This document shows positions 1 to 59,931 of a stretch of DNA of 59,931 nucleotides, piece after piece. The stretch lies in contig NZ_BATQ01000047.1 of NCBI RefSeq assembly GCF_000739635.1, positions 1-59,931 of the forward strand, in the 5' to 3' direction. The translations under genes were made by a program, and so were the position numbers. Origin of the DNA: Verrucomicrobium sp. BvORR034 (lineage in GTDB: Bacteria; Verrucomicrobiota; Verrucomicrobiia; Verrucomicrobiales; Verrucomicrobiaceae). The notes under the pieces are model-generated. The model worked only from the letters and a program-made list of their open reading frames with translations. It ran no database searches and was not told the DNA's origin. Numbering within the stretch: the first letter of the stretch is position 1; the number at the start of each line of letters is the position of its first letter.

Positions 1-480
1 CGTACCGTCTCAAGCAACAGTGGCAGCACGCCGCCCGACAGCGTGGTGAAGCAGGCTCTGGAGACCCACAAAGTGGCCATCACCGCCATCACAGACTTCA
101 TGGGAGAGAAAAGTGTGAAGGGCATTTCCCAGGCCTCCTTCCTGGCCGCAGCCGTGCTCTACCACGAGATCAATGCGGAGAAGTGCATGGAGTTCATGGC
201 TGCCATCCGCACCGGTGCTGGCCTCGCCCTGGATCATCCTGCATTGAGGTTGCGCAAACTCCTGATGGGCGAGTCGGTCCTGCATTCCATGCCGCGTGGT
301 GGGGCAAACCAAGCGTACATTTTCCGCCGCTCAGTTTATGCCATGCAGGCGCATCTGGACGGAAGGATGATTGGCGGCCTCCGGGAGGCGGACGACTTTG
401 ACCAGGCAACTGCTCCCATCAGGCAGCGCCGGAGACCTGTGGTGAAGAGCACTACAGGGCGCAGCGTGGAGTTGGTTTGA
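1..480 (+). CDS. Hypothetical protein, 3' end only
   Basis: The reading frame is open from the first base of the window to a TGA at 478-480, so this is the last ~159 codons of a gene that begins outside. The first in-frame ATG/GTG (near 43) is not a convincing start because the frame is open upstream. The visible part is mostly helical and basic near the end (a run of Gln/Arg followed by a Thr/Ser-rich tail). I recognise no family. About 150 bases without a gene separate it from the helicase; codon third positions are GC-rich as in the neighbours, which supports real coding. Confidence 0.55.
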   Translation, partial: RTVSSNSGSTPPDSVVKQALETHKVAITAITDFMGEKSVKGISQASFLAAAVLYHEINAEKCMEFMAAIRTGAGLALDHPALRLRKLLMGESVLHSMPRGGANQAYIFRRSVYAMQAHLDGRMIGGLREADDFDQATAPIRQRRRPVVKSTTGRSVELV

Positions 481-632
481 GAAAAGCATTTGGTTTGCTT
501 CGTCACGCCAGGCCATCGTGCAGGTGGATGTGACCGGGTGCTCGTTCCCGTCAGCAATGTGAGAACGCCTCCGCCGGAGATGCACTCTTCCGTTGCCCGC
601 AGGCCGCTTCTGGCGACACTGCGGGCCGTCTC

Positions 633-3188
633 ATGTCCGACCACCCTCTGCTGCGCCGCCTCCCTACCACGCCTGACTGCTCCAACGACGAACTGCTGGA
701 CCGGTTCCTGGACTATGTGGCAGAAAAGAAGCTGGAATTGTACCCGGCACAGGAGGAGGCGGTTTTGGCACTCTTTGAGGGACAGAATGTCATCCTCAAC
801 ACGCCGACGGGCTCCGGTAAGTCCTTGGTGGCGACCGCTTTGCACTTCCTGTCCCTGGCTCGCGGTCGCAGGTCGGTTTACACCTGTCCGATCAAGGCGC
901 TGGTGAACGAGAAGTTCCTCGCGCTCTGTCGTGACTTCGGGCCGGACAATGTCGGCATGGCCACCGGAGATGCGACGGTGAACCGCCATGCGCCCATCCT
1001 GTGCTGCACGGCGGAGATTCTCTCCAACTATGCGCTGCGGGATGGCGAGGGGGCTCCGTTCCGCGAGGTGATCATGGACGAGTTCCACTACTACGCAGAT
1101 CGCGAGCGTGGGGTGGCCTGGCAGGTGCCGCTGCTCACCATGGCCAAGTCGCGCTTTCTGCTGATGTCCGCCACCATGGGGGCGACGGATTTCTTCCAAA
1201 AGGAACTCATCCGGCTGACTGGGGCGGAGACTTCCATCGTCTCCTCCCAGACGCGCCCGGTGCCGCTGGAGTTCAGCTATGCGGAGACTTCGGTGGATGT
1301 GACCCTGCAGGAACTGGTGGGGGCCTGCCGGGCCCCGGTCTATCTGGTGCACTTCACGCAAAACGATGCGGCCCAGGCCGCGCAGGATTTGATGAGCCTG
1401 AACTTCTGCACCCAGGCGGAAAAGGCCTCGATCAAGGAGCATCTGGTGGGGGTGAAATTCGCAAGCCCGTATGGCAAGGAGGTCAAAAAGTACCTCAGTC
1501 ATGGCGTCGGCATCCACCACGCGGGGCTCCTGCCCAAGTATCGGGTGCTGGTGGAGCAGTTGGCGCAGAAGGGGCTGCTCAAGGTGATCTGCGGTACGGA
1601 CACGCTGGGGGTGGGGGTGAACGTACCGATCCGCACCGTGGTGCTCACCCGGCTCAGCAAGTACGGCGGGCAGAAGGTGGCCACGCTTTCGGCACGGGAC
1701 TTTCACCAGATCACCGGGCGTGCTGGCCGGCGTGGGTTCGATGACATTGGCTATGTGGTGGCCCAGGCCCCGGAGCACGTGATCGAGAACGCCAAGATGG
1801 ATGCCAAGGCGGGTGGGGACGCCAAGAAGCTGCGCAAGATGGTGAAGAAAAAGCCGCCCGAGGGCTTTGTGGGCTGGAGTGAAGACACCTTCAAGAAGCT
1901 CCAGTCCGCCGCTCCGGAGCCCTTGCAGTCGCGGTTTCAGGTATCACACGGCATGTTGCTGCAGGTGCTGAGCCGCGAAAGCGACGGCTGCCGGGCCATG
2001 CAGAAGCTGATACGTGATTCGCATGAAACGGCGGCGGCAAAGAAGCAGCATCGCGACCGGGCCTGGCAGCTCTTTCGCGCTCTGGTGACGCGGAAGATCA
2101 TCGAAATTCTGCCCAAGGATCAACGGCAGCCCGGCGGACAGAAGCTCCGGGTGAATGTGGCGCTTCAGGATGATTTTTCCTTGAACTACACGCTGTCTCT
2201 CTACCTCATAGACACGCTGGCCCTCATTGATCCCAACTCGCCCAACTATGCGGCGGACGTGATGACTCTCTGTGAGTCCATCCTGGAGAATCCCGACACC
2301 ATTCTGCGGAGACAGCTCAGCAAGGTGAAGGACGAGGCCATGGCGGCGATGAAGGAGGAGGGGGTGCCCTACGAAGAGCGCATCGAGCGTCTGGAGGCAC
2401 TCGAGTATCCGAAACCCTGCAGGGAGTTTGTGTATAGCACCTTCAACGAGTTTTCCGCCACCCACCCTTGGGTAGGGCAGGAGAACATCCGCCCCAAGAG
2501 CATTGCTCGGGAGATGTACGAGAACTTCCGCTCCTTCACGGACTACATCAACGACTATGAACTCCACCGGGCGGAGGGCGTGCTGTTGCGCCATCTGTCC
2601 TCTGTGCACAAGGTGCTGGCCCAGACGGTGCCGGACCAGTTCAAGACCGAGCCCGTGCAGGAAATGGAAGCATGGTTGGCCGGGGTGCTGCGTGGGACGG
2701 ACTCCAGCCTTCTGGATGAATGGGAGCGTCTGCGGGATCCGAACTGGAAACCGGGCGAAGAGGCTGAGGAGGGGAAAGAACCGGAGCAGGCACCAGACAT
2801 CACCCGCAACAGGCGAGAGTTCACCGCGCTCATTCGCACGGAGATCTTCAAATTTCTGCGACCTCTGGCAACCGAGAGCTACGGCGCAGCGATCAGTGCC
2901 CTTGGAGCCCCGGGATCAGAATGGAATGCGGAGAAGCTCGCGGCTGCCATGGACCCCTATTACGACGAGCACGACCGGATTCTCCTGGATGCAGAGGCTC
3001 GCAATGGGCGCCACACCTATGTGGAGGCGATCGAGGACGGGCGCACCTGGAGGGTCTGCCAGGTACTGGTGGATGCGGAGGCAATCAACGACTGGCAGGC
3101 AGAGTTCCGGGTGGACCTGGCCCTGGCCCGGGAAGAGGGCAAGCCCACGCTCATTCTCGTCTCGGTGGGCCCGGTGGTGGCGGACTGA
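633..3188 (+). CDS. Ski2/Mtr4-like DEAD/DEAH-box RNA helicase
   Basis: An 851-residue superfamily 2 helicase. The Walker A motif TPTGSGKS is at residues 57-64, the DExH box reads DEFH at 149-152, motif III SAT at 179-181, and motif [12 protein letters not shown] at 359-368. These are the motifs of the Ski2-like branch, in which Mtr4/Dob1 unwind RNA for decay. The long C-terminal half (about 400-851) resembles the helicase-associated region found in bacterial Ski2-like proteins (DUF3516 type); this is from memory, not a search. ATG at 633 gives a sensible start just before the Q-motif region. It lies 66 bases upstream of argH on the same strand. Likely cytoplasmic RNA processing or decay; the substrate cannot be told from sequence. 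Confidence 0.85.
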
Positions 3189-3254
3189 TTCGGCACAAAG
3201 TCCCCATTGCCCTCCCTCAACCTTGCATTTAGACATTTCACCCCCTTAAAAGCC

Positions 3255-4619
3255 ATGTGGAAAGGACGCTTCCAACAACCCACCAGTGCGCTCGTGCAGC
3301 GCTACGGCGAGTCCGTGTCATTTGACTGGAGACTCTACGCTCACGACATCCGCGGATCCATCGCCCACGCCAAAGGGCTGGAGAAGGCGGGCATCCTGAC
3401 CACCGCAGAGCGGGAGGCCATCGAGCGCGGACTGTTGCAGATCCGCGACGAGATCGCAGGCGGCGACTTTGCCTGGAGCCAGGAGCTGGAAGACGTGCAC
3501 ATGAACATCGAGTCCACGCTGACGAAGCGGATCGGACCCGCTGGGGCAAAGCTGCACACCGCGCGAAGCCGGAATGACCAGGTGGCTACAGACGTGCGCC
3601 TCTATTCCCGGGATGCGATCGATTCCCTGATCGCCCTGACCAGGGAACTCCAACGTGCTCTGGTGGAGTGCGCCGAGCGGGGCGCGGATGCCGTGATGCC
3701 GGGGTACACCCACTTGCAACGTGGGCAGCCGGTGCTTTTTGCCCATCACTTGCTGGCCTATGTGGAGATGTTCGCCCGGGATGCCGAGCGTCTGGCTGAT
3801 GCTCGGAAGCGTGTGAATATCATGCCGCTCGGCTCTGGCGCGCTGGCAGGGTCCACGATCATCCTGGATCGCGAATTCGTGGCCAAGGAACTGGGTTTCG
3901 ACGGCGTGACGCAGAACTCGATGGACGCCGTGAGTGACCGTGACTTCGTGGCGGAGCTGCTTTTTTCGATTGCCCTCCAGGGGGTGCATTTGTCCCGCTT
4001 GAGTGAGGACGTCATCCTCTGGGCCAGTGCGGAGTTTGGCTTCATCAGCCTGAGTGATGCCCACACCACGGGCTCCAGCCTCATGCCGCAGAAGAAAAAT
4101 CCGGACGTGGCAGAGCTGACGCGTGGCAAGTCCGGTCGTCTGGTGGGGAACCTCATGGCCCTGCTGACCCTCCTCAAGGGCCTGCCCATGACCTACAACC
4201 GGGACATGCAGGAGGACAAAGAGCCTCTGTTTGACTCCCTGGAAACGATCACCCTGGCGCTGGAAGTCTTCACCGAGATGGTCCGCGGCATGGATGTGAA
4301 TCGTGATCGGGCTGCCGCGGCGGCGAGCGATCCGCTCCTGCTAGCCACCGACCTGGCTGACTACTTGGTGCTGAAGGGCGTGCCTTTCCGCCAGGCGCAC
4401 GAGGTCATTGGCAAGCTGGTGGCCCACTGCCTGAGCACCGGTCGTCCCTTCCCCGAGCTGTCGCTGGAGGACTACCGCCAGTTCAGCGATGCGTTTGGAG
4501 ACGACGTCTTTGCCGTGCTCAAGATGGATACCGCCCTCGCCGCCCGCAAGGGTATCGGTGCCCCTTCGCCTGCCAATGTGGCCGGGAGGTTGCAGCACTG
4601 GCGGGAGAGTTTGGCGTGA
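3255..4619 (+). CDS. argH: Argininosuccinate lyase
   Basis: Splits argininosuccinate into arginine and fumarate, the last step of arginine synthesis; cytoplasmic homotetramer. The N-terminus MWKGRF matches the conserved W-x-GRF opening of ArgH, so I start at ATG 3255 and not at the TTG 48 bases upstream. HTARSRNDQVATD and GYTHLQRGQPV are the conserved active-site segments, and the fumarase/aspartase signature GSSLMPQKKNPD carries the catalytic serine loop. The length of 454 residues agrees with the usual ~460. The TGA stop overlaps a GTG that could open the next reading frame (GTGA overlap), suggesting that the gene originally downstream was translationally coupled. Confidence 0.97.
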   Translation: MWKGRFQQPTSALVQRYGESVSFDWRLYAHDIRGSIAHAKGLEKAGILTTAEREAIERGLLQIRDEIAGGDFAWSQELEDVHMNIESTLTKRIGPAGAKLHTARSRNDQVATDVRLYSRDAIDSLIALTRELQRALVECAERGADAVMPGYTHLQRGQPVLFAHHLLAYVEMFARDAERLADARKRVNIMPLGSGALAGSTIILDREFVAKELGFDGVTQNSMDAVSDRDFVAELLFSIALQGVHLSRLSEDVILWASAEFGFISLSDAHTTGSSLMPQKKNPDVAELTRGKSGRLVGNLMALLTLLKGLPMTYNRDMQEDKEPLFDSLETITLALEVFTEMVRGMDVNRDRAAAAASDPLLLATDLADYLVLKGVPFRQAHEVIGKLVAHCLSTGRPFPELSLEDYRQFSDAFGDDVFAVLKMDTALAARKGIGAPSPANVAGRLQHWRESLA

Positions 4620-6001
4620 GTGACGGTAGGACAGGTTTCCAACCTGTTGGTGAGGCAGGATTTCATCCTGCCTCTGCTACTGCTGTGGATCTATTTGTCC
4701 CTCTAGAATGGAACAAAGTCATCACGGTTAAACAGCGCCATCTGCCCCACTGGCGGCAGGAAGGGGCAACGTACTTCGTGACGTTTCGGCTAGGGGATTC
4801 GCTCCCAACTCACATCCTGGCCCAATGGCGTGAAGAGTTGGAGATCTGGCTCCATCAGCACCCCGAGCCTTGGAAGGGAAAGACGTTTGCGGAATATCAA
4901 GCGAGGTTCGTGGACGGAAGAGAGGAGTGGTTTGACAGGGGGTACGGCGAATGTTTGCTCGCTCAAACCCGACTCCGAAAGGTGGTGGTGGATTCCCTCC
5001 TGCACTTTCATGGGGAGCGCTACCTCTTGGATGGCTTCGTGGTCATGCCCAATCACACCCACGTCTTGGTGAAGCCGTTGCCTGGAATGGCTCTCTCCGA
5101 CATTGTCGGCGGTTGGAAGCGGCACTCGGCCCGGGAGATTCACAAGGTTCTTGGTCGCTCTGGCGCTTTATGGATGGAGGAAAGTCACGACCGGATTGTT
5201 CGCGATGCAGTGGAACTTCGGAAATATCGCGATTACATCCTGGAGAATCCACAGAAGGCCGGTTTGCCGGTAGGCGAGTACAGTGTGGAACTTCGAAACG
5301 TGATGAAAACCGAGAGCGACGGAAGTGTGATCCAAGGGGCTTGTGCCGATGGTGGCGGCGAGGGGACAGGATGCAATCCTGTCCAGCCGACAGGTTGCAA
5401 ACCTGTCCTACAGTTTCCCCTCTGCGAAATCCGCGACCATGACGACTGGAAGAAGCTCCCGGGGGAGATGGTGTACCCGGGGAAGTACGTCCAGATCGAG
5501 GAGTGTGCCTACCTCACCCCCGCCCGGCCGGAGACCCCCGTGCACTGGACGGTGGCGCACCGGAAATCCGCGATTGCGGTGGCTCCGATCACGGATGACG
5601 GAAAATTCATCCTCATCCACCAGGAGCGTCTGCCCGTGCAGCGGACCCTCTGGGAGTTCCCTGCCGGACAGCTGGATGACGGGGAAACCCACGAGGCCAT
5701 CCTGGATACGGTGCACCGGGAGCTGGATGAGGAGGCGGGGTGCGTGGTCGCCCCAGAGGGCACGCTTACTCCTTTGGGCTGGTTTTTTGGCTCGCAAGGA
5801 TTTACCAATGAGCACGTTTATTTGTTTGCCGCTCATCCAGTGCGAATCGTCCGGACTCCCCAGCCTGTCGGAGGGGAGCACATTGGCGAAGTGCGGCTTG
5901 TGACCGGGGCCGAATTGCGCCAGATGGTCGCCAGCCATGTGATTCAGGATGCGCTTACCCTCGCCCTGTTTGCAAGGATGGCCGCCCATGGCATGGTCTA
6001 G
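4616..6001 (+). CDS. RAYT transposase fused in frame to a NUDIX hydrolase
   Basis: One uninterrupted frame of 461 codons from GTG 4616 (overlapping the argH stop). Residues ~24-225 are a REP-associated tyrosine transposase: the HUH motif is NHTHVL (His147, His149) and the likely catalytic Tyr207 lies in the segment before ENPQKAG. Residues ~248-265 are simply the translated right-hand REP palindromes. Residues ~285-455 are an ADP-ribose-pyrophosphatase-type NUDIX domain with WEFPAGQLDDGE, then HRELDEEAG. By my count ten residues, not the usual seven, separate the box Glu from RE. Either domain may also be made alone: GTG 4685 could start the transposase and ATG 5468 the NUDIX part. Most likely the RAYT element landed near the start of an argH-coupled NUDIX gene and left the frame open. 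Confidence 0.8.
   Translation: MSDGRTGFQPVGEAGFHPASATAVDLFVPLEWNKVITVKQRHLPHWRQEGATYFVTFRLGDSLPTHILAQWREELEIWLHQHPEPWKGKTFAEYQARFVDGREEWFDRGYGECLLAQTRLRKVVVDSLLHFHGERYLLDGFVVMPNHTHVLVKPLPGMALSDIVGGWKRHSAREIHKVLGRSGALWMEESHDRIVRDAVELRKYRDYILENPQKAGLPVGEYSVELRNVMKTESDGSVIQGACADGGGEGTGCNPVQPTGCKPVLQFPLCEIRDHDDWKKLPGEMVYPGKYVQIEECAYLTPARPETPVHWTVAHRKSAIAVAPITDDGKFILIHQERLPVQRTLWEFPAGQLDDGETHEAILDTVHRELDEEAGCVVAPEGTLTPLGWFFGSQGFTNEHVYLFAAHPVRIVRTPQPVGGEHIGEVRLVTGAELRQMVASHVIQDALTLALFARMAAHGMV
4626..4673 (+). repeat. Left REP pair of the RAYT element
   Basis: Two adjacent hairpins: ACAGGTT-TCC-AACCTGT at 4631-4647 (7-bp stem) and GGCAGGAT-TTC-ATCCTGCC at 4654-4672 (8-bp stem). Each has a three-base loop. 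They lie in the first 20 codons of the fused frame. Confidence 0.85.
5364..5411 (-). repeat. Right REP pair of the RAYT element (inverted copy)
   Basis: Hairpins GGACAGGAT-GCA-ATCCTGTCC at 5364-5384 (9-bp stem) and GACAGGTT-GCA-AACCTGTC at 5389-5407 (8-bp stem). The order is the mirror image of the left pair, and the outer end CTAC matches GTAG at the left. They are translated as part of the linker of the fused protein. Confidence 0.85.
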
Positions 6002-6061
6002 CCCCCTGTCACGCGAACCCTAGCGTCCTTATCGTTTTCTCATTCCCGCGAATTCCCACCC

Positions 6062-7234
6062 ATGTTCAACTGGATCTTCAAAAAAGTCGTTACCCTGCGT
6101 GAAAAAGTCGCAGTGGATCTCGGCGGTGCCGATGAAGAAAAGCCGTTTCTGGATCACCTGGATGATCTCCGGAAGATGATCGTCAACATGGTCGTCACCT
6201 TGCTGGTGGTGACCTTGGGGACGTTTTTCTTCTATGAGTCTCTGCTGAAGATCATCGACTATCCGCTGATGATGGCGGGCATCTACGACAAGGTGGACCT
6301 GCAGAATTTCAAGGTCACGGGCGGGTTCATGACCGTGATGAACATCTCCCTGGTGGCTGGGGTCATCTTGGCATTCCCGCTGCTGCTGTACTTCCTGCTC
6401 CAGTTCATCCTCCCCGGGCTGAGAACCACCGAGAAAAAGGTGATCTTCCCGGCCATCGGTGTGGGCGGCGGACTCTTCCTGTTGGGGGTGGTGTTTGCCT
6501 ACTACGTGGTCGCCCCGCGCGCGCTCCTGTTCTTCTACGAGTTCAGCGTGGGGATGAACCAGCTCAGTGCTTCCCATGGAGGGGGAACGGCTACTCCAAG
6601 CAAGCTGATCTGGGAGCGGGTGGAGTATGTTAAGTTTGTCTCCCAGTTCGTCCTCATTTTCGGAGCCTGCTTTGAACTGCCAGTGGTGGTGATGGCCTTG
6701 GTGAAAATGGACGTGCTGAACTACAAGGTGATGAAAACCTCCCGCGCGTGGGCAGCCATCATCATCTGCGTGGTCGCTGCCGTCATCACTCCCACTCAAG
6801 ATGCTCTGACTCTGGGGCTGCTCGCAGTGCCCATGTACGTTCTGTACGAGGTCTGCATCTGGTTGGCCTACTACATGGAGAAGAAGGACCGCCAGCTCTA
6901 TCCTGAGTACTACAAGGAACAGGATGAGGAATCCAAGGCCGTTGAAGTGGCGGACGACTGGGACAACGAGAACTACAATCCCTGGAACACCGGCGACTCC
7001 GACGAAGAGGAAGAGGAAGACGATGAAGCCAAGCGGAAGGAAAAGCAGGCGGTAGCTGCGACGGCAGCCTCGCCTGCGCCTGCCAGCAGCATCATTACCG
7101 AATCCTCAACGGCAAATGACTTTGCTCCCAAGTCTGACGACACGGTGACCTCTGCGGACCCTTCTCCAGAGGAGTCCAAGCCAGAGACAAAGTCTGAGAC
7201 CGATCCAACCGCTGACAAGCGGGACACGGACTAG
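6062..7234 (+). CDS. tatC: Sec-independent protein translocase TatC
   Basis: Inner-membrane core of the twin-arginine translocase, which binds Tat signal peptides and with TatA exports folded proteins. Six membrane segments can be placed between residues ~40 and 280. The N-terminal signal-binding segment reads FLDHLDDLRK where E. coli has HLIELRKR, so the key Glu is replaced by Asp; the second conserved Glu is kept in TTEKKVIFP. The protein is 390 residues, about 130 longer than E. coli TatC; the excess is a cytoplasmic tail with an acidic stretch (EEEEEDDE at ~320) followed by a low-complexity Ser/Thr/Pro/Ala region. No tatA or tatB is in the window. Several Tat substrates are encoded nearby. 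Confidence 0.93.
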   Translation: MFNWIFKKVVTLREKVAVDLGGADEEKPFLDHLDDLRKMIVNMVVTLLVVTLGTFFFYESLLKIIDYPLMMAGIYDKVDLQNFKVTGGFMTVMNISLVAGVILAFPLLLYFLLQFILPGLRTTEKKVIFPAIGVGGGLFLLGVVFAYYVVAPRALLFFYEFSVGMNQLSASHGGGTATPSKLIWERVEYVKFVSQFVLIFGACFELPVVVMALVKMDVLNYKVMKTSRAWAAIIICVVAAVITPTQDALTLGLLAVPMYVLYEVCIWLAYYMEKKDRQLYPEYYKEQDEESKAVEVADDWDNENYNPWNTGDSDEEEEEDDEAKRKEKQAVAATAASPAPASSIITESSTANDFAPKSDDTVTSADPSPEESKPETKSETDPTADKRDTD

Positions 7235-7279
7235 CCAGCGAAGCTTGCGGCTACTCCCGCTCCCTCATCTGATAGACCG

Positions 7280-8236
7280 ATGAAATTTACCCCTGCTGGT
7301 CATCCTGCTCCAGCAGGGTTTTTTCTTGTTCTGCTGACTGTGCTGATCGTGAGCACAGCGGCGGTCTGGGCGGACAGCCCATTGCCCGAGAATCCCAAAG
7401 TCGGCACGACAGGCTATATCCAATACTGGCCGGGAGACCTGCCGGTCGTACTTGCGGCACCGCATGGGGGGCGGTTGCTTCCCAAGGACATTCCCAACCG
7501 GCCCTATGGCAAGCTGCTGCGGGACACTGGTACCCTGGAACTCGCGGTGGAGATGCGGGCTGCCATGCTCAAGCAATATGGCCGGGCTCCGCATCTGGTG
7601 GTGTGTCAGCTGGCGAGAGTGAAGCTCGACTGTAATCGTGAGGTGCGCGAGGCAGCGCAGGGTAACTCCAAGGGGCAGACCGCCTGGGAGGAATACCATG
7701 GCTTCCTGCGTGATGCGGAGTCGGCCGTGATGAGTCAGTACGGCAAGGGCATTTTCCTCGACATTCATGGGCATGCTCATCCCAAGGCGCGGATTGAGCT
7801 GGGCTACCTGCTCAAGTCCAAAGAGCTGCAACAGAGTGACCAACAACTCAACGCGCCGGACCTGGTGACGCGCAGCAGCATCCGGCTGCTCGCTGAGCGG
7901 ACCGATGTGAGCTTCGCGGCATTGATCCGGGGCTCCACGAGCTTCGGTGCCCTGTTGGAGCAGCGTGGTTTCTCCTGCGTGCCATCACCCTCCAGCCAAT
8001 TGGAGCCGGATGATCTGTACTTCAACGGTGGATACAGCACGGAAACGCATGGCTCCCGGGACGGAGCCGGCCTGGATGCGATCCAGATGGAGACGCCGGG
8101 TGCCTATCGGGACACCGCGGTCAAACGGGTGGAGCTGTCTCGCGCCGTGAGCGATGCGCTCGCCAGTTATTTCAACAGCCATTTTCAGTTGAAGCTCGAC
8201 GGCAGCCAGACGGTTGAAAAGTCCGCAACGCGATAG
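7280..8236 (+). CDS. Secreted N-formylglutamate amidohydrolase-like protein
   Basis: A 318-residue protein with a hydrophobic signal peptide (residues ~13-31, cleavage near VWA-DS). It carries the zinc-hydrolase motifs of the N-formylglutamate deformylase fold: APHGG at ~61, LDCNRE at ~116, FLDIHGHAH at ~158 and QMETPGAYR near 272. The family removes formyl or aminoacyl groups from small amides; the export signal argues against a role in histidine breakdown, and the true substrate is unknown. It starts 45 bases after tatC. A strong terminator-like hairpin sits inside codons 4-15 (see separate entry). No better start downstream would keep the signal peptide. Confidence 0.75.
   Translation: MKFTPAGHPAPAGFFLVLLTVLIVSTAAVWADSPLPENPKVGTTGYIQYWPGDLPVVLAAPHGGRLLPKDIPNRPYGKLLRDTGTLELAVEMRAAMLKQYGRAPHLVVCQLARVKLDCNREVREAAQGNSKGQTAWEEYHGFLRDAESAVMSQYGKGIFLDIHGHAHPKARIELGYLLKSKELQQSDQQLNAPDLVTRSSIRLLAERTDVSFAALIRGSTSFGALLEQRGFSCVPSPSSQLEPDDLYFNGGYSTETHGSRDGAGLDAIQMETPGAYRDTAVKRVELSRAVSDALASYFNSHFQLKLDGSQTVEKSATR
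7291..7324 (+). terminator. Terminator-like hairpin within the start of the amidohydrolase gene
   Basis: CCCTGCTGG (7291-7299) pairs perfectly with CCAGCAGGG (7310-7318), with a ten-base loop, followed at once by six T residues. It has the form of an intrinsic terminator and could end the tatC transcript, yet it lies inside the first codons of the next gene. A translating ribosome would cover it, so attenuation is possible. Confidence 0.6.
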
Positions 8237-8302
8237 TTGATTCCTTGCGCCCGAGGGAGGATGGGTGGTTGCCACTTCCCGAGGCGATCTCACTTTCTGC
8301 TC

Positions 8303-9013
8303 ATGACCCTTGCGCAAACAGTATCCGTCATCATTCCGACCCGCAACTATGGCAGATTCCTGAAGGACGCTCTCGACAGCGTCTTTGCCCAGGACTGGCC
8401 GGAGATGACGGTGATCGTCGTGGACGATGCTTCAGAAGATGACTCCCCGCAGGTGGTTCAGGCCTACGGCAACAAGCTTCAATACGTGCGCCACGAAAAC
8501 AGGGGAGGCACGGCCAAGGCGAGGAATACGGGCCTGAATATGGTGAAGGAGGGAGTGGTTTGTTTCCTCGATAGTGATGACGTCTGGCTACCGGGGGCCC
8601 TTCAGGCGCTGATGAAAACACTGGCCTTCAGTCCGGATGCAGATGGCGCATGCGCACGGATGGTGAATGTTCCGCATGACGCCATGGCCTGGGCCGGGCA
8701 GAATCCCGGTGAGCTGACCGGGAAGGCGGTGCAGGGGTGGCAGGCTGGTGCGGTGGCGTTCCGCTGGACCTGTTTTGAACGGGTGGGTGGGTTTGATGAA
8801 ACGCTGCCGAATGCGGAGTTCGTAGAATGGATTTCACGAGCCCGGCACGTCGGCTTGAACTTTGCCACCACTGAGGAGTTGGTGGTGCTGCGCAGGGTGC
8901 ACGGCTCCAACTCGGTGCTCACCAAACCCACGCTGGCACCGGGCTACCTGCAGATGATTCAGCAACACCTGCAGAGAAAGCGCGCTGCCAGCACTGCGTT
9001 CGCGAAAGACTGA
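8303..9013 (+). CDS. Family 2 glycosyltransferase
   Basis: A 236-residue GT-A fold transferase that would use a nucleotide-sugar donor, cytoplasmic. The N-terminus VSVIIPTRNYGRFL is the typical GT2 opening, VVDDASEDDS follows, ARNTGL is the conserved helix, and the metal-binding DxD is in FLDSDDVW (~residue 89). I start at ATG 8303 because it places the GT2 motif at residue 6; a TTG at 8237 would add 22 residues unlike the family. The C-terminal acceptor domain is short and no membrane helix is seen. It ends 25 bases before the convergent GT4 gene, so it probably belongs to the same glycan cluster. Confidence 0.88.
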   Translation: MTLAQTVSVIIPTRNYGRFLKDALDSVFAQDWPEMTVIVVDDASEDDSPQVVQAYGNKLQYVRHENRGGTAKARNTGLNMVKEGVVCFLDSDDVWLPGALQALMKTLAFSPDADGACARMVNVPHDAMAWAGQNPGELTGKAVQGWQAGAVAFRWTCFERVGGFDETLPNAEFVEWISRARHVGLNFATTEELVVLRRVHGSNSVLTKPTLAPGYLQMIQQHLQRKRAASTAFAKD

Positions 9014-9038
9014 GGAGTGGAAGTTGGGGGATTCGGGG

Positions 9039-10148
9039 TCACGCAGAGCGTATCGCTCGGTCAAACAGCTCCTCGTACAGGGTTACATAGCGCTCAAAAC
9101 TGAAATCTGTGAGCGCTCGTGCCCTGGCTTGATCGCCCATTTCTTGCATGAGAGCGGGACAGCTGAGCAGCTGGTCCAGCGCTTCGGCCAGCCCCGTGAA
9201 ATCCTTCTTGTCCGCGAGGAGTCCTGTTTTTCCATGAACCACGATTTCCGGCAGGGCTCCGACTCGAGTGCCCACCACCGGCCTTCCCATCTGCGCTGCT
9301 TGCAGACTGACCAGTCCGAAGGCCTCCTCCCAACGGGAGGGCATCACCACTACTGACGCGCGATTGAGAAAGTCCGGAACTTCGGCGGGCGGAATCCAGC
9401 CGGTGAAATGGACGCAGTCTATCAAACCCAGTTCAGACGTGACAGCCTCCAGCGGTTGGCGTTCAGGACCGTCGCCCGCCACGATCATCTTCGCGGCGGG
9501 ATGTTTTTCGTGGACTTGCTGCATGGCTCGCAGAGCAAGGTCAAAACCTTTGTCGGCGATCAACCGGCCCAACGTCATGATGATCGGCGGGTCCTGCGGC
9601 AGGGGCAGAGGGGGCACGCCTGAGACAGGCAGGCTGTTGAGGAGCGGGATCGTTTTTGGAGCCAGCTCGGGCATTTCCCTGCAAACCGCCTGATGCAGAA
9701 AGTGAGACACGGTGACGATGAGCTCGCACGATTTCAGATGCTGGCGAACGGCTCCGCCAGGGGTGGTGTATTCCTCGATCCGCCCTTGCAGGCTCGCGAT
9801 GGTCGGGCGCGGAGCCTGCCTGCTGGCTATGCGTTGCAGCGCGATCAGTGGCCCAGAGACGAAGACGAGTTCGACATCCGGCTGGAAGGTAGCCTTGACC
9901 GCCCGGATGGTGGCAAGAGCCTGTTGGAGCTCCCGCAGATCGCCCGTGGCGATGGCGCGTCGAAATTGCAGCCGATGGACTGGAGCGCTGTGCCATGTGT
10001 CTGCAATGGGCAGCGTCTCTGGGATGCGGCTGGTGATGACTGTACACTCGTGTCCTCTCCGGCAGAGCTCTGCCACCAGTTCGCCGCTGCGCACCTCGAT
10101 CCCGCCGATGTGCGGATGAAATAACTCGGGCCAGACCAGGATTCTCAT
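9039..10148 (-). CDS. Family 4 glycosyltransferase (second of two)
   Basis: A 369-residue GT-B transferase. The N-terminal Rossmann half opens MRILVWPELFHPHIGG with the glycine-rich acceptor loop; the C-terminal half has GRLIADKGFDLAL, VAGDGPE and the donor-binding EX7E region around PSRWEEAFGLVSLQAAQ. Retaining transfer from a nucleotide sugar, probably to a cell-surface glycan. Its ATG overlaps the stop of the upstream GT4 gene by four bases. The two proteins share long stretches in the C-terminal domain (PSRWEE.FGLV.LQAAQ), so they are probably an old tandem duplication. Last gene of the PqqD-HprK-GT4-GT4 operon. Confidence 0.93.
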   Translation of the reverse strand: MRILVWPELFHPHIGGIEVRSGELVAELCRRGHECTVITSRIPETLPIADTWHSAPVHRLQFRRAIATGDLRELQQALATIRAVKATFQPDVELVFVSGPLIALQRIASRQAPRPTIASLQGRIEEYTTPGGAVRQHLKSCELIVTVSHFLHQAVCREMPELAPKTIPLLNSLPVSGVPPLPLPQDPPIIMTLGRLIADKGFDLALRAMQQVHEKHPAAKMIVAGDGPERQPLEAVTSELGLIDCVHFTGWIPPAEVPDFLNRASVVVMPSRWEEAFGLVSLQAAQMGRPVVGTRVGALPEIVVHGKTGLLADKKDFTGLAEALDQLLSCPALMQEMGDQARARALTDFSFERYVTLYEELFDRAIRSA

Positions 10149-11236
10149 GAAGCTCTGATGCCGGCGGATGCCGAGGTGTAGAGATTCTCATACGCCGCCG
10201 CGCAGGACGCGATGGAGAATGTTTGTTCCGCATGGGATCTGGCATGGCTGCCCATGTGGGTGGCAGATTCTGGATGGTCGCAGAGCGACTGCAGCGCCGC
10301 CGCCATGGCGGCAGGATCTTCCGGAGGAACGAGGAATCCCGTGGTCCCGTGAAGAATGATTTCCGGGAGACCGCCTATGCGGCTGGCAATGATGGGGCGG
10401 GACACCTGGGCAGCCTGCAGGGCCACCAATCCAAAGGGTTCCTCCCAGCGGGAGGGCATGAGGACTACGTCCGAGCTGGCGATGAGGTCCGAAACGGCGG
10501 TCGGATGGACCCAGCCCCGAAAGTCAACCCGGTGATCCAAACCGAGATCAGCAGCCAGCTTCTGCAGATGGGGAAGCTCGATCCCATCTCCCGCCATGAT
10601 CAACCGGACGCCCGGCACCTGAGCGAGGGCGCGCAGGGCGATGTCGAATCCCTTCTCATTGACCATGCGCCCCAGACACAAGGCCGTCGTGACATCCCTG
10701 GGTGGGGCGGGGGGCGGCAGAGGCAGCGCCAGACCGTTGTGAATGACGTGAGAGGGGCCGTTCCGGTTTTTGAGCTGGGGGGCAAACGAGGCCAGCATGC
10801 TGGCGGATACTGCAGCGAGGATCTCCACCTCCTCCAGCACGCGACGTTGTACCGCGGCGGGGAGGTGAAGGGGGGCGTGCAGGGTGAGCACGGCCGGGCA
10901 GGGGGCTGCGCTGCGGCTCAGCAGGTGCAGCCAGCCGGCCATGTGGCAACCATGGATGTGGATAATGTCGGGCTGGAACCTCTGCTTGTAGTCCGCGCAG
11001 GCCTTGATCTGCCGGGTCAGCAACCCCGGTTGATGAATCAGCTCTTCATCCAGCACGGGGCGACGCCAGACAGGGATGCCATCCATGACCTCCTCTGCGG
11101 GTGATCCGGGCAGGGCGCGTCCCACCACGGTGACTTGATGCCCTGCTGCCTGCTGCACATGACACAAATCGCGGACCAGTGTCTCGGTGCCACCGATGCG
11201 CGGGTAGTAACCGTCGTTCCAGTGGAGGATACGCAT
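10145..11236 (-). CDS. Family 4 glycosyltransferase (first of two)
   Basis: A 363-residue GT-B transferase closely related to its downstream neighbour. It opens MRILHWNDGYYPRIGG, has a clear acceptor-side IIHIHGCHMAGW, and donor-side GRMVNEKGFDIAL, MAGDGIE and PSRWEEPFGLVALQAAQ. It begins six bases after the HPr-kinase-like gene ends and overlaps the next GT4 by ATGA, so all four minus-strand genes are likely one transcript. Acceptor and sugar are unknown. Confidence 0.93.
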   Translation of the reverse strand: MRILHWNDGYYPRIGGTETLVRDLCHVQQAAGHQVTVVGRALPGSPAEEVMDGIPVWRRPVLDEELIHQPGLLTRQIKACADYKQRFQPDIIHIHGCHMAGWLHLLSRSAAPCPAVLTLHAPLHLPAAVQRRVLEEVEILAAVSASMLASFAPQLKNRNGPSHVIHNGLALPLPPPAPPRDVTTALCLGRMVNEKGFDIALRALAQVPGVRLIMAGDGIELPHLQKLAADLGLDHRVDFRGWVHPTAVSDLIASSDVVLMPSRWEEPFGLVALQAAQVSRPIIASRIGGLPEIILHGTTGFLVPPEDPAAMAAALQSLCDHPESATHMGSHARSHAEQTFSIASCAAAYENLYTSASAGIRAS

Positions 11237-11241
11237 GGGTT

Positions 11242-12330
11242 TCAGGAAATTTCAATGAGGTGGCGCAACACTGCGGAGACCTCGTCGAGCCGGGTGCCCA
11301 GTTCGATGCGATAACACGGGAGGGATCGCACGAGCCGGGCCATGTCATGAAAGGCGGCGGGCTCCGGGTTGGCCCGCGGCAGCAGCGTGCTGGGAGCCAG
11401 GGCCTTGAGCGCTTCTGCGGGTGGGATGGGCATGAATCGCGTGCCTTCTGTGCCCGCCACCCGGGGGGCGACCAGCACTTTCAGAGGGAGATCAACGGCG
11501 ACTCTCTCTGGATAGTGCTGATGCATGAAGATGACTGGTTTTCCTTCTACGCCGGGCAGAGGGTCCCGGGAACGCGCGGCCAGTTCTGGAAAACGTGCCA
11601 GACTGTCAGGCAACAACTTGCCACTGTTGAAGACGCAGTAGGCGTGTGGAGAGGGCTGGGTTCGCACCATGCACAGATCGTCACTCAGGTAGGAGAAGCC
11701 GCTCAGGGCACAGTGCAGTGACGTGGTGGACTTTCCAGAGCCGCTCTTCCCAACGATGAGGGCGGCACCTGAGGAGGTGCCCACACATCCGGCATGCAGC
11801 AGGCGCAGCCCTTGTTGTTGGGACCACCAATGCATCAGCGTGGGGAACGGGGCGGAATGCACGTAAGTGGGAAGCTGGGCGGCATCGCGTACCCAGATCA
11901 CCGCCTGACCTCTTTCGATGGAGTAGAGAATGAACAGGCTGTCCTGCTCGGCAAGATTGATGCGGTAGCCTTCACCCCCCTCCGGCAAGGTGAGCCTGGG
12001 AGCCGAGGTGGCGGTGCCCACAGGAGGAGGAGTCCAGGGCGGGGCGGGAAGCTCGACACCGGTGGCTGCCTCGTCCCACGCCAGCACCTCCAATCCACCC
12101 GGGCGGTAGGCGGACAAGGCGGGGAGATGAGTGAGCGATGGCGTGAACACCTCCTGAAGGGCCTGCCCGACCGTGCGCACGACGAGGCGTCGTTCGGCCA
12201 GGGCTCCGGTGTGGGCATGGCAGGGGGCTCTCCTGGTCGCTTCCTCGTAGGCGGCGAGCAGTGAGTCAAAATAGGTGTCCAGTCTCGTTCGGATCTCCGA
12301 AGGTCCGACTGGGGAAGAAGTCACGGCCAT
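11242..12330 (-). CDS. HPr kinase-like ATP-binding protein of a PqqD cluster
   Basis: A 362-residue protein whose C-terminal half (from ~175) has the HPr kinase/phosphorylase fold: P-loop GKSGSGKS at 194-201 preceded by LRLLHAGCVG, and LSDDL at 215-219 in place of the acidic motif after the HPr-kinase loop. The N-terminal half (1-170) is unlike HprK and contains a proline-rich linker. Such HprK-like proteins are known beside PqqD-like proteins and NTP_transf_5 nucleotidyltransferases, in some cases within modified-peptide clusters, where they may phosphorylate a peptide or sugar. Here it lies eight bases after the PqqD-like gene. The substrate is not known; a carbon-catabolite role is unlikely as no HPr or PTS gene is nearby. 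Confidence 0.72.
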   Translation of the reverse strand: MAVTSSPVGPSEIRTRLDTYFDSLLAAYEEATRRAPCHAHTGALAERRLVVRTVGQALQEVFTPSLTHLPALSAYRPGGLEVLAWDEAATGVELPAPPWTPPPVGTATSAPRLTLPEGGEGYRINLAEQDSLFILYSIERGQAVIWVRDAAQLPTYVHSAPFPTLMHWWSQQQGLRLLHAGCVGTSSGAALIVGKSGSGKSTTSLHCALSGFSYLSDDLCMVRTQPSPHAYCVFNSGKLLPDSLARFPELAARSRDPLPGVEGKPVIFMHQHYPERVAVDLPLKVLVAPRVAGTEGTRFMPIPPAEALKALAPSTLLPRANPEPAAFHDMARLVRSLPCYRIELGTRLDEVSAVLRHLIEIS

Positions 12331-12338
12331 GCCTGAAT

Positions 12339-12770
12339 TCAGGATGCGGGTTTCTGAGGCCAGCCGGTGTACACGTCCACTTCGTGGATCGGATCGATGA
12401 GGAGCAACTCCTGCATGTCCGTATAGCTCTCAATCAAAGGGCTGACGAAGGGTTTGCCAGCGGGCTCGGCAGGGGGTGCCTCCGCGGAGCTTGTCGTATC
12501 CGGCGCCTCGACGACCAGACCTCCCTCCACCAACTGCTTTGCGAAGCTCTCCGTCTCCGTCAGGGCTTGCGCCGCGATTTCCGGATACTTGGTGGCCAAC
12601 CGGGAGGCGGTTTCCTGGATGGAGAACCCCTGCATCAAAGTCTGCCAGAGGAAAACGGCGGACTCCCGCAGGCTGTGGTAGTGCCCGGTCTTCAGATTGA
12701 TGGCCAACACCTCTTCATCGAAGACTTCGGCGCTGACATCGGGTTCGTTGAGGCGGTAGCGGGCAGACAT
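12339..12770 (-). CDS. PqqD-like peptide-binding protein with conserved-looking tail
   Basis: A 143-residue protein. Residues 1-95 have the PqqD form: RYRLNEPDV, then EEVLAINLKTGHYHSL, then a helix with FLWQTLMQG. In modified-peptide pathways this winged-helix fold binds the leader peptide (RRE). I use ATG 12770, not the GTG 126 bases upstream, since the PqqD fold begins there. After an Ala/Pro-rich linker the C-terminus carries a distinct motif, YTDMQELLLIDPIHEVD ending in GWP, separate from the PqqD fold. The motif could be a partner-binding peptide or even a substrate segment; that is inference. First gene of the minus-strand operon, divergent from the nucleotidyltransferase gene. Confidence 0.72.
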   Translation of the reverse strand: MSARYRLNEPDVSAEVFDEEVLAINLKTGHYHSLRESAVFLWQTLMQGFSIQETASRLATKYPEIAAQALTETESFAKQLVEGGLVVEAPDTTSSAEAPPAEPAGKPFVSPLIESYTDMQELLLIDPIHEVDVYTGWPQKPAS

Positions 12771-12913
12771 CTGGTTCAAGCGGAAGGAGAAAACGCAGGC
12801 TTCACCAGTGAATGCAGAATTCCAGCCAAAATTTTTGTCTAGGGACGAAATGTCTGCATGGTTCGTGCCTCTGGAAAGCCCGGTGCGGGAGTCCACCGCA
12901 CCGTCCCCATCTC

Positions 12914-14566
12914 ATGCCCGCCTCAGTCGCCACTGCCACCACCACCGTGTTGTTGACGGGAGGCTGCTGGCCCACGCCTGGACAAACCTTGCTGCTGCGG
13001 GCGGCCCTTCTGGAAGCGGAAGCGGCCTTGCCGGCCTGGGAAGACTGGAAGGCGGGGAATGACCTGGACTATCTGGAGGCTGGCACTTTCCGGCTCCTGG
13101 GCCTGCTTTACCGCAACCTCGTGCGCGTGGGGCTGGATCCAGCGGATCCTCTTTTGCCGAGGCTGAAGGGGATTTACCGCAATTTCTGGACAAAAAATCA
13201 GATGGTGTTGGGCCGCAAGGCGCCAGTGCTGAAGGCGCTGGCTGCGAGGGGGATCCCCTGCATGTTGCTCAAAGGCGCAGGGCTGACGCTCACGGTCTAT
13301 CGCGACCACGGCGTGCGTCCCATGGACGATTTCGACCTGTTGGTACCTCTCTCCGAGGTGGGGCGGGCGATGGACGTGTTGGAGGAACTGGGCTGGCGTT
13401 CGCAGGTTCATTCCCCACGGGATTTGCCTGCCAGCATCCATGCCTGTTCGTTCAAGGATCCGTCAAACGCCACGATCGATCTCCACTGGCGTCTCTGTCA
13501 CCTGCCTGCGGGAGAAGATTTTGACCGCACCCTGTGGGAGGGCAGACAGCCTCTGGAACTGCATGGTGAGCCCGCCGGAGTGCCCTGCACCACCGACCAG
13601 TTCCTTCACACCTGCGCGCATGGGCCCCAGTACAAGTCCGTGTCGCCAGTGCGCTGGATTGCCGATGCTTATTTCCTCGTGCAACAGGCGGGCGACAAGA
13701 TTGACTGGCGTCGGGTGGCGAAGCATGCGCCCGCGGTGGGTGCGGTTCAGGGGGTGCAGGGCACCCTGGACTATTTGCAGAAGCATCTGGAGGTTGAGGT
13801 TCCGGTTGAGGCGTTTCGTTGCATGGGGGATCTGAAGCCCACTTTTCAGGAGCGATGGGAAACCCGATTGCTGGGCAAGAGTCTCCCTTCGCCCCTGCAC
13901 AGGATGCCGCTGGATTTCAGTCATCATCTGCGTTGCTCCCGTGGGCAGGGCCTGTGGCGGCAGTTGAGCGGATTTCCCGTGTACTTCCGTCACGCCAACA
14001 ACCTTCTGCCGGGTCAGTTCACCTCGCACTACCGGGCACGGGCCGCCTATTGGTTCCGGCACTGGCTCCCCTGGCACATGCGTCGGGTGCCGAGAATGCT
14101 CCTGTGCCGTGAGATCGGAAGTGTGGGCCGGTTTAGAGATGAAGACCTGAAAGGCTTTTATCCACTGGAGCCTTATGAAGACCGTCTGCTGCGCTGGTCC
14201 CGACCCGAGGCAAAAGTCCGGCTCACGTTTCCTGCGGGACTCTCCTTCAAGGTCTGGATCGATGTGGGCAGGCTGCGCGCCTGGGCCTCAGACCTCAGCA
14301 AGCACCTCCAGTTTAGTGTGGATGGGGTGCCACTCCCACGGCCGTGCGTGAAAGGAAAACAGGGGATACTAACCCTTTCCATCGACCTGTCCGTAGTGGC
14401 TGACCGGAGGGGGCGCCCTGTGGAGCTTTCCTGGACCTGTCTGCCCCACGTGGCGGCTGGCGATTCGCGGGCCCTGGGCCTGCCCGTGGTTTCCATGAAT
14501 GTGGCAGCGGTCCGGCCGTCCAAACTGGATTCGACAGTGCTGAATGAGGCGTTGTCGGGAGTCTAG
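12914..14566 (+). CDS. NTP_transf_5-type nucleotidyltransferase
   Basis: A 550-residue protein of the uncharacterised nucleotidyltransferase family (NTP_transf_5 type). The catalytic signature is LLKGAGL at ~119 followed by VRPMDDFDLLV (~136), the metal-binding Asp-x-Asp, then IDLHWRL (~196) and a conserved HTCAHG. The C-terminal ~200 residues are a separate beta-rich region of unknown role. ATG 12914 is preferred over an in-frame ATG 102 bases upstream because the added residues have no family character. Divergent from the PqqD gene across 143 bases. Members of this family occur with HprK-like and PqqD-like genes; their reaction has not been settled as far as I know. Confidence 0.75.
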   Translation: MPASVATATTTVLLTGGCWPTPGQTLLLRAALLEAEAALPAWEDWKAGNDLDYLEAGTFRLLGLLYRNLVRVGLDPADPLLPRLKGIYRNFWTKNQMVLGRKAPVLKALAARGIPCMLLKGAGLTLTVYRDHGVRPMDDFDLLVPLSEVGRAMDVLEELGWRSQVHSPRDLPASIHACSFKDPSNATIDLHWRLCHLPAGEDFDRTLWEGRQPLELHGEPAGVPCTTDQFLHTCAHGPQYKSVSPVRWIADAYFLVQQAGDKIDWRRVAKHAPAVGAVQGVQGTLDYLQKHLEVEVPVEAFRCMGDLKPTFQERWETRLLGKSLPSPLHRMPLDFSHHLRCSRGQGLWRQLSGFPVYFRHANNLLPGQFTSHYRARAAYWFRHWLPWHMRRVPRMLLCREIGSVGRFRDEDLKGFYPLEPYEDRLLRWSRPEAKVRLTFPAGLSFKVWIDVGRLRAWASDLSKHLQFSVDGVPLPRPCVKGKQGILTLSIDLSVVADRRGRPVELSWTCLPHVAAGDSRALGLPVVSMNVAAVRPSKLDSTVLNEALSGV

Positions 14567-14602
14567 CTGAATCCAGCAGATGCCGCTTGAAAGATCCATG
14601 AC

Positions 14603-14620
14603 CGGCTCTTGCGTAAGAGC
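14603..14620 (+). promoter_or_regulatory. Hairpin just upstream of the OsmC start
   Basis: GGCTCTT-GCGT-AAGAGCC is a perfect 7-bp stem with a four-base loop, ending three bases before ATG 14624. It would bury the AAGAG that could serve as ribosome binding site, so it may limit translation of the osmC-like gene. No T-tract follows, so it is not a normal terminator. Confidence 0.4.
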
Positions 14621-14623
14621 CCT

Positions 14624-15034
14624 ATGGTTGAAGTAAATGTGACGTACGATGGCGGCTTGCGATGCCGCGCCCAACATGGTCCCTCCGGCGTGGTGCTGAC
14701 GACGGACGCACCGAAGGACAACATGGGCAAGGGCGAGGCCTTTTCTCCCACCGATCTCGTGGCCACCGCTCTCGCGACCTGCATTGCCACCACCATGGCC
14801 ATCGTTGCCAACCGCAAGGGGTATGATCTGCCGCAAATGACCGTGCATGTGGAGAAGCATATGACTTCGGCACCGCCACGCCGTATTGAGCGCCTGCCCG
14901 TGGTGGTCACCATCCCTCTCCCGCAGGATCACGCAGACCGGGAACTGCTCGAGAGCGCGGCACGCGGCTGTCCGGTGCATCGCAGCCTTCATCCTGACGT
15001 GCAGTCACCCATTGAGTTTGTCTGGAACGGCTGA
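14624..15034 (+). CDS. OsmC/Ohr family peroxiredoxin-like protein
   Basis: A 136-residue OsmC-type protein. The two active-site cysteines are in ATCIATTM (~Cys51) and RGCPVHRSL (~Cys116), spaced as in the OsmC branch, which reduces organic hydroperoxides. ATG 14624 follows the hairpin described above; an in-frame TTG 15 bases upstream lies inside the hairpin and is less likely. GTCTTCA/TGAAGAC at 15051-15070 forms another short hairpin after the stop. Cytoplasmic. It is probably a single-gene unit between the nucleotidyltransferase and an oxidoreductase. Confidence 0.88.
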   Translation: MVEVNVTYDGGLRCRAQHGPSGVVLTTDAPKDNMGKGEAFSPTDLVATALATCIATTMAIVANRKGYDLPQMTVHVEKHMTSAPPRRIERLPVVVTIPLPQDHADRELLESAARGCPVHRSLHPDVQSPIEFVWNG

Positions 15035-15109
15035 TCGGCTCCCATGACCCGTCTTCAGGGCCGTGAAGACTGAAGCAGCCGGCAGAATGTGTTTTCTAGT
15101 TTATTTTCT

Positions 15110-16363
15110 ATGAACCGACGCTCCCTTCTCAAGCATACATCGGCCCTCGGGGCCGGTCTCGCCATCTCCGCAGTCCATGCCCAGGAGGTGCGGGATGCTC
15201 GAAAGCTTAAGGTGGCCGTCGTCGCCCTGGGGCGCGGCATGGGGCACGTGCAGGCGCTTCTGCAGATCCCCAATGTGGAGATCAAGTACCTGGCTGAGGT
15301 GGACCCAGTCCGCCTCGACCGGGGGCTGAAGGTGGTGGCCGAGAAACAGCAGGTCTCATGCGTGGGGGTGAAGGACTTCCGCACCTTCCTCGATGACAAG
15401 GAACTGGATGCCGTCTTCATCGCCACCCCCAACTTCTGGCACACGCCTGCGGCCGTGCTGGCCATGAAAGCGGGCAAGCACGTTTACGTGGAGAAGCCTG
15501 GCAGCCAGAACATGCAGGAGGCGGAATTGATCGTCGAAGCGGCGAAGAAGTATGACCGGGTCGTGCAAATGGGCAATCAGCGCCGCACCTGGCTCAAAGA
15601 GCCCATCGCCATGCTCCATGAGGGAAAGATCGGCAAGGTGCACTACGCCCGCGCCTTCTACAATGCCAACCGCAAGGCGATTGGCCAGAAGGCGAATCCG
15701 GCGTCACCAGAGATCGACATGGATCTCTGGCAGGGGCCGATGACAGCCGAGCGGGACATGGAGTCGTATGTGCACTACGACTGGCACTGGCTGTGGCACT
15801 GGGGCAACGGGGAACTGGGAAATAACGGAATCCATCACCTGGATGTCCTGCGCTGGGGTTTGCAGGTGGATTATCCCCTGCGTGTGACCTACAATGGCGG
15901 ACGGTACTGGTACGATGACAAGCAGGAAACGCCCGATACGGGATCCGCAGTATTTGACTTCGGCAATGTGGGCATGAGCTGGGAGCAGAGCAGCTGCCAT
16001 CCCCGTCCTGTGGAAAAGACGGGCGAATGCATCTTCTACGCAGAAGGGGGCTCGCTGCACACCACCAGTGCTGCGTACACCTTCTATGATCTCAAGGGCT
16101 CAGAGATCGCCAAGGGCAAGGGCAAAGGGGGCGACGTGGAACACATTGGCAATTTCCTTGAAGCCATCCGTGGCAACGAGAAGCTCAATTCGCCCATCGA
16201 TGAAGGGCAGAAGAGCACCCTGCTTTGCCACCTGGGCAACATCGCCTATCGCACGGGCAGCATGGTGCACTTCGACCCGAAGACGAAAAAGATCACCGGC
16301 AATCCAGAGGCGGAGAAGTATCTGGGGCGCAAGTATCGCAAGGGTTGGGAAGTGGGCATCTAG
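15110..16363 (+). CDS. Gfo/Idh/MocA family oxidoreductase with Tat signal
   Basis: A 417-residue NAD(P)-dependent oxidoreductase. Residues 1-25 are a twin-arginine signal (NRRSLLK, then a mildly hydrophobic stretch ending AVHA). The Rossmann part has VAVVALGRGM, the conserved YVEKPGSQN (the EKP motif) and WHWLWHWGNGELGNNGIHHLD as active-site region. ATG 15110 is chosen over ATG 15089 because it places the RR motif at residues 3-4. Many paralogues in Verrucomicrobiota and Planctomycetota act on sugars or cyclitols in the periplasm, with the tightly bound cofactor exported in the folded protein. Substrate unknown. TatC is encoded 9 kb away. Confidence 0.88.
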   Translation: MNRRSLLKHTSALGAGLAISAVHAQEVRDARKLKVAVVALGRGMGHVQALLQIPNVEIKYLAEVDPVRLDRGLKVVAEKQQVSCVGVKDFRTFLDDKELDAVFIATPNFWHTPAAVLAMKAGKHVYVEKPGSQNMQEAELIVEAAKKYDRVVQMGNQRRTWLKEPIAMLHEGKIGKVHYARAFYNANRKAIGQKANPASPEIDMDLWQGPMTAERDMESYVHYDWHWLWHWGNGELGNNGIHHLDVLRWGLQVDYPLRVTYNGGRYWYDDKQETPDTGSAVFDFGNVGMSWEQSSCHPRPVEKTGECIFYAEGGSLHTTSAAYTFYDLKGSEIAKGKGKGGDVEHIGNFLEAIRGNEKLNSPIDEGQKSTLLCHLGNIAYRTGSMVHFDPKTKKITGNPEAEKYLGRKYRKGWEVGI

Positions 16364-16428
16364 GGGATGGTTGCCACGTTGCGCTGGTAGGGGTTATGGC
16401 GTAGGGAAGGCGTTCTCACGCTCTCCCG

Positions 16429-17757
16429 ATGTCTGAAAAGGTCCCTGCCAGCCTCACTGCCCTGCCCATTACGCGAATCGACCTTGCCGTGGGCCTGACC
16501 GAGTTCCCGCGGGAGGTGTTCGATCACGCGGACACGCTGGAGGTACTGAACCTTTCGAACAACCGGCTTTCCTCCCTGCCGGATGATTTAGGACGCCTGA
16601 AGAAGCTACGCATCCTCTTCTGCTCCAACAATGAGTTCACCCGGTTGCCGGCGGTGCTGGGCACCTGCCCAAGCCTGACCATGGTGGGCTTTCGCGCGAA
16701 CCAGATCGAGGAGATCGAGGAAGGGGCATTGCCCCAGAATCTGCAGTGGCTCATTCTGACAGAGAACCGGCTGCATGCGCTGCCCGCTGCGCTGGGGAAA
16801 TGTGGACGGCTCCAGAAGCTGATGCTCTCCGGCAACCAGCTGGAGACCTTGCCGGAGGAAATGGCTGCTTGTGAAAACCTCGAACTGCTCCGGCTTGCAG
16901 CGAACCGCTTTGCAGCGTTGCCAGACTGGTTGCTCCGTCTGCCGCGCCTGGCGTGGCTGGCCCTGGCCGGCAACCTGATGACGGAAGATGGCCTGGACCG
17001 TGGGCGGAACGAGATCACGACAATCCCTTGGACGGAACTGACGCTGAATCAGCAGCTCGGGGAAGGTGCTTCCGGGGTGATTCATCGTGCAGAGTGGCGA
17101 CATGCTGACTCAGGTGGGGGCGGCATGGATGTGGCGGTGAAGATTTTCAAAGGGGCAATGACCTCGGATGGTCTTCCTGCCAGTGAAATGGCCGCCAGTT
17201 TGGGCGTGGGAGATCATCCTCATCTCACCCAGGTACTGGGACGGATTGCCGGCCACCCCCAGGGTGCGGACGGTCTTGTGATGAGCCTCATTGATCCCGC
17301 CTACGCCAATCTCGCTGGGCCCCCCAGTTTTGACACGTGCACCCGGGATGTGTATGTGGATGACATCCAGTTGTCAGTTGAGGCTGGGATACGTCTGGCC
17401 CATGGCATCGCTTCTGCAGCAGTGCAGTTGCATGAGAAGGGAATTCTTCACGGGGATCTCTACGCGCATAACATCCTCTACCAGCCCCACGGCCAGTGTC
17501 TCTTGAGTGACTTCGGTGCGGCAGCTTTCTACGACCGTCAGGACACGGCGTTGGCTCGCCAGTTGGAGCGTGTTGAAGTTCGGGCCTTTGGGTATTTGCT
17601 GGAGGAACTGGTGGCGTTGATTGCCGAACCTGTGGCGCATGTCGATGCCGTCGCTGAACTCGTGCGACTAAGGGACGTGTGTTGCCATCCAGAGGTGAAT
17701 GCCCGGCCTTCATTCGTTGAAATCGAAGCCAGGCTGGTTTCTCTGGTTTCCCGTTAA
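16429..17757 (+). CDS. Leucine-rich repeat protein kinase
   Basis: A 442-residue fusion. Residues ~35-185 hold about seven leucine-rich repeats of 23 residues (LEVLNLSNNRLSSLP type). Residues ~205-440 are a Hanks-type kinase: GEGASG loop at 211-216, VAVK with Lys238, catalytic HGDLYAHN at 341-348 and DFG at 361-363. The HRD arginine is Gly, which makes it an RD-minus kinase that may not need activation-loop phosphorylation. All residues for ATP binding and transfer are present. No membrane segment, so it would be cytoplasmic, unlike PASTA kinases. It ends 14 bases before a methyltransferase gene. LRRs probably bind a protein partner; target unknown. Confidence 0.87.
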   Translation: MSEKVPASLTALPITRIDLAVGLTEFPREVFDHADTLEVLNLSNNRLSSLPDDLGRLKKLRILFCSNNEFTRLPAVLGTCPSLTMVGFRANQIEEIEEGALPQNLQWLILTENRLHALPAALGKCGRLQKLMLSGNQLETLPEEMAACENLELLRLAANRFAALPDWLLRLPRLAWLALAGNLMTEDGLDRGRNEITTIPWTELTLNQQLGEGASGVIHRAEWRHADSGGGGMDVAVKIFKGAMTSDGLPASEMAASLGVGDHPHLTQVLGRIAGHPQGADGLVMSLIDPAYANLAGPPSFDTCTRDVYVDDIQLSVEAGIRLAHGIASAAVQLHEKGILHGDLYAHNILYQPHGQCLLSDFGAAAFYDRQDTALARQLERVEVRAFGYLLEELVALIAEPVAHVDAVAELVRLRDVCCHPEVNARPSFVEIEARLVSLVSR

Positions 17758-17771
17758 GCCTTCTTTTCCCC

Positions 17772-18620
17772 ATGCAACCGCACTTTCACGAAGCCAACCG
17801 CCTTTCCTGGAACGCTGCGACGGTGGCGCACAACAGCCACAAGGGCGACCAGACCGCCTGCTTCCGCGATGGAGGCAGTACGTTGTTTCCTGAAGAGAAG
17901 GAGTTGCTTGGAGATTTGACGGGGCTGGAGGTGCTTCATCTGCAGTGCAACTCCGGCCAGGACACCCTCGGCCTGGTGCAACTGGGAGGGACGGTCACAG
18001 GGGTTGACATCTCCGACGAGGCAATTCACTTCGCCACAAAGTTGTCGGCTGACTCCGGGCTGGCGGCCACCTTTCACCGGATGGATGTTTACGACTACTT
18101 CACCTCCACGGTGGAGGCTGGCGTTCAGTATGATGTGATCTTTGCCTCCTACGGCACCATCTGCTGGCTGTCAGACATCGGGGCTTGGGGCCGGGGCATT
18201 CAGGCGCTTCTTCGTCCTGGCGGTCGCTTCGTGTTTGTCGAGTTTCATCCCTTCTCGATGATCTTTGACGACAACTGGAAGTTTCACTATGACTACTTTC
18301 CGAACGGAGCGGTCTCTTCCCCGGGAGTGTCAGACTACGTGGCGCTGTCCGGAAATGGTCTGGCTCTAGGAGAGTATCAAACCGGGGTCGAGAACTTTGT
18401 GAACCCTCACCCGGCTCATGAGTTTGCCTGGGGCTTGGGGGATGTCGTTACCTCCCTGGCACAGGCGGGGCTGACCATTGTCCGGCTGCACGAGTATCCG
18501 TACGCGAACGGCTGCGCGTTGTTTGAGGGCATGTGGGACTCCGGTGGACGGCGGATGGTGCCACCGAAGGGGATGCCCACGATGCCCCTGATGTACAGCA
18601 TCCTGGCGAGGAAGGCGTGA
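17772..18620 (+). CDS. Class I SAM-dependent methyltransferase
   Basis: A 282-residue methyltransferase. Motif I is degenerate: VLHLQCNSGQDTLGL at ~56, followed by TGVDISDEAI for the SAM ribose contact and DVIFASYGTICWL for motif IV. The C-terminal half contains several aromatic residues that could form the acceptor pocket. It follows the LRR kinase by 14 bases and is probably cotranscribed with it. The family contains small-molecule methyltransferases; the acceptor is not predictable here. Confidence 0.82.
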   Translation: MQPHFHEANRLSWNAATVAHNSHKGDQTACFRDGGSTLFPEEKELLGDLTGLEVLHLQCNSGQDTLGLVQLGGTVTGVDISDEAIHFATKLSADSGLAATFHRMDVYDYFTSTVEAGVQYDVIFASYGTICWLSDIGAWGRGIQALLRPGGRFVFVEFHPFSMIFDDNWKFHYDYFPNGAVSSPGVSDYVALSGNGLALGEYQTGVENFVNPHPAHEFAWGLGDVVTSLAQAGLTIVRLHEYPYANGCALFEGMWDSGGRRMVPPKGMPTMPLMYSILARKA

Positions 18621-18686
18621 GCCGGAACTCGCAGGCAGCGCCGCAGAATTCCTGCGGGCTGCCAGCATCATGCGGGAATAGGGCGG

Positions 18687-19493
18687 TCAGCAACTGCCAC
18701 AGCAAGTTGTCTTGGCCGCGGGCGCTTCATCGTACTCGTCGTGCCGCTTCACCCAGTCTCCAAGGTTGAAGTTGGGCCCGTTTTCATTGCGTCCCTTTGG
18801 GGTGAGGTCGAGGAAGTGGTAAGCACCCAGCAACGACTCTGTCTCGCGGGCAAAATCGGAATAGGTGTGGAAAACGTTGCCGTGATCGTCCTTGTAGAAG
18901 ACGCTCACACCGGGCAGTTCGTCGATCTCCAGATCCGTTTCCTCGAAGTTGTACTCCATTTTTCCTCGTGCCTTGTCCTCCTCGGTGGCGGAGACATGGT
19001 AGTCCTGATTGAAATCCGTATCATGTGCGGACACCCAGGGAAACTTCCATCCCATGCGGGCCTTGTATTTATCGAGCTCAGGCAGCGTTGCTCGGGATAC
19101 GGCGATGAGAGTCACGTCATGATGGAAGAGATGGATGTGCGGTCCATCGAAGTGATCCACCATGAAGGAGCAGCCGGGGCACCCTTCCTTCCAGCCGGGG
19201 CCGAACATGAAGTGGTACACAATGAGCTGGCTGTTGCCTGCGAAGAGGTCGGCCAATGATTTTTTTCCTGTTGGGGTGTCGAAGACATAGTTCTTCTCCA
19301 CTTTCACCCATGGGAGTTTGCGGCGTTCCTCCGCCACTTCGTCCTGCACTTTCAAGGCCGCTTTTTCCTTCTTGATCAACTCCTTGCGGGCTTCGATCCA
19401 GGCGGCGCGGGAAACGACTTGATGACTCGATAGCGGCGATTCGGCTGTCGTTGGAGGCTGAGGGGTGGGGCTTTCGATGGTGTTGGTGCTCAT
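18687..19493 (-). CDS. DUF899 family thioredoxin-like protein
   Basis: A 268-residue protein of the DUF899 family, which has a thioredoxin-like fold. The family segments are visible: a basic N-terminal helix (WIEARKELIKKEKA), YVFDTPTGKKSLADLF, HFMFGPGWKEGCPGCSF with a CPGC pair at the thioredoxin position, and DFNQDYHV. The C-terminus ends CCGSC, a cysteine cluster that might bind metal. No signal peptide. It stands alone between convergent and same-strand genes. The function of the family is not established; a redox role is plausible from the Cys pair. Confidence 0.8.
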   Translation of the reverse strand: MSTNTIESPTPQPPTTAESPLSSHQVVSRAAWIEARKELIKKEKAALKVQDEVAEERRKLPWVKVEKNYVFDTPTGKKSLADLFAGNSQLIVYHFMFGPGWKEGCPGCSFMVDHFDGPHIHLFHHDVTLIAVSRATLPELDKYKARMGWKFPWVSAHDTDFNQDYHVSATEEDKARGKMEYNFEETDLEIDELPGVSVFYKDDHGNVFHTYSDFARETESLLGAYHFLDLTPKGRNENGPNFNLGDWVKRHDEYDEAPAAKTTCCGSC

Positions 19494-19624
19494 GGTCTTA
19501 TCTCCTATTCGTGGAGCTGGCAGGAGACTTCCTGGCAGCAGGCTTCAGACCCATGACGAATCGCGCCCAGTCGGCTGGACACCCGTTTCCCATTTATTTA
19601 GCGTTCCATGGTGGAGCGTACCTG

Positions 19625-20395
19625 TCAGGTTGAGATGCGCTTGGGCAGAGAGGCCAGATCGGCGGCCCCAAGGTAGTCACGAAGACGGCTGATGGCTGTC
19701 CTTCCGATTTTTAGGGGATCTGCCAATCCGACAAGAGCCATGCTGGCGGACTCCCGGTTGGTGATTTCCAGATCTTTGATATGAGCCGGGGCCACGATCA
19801 AGGATCGGTCGAGGCGCAGAAAGCCTTCCTGCGGCAGATGGTGCTCCCACTCTCCCAGAGCGCGGTACACGTAGAGTTCCCTGCCATCCACGAGGTGGAG
19901 AATGGAATAGCAAGCGTCTGCTTTGAGACAGACGATCTGGTTGGTGGGGACGACGCGGTAGCTGCGGTGCACCGGGACAATCATGAGGTCCACCATGTAC
20001 AATGGTTGCGGATTGGCGGAGGCATCCGGGATGCGTCCCCGCAACCGGCTGAGGGCGAGGGTAAGGCGGTCTGCAGTGAGGGGTTTCAGCAAATAATCGA
20101 TGGCGCCCACCTCAATGGCCTGGACGGCAAATTCCTCCTGGGAGCTCAGAAAGATGATGCCAGGCAGTTTCTGAAGATGGGGCAGCAGATCAAAGCCGAG
20201 CCCGTCTGGCAACTGGGGGTCGAGGATCAAAAGGTCTGGAGTGAGTGACGTGGACAAGTCCGCCGCCCCCTCAATGGAGCCTGCCTCGCCGATGACCTCC
20301 ACCGCAGCATGAGCGGCGAGGAGTTTCCGCAAATGCGTCCGGGATGCTGGATCGTGGTCCACGATCAGCGTTCGCCAGATTGCTTCACGTTGCAT
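19625..20395 (-). CDS. LytTR-type response regulator
   Basis: A 256-residue two-component regulator: receiver domain at ~5-120 (TLIVDHDP with the acidic pair, LLILDPQLPDGLGF with the phospho-acceptor Asp, IIFLSSQEEFAVQAI, and YLLKPL with the conserved Lys), then a LytTR DNA-binding domain at ~150-245. ATG 20395 is used; the frame is open further upstream but those residues overlap the preceding gene. It begins 29 bases after the cassette protein A gene, so it is probably the last gene of the eight-gene operon. No histidine kinase gene is present. LytTR proteins bind pairs of short direct repeats about 21 bp apart, and such repeats are found upstream of this operon at 29536-29607. Confidence 0.87.
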   Translation of the reverse strand: MQREAIWRTLIVDHDPASRTHLRKLLAAHAAVEVIGEAGSIEGAADLSTSLTPDLLILDPQLPDGLGFDLLPHLQKLPGIIFLSSQEEFAVQAIEVGAIDYLLKPLTADRLTLALSRLRGRIPDASANPQPLYMVDLMIVPVHRSYRVVPTNQIVCLKADACYSILHLVDGRELYVYRALGEWEHHLPQEGFLRLDRSLIVAPAHIKDLEITNRESASMALVGLADPLKIGRTAISRLRDYLGAADLASLPKRIST

Positions 20396-20424
20396 CGGAT
20401 TGGTGGAGAGGGCGGGACGGGCGG

Positions 20425-23400
20425 TCAGTCCTGGAACTGTTCCATGTGCGAAGCGATGACCTTGCCGGTGAAACGGTCGATGGCGATATGCACCCAGAGC
20501 CGGGTTTCTCCCTGGGGAATGAAATTCAGGGCGAGATCCGTGGAGCCGGGGGGCGACATGCGGCCCGTCTGGGAAATGATATCGATGAAATAGTTCCACG
20601 TGCGGGTCTGGCCCGCGGTGCCCAGGGCCCTCACGAGGACTTCCTGCCTTTGCTTGCTGCCGGCCATCTCTGCCGTGAGCCGGTTGACGGGGAGGATGCC
20701 CACGAGATCCGCCAGGCTGCGCAAGGGAGTCAGACCCACCTCGCGACTATAGAGCGTCTGGATGGTGTAGGCATGATCGTTGCTGGTGCGTTCCAACCGG
20801 TGGGGGCGACCGCCGGTGATGTACTCCTGAGCCTGGCCGATCAGGTAGGAGGTGTCCATGAGCTGCGAAAAGATGCTGTCCTTTGGCGACTGGGTGTTGA
20901 TGTTGATGCGCCCCGCCACCACGCCGTCTTGCGGGATCTCATTGATGTCAAAGTACTCCAGCAGAGCGGAGTCTCCGCTGTCTGGGCTGGCAAAGTTGAG
21001 CGTGCGCCAGGGGTCGTCTCGGAAGACGCAGCCCAGTTCTCCGGTGGTGTAGTAGGGGCGGTGCAGGATCACGTTGCGGTCTTCTGACACCTTCGCCTTG
21101 AAGTTTGAGTTGAGGCGGTTTGCCAGGACATCCTGCAAAACCCGCTTCGGGGACGTGGCCGTGCGTCGGCCGACGGCCACATCATCGAGACGTGAGACGC
21201 CATCCTGATCCACCACCAAAGGAGGAATGCCGCCGGGTGTCAGGGGATCGGCCCCTGCGATGGTGGCATAGTCGTTGGCAGCGGTCATGGTGATGACTGC
21301 CGCGGGATCTGTCGCAAGGAGCGGTGCATCCGTCTCCCCCCGGGCCACGCCCCAGCGATTGGTGCGGGGATCGGGTTTGATGAAATAGGGGGTGTGACTG
21401 TCGTTGAAGACGGTGTCATCCGGTGTTTGGGCTGCCTTGTTGGCGGACTGGATGGTGACCGCCACCGAGGCTCCGAGGCCCGCGGTCGGCTCTGTGGAGC
21501 CGTCTCCCACCAGCGCATCGTAGGGCACCCAGACCCCTGCGTCGTTGCAATACTCGAGGACGAGGTTGAAGTGATGAAGCTGGGTCTCCACATTGGGCTT
21601 GGTGGCGCTGGTGGTGATCCAGAAGGCCAGTGCTTTGCCGGTGAAGTAGTCTGGCATGGGAGGGAAGCCGTGCTCACCTTCCGAAGACGTCGAAGGTGTC
21701 CAGTCATTCAGCGGAGGATGCGGGGTCCGATGGGCGTCAGGATTGATGGCGATGATGCGATCTCCGGAGCTATCTGTATCATGCCTGGAGGTCATCTTGG
21801 CATTCGCAAAGCTGCCAACCATCCTGAGTCGAACGGGGGGACGACTCACCGTCTGCAATGGGGCCGCATGCGGATTCACCAGGATGGGAATCGCAAACTG
21901 GTCCACCTGTTGAATGTTGCTCCCCGCGTCGGTCTTGGTGATTTGTCGGAACCGTACTCCATAGAGGTAGGGCAGGTCCTTCACGCCATAGACCTGCCGG
22001 GTGATGCTGGCGGCATTGGTGTAAACAATGGTGGTGGGGAGATTGTTGGGGCGGGCAGCATCAATGATGTTTGCTCCGATCCGGAGAATCTGGAGGTCCT
22101 TGTCGGCATCCCGCTCCGCTGTCAGAGATGCGGTGGTGCCCGTGAAGCTGCGTCCCACCGAGTCGTTGACGATGGCCGCTTTCAGCATCTCAAAAAAGTT
22201 GGGCTCCCGGGTGGCGGCCCTTAACTCGGTGAGAGTCTTGATGTGGGTGTCTTCGTACACCCAGCGTCCCTGGGCATCATTCACAAGACCGAAGTACTGC
22301 TTGATGGCGTCGTCCTTCTGAGTGGAGGTGGACTCGAACCAGGCAATCCGGTTCAGAGCGAAGCGCCGACTGGCAACAGCCGTGCCGGGGAGGAGGGTGT
22401 ACTTTCTTTGGGTGCCATCCACGAGATAATCTGTTGCGGCGGCCTTATGGGTACGCAGGATCGCCGGGGCAAAGACGTTGGCGGCATTCGGGGTGGAAGG
22501 GTCCCAGGAAGGTGCGTCCACTGTGCGGGACCAAGGTGTCATGTAGGACTGGGGGTTGAAGTTGATTTGGTTGTTCTTGCCAAAACGGAGAAGGTCAAGA
22601 CGACTGATGAACTGCGTGTCTCCCTCCGGCGGATCGATGAACCCGTTGTTATTGGAAAGAACCCGGTGGAGGTAGCTTCCATCCCGCGCACTGCGCCTGC
22701 TGCGAACGTCCACGAAACGGTTCTGCGGATCCCGGGCGAGGTCACGGCTGACCGTCATGACCTGGGTGAGATCTGCCCCGGCCAGAGTGGCTTTGAGGGC
22801 GTTGATCTTGAGAATGTCACCTGCCATCGCTGCGGGATAGCCAGCCACGCTGTAGTCGATGAGACAGTCGGTCTGATGAATGGTGAAGGCCGTCCGGCCC
22901 ACCAACGTGGGGCTGGCTGTACGGGTGGGGCCGCTTTCGTCAAAGTAGATCCAGAAGGGCGCGTCGTTCTTGCCCCAAGGTTTGAGTGCCAGAAAGAGAC
23001 TGGGCTCGTTCCATTGCTCTGAATGGATGTAGCGCCCGTCCTTGTTGGGAGTAGAGCTGCGTACATCCGATGTCATGGGGTCGAACAAGGGATGGCTGAA
23101 TTTGGTGATGCTGGGATAGTGGGCGCTCTTGTCGCCCTTCATGGCCGTGGGGATCTTCACGACTGGCAGCATGTTGTCCCGGGTCTTGGGCTTGAAAATG
23201 CGGGTTCCCGCCACCTGGATCACTTCGCTCTGCGAGGGGGCGGTCACCTCTTGGGTCAGGAGCCCGATGGTGTAGTTCAAAGCCGACTGGGCAAAGATCT
23301 CGCTGCGCACACGGGCAGATGCGCTGGCTTCAATGGCGTGATAGTTTTGTGCCCGGGTGAAGAATGCCAGCAAGATGGCAGTAAAGAGGGCCACCAATGC

Positions 23401-23466
23401 GAGGGTCACCACAATGGACGAACCTCGACGTTGAAACTTGAAGTGGAAACCGGGGAGGGATTTCAT
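20425..23466 (-). CDS. Verru_Chthon cassette protein A, giant GspK-like pseudopilin
   Basis: A 1013-residue protein. The N-terminus is basic (FKFQRRG) then a single hydrophobic helix, SSIVVTLALVALFTAILLAF, in prepilin arrangement but without Glu at +5, as in the GspK pseudopilin and PilX-like proteins. The remainder is a large polar, presumably periplasmic domain; near the C-terminus it has an INTQSP and SLADLVGILPVN part resembling the helix-hairpin region of GspK. TIGRFAMs names this family cassette protein A (from memory). GspK is ~330 residues, so this homologue is three times larger. It follows gene C by 12 bases. Proposed role: tip of a pseudopilus; inference. Confidence 0.8.
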   Translation of the reverse strand: MKSLPGFHFKFQRRGSSIVVTLALVALFTAILLAFFTRAQNYHAIEASASARVRSEIFAQSALNYTIGLLTQEVTAPSQSEVIQVAGTRIFKPKTRDNMLPVVKIPTAMKGDKSAHYPSITKFSHPLFDPMTSDVRSSTPNKDGRYIHSEQWNEPSLFLALKPWGKNDAPFWIYFDESGPTRTASPTLVGRTAFTIHQTDCLIDYSVAGYPAAMAGDILKINALKATLAGADLTQVMTVSRDLARDPQNRFVDVRSRRSARDGSYLHRVLSNNNGFIDPPEGDTQFISRLDLLRFGKNNQINFNPQSYMTPWSRTVDAPSWDPSTPNAANVFAPAILRTHKAAATDYLVDGTQRKYTLLPGTAVASRRFALNRIAWFESTSTQKDDAIKQYFGLVNDAQGRWVYEDTHIKTLTELRAATREPNFFEMLKAAIVNDSVGRSFTGTTASLTAERDADKDLQILRIGANIIDAARPNNLPTTIVYTNAASITRQVYGVKDLPYLYGVRFRQITKTDAGSNIQQVDQFAIPILVNPHAAPLQTVSRPPVRLRMVGSFANAKMTSRHDTDSSGDRIIAINPDAHRTPHPPLNDWTPSTSSEGEHGFPPMPDYFTGKALAFWITTSATKPNVETQLHHFNLVLEYCNDAGVWVPYDALVGDGSTEPTAGLGASVAVTIQSANKAAQTPDDTVFNDSHTPYFIKPDPRTNRWGVARGETDAPLLATDPAAVITMTAANDYATIAGADPLTPGGIPPLVVDQDGVSRLDDVAVGRRTATSPKRVLQDVLANRLNSNFKAKVSEDRNVILHRPYYTTGELGCVFRDDPWRTLNFASPDSGDSALLEYFDINEIPQDGVVAGRININTQSPKDSIFSQLMDTSYLIGQAQEYITGGRPHRLERTSNDHAYTIQTLYSREVGLTPLRSLADLVGILPVNRLTAEMAGSKQRQEVLVRALGTAGQTRTWNYFIDIISQTGRMSPPGSTDLALNFIPQGETRLWVHIAIDRFTGKVIASHMEQFQD

Positions 23467-23478
23467 TATCTGGCGGCT

Positions 23479-24354
23479 CTATTGAGGAAGGTAGTAGGTG
23501 CGCTGAAGGACGCGGGTGTGCTGTCGTGCTGGTGGAGGAAGCTCTGCGATGGCTTGCTGCCAGAAGCTTGCGGGTGTGGATTCAAGGGCGGTGCTTGTGC
23601 TCATCGTCACCAGTTTCATTTGAAGAGGGCCGAAACCTTCCGCTTCCGCGATGTCCCTCTGGGCGGGGCCGTCCAGAACGGCAATGCTGGCGATGAAGGC
23701 CCGCACTTCTTTCAGATCCACTTTGATGAATCCATTGGGATCGGGCTGCTGATCGGCAGTGTAGGGGGGCAATCCACGGGGATCCCGTGTGATCGTGCCG
23801 TCACGACGCATCCAGACAAGCTCAAAACGGAAGGCATGCTCTCCCGTCACATCAGAGTCCCCGAGCGCACGGGTGCTGAGACATTCACTGAGAAGATAGT
23901 CTTCGGCCTGGATGTCGTTGTCTGTGGGCCAGAGCAGCGGGGCGCTGCCTCGCACCAGCATGGGCAGATCGCACTTCAGCAGGGGGTGTGGCCGTGTCTC
24001 CATGGTGTAGGAAACAATCGTCATTCGTGCGCGGGGATGCTGGCTGCTGTTTCGGGAGATGGCGACGAACTTGAGTGTGTCATTGGTGGTGGCATCGCCC
24101 GGCTTGAACAACACGCCAGTGCCGCCCCGGGTCACCAAGGTACTGATGTCTTCAGTGAGGTTGTCCAGCGCCATCCGGGCCGAGGTGATGGCATCCATCT
24201 GGCGGAGTTGATGGGAGGTTGCCGTCTGGGCCGTGGTGGTGGCTTGAACCAGCAAGAACGTGAGCACCAAAAAGACCACCATCACCACGAGCAGTTCAAC
24301 CAGGGTGAAACCCTGCCGCAGATGATGGAGGTGTCTATCCGTGTGAGTTTTCAT
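23479..24354 (-). CDS. Verru_Chthon cassette protein C, GspJ-like pseudopilin
   Basis: A 291-residue pseudopilin. Prepilin signal RQGFTLVELLVVMVVFLVL near residue 13, with Gly at -1, Phe at +1 and Glu at +5, so it should be cut and methylated by a prepilin peptidase encoded elsewhere. The globular part has the length and beta-rich look of GspJ. Its ATG overlaps the stop of gene B by four bases (ATGA), a sign of coupled translation. It is the third of four cassette proteins. Confidence 0.8.
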   Translation of the reverse strand: MKTHTDRHLHHLRQGFTLVELLVVMVVFLVLTFLLVQATTTAQTATSHQLRQMDAITSARMALDNLTEDISTLVTRGGTGVLFKPGDATTNDTLKFVAISRNSSQHPRARMTIVSYTMETRPHPLLKCDLPMLVRGSAPLLWPTDNDIQAEDYLLSECLSTRALGDSDVTGEHAFRFELVWMRRDGTITRDPRGLPPYTADQQPDPNGFIKVDLKEVRAFIASIAVLDGPAQRDIAEAEGFGPLQMKLVTMSTSTALESTPASFWQQAIAELPPPARQHTRVLQRTYYLPQ

Positions 24355-24887
24355 TGGGGGCGGAAAATCAGAAGGGCCCGGACGCTGCCTTGATGGTTGT
24401 GCCAGGCGGAGTTTTCCCAGATGGAAGTAGCAGGCCAGGCAATGCGGATCACGGCTCTTCCGCTCGTCCAGTCATCTGGGGGAGGGGTGATTTCAATGCG
24501 ATAGGCAAAATCAGCCTTGTCTGCCGTAACATGGGAACTTCCAGAGGCGTCCATGAGACCTTCCGCAGGTGGATGCGAAAGGTCGCCGGGAGTCCAGGTG
24601 ATCTCACCGATATCCTGAAGGCCCAGCACCTGGTAGCTCCCACCATCCTGCCGGGGGGCTGCTTGAATGCCGGTCGCGATTTGCTTGAGCAGGCGGCTGG
24701 CTTCAGCCTGTCGCGAAGCATTGGCCGTCAAACTCATGCCTGCGGGAAGCAGCCCCATGAGAAGGCTCAGGCTCAGTGCAGAGATGCCCAGAGCGACAGT
24801 GGTCTCCACCAAGCTGAAGCCCCGCGTCCAGCGGGAGCGGACGGTGGATGCCTCGTGGGAGGAAGCCGCGGTGGATCGGATTCGCAT
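24351..24887 (-). CDS. Verru_Chthon cassette protein B, GspI-like pseudopilin
   Basis: A 178-residue pseudopilin. Prepilin motif TRGFSLVETTVALGIS at ~22, with Glu at +5, and a VALGISALSLSLLMGLLPAG helix typical of the short GspI/cassette B group. I start at ATG 24887, one base after the stop of gene D; the longer frame to 24926 overlaps that gene. The end overlaps gene C by ATGA. Confidence 0.78.
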   Translation of the reverse strand: MRIRSTAASSHEASTVRSRWTRGFSLVETTVALGISALSLSLLMGLLPAGMSLTANASRQAEASRLLKQIATGIQAAPRQDGGSYQVLGLQDIGEITWTPGDLSHPPAEGLMDASGSSHVTADKADFAYRIEITPPPDDWTSGRAVIRIAWPATSIWENSAWHNHQGSVRALLIFRPQ

Positions 24888-24888
24888 G

Positions 24889-25617
24889 CTAAGGACGGAG
24901 TATTTGGATATGGCCGCTGGCGCCATTCAGCACGAGAGCCGCCTGATCGGGGTTGTTGGAGTCAACATTTCCACCGCGGGTCGGGAGCAAAACCAGGTCA
25001 ATAAACCGGTCGTAGGGCGTGTTCAGATCGATATCCGGTGTGTAAGTGTTCTTGCCGTCGGTGGTGGTGAAGCTGGAATAGATCATGGCCTTGCCCTGGG
25101 GGCTGAACATGATGGTGAAGAGCCACGCGGGTTCTGGTACCAGGTTGCCAATGGAGACATTGAGCCCCGGGGCTGATGCGAGGGATTTGGAGTCCGCCCC
25201 GGCAAAGCGGAGCTTTTTTAACTCGGCATCCAACTTGTCCCACTCTGCCAGCTTTACTCCCGTCCAGCGGTGAATGTTGCTCAGCACCTGAATGTCGTTC
25301 AGTTGCTTGGTGGATGGGCTGATGCTGGGCCGGGTGACCAGACTGCTGAAGGCAAAGGCGGTCAGCGCATCTTCACCATCCAGGGTTTTGGTGTTTTGGA
25401 AGGCAACGAAGGTGGGTTGGGAGGAGGTGAGTGCGTGATTCCGGGAGAGTTCGAGGAGATTCCAGGTCTCTGTGACCGCCTTGCTCATGCCCCGGTTGCC
25501 CAAAAGAGAGGGCAAGGCGGGCACGGTCGCAAAGATGAGCGCGGCAGTGATGCCGATAACGACCAGAAGCTCCACCAGGGTGAAGGCTCTGGCTCGATGG
25601 TGCGGAAACCTGGTCAT
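24889..25617 (-). CDS. Verru_Chthon cassette protein D, GspH-like pseudopilin
   Basis: A 242-residue pseudopilin with RARAFTLVELLVVIGIT at the N-terminus: Glu at +5 is present but the residue before the cut is Ala, not Gly, which prepilin peptidases accept less well. The C-terminal domain has the GspH/FimT look and length. Its ATG overlaps the stop of the upstream PEP-CTERM gene by four bases, tying the secreted protein directly to the pseudopilin cassette. First of the four pseudopilin genes. Confidence 0.8.
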   Translation of the reverse strand: MTRFPHHRARAFTLVELLVVIGITAALIFATVPALPSLLGNRGMSKAVTETWNLLELSRNHALTSSQPTFVAFQNTKTLDGEDALTAFAFSSLVTRPSISPSTKQLNDIQVLSNIHRWTGVKLAEWDKLDAELKKLRFAGADSKSLASAPGLNVSIGNLVPEPAWLFTIMFSPQGKAMIYSSFTTTDGKNTYTPDIDLNTPYDRFIDLVLLPTRGGNVDSNNPDQAALVLNGASGHIQILRP

Positions 25618-26357
25618 GGCTGGCTGGGCGAATGGGGTTTACGGTGGCGACGCAGGAGCGATGCAGAGAGACCGAGCATGGCCAGGAGGGACAGTGATGG
25701 CTCTGGCACCGCCGATCCAAACGACACCTGCATGTCGTAGGTGTCCCAGTTGGTGCCGGACCGCAGGAAGGTGAGGGTAAAGTCTGAGATGCTCTGCCCC
25801 GCGAATTCCAGAGCATTCAGGTCCCACGTGTAGGTGTAGAGCACCGGCGCGAGACCGCTGGTGTACAGCCCTTCATAGCGGGCGATGTTGTCGCCTGTGG
25901 TGGCGATGGAGGTGTCGGTGGAAAGGACCGCCTGTGCGATGGAATAGGTGGTGGAGCCGATGGCCAGATTGAGCGTGGTGGGCGGTGCTATGGCCACCAT
26001 CTGAATGGTCAACAGGTCTGGCACAGGTGCCGTGATGCCGGAGGCAGCGATGGTGAAGGTGGTGTTTCGCCCTGGCTTCAGGAACTCCGGTACGTAGCTC
26101 GCATTGGCGTTGACATTGGAACTGAGGAGGAAGGTGCCTGCTGTGGCTGAAGGCGTCTCACTTCTGGCATTGCGCACGCCAGCAATGGCCGCGCCGCCGG
26201 GACCTGGATTGCTCCAGAACTCCCGGTTGCCGCCCCATTCCGCGACCGCTTCATGTCCGGAGGGTAGCGGGATGGCGGTGGTCGCGGCCGCCAAGGGCAG
26301 GGAGGCTAGAAGGGAGAGACTGAGGATGAGTGTTTTCAACTGAGCGGGGGGCTTCAT
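25614..26357 (-). CDS. PEP-CTERM sorting domain protein
   Basis: A 247-residue exported protein. The N-terminal signal peptide is MKPPAQLKTLILSLSLL followed by ASLPLAAA. The C-terminus has the PEP-CTERM tripartite tail: VPEPS, a hydrophobic segment (LSLLAMLGLSASLL) and a basic end RRHRK. Exosortase is expected to cut at PEP and attach the protein at the cell surface; no exosortase gene is in the window. The middle is beta-rich with no family I know. ATG 26357 is used because it starts the signal peptide. Coupled by a four-base overlap to cassette gene D. Confidence 0.82.
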   Translation of the reverse strand: MKPPAQLKTLILSLSLLASLPLAAATTAIPLPSGHEAVAEWGGNREFWSNPGPGGAAIAGVRNARSETPSATAGTFLLSSNVNANASYVPEFLKPGRNTTFTIAASGITAPVPDLLTIQMVAIAPPTTLNLAIGSTTYSIAQAVLSTDTSIATTGDNIARYEGLYTSGLAPVLYTYTWDLNALEFAGQSISDFTLTFLRSGTNWDTYDMQVSFGSAVPEPSLSLLAMLGLSASLLRRHRKPHSPSQP

Positions 26358-26392
26358 GAGAGGGCACACACGGGGATGGGTGACGGTGTTTT

Positions 26393-28330
26393 TTACAGGA
26401 GTGATGGTCTGGAGCTGCCTTCACGACGACGACGGCGCAGGAGGATTGTGGCCAGCGAAGTGGCGAGCAGAAGGAGGCGCCCTGGCTCTGGCACGGCGGC
26501 GTAGGAGAGGACGAGATCGTTGCCGATGGCGGAGATGGACCAGCCTTCCAGATTGATGCTCACATTGTCTGGATCGAAGCCATTGAGGCCGGCCGTGGTG
26601 GTGAGAAAGGTCCAGTCATAGGTGGAAGCGAAGTCGAAAGTGTCAGGGAAATGCAACACCAGGTTCCAAGGGTTCGAGGAGGAACCCGATTCCAGGCTGA
26701 AGGAGCCGGTGATCTCGATGCGTGGCGCCGCAAGGGAGTCCGCTCCGACGGTGAACTCCAGGGTACTGCCGCCTTCCACCAACAGGTTGCCGGCGAAATG
26801 GATGTCGATGGTCTCGGGCAGGGGATGGGTCTGGGTGGTGGGATAGGTGAGGGTGACGACGTTGCCCAGTTTCAGCGTGGTGACTCCCGGAGCGACCAGC
26901 AATCTGCTGCCGCTGGCAACATTCACCGTGCCCCAGCCGAGAGCCCGGTCGCTTCCGGCGATGAGCGTGCCGTTGTCGATGAAAGTTCCTCCGGAGTAGG
27001 TGCTGGCACCCGTCAGGTGGGTTGTGCCCCCTGATCGGACATACACGGCGGTCTTGCCGGGTTCTTTGAACTCCGGGTCATAGAAGTCCCGATACGGCCG
27101 GACTGGGGCCTTCTCCGTGATGTTGGCGGAGAAGGTGTAGTTGGATTCGTTGTGATTGAAGATGACCTCGCCACTGCCATAGCCAGTGGTCACCTCTGGG
27201 GCGAGGAAAGCACCTGCTGTGCCTCCTTCACCGATCTGGATCACTCCCTTGCTGTCGTAGGAATAGGGATCGCCGAAGTAAATCTGGCCCTTCTCGGCAC
27301 CCAGAGTGACTGCGCCGCCCTGGGTGGAGAAGGAGGCTCCGTCGGCGATGATGAGGGTCAGGTCTCCGGTCACGCCCAGCATGGTGGTGCCCTTGATGAG
27401 GGTGTCTCCATTGACGAGGTAACTGGTGACATTGAGTTCTGTGCCCGCGCCCGCGATCCTGATGACCCCGGTGCCGCCGCCCGCATTGAACTCGCTCTCG
27501 TAGTAACCGCCGGAGAGGTTGCTGGTCACCGTCACCTTCGCGCCCTGCTCGATGGTGAGAGATCCTTCATTATTGCCGCTGGACATGTACAGAGTCTCCA
27601 GGAGCGCAGTTGTGCCAGCTCCAGTGATAAGGACTTGTCCCTGACCTACTGTTTCGGATGAGTAGATCGAGTTCATGTAGCCGATGGCCAGGCTGCCTGA
27701 GATGGTGGCACCACCCCGCACCTCCAGAGTGCCAGTGCCTCCGATGCTGCCGACGGTGAACGTGGCTTGCACGTCCGAGAGACCTTCGATGATGGCCTTC
27801 CCCTTGGTATCGAGGATTCCCACTTGAAAGTTGAAGAGTCGGGACTGCTCCGTGGCAGTACCGAAGCGGGGATCATTGATGTAGCTCCGGTAGTAGCCCC
27901 TGAGGGTAGCGCCGTTGATCCTCACGAGACCTGCTGCACCCGATGCTGCGGAGCCGACGACAAGGTCGGCAGATCCACCTGCGCCACTCACGCCACCATA
28001 GGCATAGGAGCCGCGCAGATTGAGGCTGACGTCGTTGATCTCCAGGGTACTGGAAACAACCTTAATGGCAGTGGCCTCCACCGTCACACCTCCTGCCAGG
28101 GTGACCACGCTGCCATCATCGATCTGTGCCGTGCTGTTGGGGTCGGCTGCGGCGGCGTAGGCAGCAGGCAACGCGCCGTTGCTCCAGTTGCCCGGTGTGA
28201 ACCAGTTGCCAGAGGTGCCACCGATCCATCGGTTGGCGGTCTGGGCCTGGGCGGTGGCCGGCAGCAGAGACGTGAACAGAAGTGTGGCGGCCAGCGCCGC
28301 CACACCCGGGAGGGTTTTAAGGGATGACAT
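26393..28330 (-). CDS. PEP-CTERM beta-strand repeat surface protein
   Basis: A 645-residue secreted protein. Signal peptide with cleavage near ATAQAQT (residue ~30). The body is rich in Gly, Thr, Ser and Asn, with autotransporter-associated beta-strand repeats: TTHLTGASTYSGGTFIDNG is the clearest copy (~435), and earlier turns (VTLAGGVTVEATAIK, ATFTVGSIGGTGTLEV) indicate a right-handed beta-helix. The C-terminal tail is VPEPG, a hydrophobic stretch and RRRRRE, a PEP-CTERM signal. It has no autotransporter beta-barrel, so it needs another exit route. It lies 35 bases upstream of the second PEP-CTERM gene and 10 bases after the Tat-signal gene. Probably a surface adhesin or fibre; inference. 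Confidence 0.85.
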   Translation of the reverse strand: MSSLKTLPGVAALAATLLFTSLLPATAQAQTANRWIGGTSGNWFTPGNWSNGALPAAYAAAADPNSTAQIDDGSVVTLAGGVTVEATAIKVVSSTLEINDVSLNLRGSYAYGGVSGAGGSADLVVGSAASGAAGLVRINGATLRGYYRSYINDPRFGTATEQSRLFNFQVGILDTKGKAIIEGLSDVQATFTVGSIGGTGTLEVRGGATISGSLAIGYMNSIYSSETVGQGQVLITGAGTTALLETLYMSSGNNEGSLTIEQGAKVTVTSNLSGGYYESEFNAGGGTGVIRIAGAGTELNVTSYLVNGDTLIKGTTMLGVTGDLTLIIADGASFSTQGGAVTLGAEKGQIYFGDPYSYDSKGVIQIGEGGTAGAFLAPEVTTGYGSGEVIFNHNESNYTFSANITEKAPVRPYRDFYDPEFKEPGKTAVYVRSGGTTHLTGASTYSGGTFIDNGTLIAGSDRALGWGTVNVASGSRLLVAPGVTTLKLGNVVTLTYPTTQTHPLPETIDIHFAGNLLVEGGSTLEFTVGADSLAAPRIEITGSFSLESGSSSNPWNLVLHFPDTFDFASTYDWTFLTTTAGLNGFDPDNVSINLEGWSISAIGNDLVLSYAAVPEPGRLLLLATSLATILLRRRRREGSSRPSLL

Positions 28331-28340
28331 CAGCGCTCCA

Positions 28341-29222
28341 CTAGAGGGCTTCCACGTCTGCCTGGATGGTGTCGACAGAGAAGGCGTGACCCAACTGCGG
28401 ATCTCCGGCCCCGCTGACGAAGTTGATGGTGAACGGCGAGGAGCTGAGGCTTAAACCCGTCCAGACATACTGGAAGGTGAAGTAGAAGGTCCCCGTGCCA
28501 CCAGGATAGGTGGTGTCTCCGTCGGAGGGATCCCAGCTGCCCTGGGCGAACGTGTTGGGGGAACTGATGGTGGCGGAGTTCGTATAGCGTGCCACGGAAG
28601 TGGTGGCGATGGGACTGCCGCCTTGCACGATGCTGGCCGTGAAGGGCGCGTCTCCATAGCCGCTGGCACCGCCGAGCCCGACGAGGGTGCTGCCAGTGAG
28701 CCGGAGATAGTTCGAGGTTTTTACCTGAAGAACCACCTTCTGCACAGCGTACCCGGCAGAGATGTCCAGGGAGAAGTCAAACTGCTGGGAAATGTCATCG
28801 TCATTGGTGAGACGACCGGGGCGGGCATAGCTGGGAGCTCCGCTGGAGGTTGCGGGTGAGGGATAGATGGCGGTCTCACTCTGGGCAAGTTCCGCACCCA
28901 CCAGGCCGGAGAGATCCCCGCTGTCGGGTTCCAGGCCGGTGAAGTAGCCCAGGCCGGTTGCATCGGGGTCAAACCACTCATAGCGGGCAAGACCATCGCT
29001 CCCTGCAATGGTCTGGATGCCCGTGTAGGCGGATGGGGCGGAGAGGAGGCTGACGCCGCCAGCTTTGCGAGCGGCACTGATGTGTTCCAGGGCACCCGGA
29101 GGGATGACGATCTTGGGGCCACCAGCCGCCTGGAGCTTGGTCAGCATGGAACCTGCTGCGAACGCGGACGTGGCAGCGAGGAAGGAACGGCGCGAGGTTT
29201 TGCGTGGGTCTTGGGGGGACAT
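28341..29222 (-). CDS. Tat-exported protein of the cassette operon
   Basis: A 293-residue protein with a twin-arginine signal: TSRRSFLAATSAFAAGSML, ending near LQAAGG. The rest is beta-rich with many Gly, Ser and Thr and no cysteine motif, and looks like a structural or binding domain (DFSLDISAGYAVQKVVLQV). No PEP-CTERM tail is present. ATG 29222 puts the RR pair at residues ~11-12; the frame is open upstream to 29303 but that adds nothing signal-like. First gene of the eight-gene operon. It could be the folded cargo or partner of the beta-helix protein; function unknown. Confidence 0.72.
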   Translation of the reverse strand: MSPQDPRKTSRRSFLAATSAFAAGSMLTKLQAAGGPKIVIPPGALEHISAARKAGGVSLLSAPSAYTGIQTIAGSDGLARYEWFDPDATGLGYFTGLEPDSGDLSGLVGAELAQSETAIYPSPATSSGAPSYARPGRLTNDDDISQQFDFSLDISAGYAVQKVVLQVKTSNYLRLTGSTLVGLGGASGYGDAPFTASIVQGGSPIATTSVARYTNSATISSPNTFAQGSWDPSDGDTTYPGGTGTFYFTFQYVWTGLSLSSSPFTINFVSGAGDPQLGHAFSVDTIQADVEAL

Positions 29223-29311
29223 GTTAGTTTTGTAGGTTTGCGTTTTCAGTTGGGTTTGGGTCACTGAAAAAGGGGCTTGGCCGCTCTGGGCGATGTCCGG
29301 CAAAAGGGTCT

Positions 29312-29339
29312 CTTATATGATATTGAGACGCAGTAGCAA
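29312..29339 (-). promoter_or_regulatory. Possible sigma-70 promoter of the cassette operon
   Basis: On the minus strand TTGCTA (29339-29334) and TATAAG (29317-29312) are separated by 16 bases. Transcription would begin near 29305, leaving an untranslated leader of ~80 bases before ATG 29222. The sequence fit is fair only. Confidence 0.35.
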
Positions 29340-29535
29340 TGTGTGATGGCTAGAATGCGAAGCGGATCATGGCAATTGCTTTTATTTGTCCCTTGTTGCC
29401 GGGGTTTCAGGAAACATCAGAAAGCCTGGTCTTCCAGGGCAGGGAAGGCCACTGACAGATGATGGAGGGGAGTTCTTTCATATCTGGCTGCACGGAACAA
29501 ACGGTGCTTCTACCAGATTGAAAACTGCCTATTTT

Positions 29536-29607
29536 TGAATCCGCCAGCCAACACGATGAATCCGCCAGATCGTGCGGAAAAGTTGCAGCTACCCGCGATG
29601 AATTCGC
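29536..29607. promoter_or_regulatory. Phased direct repeats, candidate LytTR operator
   Basis: TGAATCCGCCAG occurs at 29536-29547 and again at 29557-29568, a period of exactly 21 bp (two helical turns). A third copy of the 9-bp core with one mismatch, TGAATTCGC, is at 29599-29607, 42 bp further on. LytTR regulators bind 9-bp direct repeats with 12-13 bp between them, so the spacing is right. It lies ~200 bp upstream of the proposed promoter, inside the 615-bp stretch 29223-29837 which holds no gene that I can support. Confidence 0.5.
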
Positions 29608-29837
29608 ACGCCAGTTGCCCGGTGTTGCCGGGATGATTCGTGATTGCTTTGTATCGAAAAACTAATTATGGGGGCGCGGTGGTCTTTCGTGGAAAGGTAG
29701 TTTCATGAACTTGCATGGCGGTTCCGCGTTCCCGGCATGTGGCATGCCGTCCGTCACCGCTTCAGGGCATTCGGGATGTTCCGAAGTGGGGTTATCTTGC
29801 CTGTGGATTGGAAACATTTCTCTGCTTATGCTCCGGC

Positions 29838-30248
29838 ATGAGCAATTCCGGTGAGTTCTTCATCCAGCTGGAAGGTGGCGACGATTGGTCGGTTGAGTTC
29901 CCGGAAGACAATATCACGATGTCATTGGATCTTGAGCCGGTTGGGCCTACGCTCTACCGGATTGTGACTGTGCCTTTGATGATCGAATCTCCCCGCTTTG
30001 GAGATGTTATAGAAGCAGAGCAGAAAGGAGACAGGGAGTTGCGCTTTTTGCGCGTCGTCGAGCAGGGGGACTGGCGGATCTTCGACTTTCTTATCTCTGA
30101 GGAAATGGCCGGGTCAGAAAGGGTCAAAAGAGTTTGTGAAAAGGTGATTCTGCTTGGCGGGCACTGCGAGCGGGTGTTTGGAGGAATCCTGCTGCTTTGC
30201 TTGCCTCCGGCTTCCGACTATGATCCGACTGCTGATCTAATGACGTAG
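29838..30248 (+). CDS. Hypothetical protein, DUF4265-like layout
   Basis: A 136-residue acidic protein without signal peptide or membrane segment. It has a LYRIVTVPLMIESPRFGDVIEAE segment which resembles the central part of DUF4265 proteins (RL.N.PF....GD.V), followed by a beta strand-helix pattern; the match is weak and from memory. Start at ATG 29838, 41 codons after the first in-frame ATG, because the upstream residues look non-coding. The AT content is higher than in the neighbours. It reads away from the cassette operon. Confidence 0.55.
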   Translation: MSNSGEFFIQLEGGDDWSVEFPEDNITMSLDLEPVGPTLYRIVTVPLMIESPRFGDVIEAEQKGDRELRFLRVVEQGDWRIFDFLISEEMAGSERVKRVCEKVILLGGHCERVFGGILLLCLPPASDYDPTADLMT

Positions 30249-30403
30249 CTTGACCGGATGCCACAGTTGTTTCGAACTGCAGCCACGCTACCCCGGGTTC
30301 GGGCATACGTCTCAAACTGTCACTCCTTGGACCAAGCCTCCAATTGGCTCCAGCATGGCCATGATGTCGTCGCCAAGATTCGCCTCACCGAGTCTGGGTA
30401 TAG

Positions 30404-30586
30404 AATCAGGACAGGGCCATCTGGACAGTGGTCGCCCCAAGCGCTGCCGCAGCTTCTTCCATCCTGGCGACCAACCGCAGGCAGGCCCAGGTGGAAAGTG
30501 CCCTCGCGTTCTTGCGCGACCAATTCAAATGGATTGAGGCGGGCAAACCGGCGGATACCCCGCATCTGAACGACTCCTGCTGCTGA
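30404..30586 (+). pseudogene. Remnant of an unknown gene (3' end)
   Basis: Between 30249 and 30718 no intact gene is present. On the plus strand 60 codons end at TGA 30584-30586, with strongly coding-like composition (AIWTVVAPSAAAASSIL, then ALAFLRDQFKWIEAGKP). The frame is closed upstream by TAG 30401-30403 and has no start codon. A different frame from ATG 30258 covers the preceding ~50 codons, so a frameshift near 30400 could have split one gene. Family not recognised. Confidence 0.4.
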
Positions 30587-30718
30587 AGGGTTCGATCCAT
30601 CAACGAGGAGCCCGGCGCTGACCTGAGACATCACAGCCAGTGAATGCAATCTTGCATCAACTGCGACGACGCGCGCCGAAGGATGGCAATGAGAATCCAT
30701 TTTGCCAGAGGCTAAAAA

Positions 30719-30793
30719 TGGTGCGCGATACAGGGTTCGAACCTGTGACCCCCTCCGTGTCAGGGAGGTGCTCTACCACTGAGCTAACCGCGC
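30719..30793 (-). tRNA. tRNA-Val (anticodon GAC)
   Basis: Full cloverleaf on the minus strand: acceptor GCGCGGT pairs with ATCGCGC, D arm TAGCTCAGTGGTAGAGC, anticodon stem CCTCC/GGAGG around loop CTGACAC (anticodon GAC), T arm with GGTTCGAACC, discriminator A at 30722 and an encoded CCA at 30721-30719. It lies downstream of ispH on the same strand. Confidence 0.96.
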
Positions 30794-30892
30794 AAACGGT
30801 GCTTCCTCTTTTTGGAAGCGGCCTGCTTGATACAATGGAGCCGGCCGTTGCGCAAATGTTTTTTTGTCTTCTGCCGCAGACGGCAAAGGGTG

Positions 30893-32185
30893 CTATTCCG
30901 TGCGTTGTTGCGCCTCTGCCGCCCGGGCGACTTCCTGCTTCACCAAATCGGGCGCAACGCCCCGAAGCTCAAACACCCGAAGGATTGTGTCCTCGATCAA
31001 ATTGTTGGGACAAGAGGCACCGGCGGTGACTCCCACCACGATGGGTTCCTCGCTGGCCAGCTTCGCGGAGTAGCTGGTCTTTTCCGCCTTAAGGTGAAGA
31101 TCAAAGTGAACGATCTCGGTGAAGCTCTTCAGCAGCTCGGCGGTACGGATGAAGAAGGTGGGCAGCTCTTTTTCTCCGATTTCCACGAGGTGAGTCGTGT
31201 TGGAGCTGTTGTAGCCGCCGACGACCAGGAGGATGTCGAGCGGTTTGCGGAGCATCTCGAACAGTGAGTCTTGACGCTCCTGGGTGGCTCCGCAGATGGT
31301 GTCAAAGACCTGGAAGTTCTGTTGGGCGGGTTCTGGACCATCCCGATCGATCACGGCCTGTTGCACCCGGCGCTGAAGTTCCTCGGTTTCCGACTTCAGC
31401 ATGGTCGTCTGGTTGGCCACGCCGACCCGCTTGAGATGCTGGTCAGGATCGAAGCCGGGCGACATCGCCCCTTCGAAGCGCTTCAGGAACTCCTCGCGAT
31501 TGCCGCCATGGCGGATGTAGTCGCAGACGTAGTCCACATCGCCGAGAGTGAGCACGACCACAAAATTTCCCTTCCCGTCATCCCCCTGGGCCCGCGAAGA
31601 GGTGGCCCGGGTCTCCTCGTGGGAGGCCTTGCCGTGGATGATGGAGGTGAAGCCTTGCTTGGCATAGCCTCGCACGCGCTTCCAGACGCTCATGACGTCG
31701 CCGCAGGTGGTGTCCACCACCAGGCAGCCGCGTTCGCTGATGATGTTCATCAGCTGGGTCTCCGCGCCGAAGGCGGGCACGATCACGACATCCTCCGGCC
31801 CGAGCTTGGAAACGGCCTCGAGATGCTGGCTGATGGGAATGCTGACGATCCCCATTTCCGTGAGCTGGCGGTTGACCTCGGGATTGTGAATGATCTCACC
31901 CAAAAGGAACACCCGCCGGTCGGCGAACACCCGCCGGGCTGCATAGGCGAGGTCGATGGCCCGTTCCACCCCGTAGCAAAAGCCGAAGTCCCGCGCCAGG
32001 CGGATGGTGGTGTTGCCCACCGTCATGAACCCGCCAGCCTTCCGCAGGTTTTCCACCAAGACACTGCGGTAGTGTGTTTCCACCTCCGCTTGGACCCGCT
32101 CCATCACCTCCGGGGTGCGGACGTTGACGCGGCGGGATTTGGCGGCGGGAGCGGGGGCAGACACAGGGGTGGAGGCAGCGGACAT
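30893..32185 (-). CDS. ispH: 4-hydroxy-3-methylbut-2-enyl diphosphate reductase
   Basis: Last enzyme of the MEP isoprenoid pathway; a 4Fe-4S protein that turns HMBPP into IPP and DMAPP. The three cluster cysteines are in GFCYGVERA (Cys70), DTTCGDVMSVW (Cys161) and ASCPNNLIED (near residue 393). The protein is 430 residues, the long form found in cyanobacteria, chloroplasts and several other phyla, with an extra N-terminal segment (Ala/Pro-rich residues 1-20) and internal additions compared with E. coli IspH (316). Cytoplasmic. Followed downstream by tRNA-Val, preceded by an L,D-transpeptidase gene read the same way. Confidence 0.95.
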   Translation of the reverse strand: MSAASTPVSAPAPAAKSRRVNVRTPEVMERVQAEVETHYRSVLVENLRKAGGFMTVGNTTIRLARDFGFCYGVERAIDLAYAARRVFADRRVFLLGEIIHNPEVNRQLTEMGIVSIPISQHLEAVSKLGPEDVVIVPAFGAETQLMNIISERGCLVVDTTCGDVMSVWKRVRGYAKQGFTSIIHGKASHEETRATSSRAQGDDGKGNFVVVLTLGDVDYVCDYIRHGGNREEFLKRFEGAMSPGFDPDQHLKRVGVANQTTMLKSETEELQRRVQQAVIDRDGPEPAQQNFQVFDTICGATQERQDSLFEMLRKPLDILLVVGGYNSSNTTHLVEIGEKELPTFFIRTAELLKSFTEIVHFDLHLKAEKTSYSAKLASEEPIVVGVTAGASCPNNLIEDTILRVFELRGVAPDLVKQEVARAAEAQQRTE

Positions 32186-32218
32186 GAATCGGAGTCAGAA
32201 TACGGACCTCAGGCCGGA

Positions 32219-32902
32219 TCAGTTGGCAAAGAGAGGTTTGTCAGGGGCCTTGAAGGCGGCCTCAGTGATAAGTTCGCTGTTCGGCGGGTCAGGCGCAAGG
32301 TAATGTTCCGCACCCGGGCGGGTGGCGCTGGCTCCAATCGTGCTGTCTTCCGGCTGGGTGTTGGCAATGTTCACCGGGGTGCCCAGGCGGGTGAGGGCGA
32401 AGAATTTGGGGGCCACATTCTTGTGCAGGCGCAGGCAACCGTGGGAGCGAGGGACGTTCCACACATACCCCTGATGGAAGCCGTACGCCGGGGAGAACTC
32501 CACCCAGTAGGGCATGGGGTACCCCACATAACGTCCACCCCGCATGTTGGTGGCCTTGATGGGGGTGATGGCGTTCCCCTGGACGGCAAAGCCGTAGCTC
32601 ATGGAGCGCTTCTTCTCGATCTTGTTGTAGACCTTGAAGTTGCCCTTCGGGGTGGGGTTGCTCGGGGTGCCCACGCAGGTCGCGGTGACCAGGAGAGGCT
32701 TGTCGCCCTCCATCACATAGACCATCTGCTTGTTCAGGCTCACCTTGACCCGCACATTGGACAGGCTCTGCGGCCGATAGGCGGGCGAGTCATAGTCGTC
32801 CTGCTTGGCCACTTTAAGGGTTTTGCAACTGGAGAGACCCAGGGCGGACAGTCCCGCGAGGGCCAGGATGACGAATTTGGGGAGTTGACTCGGAAGACTC
32901 AT
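32219..32902 (-). CDS. L,D-transpeptidase lipoprotein
   Basis: A 227-residue YkuD-fold enzyme that forms 3-3 peptidoglycan cross-links or anchors proteins to the wall. A lipoprotein signal has Cys26 in LSALGLSSC. The catalytic motif is VPRSHGCLRLH with His154 and Cys156, preceded by TPKGNFKVYNK, typical for the family. Start at ATG 32902: the frame continues upstream, but into the antisense of the next gene. The gene is 33 bases ahead of ispH on the same strand and divergent from the DUF1080 gene. Confidence 0.9.
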   Translation of the reverse strand: MSLPSQLPKFVILALAGLSALGLSSCKTLKVAKQDDYDSPAYRPQSLSNVRVKVSLNKQMVYVMEGDKPLLVTATCVGTPSNPTPKGNFKVYNKIEKKRSMSYGFAVQGNAITPIKATNMRGGRYVGYPMPYWVEFSPAYGFHQGYVWNVPRSHGCLRLHKNVAPKFFALTRLGTPVNIANTQPEDSTIGASATRPGAEHYLAPDPPNSELITEAAFKAPDKPLFAN

Positions 32903-32956
32903 GGCGATTGTTTCGTAGCACACAACCACGCCACTCTCCACCGTTTTCCTCCGTCC

Positions 32957-33631
32957 ATGAAGGTCCTGCTTGCTCCAATTCTCTCCGCCGTTGCCATGCT
33001 CGCACCCATGACGGGAAAGGCGGAGCCTGCGCCGGTGCCCAGTACGGCACCGGCGACCGACAAGGGCGTGGTGCTCTTTGACGGCAAGAACCTGGACAAC
33101 TGGAAGGCCTATGACGCGGGTGGCAGCGGTGAGATTGCCGTTAAAGACGGTCAGATGATCATCGGCTCCGGGGAATCCATCACCGGTACCATCTATCAGA
33201 AGACCAAGGACCTCCCTCTGACCAACTATGAGATCACCCTGGAGGCGCAAAGGGTGGAGGGGATCGACTTCTTCTGCGGGCTCACGTTTCCCGTAGGAAG
33301 CCTGAAGACCTGCGCCACGCTGGTCGTCGGCGGGTGGAGCGGCAGTGTCACGGGCATCTCCAGCATCGACGGGCTCGACGCCTCGGAAAACTCCACCGGG
33401 CACTTTCGCAAACTGGAGGACAAGAAGTGGTACCGGATCAAGCTGCGGGTCACGCCTGAGTCGCTCACGGCGTGGATCAACGACGAGAAGATGATCGATG
33501 TCGATATCGCAGGCAAGAAGATCGGGGTGCGTCCGGGGCCGATTGAGGATTACCAGCCGCTTTCGTTCACCACGTACCAGACCACGGCCGCCATCAAGAA
33601 CGTGGTGTTGACGCCGATCGCGCCAAAGTAG
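32957..33631 (+). CDS. DUF1080 (3-keto-disaccharide hydrolase fold) secreted protein
   Basis: A 224-residue protein with a signal peptide (residues 1-22, cut near GKA-EP). It has the DUF1080 opening VVLFDGKNLDNWK and a concanavalin-like beta sandwich with EITLEAQRVEGIDFF and WYRIKLRV. The family has many members in Verrucomicrobiota and Planctomycetota, and some are 3-keto-disaccharide or glycoside hydrolases; the fold is common also among binding modules, so activity is unproven. The true start is ATG 32957; the frame open to 31271 is antisense to ispH. Confidence 0.85.
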   Translation: MKVLLAPILSAVAMLAPMTGKAEPAPVPSTAPATDKGVVLFDGKNLDNWKAYDAGGSGEIAVKDGQMIIGSGESITGTIYQKTKDLPLTNYEITLEAQRVEGIDFFCGLTFPVGSLKTCATLVVGGWSGSVTGISSIDGLDASENSTGHFRKLEDKKWYRIKLRVTPESLTAWINDEKMIDVDIAGKKIGVRPGPIEDYQPLSFTTYQTTAAIKNVVLTPIAPK

Positions 33632-33751
33632 GTCCGCTGGATTCGTGTACCCAACGTAGAATCGCTGGAAGCCCGCCAATGTTGGGCTTGTGGCCGAATC
33701 CTCTTCGAGGAAGAGCTGCGACTGACGCACTTCATGCCATGGGAGGTGGAT

Positions 33752-34696
33752 TCACGGTGCATTCACCCGGAGCGTCGTCAGCAGGGCGGCGTGATCAGAC
33801 TCAGGTGACCACAATTTTTGCGCCGTCAAGGGCAGGAGGTCCTTGGAACTCCAGATGTGGTCGATGCTGAGCAATGGCAGGGGTGACTGGCGGGGCCAGG
33901 TTTCGCTCCAGCCATGGCCGGCTTCATCGAAGGCGTGATGGAAGGCCTCCCGCCATGGGGTGAGCCAGACGGATTCCCGCGGGGTGTTAAAGTCCCCGAC
34001 AATGAGGGTTCGAGGTTTGTCCCGGGCCTGTGCCAGCACCTGCTCCAGCACGTCCTGCCGGGAACGGATGGGGGAGGAGACCCCGTCCACAATGAAAAGC
34101 CGCCAGCTCTGGCCGTCCACGGTCAGCTCCAGTTCGAGGTATTTGCTTCTCGATGGGAGGACGTGGGCACCCAGCACGCGGGCGCTGCCCCGGACCAGCA
34201 CCGCGGTCCCGTGGGCGGTTTTCAGCATCTGGTAGCCGTCTGGAAGATCGGTCACCAACGGATTGGGGTCTCCGGAAATGCGGCCTGTTTCAACGAACCC
34301 TGCGATGTCAGGGCGGTGTACAGCCAGCAGACGGGCGACGCCATCGTGCGGCAGGCGGCGATGGGCGAGGTTCCAATACAAGACCTTCAGTTCACGCTGG
34401 CCGGGGAGGGGATCCAAGGAGACATGATTTTGGTACGAGGAGCCATGCCACCAGAGTCCACAGGCGACGCCAAGGCTGAGTTTGACGGCGCGGCTGATGA
34501 GTCCCTGCTTTCCCGCGAGAGCCGCTCCCAACCAGCCCAGTGTGAGGATGGGAAGCGGCAGGCCGTAGAACACGGTGGCCAGAACGGGGTATCGGTCGCG
34601 CACCGTCAAGTGCAGCACCACCCCCAAAAGAAGAACCGCCACGGCCGGGCGGCGCATCCAGCGCAGCGCTCGATCCATGGCGGTCCGGGAAACCAT
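33752..34696 (-). CDS. Membrane-anchored endonuclease/exonuclease/phosphatase family protein
   Basis: A 314-residue protein. Three hydrophobic segments lie between residues ~15 and 85, then the EEP domain: VLYWNLAHRR, FVETG with the metal-binding Glu, VGDFNTP (Asp-Asn), SIDHIW and SPESDHAAL with the catalytic Asp-His pair. All catalytic positions are present. The family includes nucleases and phosphodiesterases of lipids; with the membrane part, the domain is probably outside the cytoplasm (EndU/SMase-like or DUF-type), but the substrate is unknown. A start at 34678 is also possible. It follows the LysR gene by 19 bases on the same strand. Confidence 0.85.
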   Translation of the reverse strand: MVSRTAMDRALRWMRRPAVAVLLLGVVLHLTVRDRYPVLATVFYGLPLPILTLGWLGAALAGKQGLISRAVKLSLGVACGLWWHGSSYQNHVSLDPLPGQRELKVLYWNLAHRRLPHDGVARLLAVHRPDIAGFVETGRISGDPNPLVTDLPDGYQMLKTAHGTAVLVRGSARVLGAHVLPSRSKYLELELTVDGQSWRLFIVDGVSSPIRSRQDVLEQVLAQARDKPRTLIVGDFNTPRESVWLTPWREAFHHAFDEAGHGWSETWPRQSPLPLLSIDHIWSSKDLLPLTAQKLWSPESDHAALLTTLRVNAP

Positions 34697-34715
34697 CCTG
34701 GTCGCGTGGGTGGGG

Positions 34716-35597
34716 CTACTTGGTGCCCAGCAGCACGTTCATGAACTCCCGCATGGCAGGTGTGGTGATGCGGGCCTGCTTGCGAAGGATGCCCAGCGGG
34801 CGGTTGAGCGATGCATCCTCCACCTTCACGGCGGCGAGACGGCCTTCAGCGACCTCTTTGTCCACGGTGCGGCGGGGGACAATGGAAACAACGCCTGCCA
34901 CCTCGACGGCGCGTTTCACGGTCTCGATGTTGTCGAACTCATGCTGCTGCAAGAAGGTGATGGCGTGCCCCTTCAAAGCGCGATCAATGGCTTTGCGGGT
35001 GGGGGTGTCTGGGTCGAAGGCCACGAAGCTCTCGCCCTGCAGTTCCTTCAGCTTCACCTTGCGCTTCTTGGCGAGGCGGTGGGTGGGGGCGCAGATGACC
35101 ACCATCTCGTCTTCATCAAAGACGTCGCTGATAATGCCTTTGCCTCGAACCGGAAACGCCACCAGGCCAATGTCGGCACGGCCATCCGCCACGTCGTCAT
35201 AGATCATGGGGGAGCGCTTGTACTCGATCTGAACGTCCACCTCAGGATGGGATTCACGGAATTTCTTTAGCTTGGCGGGCAGTTCATGCAGGCCGATGCT
35301 GTAAACGGTGCTCACCTTGAGCGGTCCCGCCACCACATCCCGCAGTTCATTCAGGCGGGAATTGATGCTGTCATACACGCTCAGGATCTCCCGGGCTGCT
35401 CTGTCAAAGATCTCGCCTTCAGGAGTGATCGAGAACTTTTTGCCGCCACGCTCGAAGAACGTCACGCCGTACTTCTCTTCCAAAACCCGGATCTGCTGGC
35501 TCACCGCACTTTGAGTGATATTGTTCTTGGCGGCGGCGAGACTGAAGCTGCCGGTCTCAACGAGATCGCAGAAGATTTTGAAGATTTGCAGCTGCAT
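34716..35597 (-). CDS. LysR family transcriptional regulator
   Basis: A 293-residue regulator: winged helix at 1-60 (SLAAAKNNITQSAVSQQIRVLE), then the periplasmic-binding-like effector domain from ~90. It resembles the CysB/CysL group in layout, but the ligand cannot be told. It is divergent from yggS; the 52-base gap is AT-rich and would hold its operator (TAATTA-N12-AAATTA at about 35610-35633). It may therefore control yggS as well as itself. The EEP gene downstream may be in the same transcript. Confidence 0.92.
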   Translation of the reverse strand: MQLQIFKIFCDLVETGSFSLAAAKNNITQSAVSQQIRVLEEKYGVTFFERGGKKFSITPEGEIFDRAAREILSVYDSINSRLNELRDVVAGPLKVSTVYSIGLHELPAKLKKFRESHPEVDVQIEYKRSPMIYDDVADGRADIGLVAFPVRGKGIISDVFDEDEMVVICAPTHRLAKKRKVKLKELQGESFVAFDPDTPTRKAIDRALKGHAITFLQQHEFDNIETVKRAVEVAGVVSIVPRRTVDKEVAEGRLAAVKVEDASLNRPLGILRKQARITTPAMREFMNVLLGTK

Positions 35598-35649
35598 GTA
35601 AGTAGGGTATTAATTATACTTTGAAAATAAATTAGCAACTTGATTAAGC

Positions 35650-36327
35650 ATGCTTATCCGTGACAAACTTTGCGTTGTAAAATCAAAAATTGTCGCAGCC
35701 GCGACAAGATCTGGACGGAATTCAGACCAAATTGAGCTGATTGCCGTAACAAAGACATTTTCTCCTGAGACTATTCACGAAGCTGTCGAGGCTGGACAAA
35801 ATTTGTTCGGTGAGAACAGGGTTCAGGAATTAATGGCGAAAGTGCCGGTGCTGCCCCCTGATGTGCGCTGGCATCTCATCGGCCACTTGCAGTCAAACAA
35901 GGTTCGCAAGGTGCTTCCCGTGGTGGAAGCCATTCATAGTGTGGACAGTCTGGATCTTGCGGGGAACATCCACCGGATCGCGGGGGAGCTTGGAGTTGTT
36001 TCCCAAATCTATCTTGAAGTCAACGTCTCCGGAGAGGCTAGCAAGTATGGCTTTGAGCCTGCGCGTCTGGAGGCGGACTTGGAGGAGTTGCTGGCGCTCG
36101 ACAGGCTGAATGTGGTGGGCCTGATGACCGTGCCCCCGATCGGGGAGTCAGGTGAGGAAAGCCGGCGTTACTTTGCGGCGCTTCGGGAACTGAGGGATCG
36201 CCTGGAAACCCGGAGTGGCAAACGTTTGCCGGGCCTGAGTATGGGCATGAGTGGCGATTATGAGACCGCCGTGGAGGAGGGGGCGACCATCGTCAGGGTG
36301 GGCAGCGCCATCTTCGGTGGACGCTGA
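35650..36327 (+). CDS. yggS: PLP homeostasis protein YggS
   Basis: A 225-residue alanine-racemase-fold protein that binds pyridoxal phosphate and keeps vitamin B6 and amino-acid pools in balance. The PLP lysine is Lys35 in IAVTKTF; NLFGENRVQE, WHLIGHLQSNKV and SMGMSGDYETAVEEGATIVRVGSAIFGGR-type end (SMGMSGDYE, VRVGSAIFGGR) are diagnostic. The first ~170 bases are AT-richer and use rarer codons than the rest, which becomes GC-rich abruptly near 35835. It is divergent from a LysR regulator with a 52-base gap. Confidence 0.95.
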   Translation: MLIRDKLCVVKSKIVAAATRSGRNSDQIELIAVTKTFSPETIHEAVEAGQNLFGENRVQELMAKVPVLPPDVRWHLIGHLQSNKVRKVLPVVEAIHSVDSLDLAGNIHRIAGELGVVSQIYLEVNVSGEASKYGFEPARLEADLEELLALDRLNVVGLMTVPPIGESGEESRRYFAALRELRDRLETRSGKRLPGLSMGMSGDYETAVEEGATIVRVGSAIFGGR

Positions 36328-36395
36328 CGCTGCTGCGCACCCTTGTTCCCCATTCTGCCGCTTCTCTATATATAGCTGGGAGTGCAGGCGGGGAA

Positions 36396-37457
36396 TCAGG
36401 AGCGCTGGAGGCCCCATCGCATCATGACCATGCCATCGTCCCAGATGTACTTGGTCCTGGTGCCCAGCTGCACCAGGATCACATCCTTGCGACCGGAGTG
36501 GGCCGTGGAGATGAGGCAGCGGCCTGCGGCGACGGTGTAGCCGGTTTTCATGCCGTTGCACTCGGCCATCTTGCCGAGGATCTCGTTGGTGTTCTCCAGC
36601 GTGACCCGGCGGCCGTTGTTGAAGGTGAAGGTGTAGTACTTCCGCCGGACGGCATCACGGACCACCGGATTGTTGTAGGCTGCCCAGGCGATGCGGGAGA
36701 GATCGCGAGCTGTGGAGTGCTGGCCGCCCCCGGTCAGTCCATGGGGATTGGTGAAGTAGGAATTGACCGCACCGAGGGAACGGGCGCGGGCATTCATCTT
36801 TCTGGCGAAAGCTTCCACGCTGCCAGCGTTGTCCCGCGCCAGCACGTTGGCCACGTCGTTGGAGCTCTTCACCAGGAAGGCGACCAGAAGGTCCCGCCGG
36901 GTGTAAACCTCACCGGGTCTCACGCCCAGCTTGGAGGGCTCCACCGCCACGTCGCTGGCGGCGATCCTGACTCTTTGATCGAGATTCCCGGCCTCGGCCA
37001 CGATCAGGGCGGTGAGGATCTTCTGGGTGCTGGCGGCGCCTCGCTGGGTGTCGGCATTCCTGGCGGCGATGACGGCTCCCGTATCCGCATTCACGAGGAT
37101 GAAGGATTCAGCCCGGATCGGAGGGGCGCTGCCCACGTTCGACCCGCTGGAAAACAACATCGACTGCGGGGTGCCGTAGTCCGGTGCTCCGTAAGGCGAG
37201 GGGTAGCCGGGCCCCTGCTGGGGGACTGAAAGCGAGATGGGATTGGGCGGCGGCATCTGGGGCGGCCGCGCCGTTGGCTGGGAGTAGGTGGCCAGCTGGT
37301 AGGAGGGGGCTGCCGGAGCGGCATAACCTGCCGCAGGGTTCGTCAGACCCGTGCCAGCGCGGTACCCGTAGGCGGGCATCGGAGCCGGCTTGTCGGCGCA
37401 CTGAACGAGGAAAATGGAGGCTAGGACGGCCAGGTTCACCTTGATCGGGGTTTTCAT
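36396..37457 (-). CDS. D-alanyl-D-alanine carboxypeptidase (peptidase S11) lipoprotein
   Basis: A 353-residue penicillin-binding protein of the DacA/S11 type that trims pentapeptides in peptidoglycan. The lipobox is FLVQC (Cys20). A long Pro/Gln/Tyr-rich linker (21-110) follows and then the catalytic domain with STQK (Ser143, Lys146), SSN (198-200) and KTG in NGMKTGYT. The usual C-terminal beta domain of DacA is missing, as in shorter S11 enzymes. ATG 37457 begins the lipoprotein signal; the upstream in-frame codon adds 19 unlikely residues. Convergent with yggS and divergent from the parvulin gene. Confidence 0.92.
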   Translation of the reverse strand: MKTPIKVNLAVLASIFLVQCADKPAPMPAYGYRAGTGLTNPAAGYAAPAAPSYQLATYSQPTARPPQMPPPNPISLSVPQQGPGYPSPYGAPDYGTPQSMLFSSGSNVGSAPPIRAESFILVNADTGAVIAARNADTQRGAASTQKILTALIVAEAGNLDQRVRIAASDVAVEPSKLGVRPGEVYTRRDLLVAFLVKSSNDVANVLARDNAGSVEAFARKMNARARSLGAVNSYFTNPHGLTGGGQHSTARDLSRIAWAAYNNPVVRDAVRRKYYTFTFNNGRRVTLENTNEILGKMAECNGMKTGYTVAAGRCLISTAHSGRKDVILVQLGTRTKYIWDDGMVMMRWGLQRS

Positions 37458-37548
37458 GAGGGAAGCTTGATCACGATGGCGGGAGCGGAGCGTATTCACA
37501 ACCGGGATTTCCATTGCTCTTTATCACCAGACACGCACACTTCATGCC

Positions 37549-38448
37549 ATGGCTTTGATCATCAACGGCGAGACAATTGACGACGAGATTATTGAAGAAG
37601 AATTCCGTCACATCAAGGGACACTATGAGCGGGCTCTTCAAGTTTCGTGCTGCGAGCGCGATCCAGAATTCCGTGGGATGGCCAAGGACAATCTCGCCTC
37701 CCGGGCGCTCCTCCAGCAGGAGTCGCGGCGTCGATTCCCTGAGGTGAGCGAGGGGGAGACCAAGGCGCGTTTGGAGAAGCTCATTGAGCAGTCGGGAGGT
37801 GAGGAGCAGTTCTACATGAGCATCGGCATGCCGTTCAAGGATGAGAGCCTGCTCCAGGACAATCTGGCAAACGGGGTGAGGATGGACAAGATGCTCAACC
37901 ATGTGTACTCACCCGAGCCCGAGCCGGCCGAGGCGGATATTCAGGCCTATTACGAGGCCAATGTGAAGCATTTTCTCACTGAGGAGCAGATCCGTGTCTC
38001 TCACATTTCCTTGAACCTCAGCGGTGCCCGGAGCCGGGCGGAAGTGTATCAGACCATGCGGGACCTGCGAGATCAGGTGCTGGGCGGGGCCGATTTCGAC
38101 GCCCTGGCGGCCGAGCACAACTCCAACAAGGATATGTCACCCGATCTTGGCTGGTTCAAGAAAGGGGAGTTCATGGAGGAGTTTGAGGCCATCGCCTTCT
38201 CCATGCGGGACGGCGAGATCAGCCCGGTGTTCATCACCCAGTTGGGTTTCCACATCTGCCGCCTCACCGACCGAAAAGCCGCAGTACCCAAGCCCCTGGA
38301 CGAGGTGCGGGAGGCCGTGCGCGCCCGCATCCTGGAGGAGTTCCGGGATGGCAAGTTCAACGAATTCCTCGATACCCTCAAGGACGGAGCCAAGATCGAG
38401 GACACCGAGCCGGAAGAAGACTGCGACTGCGGTGGCGGGCACTGCTGA
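37549..38448 (+). CDS. Parvulin-type peptidyl-prolyl isomerase with Cys/His tail
   Basis: A 299-residue protein: a SurA-like N-terminal helical part (1-130) and a parvulin domain at ~145-240 (IRVSHISLNL, ADFDALAAEHN, DLGWFKKGEF, ISPVFITQLGFHI). There is no signal peptide, so it should stay in the cytoplasm, unlike PpiD or SurA. The tail ends EEDCDCGGGHC, a possible metal-binding end similar in idea to SlyD. NifM-like in architecture. A strong bidirectional terminator follows 23 bases later. Confidence 0.87.
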   Translation: MALIINGETIDDEIIEEEFRHIKGHYERALQVSCCERDPEFRGMAKDNLASRALLQQESRRRFPEVSEGETKARLEKLIEQSGGEEQFYMSIGMPFKDESLLQDNLANGVRMDKMLNHVYSPEPEPAEADIQAYYEANVKHFLTEEQIRVSHISLNLSGARSRAEVYQTMRDLRDQVLGGADFDALAAEHNSNKDMSPDLGWFKKGEFMEEFEAIAFSMRDGEISPVFITQLGFHICRLTDRKAAVPKPLDEVREAVRARILEEFRDGKFNEFLDTLKDGAKIEDTEPEEDCDCGGGHC

Positions 38449-38471
38449 GGCGGAGGTTGCCAATTTCCCAA

Positions 38472-38503
38472 AAAAAGAGCCCTCTATGGAGAGGGCTCTT
38501 TTT
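38472..38503. terminator. Bidirectional intrinsic terminator
   Basis: AGAGCCCTCT (38476-38485) pairs with AGAGGGCTCT (38490-38499) around loop ATGG, flanked by A6 on the left and T5 on the right. It sits between the convergent parvulin and DUF3500 genes and can serve both. Confidence 0.92.
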
Positions 38504-38535
38504 GTTGGAAGGCGAAACAGGGGCTGTGGCCGGTC

Positions 38536-39591
38536 TTACTTGGCGGGTTGGTGGGCCGTCTTGACGTGCTCACCGAGGAGGTCCAGCCCGAAGTCTGAGT
38601 CAAAGTCGCGCCACGCGGTGTGGACGTGGTTGGCGTTGTTCTGGGTGTTGTCGTACTCCACAACGAAGCTTTTGCCTTGAATCCGGTAGTAGTGCCCCTG
38701 GTTGGGCTCGCGGCTGCCTGCCCAGGCAAAGTGGATCGGTCCGCTGGCGAGGATCTCCTGCCAGGCGGCCTCAGCCACTTCGGGACGGATCCGGAACAGG
38801 TGCTCCTTGAGCAGTGTTTGGAGCTGGGCTTTCTGGTCGGCGTTCAAATCGGCATCACTGAGGCCATCCGGGGAGAGGGGGCTGACCTGGCGTTTGGCTT
38901 CGGTAAGGATGTCTTTGAAGGCGGTTTCCTGAATCAATGCCTTCTTCCACTGGTCGTCATTGAGGGACTTGGCGAGCTGACGCCCCAGATCTTCCTCAGC
39001 GGAGAGGGGGCGGACTCCGGTGCGCGGGCCCTGGCGGATTTCACCCGGGTTAGATCCGAAGAAGCATGGGGTGCTGCGGAACAGGGAGCCATCTTTAACC
39101 GTGAAGTTCAAGGCCAAGTGGTGCCCCTCCAGTCTCCAACCCCAGGTGCCCTTCATGGAAGGCTCGCCGAAAATGCTAATAAAATACTTCTCGGGGTCAC
39201 GACGGGCGCGGGCAGCGTCGCGTTTGGCGGGGTCTGCCCCTTCAATGCCAAAAAGGACCTCCTCCAGACTCATGATGGTGGTTGCCTTCACGTAGCCGCG
39301 ATAGCTCAAGCCGGTGGTCAGCAGGGCATGTCCAAGGAGCCGGGCCTCGGGAGGCATCTCCTTGAAGGAGAGGCCGTTGCGTTCCTTGGGGACGAAGTGC
39401 CAGTTGAACCGTTCTTCCGACTCGAAGGGGTACTGGGCTTTCGTGCGGGCTTCAGCCGACAGGGCCTTGAGGAGGGCGGTGGCGGTATCCACCATCTGCT
39501 GGCCTGCCTCGTGGGCTTGCAGGCGGGATGGCTGGAGAGCCGACAGGCAGCCCAAGGCGAGAAGGGTGGTCAGGAAGCGGCGGAGTGACAT
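38536..39591 (-). CDS. DUF3500 secreted protein
   Basis: A 351-residue exported protein with a signal peptide (MSLRRFLTTLLALGCLSAL, cut after LQA). The DUF3500 family segments are visible: RFNWHFVPKERNGLSF near residue 62, GWRLEGHHLALNFT, TPCFFGSNPGEI, and HVHTAWRDFDSDFG towards the end. The conserved His and Asp suggest a metal or haem site, but no activity is known to me. It is a single gene, ended by the shared terminator at 38472-38503. Confidence 0.85.
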   Translation of the reverse strand: MSLRRFLTTLLALGCLSALQPSRLQAHEAGQQMVDTATALLKALSAEARTKAQYPFESEERFNWHFVPKERNGLSFKEMPPEARLLGHALLTTGLSYRGYVKATTIMSLEEVLFGIEGADPAKRDAARARRDPEKYFISIFGEPSMKGTWGWRLEGHHLALNFTVKDGSLFRSTPCFFGSNPGEIRQGPRTGVRPLSAEEDLGRQLAKSLNDDQWKKALIQETAFKDILTEAKRQVSPLSPDGLSDADLNADQKAQLQTLLKEHLFRIRPEVAEAAWQEILASGPIHFAWAGSREPNQGHYYRIQGKSFVVEYDNTQNNANHVHTAWRDFDSDFGLDLLGEHVKTAHQPAK

Positions 39592-39685
39592 AGGGGAGCG
39601 GAGGATGCGTGCGGTGCTTGCGGCTGACTCGAACGGCTTCGTAGCACGTTATTTCTCAAGATTTTGTCAAAAAAACCTGAGAGTG

Positions 39686-39715
39686 TTGACACGAAAACTC
39701 GCGGCGGGGTAATCT
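39686..39715 (+). promoter_or_regulatory. Sigma-70 promoter of the pilus/secretion operon
   Basis: TTGACA at 39686-39691 and TAATCT at 39710-39715 with an 18-base spacer. The start of transcription would be about 39722, giving a leader of ~47 bases before ATG 39769. This is the best promoter match noticed in the window. Confidence 0.6.
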
Positions 39716-39768
39716 GGCGCGCCTTAGGGCCAATTTTCGAATTATTCACTGCCACCGCCTCGTCATAC

Positions 39769-41424
39769 ATGTATTCCAACGAAGACTTTTTGCTCGAACT
39801 TCTCCGGGAATCCGGGATGGTGAACGAGCAGGATCTCCACCACGCCCGCACCACCAAGAAACCTTCCGAGACCCTCATGGAGGGACTGATCAAAGGAGGG
39901 GTGCTCTCTGAAGAAGACGTGGCGCAGACGATGGCGGTGAACTCCGGAATGGAGTTCATCGACCTCACGGGGTATGCCGTGTCACCCGACCTGAAAAACG
40001 TGGTGCCCGAGGACGTGGCAAGACGCTATAAGGTGGTGCCCATCGGCTTCGAGCATGGTCGTCTCCAGATTGCCATCAGCGATCCCAACAACTTTGAGAC
40101 TCTGGACGCGCTGCCGCACGTCCTCTCCACGGAGATTGAGTTCATCTGCAGCACGCCAGGATCCATCCGTACGCTGACCAGCAGCATCTATGGAAATGAG
40201 GGCGACATGGCGGGCACCGTCGTGAAGGGCATGGAGGGGAGTTCGGAAACGGACGCGCCTATCATCCGCCTGGTGACGAACACCCTCATGGAGGCCTTCA
40301 AGAACCGCGGCTCGGACATTCACATCGAGCCGATGGAGAAGGATCTCCGGATCCGCTACCGCATCGATGGCGTGATGCATGATGTGGAGCACCATCCCAA
40401 GAAGCTGCACTCCTCGATCATCGCCCGTCTGAAGATCATGACGGGGACGATGAGCATCGATGAGAAGCGCGTCCCGCAGGACGGCCGTATCCAGATGAAG
40501 TTCCAGGACAAAGAGCTGGATCTGCGCGTCAGCATCATCCCCACGAGCAACGGGGAGAGCGTGGTCATGCGTATTCTCGACAAGTCCTCACTCCGACTGG
40601 GGCTGAGTGACCTGGGCTTCCTTTCCGATGACCAGGAGACGTTTGAAAAGCTGATCACGCTGCCCGATGGCATCATCCTGGTGACCGGCCCGACCGGTTC
40701 AGGAAAAACGACGACGCTGTACGCGTGCCTGAACTTCATCAACCGGCCGGACCGCAAGATCATCACCGTGGAAGACCCGGTCGAGTATGAGCTGCCCGGG
40801 ATCAACCAGGTGATGGTGAAGGAGGACATTGGCATGACCTTCGCCGCCGCCCTCCGCGCCATGCTCCGTCAGGCACCCAACATCATCATGCTGGGAGAAA
40901 TTCGAGACATGGAGACGGCGAGCATCGCCATCAACGCCTCCCTGACGGGTCACTTGGTTTTCAGCACCCTGCACACGAATGATGCTCCGAGCGCCGTTTC
41001 CCGTCTCGTGGACATCGGCATCAAGCCGTTCTTGATTGCATCCTCCGTGCGGGCCATCGAAGCTCAGCGTCTGGTGCGCAAGCTCTGCCCGGAGTGCAAG
41101 ACGCCGGGAGCTTTGACGGAGAAGGAACTGCGTTCCCTTCAGTTGGATGCGTCCCAGGCCTACGGTGCGACCATCATGGACGCCGTTGGCTGCCCGAAAT
41201 GCCGCGGCAACGGTTTCCGTGGTCGTCTTTCGATCGTGGAAATCTTCAAGATGGATGACGAGGTTCGCGGAATGATCAACCAGTCGCTGCCGGCTCCGGT
41301 GCTGCGTCGCAAGGCCCGCGAACTGGGCATGCGCACGTTGCGTGAAGACGGGGTGCGCAAGGTGCTGGCGGGCATGACCACTGCGGAGGAAGTCATCGAG
41401 GCCACCATGTCCGACGCGAATTGA
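39769..41424 (+). CDS. GspE/PilB family assembly ATPase (first copy)
   Basis: A 551-residue hexameric motor ATPase that powers pilin or pseudopilin addition. An N-terminal MshEN-type domain (YSNEDFLLELLRESGM onward, ~1-150) is followed by the core ATPase with Walker A GPTGSGKTTTLYA (~310), Asp box, EIRDMETASIAI (Walker B) and the His box TLHTNDA. A zinc-type cysteine set CPEC and CPKC flanks the C-terminal subdomain. Start at ATG 39769: the frame is open to a TTG 105 bases upstream, but the promoter at 39686-39715 lies in between. Followed by a second GspE gene after 105 bases. Confidence 0.93.
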   Translation: MYSNEDFLLELLRESGMVNEQDLHHARTTKKPSETLMEGLIKGGVLSEEDVAQTMAVNSGMEFIDLTGYAVSPDLKNVVPEDVARRYKVVPIGFEHGRLQIAISDPNNFETLDALPHVLSTEIEFICSTPGSIRTLTSSIYGNEGDMAGTVVKGMEGSSETDAPIIRLVTNTLMEAFKNRGSDIHIEPMEKDLRIRYRIDGVMHDVEHHPKKLHSSIIARLKIMTGTMSIDEKRVPQDGRIQMKFQDKELDLRVSIIPTSNGESVVMRILDKSSLRLGLSDLGFLSDDQETFEKLITLPDGIILVTGPTGSGKTTTLYACLNFINRPDRKIITVEDPVEYELPGINQVMVKEDIGMTFAAALRAMLRQAPNIIMLGEIRDMETASIAINASLTGHLVFSTLHTNDAPSAVSRLVDIGIKPFLIASSVRAIEAQRLVRKLCPECKTPGALTEKELRSLQLDASQAYGATIMDAVGCPKCRGNGFRGRLSIVEIFKMDDEVRGMINQSLPAPVLRRKARELGMRTLREDGVRKVLAGMTTAEEVIEATMSDAN

Positions 41425-41529
41425 CGATCTGATGACAACAGGGGACCGGGCGATGCCGGACTGCAAAACGGCCGCCCCCAGACCCTGCCACGAGCACAAC
41501 GACCGAGACTAGACTTACTTTTACTTACA

Positions 41530-43200
41530 ATGACAGCGCAAAGCGTGGTGGAACTGCTGACGAACCGGGGCCTGCTCGATGAAGGGCAAGCTGCGGACAT
41601 CCTGTCGGACCACAAGACGACGGGGAAAGACCCGGTGGACCTTCTGGTGGAGTACGGCATCTTCAACAACGAGGACGAGTTTTGGGCTCTCGTGGCGGAA
41701 GAAATTGGAGCCGAACACTATGACCTGACAACCTTCGAGCCAGGTCGCGATACGCTGGAGTTGATTCCCGCCGGCATGGCGCGTCTCTGCGGCGCTCTTC
41801 CTATCCAGCTTGGGCCGGATGGCCTGTACGTGGCGCTGACTGACCCGCTCAATCCCCAGTTGCTGGAAGATCTCCGGTTCGGTCTGGGCAAGAGCATCGT
41901 TCCGGTGGTCGCGCGGAAAGAGCAAATCCAGGCCCTGATCGACAAGCATTACGGCAGCGGTACTCAGAGCATCGAAGACATTTTTGGCCAGTTGGGGATC
42001 AGCTCCAAGCCGGGAGACCGGGCGAGCGTTGAGGCCGAGGCCAACAGCGCTCCGATCGTCCGCTTTGTGGATCTGGTTCTAGAGCAGGCCATCAAGGAGA
42101 AGGCGTCCGACATTCACTTCGAGCCGTTCGAGCACGAGTTCAAGATCCGCTACCGGGTGGACGGCTCGCTCTACGAAATGGCTCCGCCGCCGGTGCACCT
42201 GGCGATGTCGGTCATCTCCCGTATCAAGGTGATGTCCAACATGAACATCGCCGAGCGCCGAGTGCCGCAGGATGGTCGTATCATGACTGTCGTGGACGGG
42301 CGTCCGGTGGACATGCGTGTCTCCACCCTGCCGACCCAGTACGGCGAGAGCGTGGTGCTTCGCGTGCTGGATCGTTCTTCGGTGAACCTGACGCTTTCCG
42401 CCCTGGGGATGCCGCCGTATCTGTACGACTACATTCAGGACACGATCCACAAGCCCAACGGCATTTTCATTGTGACGGGTCCCACGGGCGCGGGTAAGAC
42501 GACGACGCTGTATGCCGCTCTTAAGGAGATCAACACCATTGATGCGAAGCTGCTGACGGCAGAGGATCCGGTGGAGTACGACATCGAGGGCATCATGCAG
42601 GTGCCGATCAATGAGGCGGTGGGCTTGACCTTCGGGAAAGCACTGCGTTCCTTCCTGCGTCAGGACCCAGACCGCATCATGGTAGGGGAAATGCGTGACG
42701 TGGAAACGGCGCAGATCGCCATTCAGGCGTCTCTGACGGGCCACTTGGTGCTGAGCACGCTGCACACGAACGATGCCGCTGGTGCCGTGACCCGTCTCAT
42801 TGACATGGGCGTGGAGCCCTTCCTGGTGGCGGCAACGCTGGAAGGCATCTTGGCGCAACGTCTCCTGCGGACCATCTGCAAGGAATGCGTCACCCCCTAC
42901 ACACCCAGCCCGATTGTGCTCAACCAACTGGGCCTGTCCCAGAGCGACATTGGGGACAAGAAATTCTTCACAGGTGCCGGTTGTGGCGTCTGTGGCACCA
43001 GTGGCTACAAAGGCCGTAAGGGTATCTATGAGCTGATGGACATCAACGACCCGCTCCGGGAGTTGATCACCCAGAAGGCCCCCACCTTGGTGCTCCGCCA
43101 AAAGGCTGTCGAATTGGGGATGCAAACCCTGCGCGAAGACGGTCTGCGCAACATTTATGACGGCGTCACGACCATTGAAGAAGTGCTGAAATACACCTAA
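41530..43200 (+). CDS. GspE/PilB family assembly ATPase (second copy)
   Basis: A 556-residue ATPase related to, but distinct from, the first copy. N-terminal GspE/MshEN domain (1-150), then Walker A GPTGAGKTTTLYA, DPVEYDIEGIMQV, GEMRDVETAQIAI (Walker B) and STLHTNDAAGA. Cysteines: CKEC and CGVCG form the C-terminal zinc site. The promoter of the first copy probably serves both. Two different ATPases ahead of one platform gene suggest either an extension/retraction-like division or two filament programmes; the second copy is closer to GspE by its DPVEYDIEG segment. Its PilT-like retraction character is not evident. Confidence 0.93.
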   Translation: MTAQSVVELLTNRGLLDEGQAADILSDHKTTGKDPVDLLVEYGIFNNEDEFWALVAEEIGAEHYDLTTFEPGRDTLELIPAGMARLCGALPIQLGPDGLYVALTDPLNPQLLEDLRFGLGKSIVPVVARKEQIQALIDKHYGSGTQSIEDIFGQLGISSKPGDRASVEAEANSAPIVRFVDLVLEQAIKEKASDIHFEPFEHEFKIRYRVDGSLYEMAPPPVHLAMSVISRIKVMSNMNIAERRVPQDGRIMTVVDGRPVDMRVSTLPTQYGESVVLRVLDRSSVNLTLSALGMPPYLYDYIQDTIHKPNGIFIVTGPTGAGKTTTLYAALKEINTIDAKLLTAEDPVEYDIEGIMQVPINEAVGLTFGKALRSFLRQDPDRIMVGEMRDVETAQIAIQASLTGHLVLSTLHTNDAAGAVTRLIDMGVEPFLVAATLEGILAQRLLRTICKECVTPYTPSPIVLNQLGLSQSDIGDKKFFTGAGCGVCGTSGYKGRKGIYELMDINDPLRELITQKAPTLVLRQKAVELGMQTLREDGLRNIYDGVTTIEEVLKYT

Positions 43201-43324
43201 GCGCGCCTCATTCTCACGGACCCCGGCGAAAAACCGTCTTTTTCAGAGTGGACAAATTGACGCCGGAACCAGTAAGCTTTTCCCCAGAGTTAATACAATC
43301 CTGATTTACTGACGAACCCCAGCC

Positions 43325-44605
43325 ATGCCGAAGTTTCACTACATCGCCCTCGACCAGAACGGTCAGGAGACTGCCGGAGACATAGACGCCCCGAATGAGG
43401 CGGAAGCCATCGGGCAGTTGCGCCGGAGCCAGCTCTACCCGACCCAGGTCGTGGAAGAAGGCAAGGGGGACTCCGCCGCGATCAAGCGCCGTGCGCGCGG
43501 TACATCCGCCAAGGGCAAGACGAAAATCGGAGGCAAAGCCTCTGCATCCGCCAAGGTGGCGGGCAAGACGCTCATGATTTTCACCCGCCAGCTCGCGACG
43601 CTGATTGACTCCGGTCTTCCGCTGTTGCGTGGTTTGACGGTGTTGGGTCGGCAGGAGCCGAATCCGATCATGAAGCGCACGATCAACACGCTAGCCGACT
43701 CGGTGCAGACCGGCAGCACGTTCTCGGAAAGCCTTCAGCAGTTCCCGCGCATCTACAACAAGCTTTACATCAACATGGTGAAGGCTGGGGAACTGGGCGG
43801 GGTGCTGGAACTGGTGTTGAACCGTCTGGCCGAGTATCAGGAAAAGGCCCAAAAGCTGAAGAACAAGATCGTGGCCGCCATGGTGTACCCGATGATCGTG
43901 ATGATCATCGCCGTGGGTATCATGATCTTCCTCATGACCGTCATCGTCCCGAAGTTCGAGAAGATCTTCGAGGACATGCTCGGTTCCCGTGACAAGCTTC
44001 CTGAGCTGACGAAGTGGGTGATCAACACCAGCCGCTGGATCCAGGGCAACCTGCTGATCCTCGCCGCCATCACCGCGGCCATTATTGTCATGTGGCAGAT
44101 CGTGAAGACCACCAAGGGTGGTCGCCGGGTGATTGACCAGCTCAAGCTGAAAATGCCGCTCTTTGGCGATGTACAGCGCAAGAGTGCCATCTCGCGGTTT
44201 ACGCGCACTTTGGGTACCCTGGTCACCAGCGGTGTGCCGATTCTGCAGGCGCTTAACATCACCCGTGAAACAGCCGGTAACGTGGTGGTGTCCGACGCCA
44301 TCAACAAGGTGCATGACGCGGTGAAGGAAGGGGAAAGCATGGTGGCACCGCTGGAAGCCAGCAAGGTCTTCCCGCCGATGGTCATCAGCATGGTGGACGT
44401 GGGTGAGGAAACCGGTCAGCTTCCGGAGATGCTGCTCAAGGTGGCAGATGTGTATGAAGATGAAGTGGACAACTCGGTGTCTGCCCTCACCTCCATGCTC
44501 GAGCCGCTGATGATCGTGATTCTCGCTGTGGTGGTCGGTGTGATCGTGTTGGCGCTGTTCATGCCGCTGATTCAGATCATCCAGGGCATCAACCAGAACA
44601 CCTAG
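43325..44605 (+). CDS. GspF/PilC family inner-membrane platform protein
   Basis: A 426-residue protein with the duplicated T2SSF domain: residues ~85-210 (TRQLATLIDSGLPLLRGL, NMVKAGELGGVLE) and ~290-410 (FTRTLGTLVTSGVPILQAL, SMVDVGEETGQLPEML), each followed by hydrophobic segments. N-terminal MPKFHYIALDQNG is typical. It transmits the ATPase motion to the pilins. It lies 124 bases after the second ATPase gene. Confidence 0.94.
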   Translation: MPKFHYIALDQNGQETAGDIDAPNEAEAIGQLRRSQLYPTQVVEEGKGDSAAIKRRARGTSAKGKTKIGGKASASAKVAGKTLMIFTRQLATLIDSGLPLLRGLTVLGRQEPNPIMKRTINTLADSVQTGSTFSESLQQFPRIYNKLYINMVKAGELGGVLELVLNRLAEYQEKAQKLKNKIVAAMVYPMIVMIIAVGIMIFLMTVIVPKFEKIFEDMLGSRDKLPELTKWVINTSRWIQGNLLILAAITAAIIVMWQIVKTTKGGRRVIDQLKLKMPLFGDVQRKSAISRFTRTLGTLVTSGVPILQALNITRETAGNVVVSDAINKVHDAVKEGESMVAPLEASKVFPPMVISMVDVGEETGQLPEMLLKVADVYEDEVDNSVSALTSMLEPLMIVILAVVVGVIVLALFMPLIQIIQGINQNT

Positions 44606-44704
44606 TTCTACAACCTTCGAAGACGAATTCATGCCCTGGTCGGTGCCGTCTGATGTGCACTGGCCGGGGCTTGCTTCAAACCCCCAACTGCCTCGTAAAT
44701 CGTC

Positions 44705-45358
44705 ATGAAAATCCGCACCGTTTCCCGTCACCTGAACCGCCGTTTGGCAGGTGGCTTCACGCTTATTGAACTTTTGGTGGTGATTGCCATCATTGCGCTG
44801 CTGGCAGCGCTGACGCTGGGCGGCTTCCAGTACGCCCAGCAGGCGGCAGGCCGCAACAAAACGACCGCCTCTCTCGCAGCAATCAAATCCGGCCTTGAGC
44901 AGTATAAGGAGAAGTTCGGTGAGTATCCCGCTGTACCTGCTGCACAGGCTTCGGATACTGGTACCTACGGTGGCTTGACGGTGAAGCGGGCCGCCGCTGC
45001 CATGCTTTATCAGGCCCTCAGTGGCGACGGCAACACCTACATCCAGCTGAGTGGAGCAGCGGGGGTGGAGTCCGACGGTGAAGTGTCGGTCGAAGAAGTG
45101 CCGAATTCGATCAACAGCAACCTGCCTCCCCAGATGATCTTTTCTGGCGGAGTGGCGAGGGGAACCCCGGGCACGCGCTATTTGATTGATGGTTTTGGCC
45201 GGCCTTTCCAGTACACCAAGGGTGGAGAAGCCACTGCGGTTAACCCCACCTATGACATCTGGTCCTATGGACACTCCGATAAAGCCGGCACCCCCAATGA
45301 CGATCTGAATACCAAGAAGAGCGCCACGGAAACGGCTACTTGGATCAAGAACTGGTAG
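44705..45358 (+). CDS. GspG-like major pseudopilin
   Basis: A 217-residue prepilin: GGFTLIELLVVIAIIALLAAL at ~17, with Gly at -1, Phe +1 and Glu +5, cut by a prepilin peptidase encoded elsewhere. The helix is followed by a GspG-type domain with YPAVPAAQASD and the end DIWSYGHSD, which resembles the calcium-binding region of GspG. About 70 residues longer than usual GspG. It follows the platform gene by 99 bases and is followed by a terminator. Confidence 0.92.
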   Translation: MKIRTVSRHLNRRLAGGFTLIELLVVIAIIALLAALTLGGFQYAQQAAGRNKTTASLAAIKSGLEQYKEKFGEYPAVPAAQASDTGTYGGLTVKRAAAAMLYQALSGDGNTYIQLSGAAGVESDGEVSVEEVPNSINSNLPPQMIFSGGVARGTPGTRYLIDGFGRPFQYTKGGEATAVNPTYDIWSYGHSDKAGTPNDDLNTKKSATETATWIKNW

Positions 45359-45381
45359 TCTTAGTTGTTGGTATTGATTGC

Positions 45382-45419
45382 AGGCCTCGTGTCAGATTTC
45401 TGGCGCGAGGCCTTTTTGT
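45382..45419 (+). terminator. Intrinsic terminator after the pseudopilin gene
   Basis: AGGCCTCG (45382-45389) pairs with CGAGGCCT (45406-45413), with CAG/CTG pairing inside the loop; the T-rich tract TTTTTGTTTTTTT follows. It separates the pilin gene from its paralogue. Confidence 0.85.
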
Positions 45420-45466
45420 TTTTTTAATAGTGGAGGAGCTCTCCGAGATTCAGCTGAGATGATTTT

Positions 45467-46114
45467 ATGAAACAACGATCCAGCAATCGATGCCGAATGG
45501 TCCAACGGAACGACGGAGGCGCGCTGAAAGCCCTCCTCTGGATCATCGGCCTTGTGGGGTTTCTGGTATATCTAACAATGGGAGGGGGCCCCAGCAACTA
45601 TCCATCAGGAGAGCGCAACAAGACCGTTGCGTCCCTAGCGGCGATCAAATCCGGTCTGGAACAGTATCATGAAAAGTTTGGGTACTACCCTGAGCCTGCG
45701 GGTGAGGCTCAGAGCGACAGGGGGACTTTTGACGAGGTAACGATGAATTGCGGGGGTGCTGCGATGCTCTACCAGGTAATCAGTGGGGATGGCTCGGACT
45801 ATGTCAAAGCTGACTCAAAAGGAGTGCCTTCAGATGGAATGCTGGATGAGCAGGAGGTGGCCAACTCGATCAACCCAAACCTTCCGCCTCATGTGATCTT
45901 CACTGCCAGCAAATCCAAAGGAACACCAGGTCCGCGCTATTTGGTAGATGGCTATGGGCGTCCATTTCAATACACGAAAGGCGGGCATGTTGAGGCGGTG
46001 AATTCGACGTACGACGTCTGGTCATATGGGGATGTGAAAACGGCGACGGTGAGCTGGGATGTAGCAACGAAGAAGGACACCCAGAAAACGGCAACCTGGA
46101 TCAAAAACTGGTAA
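45467..46114 (+). CDS. Pseudopilin paralogue lacking the prepilin cleavage site
   Basis: A 215-residue protein whose C-terminal 170 residues copy the preceding GspG-like pilin: SLAAIKSGLEQYHEKFG, RYLVDGYGRPFQYTKGG, YDVWSYGD and the identical end TATWIKNW. The N-terminus differs: instead of GFTLIE it has DGGALKALLWIIGLVGFLVYLTM, one hydrophobic stretch with no Gly-Phe cut site and no Glu5. So it is not a normal substrate of prepilin peptidase, and may sit in the membrane as a fixed anchor or be a decaying copy. The frame is intact with no internal stop. The 5' part is AT-richer. It lies after the terminator, so it may have its own promoter. Confidence 0.8.
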   Translation: MKQRSSNRCRMVQRNDGGALKALLWIIGLVGFLVYLTMGGGPSNYPSGERNKTVASLAAIKSGLEQYHEKFGYYPEPAGEAQSDRGTFDEVTMNCGGAAMLYQVISGDGSDYVKADSKGVPSDGMLDEQEVANSINPNLPPHVIFTASKSKGTPGPRYLVDGYGRPFQYTKGGHVEAVNSTYDVWSYGDVKTATVSWDVATKKDTQKTATWIKNW

Positions 46115-46145
46115 ACAGTGAGGATCTGGTTATCGTGCCGACACT

Positions 46146-46517
46146 ATGGCACGATACTCGATTCTCTTTGGTATTCTGATGGTTCTTCTGGGTGTGGCAG
46201 GCTGGGTGGCCGCAGGTGCCACCGCCGCGGCGAAAACGGCATTGATCATCCCTTCTGCTTTTGGCGGCGTCCTGATCCTCTGTGGATTGATTGGGGCAAA
46301 GTTCCCTGGAGCGAACAAGCACGTCATGCATGTCGCGGCGCTGGTGGCGCTGCTCGGTACGGTGGGTGGCTTCATGATGGCCATCAAGGGTCTGCTGGGT
46401 GAACCGCATTGGCTCAAGATTGTTACGCAGGGAAGTTTGGGCGTTCTTTGCCTTGTTTTTCTGGTGCTCTGTGTACGTTCTTTTATCCAGGCCCGTGTGG
46501 CACGGAAGCAGGTTTGA
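46146..46517 (+). CDS. Small integral membrane protein
   Basis: A 123-residue protein with about four hydrophobic segments (residues 5-25, 32-50, 62-83, 92-112), short loops, and a basic C-terminal end (QARVARKQV), so the C-terminus is probably in the cytoplasm. The layout recalls the TMEM14/UPF0136 type, but with no clear signature. It begins 31 bases after the pilin paralogue and ends nine bases before the MRJP-like gene. Confidence 0.7.
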   Translation: MARYSILFGILMVLLGVAGWVAAGATAAAKTALIIPSAFGGVLILCGLIGAKFPGANKHVMHVAALVALLGTVGGFMMAIKGLLGEPHWLKIVTQGSLGVLCLVFLVLCVRSFIQARVARKQV

Positions 46518-46526
46518 GACTGAAGC

Positions 46527-47783
46527 ATGCGCACCATGAACTCCCCCGACATTATCAGCCAGTATGAAGGTACGGCGAGGGGGAGCGGGAAAGACAGCGT
46601 CCCCACAATGGGGGGGCAACAACAGTCGTTCATCAGAGGTGCTCGTTTGCGTCAGTGGGTCTCAAGGGGGGCTCATGGGGCAGTTTGGGGGTGTTGCTTG
46701 TTGGCGGCTCTGTCCCTTCCCGCAGCATCCGAGGCCCCGCCATTGGAAGTGGTCTTCCAGCTTCCTCTGGCCCCTGCCGGATTGACAGTGGCTCCAGATG
46801 GAGCCTTCCTGCTCAGCATCAATTTCCAGGAAAAGCCGCAGAACCGGGTGGTGGCGGTCAACAAGAAGGGAGAGTCCCGGCCCTTCCCGACCCTGCCGAT
46901 CAGTCAGGCCTCCAAAGATGAGCCGCTGTTGTTAGACGCGGTGGAGGGCCTGCATACTGACAAAAATGGGACGGTATGGATGGTGGACAACGGTCGGCGC
47001 AGCGAGCTGCCGCCCAAGCTGGTGGCTTGGGACTTTGATCACAACAAGCTCCAACGCGTCATCCATCTTGCTCCTCCGTCGGTGCTTCCGGATTCTCTGC
47101 TGCATGATCTGGCGGTCGATCCTGAGTACCCTTTTGTGTACCTCAGTGATCCTGCCAACGGTTCGGACGCAGCCTTGATCGTGGTGGATATCGGTACTGG
47201 ACTGGGACGGCGGATCCTCCAAGGCCATCCCTCGGTGGTGCCTGAGGAGGGTACCCAGCTTGAGATCGACGGGCAGCGGCATCAGACCCTGCGATTGGAT
47301 GGCAGTGTGGCCAATACCCAAGGCGGGGTGAGCGCGCTGGCTCTGGATCGAAAAGGGGAATGGCTCTATTTCGGACCCATGCGGTCGCGTCGGCTCTATC
47401 GGATTCGCACGGAACATCTGCGCAACACGGCCCTGGCCCAGGACAAGCTGGCCGGGCTGGTGGAAGAATACGCGAGCAAGCCTGTTTGCAACGGCATCAG
47501 CCTCGATTCCAAGGGCAACATCTACGTTTCAGATGTCGGGGCCAAAGGGGTGGGGATGATCGCGGCTGGCACCAAGCAATACCGCGTGCTTGCGACCGAT
47601 TCCCGGGTGTTCTGGCCGGATGGCCTCTGCTTTGGCACGGATGGCAAGCTCTACTTCTTTACCAACTCGCGGAAGGGACGGGCTGGTGAGGCAGTGACGG
47701 CATCGCTTTCGGCACCGGAGGCCCCGATGACGAATTATCTCTTCAGGCTCTCGACAGTGGGCACCGGCAAGGTTGGAGATTAG
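46527..47783 (+). CDS. Royal jelly protein/yellow-family secreted protein
   Basis: A 418-residue exported protein. A hydrophobic signal is at ~53-68 (WGCCLLAALSLPAAS), so a later start such as ATG 46608 is possible; ATG 46527 is kept as first in frame. The rest is a six-bladed propeller of the MRJP type: VWMVDNG, LHDLAVDPEYPFVYLSD, IVVDIGTGLGRRIL followed by GHPSVV, WLYFGPMRSRRLYRI, NGISLDSKGNIYVSD and VFWPDGLCFGTDGKLYF. Bacterial members are often named L-dopachrome tautomerase-related; the substrate is unknown. Nine bases after the small membrane protein. Confidence 0.83.
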   Translation: MRTMNSPDIISQYEGTARGSGKDSVPTMGGQQQSFIRGARLRQWVSRGAHGAVWGCCLLAALSLPAASEAPPLEVVFQLPLAPAGLTVAPDGAFLLSINFQEKPQNRVVAVNKKGESRPFPTLPISQASKDEPLLLDAVEGLHTDKNGTVWMVDNGRRSELPPKLVAWDFDHNKLQRVIHLAPPSVLPDSLLHDLAVDPEYPFVYLSDPANGSDAALIVVDIGTGLGRRILQGHPSVVPEEGTQLEIDGQRHQTLRLDGSVANTQGGVSALALDRKGEWLYFGPMRSRRLYRIRTEHLRNTALAQDKLAGLVEEYASKPVCNGISLDSKGNIYVSDVGAKGVGMIAAGTKQYRVLATDSRVFWPDGLCFGTDGKLYFFTNSRKGRAGEAVTASLSAPEAPMTNYLFRLSTVGTGKVGD

Positions 47784-47855
47784 CGTGGGGGCGGCTCAAA
47801 GTTGCGGCCTGAAGGTTGCCGAACGCCCTTGGGCTCCGGATAGTCGGGCGACCCT

Positions 47856-49685
47856 ATGAATGCTGATCTGATCAAGGTGCTGCTCGCGCTGGCTGCGTGC
47901 GTGGTGATGCTGGTGCGCGACAAGCCCCGGATGGATGTCGTAGCCCTGCTGGCTATGATGGCCTTGCCCCTGATGGGGCTGATGACGGTGCCGGAGGCGT
48001 TCGCTGGCTTTGGAGATCCCAGCGTTATCTTGATTGCGGCTCTCTTTGTGGTCGGGGAAGGCCTGGTGAGAACTGGCGTGACCTACCAGGTGGGGGAGTG
48101 GTTGTTGAAGAAGGCGGACAGCAGCGAGACGCGCCTGTTGATCCTTCTGATGCTGGTCGTGGCAGGGCTGGGGGCTGTGATGAGCTCCACCGGCGTGGTG
48201 GCAGTCTTCATTCCCGTGGTGTTGGGTGTGAGCAGGAAACTCAAGATACACCCGGGACGTTTGATGATGCCGCTGTGTTTTGCGGGGCTGACGAGTGGGA
48301 TGATGACTCTGGTGGGCACGCCGCCCAACCTCGTGGTGGATGCGGCCTTGAAACAGCGGGGGCACGCTGGATTTTCATTCTTCGCATTCACTCCTCTGGG
48401 GCTCTCGGTATTGGGGTTGGGACTGGGGTACATGCTTCTAGTCCGGCGCTGGCTGGTGAGTGACCCCAGAGCTTCGGCGGCAACGATGAGCCGCCGGGGG
48501 CTGTCTCACTTCATTGAGGAGTACCAACTTCAGAAACGCGGGTGCCGCTTTCGGGTGTCTGTCGGATCTCCGTTGATCGGGGCGAAACTGGAGACGCTGA
48601 ATCTCCGGCAGGCGCACGGGGCCAACTTGATTTCGGTAGAGCGTCCGGGCCGCCTGCGATCGGAGCTGCTCCAGCCGGTGGGCAAGACGGTGCTGATGGA
48701 AGGGGATGTGCTGCTCGTGGATTTCTTCGCTGCGGACAATGCGATGGAGTTTGGTGAAAAGATGGGCCTCAAGCGGCTGCCGTTGCGAGGTCACTATTTC
48801 ATGGAGCGGCTCAACGAGGTGGGGATGGCGGAGGTCGCGGTGCCGCCAGAGTCGGCGCTGATTGGAAAGACGGTGCTGGAACAACGTTTCCGAACGCGGC
48901 ATGGGGTAAGTGTGGTAGGTCTGCGACGGAATGGTTCGGCGCTGAGGACCGGAGTGCTGGAGGAGAAGCTGAAGATGGGGGATGTGCTGCTGGTCGCGGG
49001 CCCATGGAAGGCGATCCGAAAGCTTCGGGGGCAGATCCAGGATTTCCTGGTGCTCAGCCTCCCGGCAGAGATGGATGAAGTGGCGCCGGCGGCCAACCGG
49101 GCTCCGTATGCGTTGGCGGCGCTGGGGATCATGATGGCGTTGATGATTACCGGAGCCGTGCCGAACGTGACGGCGGCATTGATCGCCTGTCTTCTCATGG
49201 GGGCGTTCCGTTGTGTCGATTTCAAGAGTGCCTACCGATCCATCCACTGGCAAAGCCTTGTGCTCATCGCGGGCATGATGCCCTTTGCCCGGGCCTTGGA
49301 GACCACGGGCGGGGTGGAGATGGCCGTGAATGGATTGACGGCCGCGCTGGGAGACGCCGGTCCCCGGGCGATCTTGGCGGGGGTATTCGCCCTTACGGCG
49401 ATGATTGGGCTCTTTATCTCCAACACCGCTACTGCAGTGCTGATGACGCCCATTGCGCTGGGCCTGGCAGAGAGGCTGCAGGTGGCGCCCCATGCCTTCG
49501 GGATGACGGTGGCGATTGCGGCTTCGGCGGCCTTCATGACGCCGGTTTCTTCCCCGGTGAATACGCTGGTCATGGCACCCGGGCGCTATCGCTTTGGGGA
49601 CTTCGTACGAGTTGGGGTGCCGTTCACTCTGCTGGTGCTGGTTGTGACGGTAGTGGTCGTGCCCTGGCTGTTTCCAGTGAGGTGA
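47856..49685 (+). CDS. SLC13 family permease with RCK_C domains
   Basis: A 609-residue transporter of the DASS/ion-transporter superfamily. Membrane regions at ~1-190 and ~400-609; the two re-entrant loop motifs are VGTPPNLVVD and SNTATAVLMTP, and the end has VSSPVNTLVM. Two TrkA_C/RCK_C domains are in the cytoplasmic insert, ~210-290 and ~305-385 (ESALIGKTVLEQRF), typical of the YfbS-like branch. Probably a sodium-coupled carrier for dicarboxylate, sulfate or similar anion. It starts 72 bases after the MRJP-like gene. Confidence 0.9.
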   Translation: MNADLIKVLLALAACVVMLVRDKPRMDVVALLAMMALPLMGLMTVPEAFAGFGDPSVILIAALFVVGEGLVRTGVTYQVGEWLLKKADSSETRLLILLMLVVAGLGAVMSSTGVVAVFIPVVLGVSRKLKIHPGRLMMPLCFAGLTSGMMTLVGTPPNLVVDAALKQRGHAGFSFFAFTPLGLSVLGLGLGYMLLVRRWLVSDPRASAATMSRRGLSHFIEEYQLQKRGCRFRVSVGSPLIGAKLETLNLRQAHGANLISVERPGRLRSELLQPVGKTVLMEGDVLLVDFFAADNAMEFGEKMGLKRLPLRGHYFMERLNEVGMAEVAVPPESALIGKTVLEQRFRTRHGVSVVGLRRNGSALRTGVLEEKLKMGDVLLVAGPWKAIRKLRGQIQDFLVLSLPAEMDEVAPAANRAPYALAALGIMMALMITGAVPNVTAALIACLLMGAFRCVDFKSAYRSIHWQSLVLIAGMMPFARALETTGGVEMAVNGLTAALGDAGPRAILAGVFALTAMIGLFISNTATAVLMTPIALGLAERLQVAPHAFGMTVAIAASAAFMTPVSSPVNTLVMAPGRYRFGDFVRVGVPFTLLVLVVTVVVVPWLFPVR

Positions 49686-49779
49686 AAGGCGATGGGTCGA
49701 AGAACATGTGAAAAGTACAAAATTCTAGTTGAGAAGTTTGGTGCCCCGTCCATGTTCACGACCCGGCCGCAATGAAAAT

Positions 49780-49864
49780 GCTCACGTGGCGGAATTGGTA
49801 GACGCGCAAGATTCAGGATCTTGTAGGGAGACCTGTGGAGGTTCGAGTCCTCTCGTGAGCACCA
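49780..49864 (+). tRNA. tRNA-Leu (anticodon CAG)
   Basis: Acceptor GCTCACG pairs with CGTGAGC; D arm with GGTAGACG; anticodon stem CAAGA/TCTTG around loop TTCAGGA (anticodon CAG); class II long variable arm AGGGAGACCT; T arm GGTTCGAGTCC; discriminator A at 49861 and encoded CCA at 49862-49864. Confidence 0.96.
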
Positions 49865-49898
49865 TCACTATTCTATTTTTTAAATCGAAAGCGGTGGC

Positions 49899-50615
49899 AT
49901 GCAGCCAGTAGTCAGCGACAGCGCCCCAAAGAATGGGCAGGATGCCAGCTTCGTCCGGAAGGCCTTCGCCTCCATCGCCAGTCGTTATGTGCTGACGAAT
50001 CACGTTTTGAGTCTGGGCATTGATGTGCTCTGGCGCTGGCGTACAGGCCGGGAAGTCGCCGCGTGCCAGCCGCGACAGGTGGTGGATCTGGCCACGGGCA
50101 GTGGAGACCTTGCAGCGGAGATTCAAAGTCGCTGTCCCGATGCTGCGGTGTTGGGCGTGGATTTCTCCCAGCCCATGCTGATGGAGGCCCGGAAACGTGG
50201 GCTGACGCAGCTGGTCGTCGGGGACGGCATGAACCTGCCTCTCCAGGATGCCTGTGCTGATGTGGTGACCGTGGCCTTCGGCCTGCGCAACATGGCGTCA
50301 TGGCCCGACGCTCTGAAGGAGATGTCGCGCATCCTTCGTCCTGGTGGCCATTTGTTCGTGCTGGATTTCTCCCTGCCGCAATCAGGGCTGATCCGAACGG
50401 GACATCTTTTCTATCTCCGTCACGTGATGCCTCGTGTGGCGGGCTGGCTTACCGGGGAGCGGGCGGCCTATGAATACCTGTGTGGCACGATTGAGGCCTT
50501 CCCCAGTGGTGAGAAGATGAATGCCATGATCTGTGAGAATGGCTTTGTGAAGAGCGATGCCTCCGCGCTCAGCTTCGGCATCGCTTCCCTGTACCACGCG
50601 CGGAAAGCGGGCTAG
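49899..50615 (+). CDS. ubiE: Demethylmenaquinone/ubiquinone methyltransferase
   Basis: A 238-residue class I methyltransferase of the UbiE/MenG family that adds the C-methyl group in the last step of menaquinone (or in ubiquinone) synthesis. Family signatures: FASIASRYVLTNHVLSLGID at ~24, motif I VVDLATGSGDLA, LGVDFSQPM, and VAFGLRNM. Verrucomicrobiota normally use menaquinone, so the menG role is more likely. Its TAG stop overlaps, on the opposite strand, the TAG of the convergent esterase gene (shared CTAG). Confidence 0.94.
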   Translation: MQPVVSDSAPKNGQDASFVRKAFASIASRYVLTNHVLSLGIDVLWRWRTGREVAACQPRQVVDLATGSGDLAAEIQSRCPDAAVLGVDFSQPMLMEARKRGLTQLVVGDGMNLPLQDACADVVTVAFGLRNMASWPDALKEMSRILRPGGHLFVLDFSLPQSGLIRTGHLFYLRHVMPRVAGWLTGERAAYEYLCGTIEAFPSGEKMNAMICENGFVKSDASALSFGIASLYHARKAG

Positions 50616-51763
50616 GGAGACTCCTGGAAAAGTCTGGGTAGAAAATCGGCGAGGTAAGTACGCCAAATCGGCCAGGTATGGGCTCCCGGGGTGGCGTGCC
50701 ATTCATGCTGGATGCCGCCCGTTTTCAGTTGGGCGATAAAGGCTTCGTTTCTTTGCAGGGCTCTGTCATCGACGCCGCAACCAATCCAGAGCAGGCGCAA
50801 TTTCGCGTTGGTGGAGGCGACGTCCGCCAGGAGCGGGGCGGTCACTTTTTCATCCGCTGGGCCAGCGCTGAACGCTCCGATCCACGCGAAGCGGTCCAGA
50901 TGGCTCAAGCCAATGCTCAAGGCTTGGCCTCCGCCCATGCTCAGCCCGGCGATGGCGCGTTTGGAGGCTTCCTTCGCCACGGGATACTGGGTCTCTACGA
51001 GCGGGAGAGCGTCTTCAAAAAGCTCGCGGCGAAAAGCTTCAAGAGCGGCGGCCCGGCGGTTGGGGTCCTGCGGACTGGTTTTCCCCAGCGGGTGGCCGTC
51101 GAGCATGAGCACAATCATAGGACGGGCTTTTCCGGTGGCGATGAGATGGTCGAGAATCCAGTGGGCTTTCCCGTGGGTGACCCAAGTCTGCTGGTTGTCA
51201 CCTGAACCGTGCTGGAGCACCAGCAGGGGAAGCGGGTCGGTCGAACCGCGGACGAGTGTTGGCGGAGTGTAGACGACGAGTTCGCGTGGGCGGCCCAGTG
51301 CCTTTGAGAAATAGGTGTGCTGATGCACGGTGCCGTGCGGCACGTCTTGAAAATCCCATGCGGCAGGTGGGCTGGAAGGGATGTGCAGGATGCTGGAGCG
51401 GGGCTCCCGAGAGGGCTTGATGGCGGGATTGCCAGGATCCAGGAGAGAAAGCCCGTCGGCCTCGAAGCTGTATTCCCAGACACCTGGGGGCACGCTGGGA
51501 AAGCTGCCGGACCAGATGCCGTCCTCGGCGCGAGTGAGAGGAAGCGGGCTTTTGTCCCACTGGCCACGCAGAGTGACGGACTTGGCGTTGGGGGCCTTCA
51601 GGCGAAAGGTGACGCTGTGGTCGTCCTTGTTGATCTCCGGGGAAATGATCGGTGCGGGTGCCGATCTTGTTTCTGGCGCGGAGGGTGTCTGCGCTCTAGC
51701 GGTCAGCGATATCGCGAAGAGAAGGAAGAGGGGGGCGCAGCAGAGCTTCATGAGGGAGGGCAT
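50612..51763 (-). CDS. Secreted esterase with N-terminal E-set domain
   Basis: A 383-residue exported enzyme. The signal peptide is within MKLCCAPLFLLFAISLTARA, which begins at ATG 51751; ATG 51763 is four codons upstream and equally possible. Residues ~35-125 form a carbohydrate-binding-module-48/E-set domain (VTFRLKAPNAKSVTLRGQW). Residues ~150-380 are an alpha/beta hydrolase of the Fes/esterase D type: nucleophile GLSMGGG, acid near GCGVDD and His in GAHTWPIW. This architecture is found in feruloyl or acetyl-xylan esterases in plant-polysaccharide loci, so a carbohydrate esterase role is likely. Convergent with ubiE. Confidence 0.87.
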   Translation of the reverse strand: MPSLMKLCCAPLFLLFAISLTARAQTPSAPETRSAPAPIISPEINKDDHSVTFRLKAPNAKSVTLRGQWDKSPLPLTRAEDGIWSGSFPSVPPGVWEYSFEADGLSLLDPGNPAIKPSREPRSSILHIPSSPPAAWDFQDVPHGTVHQHTYFSKALGRPRELVVYTPPTLVRGSTDPLPLLVLQHGSGDNQQTWVTHGKAHWILDHLIATGKARPMIVLMLDGHPLGKTSPQDPNRRAAALEAFRRELFEDALPLVETQYPVAKEASKRAIAGLSMGGGQALSIGLSHLDRFAWIGAFSAGPADEKVTAPLLADVASTNAKLRLLWIGCGVDDRALQRNEAFIAQLKTGGIQHEWHATPGAHTWPIWRTYLADFLPRLFQESP

Positions 51764-51997
51764 ACGTGAGTTGAGGTCTCGATCCGTCAATCATCTCTGG
51801 GGTGGCGTTTTTGTGTCTTGGAGCTCGTAAAACGCAGAGAAAGTCGCCCGCGTGGGGAAGGGGAGATTCGATGTCCGAATACGCATTCTAAAATCCAGCA
51901 ACCTGCTCACTTTCTGTCCCCTCCAGTGCTTTGTTCTTGCCTCGGGGGGGCCTTTTTTTGAGAGGAAAGAGGATAGCAACAAATTACATCTGCCATC

Positions 51998-52321
51998 ATG
52001 TACGACTCCTCTCCTGCGACGGCGCCCTCACTGCGGGTTTTAGAGATTCAGAATGGCCTGGTGATCAGTGAATCCGGCCAGCAGGATGCGGATGACTTTG
52101 CCGCTGACTACCAAGGGTTGCGCCATTTCGCGGACCGTGTCGGTGGGGCTCTGGAGCTGGGCGGTTCTTTGTACGCTGCGATCCATGAGCCGGAGTTTTC
52201 CATGATGTTCCTGCTGCCTGTGGGCACAGACAAGCCCGCCACACAAGCCGTGGGAGCCATGGTGGACGCCAATGTCTCCAACAATGAGCTGCTGGTGACC
52301 CTGCGGCAGCAGGGAGTGTGA
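51998..52321 (+). CDS. Small hypothetical protein, possibly roadblock-like
   Basis: A 107-residue acidic protein with alternating strands and helices (LRVLEIQNGLVISES, LYAAIHEPEFSMMFLLPV), which weakly recalls the roadblock/LC7 fold. No membrane segment. It is followed 92 bases later by another small protein of similar look. In the ~230 bases between the esterase gene and this one nothing was recognised. Not in any family I can name. Confidence 0.6.
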   Translation: MYDSSPATAPSLRVLEIQNGLVISESGQQDADDFAADYQGLRHFADRVGGALELGGSLYAAIHEPEFSMMFLLPVGTDKPATQAVGAMVDANVSNNELLVTLRQQGV

Positions 52322-52413
52322 CCCTCTTTCTCCCACCCAGATGACTGAAAGGTCGGCAGGCTATCCGATGCCTCCCGGCGCTGATCACAACTTCCTCCCG
52401 CAATCATACACCC

Positions 52414-52875
52414 ATGGCCAATCCCATCACTCCCTCCCTCCGCGCGAGCCTTGAGCGCCTCAAGCACGCGGGTTCTGTCAACGGGCTCTGTCTTTCATGG
52501 CGTCGCCAGATCTTGGTGAGCCTCATGCCGTATGAGGACTTCCGGGTGGAGCAGCTCGTGCAGGTGCTCAATGACGGGCGGGACCATTTTCAAAGTGGCG
52601 GAACGCGTCTGGTGGACTCCCTGTGGTTGGGATTCCCAGATGTGCATGCTCTAGTCGTCTTTGCAGGCGATATCAGCGTGGTATTGCTGCACACCCGCCA
52701 GGAGGAGGCGGATTTCCTGACGGGAGTGGTGAAGACTTTCCTGAACGATGCCCAGCTGCTTGTCGCGGCGGCGCTCAGCCCAAGCAATGGTGAAACGGTC
52801 GGGGGAGATGACGAGGAGAACTGGCTGCCGCAGCCCCCTCGCCTGGATCCCAATTTGACGAACGTGGTGTCCTGA
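52414..52875 (+). CDS. Small hypothetical protein, possibly roadblock-like
   Basis: A 153-residue protein. Its first 110 residues have the order helix-strand-strand-helix-strand (VNGLCLSWRRQILVSLMPY, VHALVVFAGDISVVLLHT) as in roadblock/LC7 proteins, which control small GTPases; the tail is acidic and Pro-rich. Similar in layout to the gene just upstream, with which it is probably cotranscribed. No GTPase gene is adjacent, so the role is open. Confidence 0.62.
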   Translation: MANPITPSLRASLERLKHAGSVNGLCLSWRRQILVSLMPYEDFRVEQLVQVLNDGRDHFQSGGTRLVDSLWLGFPDVHALVVFAGDISVVLLHTRQEEADFLTGVVKTFLNDAQLLVAAALSPSNGETVGGDDEENWLPQPPRLDPNLTNVVS

Positions 52876-53058
52876 GGGGCACGTTAACAGGGATTCCGGA
52901 GGAAAGGGAGGCCGGGGTGTCGCCTCGAAGTCGGCCCCCCCTTGAGAGCGTGCGATTTTTGCAGGAAGCGTGTCACACCTTTTAAGGCGTGGCCATTTGA
53001 CGGAAAGAAGTAGCGCCGATGGCGCGAACTTCGTTGTGCATCGTCAAACTTCCTTCGT

Positions 53059-54357
53059 ATGAATCCCACTACACTGCAAGCGCTCAACCGCCGTTCGTTC
53101 CTGGGCCGCTCCGCCGCCCTCACCCCGGTGTTGTTTCCTTTTGTCCTGAAGGGGGCGACGGGCGCTGACGCGAAGAACGCTGATACATTGAAGATCGGCC
53201 TGGTAGGTTGCGGCGGTCGTGGCACGGGCGCGGCCCAGCAGGCGCTGAGTGCGGACTACAACACCAGCCTCTACGCGGTGGCGGATGCCTTTGCTGACAA
53301 GGCCGAAGCGAGCGTGAAGATGCTGGGGGACAGCTTTGCCAACCGGGTGGACGTGCCTAAAGAGCGCCAGTTTATCGGGCTGGATGCGTACCAGAAGCTC
53401 ATCGACATCTGTGATGTAGTGATCCTCGCCAGCCCTCCCGGATTCCGCCCGGCGCATCTGGCGGCCGCAGTGGAGGCCGGCAAGCATATCTTCTGCGAGA
53501 AGCCCATGGCGGTGGATCCAGCCGGCTATCGTGTAGCCCTGGACGCCATCAAGAAGTCCCAGGAGAAGAAGCTCAGTGTGGTGGCTGGCTACTGCTGGCG
53601 TCGCAGTGCGTCCCGCGTGGAGGCTTTCAAGCGCCTGCACGATGGCCAGGTCGGTGACCTGACCTCCGTCTTTTCCACCTACTACACCGGCCCGGTGAAG
53701 CCCATGCCAGAAGCCTCTGCCCGCAAGCCAGAGTGGAGCGATGTGGAGTGGCAGGTGCGCAACTGGTATAATTTCGCATGGCTGAGTGGCGATGGTCTGG
53801 TGGAGCAGGCGATCCACAGCGTGGACAAGCTCTGCTGGGCACTCAAGGACGCGGACCCGATCTCCTGCGTGGCGACGGGGGGCCGTCAGCTGCCGAACGA
53901 GGGAGGTAACATCTTTGACCACTTCCACGTGGCCTACGAATTCCCGAACAATGTGATGGCCCACCTCGGTTGCCGCCAGATCAAAGGCTGCTACAACGAG
54001 AATGCGGATTACATCCGGGGTACCAAGGGTGCCCTGATCATCGGCCGTGGGGACAAGCCCTTCATCGACGGTGAGGACCGCTGGCGTTTCCGTGGTGAGG
54101 AGAAAAACATGTACCAGGTGGAGCACGACGAGCTCTTCGCCGCGATCCGCAAGGGCGAGATGCTCAATGACGGCACCTGGATGCTGCACAGCACGATGGT
54201 GGGTATCATGGGTCGCATGTCCGCCTACTCGGGCAAAAAAATCACCTGGCAGGAAGCCATTGCCAGCGAGGAAGATCTGGCTCCTGAGGCCACGCTGAAG
54301 TGGGGCGACAAGTTTGATCCAGGCCCGATCGCGCGCCCAGGTCTGATCAAGGCCTGA
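53059..54357 (+). CDS. Gfo/Idh/MocA family oxidoreductase with Tat signal
   Basis: A 432-residue oxidoreductase. Twin-arginine signal LNRRSFLGRSAALTPVLFPF at ~9. Rossmann motif IGLVGCGGRGTGAAQ at ~47, EKP motif in IFCEKPMAVDP, and an active-site WLSGDGLVEQAIHSVD with the conserved His. It is a separate branch from the other Tat oxidoreductase at 15110 and closer to the inositol-dehydrogenase-like proteins common in planctomycetes. Alone on its strand; the 207 bases after it hold nothing recognised. Confidence 0.9.
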   Translation: MNPTTLQALNRRSFLGRSAALTPVLFPFVLKGATGADAKNADTLKIGLVGCGGRGTGAAQQALSADYNTSLYAVADAFADKAEASVKMLGDSFANRVDVPKERQFIGLDAYQKLIDICDVVILASPPGFRPAHLAAAVEAGKHIFCEKPMAVDPAGYRVALDAIKKSQEKKLSVVAGYCWRRSASRVEAFKRLHDGQVGDLTSVFSTYYTGPVKPMPEASARKPEWSDVEWQVRNWYNFAWLSGDGLVEQAIHSVDKLCWALKDADPISCVATGGRQLPNEGGNIFDHFHVAYEFPNNVMAHLGCRQIKGCYNENADYIRGTKGALIIGRGDKPFIDGEDRWRFRGEEKNMYQVEHDELFAAIRKGEMLNDGTWMLHSTMVGIMGRMSAYSGKKITWQEAIASEEDLAPEATLKWGDKFDPGPIARPGLIKA

Positions 54358-54564
54358 GGCCGTGTGCTGTTCTCTCCTGCTGAGGACAACCTCATGGGGA
54401 GTCGGGAGGTGGTGTGAACTGCCTCTCGGCACCCGTCATCTGAACATCATTCTTTCAACACTCATCGTAAAAACTGACGGTGGGGGAGAAGGTCCGTAGT
54501 TGAGACTCGATCTCTGAACTTTCGGGTTTCCTCCCTCCCGCCCTGTGCTAAGCCATTGGTTCCC

Positions 54565-56325
54565 ATGCGACCGACATCCCTACTTGCCATCGCTTCCATC
54601 CTTCCTTTTGGGGGGGCTTCAGTGTTCGCTGAAGCGGCCGCCAAGATTGAGAAACCTGATTTCAAGCAACATGTGAAGCCGATCCTTGAGGCGGCTTGTG
54701 TGCACTGTCACAACGACAAGTCCGACAAGGGCGGACTGAATGTGACAACGCTGGAATTGACCGTGAAAGGTGGCGACAATGGAACGGCCCTGGTGCCGGG
54801 CGATCCTGCCAAGAGCCCGCTGTACACCACGACGGTGCTGGCGGCGGATGAAGACGCAGTCATGCCACCCAAAAAGGAAGGACTGCTGGCTCCTGAGCAG
54901 GCGGAGATCCTGAAGCTCTGGGTGCAGCAGGGGGCTGCCTGGCCCAAGGACGTGAAGCTGGAGCAGACGGTGCGCGTCAGCTTCGAGAAGCACATCCAGC
55001 CCATCCTGGAGGAGAACTGTCTCTCCTGCCACAATGCGGACAAGGCCAAGGGGGATCTCAACCTGGCAACGAAGAAGGACGCCTTCACCACGGGTGAGAA
55101 TGCGCCGACGATCATTGCTTTCAACTCTGCCAAGAGCTCCGTGTACTCCCTGGCCTCTCTGCCGGCGGATCACGATGACCTGATGCCACCTGCCAAGAGT
55201 GGTGGCCCTCTGAAGAAGGAGCAGCTCGATCTACTGCGAGGCTGGATCGACCAAGGGGCAGTGTGGCCTGAAGGGGTGACGTTGAAGGCCAAGGAAAAGA
55301 AAGGCCCGACCACCGAGAGTCTCGACAACATGGAGCTGGCGAAGAAGATCCACGATTTCATCGTGCAGACTTCCAAGGAGAAGGCCGAAGGGGAGATGAA
55401 AGCCTATGACAGCAAGGTGCCCAAGACCGGCATCGGCTACAAGATGGCTGCGATCAAGGGCGGTGAATTCCTCATGGGCAGCCCGGATTCCGAACAGGGG
55501 CGCAAGGATGACGAAGGGCCGCAGGTGAAGGTGAAAGTGAAGCCCTTCTGGATGGGCGTTCATGAAGTCACTTGGGACGAGTACCTGCCCTTCATGATCA
55601 CCGATGTGGGCCGCAACAAGAACGGCTCCAAACAGAAGCCGAACCCGGCGGACGGGATTGCGGATGTTATTTCCCAGCCCACGACTCCCTATACCGAGAT
55701 GAGCTTCGGCATGGGCACGGATGGCTATCCTGCGATCTGCATGACGCAGCACGCGGCCAACAAATACTGCCAGTGGCTGAGCGCCCAGACGGGCCACTTC
55801 TACCGCCTGCCGACAGAGCAGGAGTGGGAGTACGCCGCCCGCGCAGGCACGACGACCGCCTTTTACTGGGGCAATGAAGCCGGCCAGGCCAAGGAGTACG
55901 AGTGGTGCTACGACAATGCCCCGAACTTCCAATACTCCCAGGTGGGTAAGAAGAAGGCCAACCCTTGGGGTCTGTATGACATCCTCGGCAACGTGTGCGA
56001 GTGGACGATCGACCAGTACGAGCCCGACTACTACAAGAACCTCGCTGCTCTGGGTGACAAGTCCGTGGGCTTCTACGTGAAGTCCAAGAAGCCCTATCCC
56101 CAGACGGCTCGTGGTGGTTCCTATGACGATGACGCGATTGGCCTCCGCGCCGCGGTGCGTCGTGGTTCCAACCCCGACTGGAAGCAGCAGGATCCGCAGC
56201 TCCCCAAGAGCATCTGGTACCTCACGGACGCCAAGTTCCTCGGCTTCCGCATTGTGCGCCCTCTGGAAATCCCCAGTGCCGAAGAAATGTTCCACTACTG
56301 GAACAACGGCGTGGAAAAGGAGTAA
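54565..56325 (+). CDS. Double cytochrome-c domain protein fused to an FGE-fold domain
   Basis: A 586-residue exported protein (signal peptide 1-24). Two PSCyt1-type haem domains: CVHCH at 45-49 and CLSCH at 152-156, each followed by a repeated VMPPKKEG / LMPPAKSG axial region. A helical linker leads to an FGE-sulfatase (SUMF1) domain from ~295: GGEFLMGSPDSE, EVTWDEY, YRLPTEQEWEYAARAG, DILGNVCEW and ARGGSYDD. The catalytic cysteines of formylglycine-generating enzyme (in the GGSW.C region) are absent, so sulfatase activation is unlikely and the domain probably binds a ligand. ATG 54565 chosen over a TTG nine bases upstream. A strong terminator follows. Confidence 0.88.
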   Translation: MRPTSLLAIASILPFGGASVFAEAAAKIEKPDFKQHVKPILEAACVHCHNDKSDKGGLNVTTLELTVKGGDNGTALVPGDPAKSPLYTTTVLAADEDAVMPPKKEGLLAPEQAEILKLWVQQGAAWPKDVKLEQTVRVSFEKHIQPILEENCLSCHNADKAKGDLNLATKKDAFTTGENAPTIIAFNSAKSSVYSLASLPADHDDLMPPAKSGGPLKKEQLDLLRGWIDQGAVWPEGVTLKAKEKKGPTTESLDNMELAKKIHDFIVQTSKEKAEGEMKAYDSKVPKTGIGYKMAAIKGGEFLMGSPDSEQGRKDDEGPQVKVKVKPFWMGVHEVTWDEYLPFMITDVGRNKNGSKQKPNPADGIADVISQPTTPYTEMSFGMGTDGYPAICMTQHAANKYCQWLSAQTGHFYRLPTEQEWEYAARAGTTTAFYWGNEAGQAKEYEWCYDNAPNFQYSQVGKKKANPWGLYDILGNVCEWTIDQYEPDYYKNLAALGDKSVGFYVKSKKPYPQTARGGSYDDDAIGLRAAVRRGSNPDWKQQDPQLPKSIWYLTDAKFLGFRIVRPLEIPSAEEMFHYWNNGVEKE

Positions 56326-56376
56326 GGGGTAGTCTGGATCTTGGATTGCTGATTTAAGATTTGTGATTTGATGAAG

Positions 56377-56416
56377 GCGGCGGCGTTTCCTGCGGAAGCG
56401 TCGCCGCTTTTGCTTT
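56377..56416 (+). terminator. Intrinsic terminator of the cytochrome/FGE-fold gene
   Basis: Fourteen-base-pair stem: GCGGCGGCGTTTCC (56377-56390) with GGAAGCGTCGCCGC (56394-56407), two G-T pairs, loop TGC, followed by TTTTGCTTT. It lies before the apbE start. Confidence 0.88.
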
Positions 56417-56424
56417 GTCTCAAG

Positions 56425-57492
56425 ATGACTCGCATGTGCAGGTGGATTTTCGTGGTGGTGGCAGGGCTCCTGGCATGGGGCTTGGGCTGCAAGGCGCCTG
56501 CTGAAGAAGATGCTGCATTGAAGCGGTACCAGTACTCGCGCCCCCAGATGGGCTCTGTCTTCTACATCACGCTGTACGCTGAAGAGGAGGCAAAAGCTAA
56601 AGTGGCGGTGGAGGCTGCCTATAAGAGGGTGGAGGAGATCAATGCGGCGGCTTCGGACTATCTACCGGAAAGCGAACTGAGCCGTCTGAATCGGGCCCCT
56701 GCAGGGCAGGCGGTGAAGGTGAGTGATGATCTGTTTACCCTGCTGGCCAGATCAGCGGAGGCTTCGAGGCTGACCGAAGGAGCCTTCGACGTGACGGCGG
56801 CGTACGCGGTGCAGCAGTGGCGCCGGGCGAAGCGGAGGAAACAACTGCCGGATGAGGCGGACACGCGGAAGGCGGTGGCCATGGCGGACTGGCACAAGGT
56901 GCAGCTGAATGAGGAGCAACGGAGCGTCACGAAGCTTGCCGAGAACGTGATGATCGATTTAGGAGGGATCGGCAAGGGGTATGCGGCAGATGCGGCGCTG
57001 AAAGTGTTGCGAGATCGCGGCCTGAACCGGGCTGTCGTGGCCGCAAGTGGGGACCTCGCCTTTGGGGATCCGCCCCCCGGGAAAGCTGGGTGGGATGTGG
57101 CACTGCGCACTTTTGAAAGCGCGGAGGATGCGGACCGGTACGAGCATGTGACCTTGAGCAACTGCGGCTGCTCCACCTCAGGAGATTTGCATCAATTCCT
57201 TGAACTCGGTGGCAAGCGGTATTCCCACATCGTGGATCCCAAGACTGGCCTGGGGCTGACCGATCGCATCGCCTGCAGCGTGGTGGCGCCCGATTCCACC
57301 ACGGCGGATGCGTATGCCACCGCCTTCTGTGTCATGGGAGTGGCGAAGACGGAAGTGTTTGTGAAAGCGAATCCGGAACTCCAGATGCACGTGCGGATGA
57401 CGTGGCAGTCGGATGAGGGGGGCGGGTTCAAGACCCAACTGACGAACTGGGGGCAATGGCCCGCCAAGGATGCTCCCAAACGGGGCGACTGA
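56425..57492 (+). CDS. apbE: FAD:protein FMN transferase lipoprotein
   Basis: A 355-residue ApbE protein. It attaches FMN by a phosphoester bond to Thr or Ser in flavoproteins such as RnfG/NqrC on the outer face of the membrane. Lipobox LAWGLGC (Cys ~16). Family motifs: PQMGSVFYITLY, SDYLPESELSRLN, DLGGIGKGYAAD (FAD binding), VVAASGDLAF, YSHIVDPKTG and TTADAYATAFCVMG. Start at ATG 56425; the frame is open to 56368 but those codons lie in the terminator of the previous gene. No Rnf or Nqr gene is in the window. Confidence 0.94.
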   Translation: MTRMCRWIFVVVAGLLAWGLGCKAPAEEDAALKRYQYSRPQMGSVFYITLYAEEEAKAKVAVEAAYKRVEEINAAASDYLPESELSRLNRAPAGQAVKVSDDLFTLLARSAEASRLTEGAFDVTAAYAVQQWRRAKRRKQLPDEADTRKAVAMADWHKVQLNEEQRSVTKLAENVMIDLGGIGKGYAADAALKVLRDRGLNRAVVAASGDLAFGDPPPGKAGWDVALRTFESAEDADRYEHVTLSNCGCSTSGDLHQFLELGGKRYSHIVDPKTGLGLTDRIACSVVAPDSTTADAYATAFCVMGVAKTEVFVKANPELQMHVRMTWQSDEGGGFKTQLTNWGQWPAKDAPKRGD

Positions 57493-57504
57493 AAATAGGG
57501 CAGT

Positions 57505-58785
57505 CTACGGGCACTGGAATAGGTAGCGTCCTGAACGTGCAGCAGCGCCTGCGGACTCCATCACGGCCACCGCCTTGGCGGTGGGTTCATCGGCGCGGCA
57601 GAGTGTCGAGGCACGCGCCGCGGCCTCCTTGACCGTGGCGTCCCGTACCAGGTGGCTGAGCTTCGCCGCCACGGCCTCGGCTTTGAAGTGTTTGGGTTCA
57701 AGGTAATCGCCGGTGCCGAGCCTTTGCAGGCGCATCACGTTGTCCGGCTGATCGTGTCCCATGGGCATGATGAGCTGGGGCACCCCGGCGGCCAGCCCTT
57801 GGGAGAGTGTGCCAATGCCGCCATGGTGAACGAACGCGGAGACGTGAGGGAGCACCTCACTGAATGGCAGGTAGGCAAAGTGTCGGGCAAACGAAGGCAG
57901 CGGGTTGGGCAGTTGCTCCGGGAAGCTCGTGCCCAGCAGGGCGCGCAGCCCCAGCTTCTCGCACGCCGCCAGTCCTTCGCGGAAGAAAGCGGTGGCCTGG
58001 GTGTTGCCGGTCCCGGGGGTGAAGAGGACCGGCTTTGTGCCTTCCTGAAGCCAAGCGGCGAGATCGGGCGGGAGCTCGAAAAGCGTGCGGAGGTCGGCGA
58101 GAGGGAAGCCGACGGTGTGGGTATTGGCCGGCCAGTCGGGCTGGGGAGCGGCAAACCACTCCGGGAACAGCGCCAGATTGGCATCGGGGGAGTGCATCCA
58201 GTCCGGCACCACCCGCCGGGGGGCGGGGATGTTGATCTCCCGACAGAGCGCCCTGACCTGCGGCGTGAGCTTGAAGTCTGAAGGGTTGGGCAGGGAGAAG
58301 AGGATCTTCTTGGCCCACACCGGCAGCTTCAGCATCCACTCCGTGCCTGGCATGATGATAGGCGTGTCATGCACACTCAGGAAACAGACGGGCTGCAGGT
58401 GCACGGTGACCAGGGGGCACTTGAATTTCTCCCGGGCAGCGCGGGCGGCCATCATGGTGAAAGGTGCGGCCAGGACGGTCTCGCCGGGGCGGATGCGTCC
58501 GGCGATAGTTTCATAGAACGGACGCAACAGCTTGCCGGCCATCTCAAAGACCAGTGCCGTGCCCTTGTATGGCTTCCAGAGATCGGGGTGACTCAGGATC
58601 TTCTCGTACTCCTCTTTGTTGCCTACGCCGGTGAAGCGGAGATCCGCCCGACGGGCGGCATCATCGAAGAGCGGGGAGGTGATCAACTCCACATCGTGCC
58701 CACGCGCCTTGAGCAGGCGGCCCATCCAGATGAATGGATTAACGTCACCGGCGCTGCCAAACGGAACGAGGAGGAAGTGGGCCAT
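57505..58785 (-). CDS. GT1 family glycosyltransferase (MGT/UGT-like)
   Basis: A 426-residue GT-B transferase that resembles macrolide or sterol glucosyltransferases. The N-terminal acceptor side opens MAHFLLVPFGSAGDVNPF and the C-terminal donor-binding motif is HHGGIGTLSQGLAAGVPQ followed by GHDQPDNVMRL. Start at ATG 58785, which begins the family motif; the frame is open 17 codons further. Typical products are glycosylated lipids, carotenoids or polyketides; the acceptor is unknown. Convergent with apbE, divergent from the SGNH gene. Confidence 0.9.
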   Translation of the reverse strand: MAHFLLVPFGSAGDVNPFIWMGRLLKARGHDVELITSPLFDDAARRADLRFTGVGNKEEYEKILSHPDLWKPYKGTALVFEMAGKLLRPFYETIAGRIRPGETVLAAPFTMMAARAAREKFKCPLVTVHLQPVCFLSVHDTPIIMPGTEWMLKLPVWAKKILFSLPNPSDFKLTPQVRALCREINIPAPRRVVPDWMHSPDANLALFPEWFAAPQPDWPANTHTVGFPLADLRTLFELPPDLAAWLQEGTKPVLFTPGTGNTQATAFFREGLAACEKLGLRALLGTSFPEQLPNPLPSFARHFAYLPFSEVLPHVSAFVHHGGIGTLSQGLAAGVPQLIMPMGHDQPDNVMRLQRLGTGDYLEPKHFKAEAVAAKLSHLVRDATVKEAAARASTLCRADEPTAKAVAVMESAGAAARSGRYLFQCP

Positions 58786-58920
58786 GGGGAGGACTGGGGG
58801 CTGGTGTGAGACTAACGGCTGGGGCGCGGGATGCACCCAGAAAGTGATGATTGCTGCCTGCGTTGTCCGCTATGGGTGAGTCGGGTGAAGCATCTGCCGG
58901 ATTCGCAACGTCTTGTGAGA

Positions 58921-59931
58921 ATGGTGACTTCATGGTCAGATCCCACTCACAACCTGTCCTTCCTCAAGCGCCGCCTTTGGACAGGCATGATTTCTTCGCT
59001 GCTGGGCCTTGTGGCATGGGGGAATCTGACCGCCGCTCCGCCCAACGAAGTGACACCCGGGAGGTTTGCAGGTCAGCCGGAGTCAGGCGCGGTCACGACA
59101 GCAAGACAAGTGGTGGCGTTCCCTGATCCGCGAATCACGGTGTCTGGTCTGGCGTGGTGGAAGGAGGAGGCCAAACTGAAGCGATTGCCGGAGAGGCTGA
59201 AGGCAACCGTGCCGCCCAAGGTGTGGCAGCTTTCCCAAAGTCCTGCGGGGGCCAGGCTCCGATTTCGTACGGATTCGCTGAACGTGGGGATCCATGCGGT
59301 GACGGGGAAGTACAAGCTGGCCCCTTCACCTCCCACGGCGCTGATCGGAATGGATCTGTACAGCGAGGGGCGCTATCTGGGCAGTGCTTTGCCGGATGAA
59401 AACGCGGTCCTTAAGAAGGAGTGGACCCTGGGGACAGAGCGCGTGATGCGGGACGTGGAAATCTATCTGCCCATGGGAAGCCCGGCCACCGTGGAGAGCC
59501 TTGTCTTGGATCAAGGGGCCAGGCTGGAAGCGGGCAAGCCGTATTCGCGAGACAAGCCGGTCGTGTATTATGGCTCCAGCATCACCCAAGGGGCTCAGGC
59601 CACGAATCCCGGGGGAACCTTTCCCTGCCTTCTGGGACGATGGCTGGACGCGGACTTCGTAAACCTGGGGTTTTCCGGCAACGGGATGGGGGAGCCGGCC
59701 TTGGCCCGGGCCGTGGCGGAGATCCCGGCGGCGGTATTTGTCATCGACTACTGGGCCAATCCGGCGCCGGAGGTGTATGAGAAGACGTTTCCGGAGTTCA
59801 TTACCATCATCCGGGCGAAGTTTCCTGATACCCCAATCGTCGTGACGGGGCCGTACTACAATCCGTCGGAAGTGTTTGGCAGTCGCATGGGGCAGTATCA
59901 GCTGGCGAAGCGTCTGCTCATTCCCAGGTTG
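58921..59931 (+). CDS. SGNH/GDSL hydrolase with GxDLY domain, 5' part
   Basis: 337 codons without a stop up to the window edge. An N-terminal membrane or signal segment (SLLGLVAWGNLTAA; ATG 58921 or 58987) is followed by a jelly-roll domain with GMDLY at ~142 (the GxDLY motif), and then an SGNH esterase domain: nucleophile motif YYGSSITQG at ~216, GFSGNGMGE at ~250 (Gly and Asn of the oxyanion hole), and VIDYWAN. The final Asp-x-x-His block would lie beyond the window. This combination is typical of secreted carbohydrate acetyl-esterases. Divergent from the GT1 gene across 135 bases. Confidence 0.86.
   Translation, partial: MVTSWSDPTHNLSFLKRRLWTGMISSLLGLVAWGNLTAAPPNEVTPGRFAGQPESGAVTTARQVVAFPDPRITVSGLAWWKEEAKLKRLPERLKATVPPKVWQLSQSPAGARLRFRTDSLNVGIHAVTGKYKLAPSPPTALIGMDLYSEGRYLGSALPDENAVLKKEWTLGTERVMRDVEIYLPMGSPATVESLVLDQGARLEAGKPYSRDKPVVYYGSSITQGAQATNPGGTFPCLLGRWLDADFVNLGFSGNGMGEPALARAVAEIPAAVFVIDYWANPAPEVYEKTFPEFITIIRAKFPDTPIVVTGPYYNPSEVFGSRMGQYQLAKRLLIPRL

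Follow-up and report, generated by a model that had tools for sequence, protein, structure and literature searches.

Gene layout of the run

The window (the whole 59,931-nucleotide stretch of DNA analyzed) contains, at positions 19625-29222, eight genes that follow each other on the minus strand with junctions of -4 to +29 bases (in gene order 10, 23, -4, 1, -4, 12, and 29 bases). An earlier sequence-only reading had described eight closely spaced genes on one strand, and its coordinates and strand are borne out, with no gap longer than 29 bases; two of the three ATGA overlaps it listed are real (-4 junctions at 25614-25617 and 24351-24354), and the third, between genes D and B, is a near contact with a 1-base gap. 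The first gene (28341-29222) encodes a protein of 293 aa that has a Tat-like signal (SRRSFL). We treat it only as a putative surface protein because it has no NCBIfam match and its Tat-type signal, the sole Pfam hit, is below threshold (TAT_signal, 12.6 bits, cut-off 22.7). The second gene (26393-28330) encodes a protein of 645 aa that has a beta-strand (autotransporter-type) repeat (TIGR02601, 24.6 bits, cut-off 19.85; Pfam PATR, 23.8 bits, below its cut-off of 27) and a PEP-CTERM tail (TIGR02595, 22.8 bits, cut-off 16). Neither NCBIfam nor Pfam finds a type V autotransporter C-terminal beta barrel in this protein, all of its matches being repeat and PEP-CTERM-type, which agrees with the earlier remark that it has no barrel of its own. 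The third gene (25614-26369), which has a GTG start and shares one of the ATGA overlaps with D, encodes a 251-aa protein with a PEP-CTERM tail (TIGR02595, 17.7 bits, cut-off 16). Thus, of the three genes that had been called surface-protein genes, the assignment stands for the 645-aa and 251-aa products and lacks family support for the 293-aa product.

The next four genes form a cassette whose products, as previously described, have prepilin-type N-termini: from profile comparison, D (24889-25617) is a predicted GspH/FimU-like, B (24351-24887) a predicted GspI/PilV-like, and C (23479-24354) a predicted GspJ-like minor pseudopilin, each with Glu5, and A (20425-23466), a protein of 1013 aa without Glu5, is a candidate GspK-like tip pseudopilin, for which there is also a low-confidence structural model. 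The last gene (19625-20395, ATG start at 20395) encodes a 256-aa LytTR response regulator (Pfam Response_reg 63.2 bits, LytTR 48.1 bits). The eight genes may be read as one transcript. Promoter and terminator scans gave lower site counts than in shuffled sequences, and the sole Rfam match between positions 18000 and 31000 is a tRNA at 30722-30793.

Identity of the cassette proteins

The window cassette consists of the same four gene kinds as the Verru_Chthon cassette A-D (TIGR02600, TIGR02598, TIGR02599, and TIGR02596), for which a literature search, judged by titles and the beginnings of abstracts, returned no paper. Formal membership in these families, as claimed from the sequence alone, did not hold up: D, B, and C score below the curated cut-offs of TIGR02596, TIGR02598, and TIGR02599 (21.5 against 70, 40.3 against 51.4, and 24.9 against 256.5 bits), and A has no TIGR02600 match. 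Held-out profiles built from loci of named records nevertheless match the window proteins, each of which is best matched by the profile of its own letter (D, E 1.4e-17; B, E 1.2e-16; C, E 2.4e-12; A, E 4.2e-8; Z = 8000). By sequence comparison, then, the window proteins are homologous to cassette proteins A-D of other genomes. In a tree of C proteins, the window falls in a clade of 21 of the 95 sequences (support 1.0) in which the gene order is mostly D-B-C-A. This clade also holds loci C119 and C145, whose A proteins reach the TIGR02600 cut-off (that of C119 being a 98% match to strain BvORR106), and within it the window, C22, and C18 form a sub-branch (support 0.975) whose A proteins are not over that cut-off.

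GspH, GspI, and GspJ of type II secretion systems have a prepilin N-terminus with Glu5, and GspK lacks this glutamate. With a single regular expression applied to all four cassette proteins, Glu5 was found in 0 of 28 rows for A from the same genome (26 genes) and in 1 of 84 rows from other genomes, compared with 23/23 and 65/69 for B, 23/23 and 67/72 for C, and 24/25 and 65/67 for D, the own-genome rows for D including two pilins outside cassettes. In a profile-profile matrix, each of the four families finds its best partner on the diagonal: D with GspH (98.1% over 159 columns), B with GspI (96.5% over 123 columns, a near tie with GspJ at 96.0% over 64 columns), C with GspJ (98.0% over 69 columns), and A with GspK (96.5% over 71 N-terminal columns). 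Off-diagonal pairs that have the common prepilin helix also score high (C with GspI 95.5% and with GspG 95.3%, D with GspG 96.8% and with GspJ 96.6%), and the matches of A and C are confined to the N-terminal part. The comparison sets for GspH and GspI are thin (three and four sequences), with GspH, GspI, and GspJ at loci C24 and C116 labeled by gene position. The GspK set consists of 22 sequences, 20 kept by eye from the N-termini of 30 gathered loci plus two others, and three of them bear wrong N-terminal extensions; GspK was singled out as the partner of A only with this set, since a two-sequence GspK profile placed GspG (37.4%) ahead of GspK (30.1%).

With the curated models, window A reaches 14.9 of the 130 bits of NF037980 for GspK and has no T2SSK_1st or T2SSK Pfam match, and none of the 26 A proteins of the genome matches the T2SSK Pfam models at E 0.1. 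Searched against sequences of solved structures, the family profiles of A and B retrieved no match (up to E 10 and E 1, respectively), and those of C and D retrieved for the most part N-terminal pilin helices; positions 44-123 of the D profile match the globular domain of a FimU chain (E 0.027), alongside some chance rows.

Complete A proteins are ~850-1700 aa long, whereas the two GspK proteins first compared have 315 and 327 aa; A has about three times the length of the GspK proteins in this analysis. The model of window A is of low confidence (pLDDT 43.6) and gave no Foldseek match at E ≤0.001; in VIA-align, its top row is XcpX (GspK), at Z 6.5 and rmsd 4.1 with 100 aligned residues spanning model positions 52-1013, followed by a minor pilin (Z 6.2) and an unrelated enzyme (Z 5.2). 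On this model, A could possibly be a pilin core (residues about 12-75, 157-198, and 956-1011) interrupted by a long insertion. The fold comparison proposed in the earlier reading covered A and C; the model of C (pLDDT 61.1) retrieved no pilin with VIA-align. A motif pair defined post hoc, and descriptive only, gives counts of 98, 85, and 83 among the 102 A proteins of at least 800 aa.

Taken together, the profile diagonal, the Glu5 pattern, and the partial model of A with GspK/XcpX first sustain in the main the earlier equation of D-B-C-A with H-I-J-K, and we conclude from these sequence comparisons that the four cassette families are, in the main, homologous to the minor pseudopilins GspH, GspI, GspJ, and GspK. 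If this is true, Verru_Chthon A-D, which are named families without a stated function, gain a likely identity. The cassette resembles GspH-I-J-K (XcpUVWX) in comprising three prepilin-type proteins that have Glu5 and a fourth, larger one that lacks it, and at this locus also in gene order; it differs in the length of A, in the many copies per genome, in the variation of gene order by locus, and in lacking a nearby ATPase or secretin.

Cassette copies and assembly motors

The genome carries 26 A genes and 23 quartets, the window included, and at 67 of 80 named-record loci, which were found via A proteins, three or all four of the cassette kinds are present; the run is therefore more than a chance arrangement. 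The 80 loci were kept from 271 relatives, six of them coming from BvORR106, the nearest named record; gene calls in these loci and in the own-genome cassette stretches are longest-ORF choices and include some false ORFs, and one candidate listing comprises the best 150 of 532 candidates. Because the orders A-B-C-D, B-C-D-A, and B-C-A-D are also common in both sets, we reject gene order, which had been offered as an argument, as proof of the H-I-J-K assignment.

Compared with 23 quartets, the genome has 14 ATPase places and 15 secretin places, and no ATPase or secretin match lies within 10 kb of any quartet. The nearest such match in the window is 14.6 kb away from D and belongs to a candidate motor: two PilB/GspE-type assembly ATPases (39664-41424 and 41530-43200, plus strand; T2SSE 453 and 460 bits), followed on the same strand by a GspF/PilC platform protein (43325-44605; T2SSF 223.9 bits) and a GspG-like major pseudopilin (44705-45358; T2SSG 29.7 bits, N_methyl 29.4 bits). 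A distance of 10 kb separates these genes, which are on the opposite strand, from the run; among ten genes tested around the GspG-like gene, none matched H, I, J, K, or a secretin, and the window as a whole gave no secretin match. Unlike in a type II secretion system, the minor pseudopilins of the window are thus not encoded together with E, F, G, or a secretin. Elsewhere in the genome, C24 and C116 are type II secretion-like loci, with a GspK over the Pfam cut-off and adjoining prepilin genes.

We posit, with about as much belief as doubt, that the cassettes are stand-alone minor-pseudopilin tips that work on common secretion or pilus motors, some of them with a dedicated surface-protein client. 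The four proteins would form a free-standing tip in which D, B, C, and an enlarged A take the places of GspH, GspI, GspJ, and GspK; having no motor of its own, the tip would be mounted at the end of a pseudopilus or pilus driven by one of the cell's few GspE/PilB-GspF-GspG machines, of which one is encoded in the window. The many cassettes of a genome would provide tips that can replace one another, each controlled by a separate regulator, which at this locus is the LytTR response regulator. If tips can be exchanged in this manner, a single cell would make it possible to examine, one tip at a time, how type II secretion selects its substrates.

The same architecture could be read as a set of interchangeable type IV pilus tips, with the huge A protein or the neighboring beta-strand-repeat protein as a tip adhesin, like PilY1 in Myxococcus, with no export for release and with the PEP-CTERM genes merely co-regulated; we consider this rather unlikely. 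Myxococcus xanthus runs three minor-pilin/PilY1 clusters (FimU-PilV-PilW-PilX-PilY1) on one pilus machine (PMC7541494), and the cassettes resemble these in that several minor-pilin sets, each with a large partner protein, would share a machine. In NCBIfam, the PilB model scores both window ATPases slightly higher than the GspE model does (589.8 versus 573.3 bits and 598.2 versus 596.8 bits, none over its cut-off), ATPases of the shorter, PilT-like size occur at C72 and C155, and the only recurrent Pfam match of the A proteins is PilX_N (5/26, best E 0.00023, below cut-off). The cassettes differ from the Myxococcus clusters in their neighbor, a PEP-CTERM beta-strand-repeat protein, and in number, with 23 sets rather than three. 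Against pilus tips, NCBIfam and Pfam searches of the window neighbors gave no PilY1 family match at E values of up to 1. Moreover, the N-terminal profile of A fits GspK, in comparison sets that hold no PilX, and GspK is described as having a large insertion without a counterpart in the Pseudomonas pilus protein PilX (PMC7248040).

Surface-protein genes beside the cassettes

The sequence-only reading had called for a survey of whether the cassette lies beside PEP-CTERM/beta-strand-repeat genes, and the association proved to be strong in the own genome and of modest size elsewhere. In the own genome, such neighbors make up 16/48 genes at rank 1, 4/41 at rank 2 (20/89 pooled), and 0/164 beyond; the count covers 25 stretches, with L071 left out, of which 17 have such a gene within two genes, the overlapping L055 and L056 being scored as without because the repeat gene sits between their A genes. 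The repeat and PEP-CTERM flags come from a regular expression and a profile trained on 27 repeats from the own cassette stretches, and this training favors finding repeats near cassettes. Of the 63 PEP-CTERM places, eight are no more than 1 kb away from a cassette (0.37 expected), and 47 are more than 10 kb away from any. In other organisms, the rate is 21/254 at ranks 1 and 2 against 10/320 at rank 4 or beyond; outside the own genome and BvORR106, a surface-type neighbor occurs within two genes in only 19 of 74 loci, and the rate at rank 8 or beyond (3/31) is no lower than at rank 1 (13/133).

The PEP-CTERM/exosortase sorting system is represented by the tails on two operon proteins, three exosortases in the genome, and at least 63 PEP-CTERM places (150 of 180 candidates scored), compared with 65 PEP-CTERM proteins reported for Verrucomicrobium spinosum (PMC1569441). 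In the founding PEP-CTERM paper, the proteins are proposed to reach or cross the outer membrane by a route that is left open; the passages on this proposal name no pseudopilin machine, and the word "cassette" does not occur in the paper (PMC1569441). The XcpUVWX tip is described as recognizing substrates (PMC6211770), and proteins with two other C-terminal tags, MYXO-CTERM and GlyGly-CTERM, are described as passing the outer membrane via type II secretion (PMC11980579). The position of many of the 23 quartets beside genes for large surface proteins suggests, without proving it, that each quartet may be a tip dedicated to a surface protein of its own. At this locus, the stand-alone tip would interact with the PEP-CTERM proteins whose genes lie directly upstream, chiefly the proposed 645-residue client, and would assist in their transport or placement across the outer membrane, and an exosortase would cut off their C-terminal anchor. 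In its broadest form, which we regard as doubtful, the proposal is one engine with many tips: a handful of motors would serve about two dozen exchangeable GspHIJK-type tips, each with its own regulator and client, and would constitute the missing outer-membrane route for PEP-CTERM beta-strand-repeat proteins. The pairing of GspHIJK-type tips with PEP-CTERM genes makes a direct test of that route possible.

Cassette and PEP-CTERM genes might instead adjoin only as parts of one multiplying gene block, the outer membrane being crossed by an unrelated route. This would fit the many PEP-CTERM places far from cassettes, the 23 predicted PEP-CTERM proteins described for Akkermansia muciniphila (PMC4960237), and one genus (g12; 2.2-3.5 Mb), possibly Akkermansia, in which an exosortase is present in 14 of 20 genomes and an A protein over the cut-off in none (weak matches in 10). 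We consider it very unlikely, as the 19 adjacencies within two genes recur in 13 other organisms (by record titles) and in differing gene orders; furthermore, an A-B-C-D cassette is present in L193, a MAG whose record bears the title Akkermansia muciniphila, so that absence from Akkermansia is not absolute. Across the phylum, exosortases and weak A matches co-occur slightly (109/135 against 73/105, p 0.049, uncorrected for kinship, with at most two candidates scored per genome), which we set aside as support because kinship confounds it.

Other neighbors include regulators and carbohydrate-related genes. LacI-family regulators are the commonest annotated nearest neighbor in the 80-locus set (12/144 in both NCBIfam and Pfam, with the last 381 residues of long neighbors scanned) and reach at most 2/106 in a distal set scanned with NCBIfam; they are as common as the surface-protein neighbors counted outside the own genome and BvORR106. 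Along with a sulfatase and a glucuronyl-esterase-like gene near two own-genome cassettes, this is what would be expected if sugar-induced tips bound or took up polysaccharide, the surface proteins being bystanders in one genus. We find that account quite improbable, given that the distal set contains sulfatases and polysaccharide enzymes as well and that the run in the window has no NCBIfam or Pfam match to either kind of enzyme. Regulators of other types also accompany cassettes: a kinase and a regulator lie near those at C23 and C189, and an ECF sigma factor gene adjoins the cassette at C171 and lies 5 kb from that at C134.

Composition and family assignment of the eight-gene run

All eight minus-strand genes at 19625-29222 are present as the sequence-only reading had described them, and it was right on the parts of the run and their likely identity. 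In reading direction, the run opens with a protein of 293 aa that has a Tat-like signal (28341-29222), followed by a 645-aa beta-strand-repeat protein with a PEP-CTERM tail (26393-28330), a 251-aa PEP-CTERM protein (25614-26369), the cassette genes D, B, C, and A, in that order, and finally a LytTR response regulator (19625-20395). The successive junctions measure 10, 23, -4, 1, -4, 12, and 29 bases; two of the three ATGA overlaps claimed earlier therefore stand, whereas the third is a 1-base gap.

The assignment of this cassette to the Verru_Chthon family was too strong, as every curated cut-off is missed: D, B, and C score 21.5, 40.3, and 24.9 bits against cut-offs of 70, 51.4, and 256.5, respectively, and A has no match to the curated Verru_Chthon models (its score with the curated GspK model is 14.9 bits, cut-off 130). 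Since the window proteins fall under all Verru_Chthon cut-offs, they do not count as members under the curated models. When profiles are derived from the cassette proteins of named loci, with the window left out, D, B, C, and A are each recognized under their own letter (E values of 1.4e-17, 1.2e-16, 2.4e-12, and 4.2e-8). A tree of 95 C proteins groups that of the window with those of two other contigs of the same genome, C22 and C18 (support 0.975), in a branch nested within a clade of 21 C proteins (support 1.0) whose loci have the order D-B-C-A in 18 cases and B-C-A in one, with two that the script did not resolve. The A proteins of contigs C119 and C145, which belong to this clade, reach the TIGR02600 cut-off when matching stretches are summed. 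The clade is partly inside the curated models, whereas the window's sub-branch is outside them.

Likely correspondence to the minor pseudopilins

Profile-profile comparisons were made against sets of 3 GspH, 4 GspI, 16 GspJ, 22 GspK, and 3 GspG sequences, and because the prepilin helix is common to all of these proteins, the length of a match matters. The D family matches GspH over 159 columns (98.1%), with GspG at 96.8% over 30 and GspJ at 96.6% over 39; the B family matches GspI over 123 columns (96.5%) and GspJ over 64 (96.0%); and the C family matches GspJ over 69 columns (98.0%) and GspI over 42 (95.5%). GspK is the best match of the A family (96.5%, 71 columns), followed by GspG at 37.4%; GspK was not singled out for A in an earlier run whose profile held two GspK sequences. 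The matches cover most of the protein for D and B and the N-terminal part for A and C. Across the cassette family, B, C, and D retain Glu5 and A lacks it. Most of the structural model of A is unreliable (pLDDT 43.6), but the parts predicted with confidence, a helix at 12-75 and strands within 956-1011, suit a pilin. VIA-align on this low-confidence model ranks XcpX (GspK) first (Z 6.5), a minor pilin second (6.2), and an unrelated enzyme at 5.2, where Z below 8 may reflect no more than a common arrangement; Foldseek of the A model gave nothing significant, and the structure comparison of the C model gave no pilin row.

Gene order had been offered as an argument for the H-I-J-K equivalence, and this was too strong given the several other orders among the quartets (loci with all four genes) of the same genome: A-B-C-D in 10 of 23 loci, D-B-C-A in 8, B-C-D-A in 3, B-C-A-D in 1, and scattered in 1. 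TIGR02600 finds 21 A proteins above the cut-off in this 8.6-Mb genome and, in our tally, three more below it; iterated profiles add those of the window and C18, giving 26 A genes. One region (L055/L056, C38:103768-125450) has three consecutive A genes accompanied by one B-C-D set, and two of these A genes flank a beta-strand-repeat gene of 1746 aa.

Of 240 genomes sampled across the phylum, 7 give a match above the cut-off and 135 give one at E <=0.001, mostly to the N-terminus only; the small genomes of one genus, g12, have no cassette match above the cut-off (0/20). At least three of the four cassette kinds occur in 67 of 80 loci from named records, which were gathered by search with A proteins. 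By record titles as given, one of the 80 is from Betaproteobacteria and one from Akkermansia muciniphila; the latter (L193, a MAG) has an A-B-C-D cassette, and its title or binning may be wrong.

Linkage to surface-protein genes

The linkage of cassettes to surface-protein genes is real, strongest in the window's own genome, and short of universal. There, 8 of 63 PEP-CTERM places are within 1 kb of a cassette (expected 0.37) and 16 within 10 kb (expected 3.25). When neighbors are ranked by their distance in genes from the cassette, the share with repeats or PEP-CTERM is 16/48 at rank 1 and 4/41 at rank 2, and none occurs among the 164 genes farther out (p 1.8e-10). At the 74 loci that are not from Verrucomicrobium sp. 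BvORR106, the corresponding counts are 13/133, 8/121, and 6/111 at successive ranks, then 10/320 (ranks 1-2 versus >=4, p 0.006; ranks >=8 alone, 3/31), and 19 of these loci have such a gene within two genes of the cassette. NCBIfam assigns 10 of the 144 nearest genes of cassettes to PEP-CTERM and 9 to beta-strand repeats; among 106 distal genes, neither ranks in the 25 commonest families, so each can number at most 2 there. LacI-type regulators are similarly frequent (12/144).

Among annotated nearest neighbors in the 80-locus set, LacI-type regulators are the most common, with examples, by their N-termini, at L141, L144, L147, L151, L155, L182, and L194. At four cassette loci of the window's genome (L050, L051, L057, and L048), either an ECF sigma factor or a histidine kinase paired with a response regulator adjoins the cassette or is within about 5 kb of it. 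The best 150 of 532 candidates include beta-strand-repeat open frames on contigs C145 (7811 aa) and C82 (7040 aa).

Motors and a proposed division of labor

In the same genome, every ATPase and secretin place is more than 10 kb away from the nearest quartet. The window contains two tandem PilB/GspE ATPases, GspF, and a GspG-like pseudopilin (39664-45358), with a second GspG-like protein, without a prepilin motif, at 45467-46114; minor pseudopilins and secretin are absent among the tested genes around this motor (39664-46114). Contigs C24 and C116 have T2SS-like loci, with GspK above the Pfam cut-off and prepilin genes by the ATPase; further ATPase places are on C187, C189, C81, C72, and C155. 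Judged by the ATPase and secretin places, the cassettes appear to be tips without motors, and the window motor appears to have a shaft but, among the genes tested, none for a tip.

Beyond homology and linkage, we infer each step of the following mechanism. The quartet would be a tip complex mounted on a shared motor, with A at its top, and the adjoining surface protein, where one exists, would be its client. Published work describes substrate recognition by the Pseudomonas tip (PMC6211770), several tip sets served by one pilus machine (PMC7541494), and use of the T2SS by other C-terminally tagged proteins (PMC11980579). The main rival explanation is that the cassette is a pilus tip, with A or the neighboring protein as the adhesin. 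Export of the client by the cassette tip, as proposed for the 645-aa protein, is a good, testable guess.

Genome-wide, there are twelve secretin places at E <=1e-28. Full GspE/PilB-type matches occur at five loci (the window, C24, C116, C189, and C187), with a split one on C81. On contig C189 (L071:8165-14434 and L117:3415-5100), a GspE-type ATPase belongs to a distinct pilin-rich cluster, in which seven genes have a prepilin-like motif.
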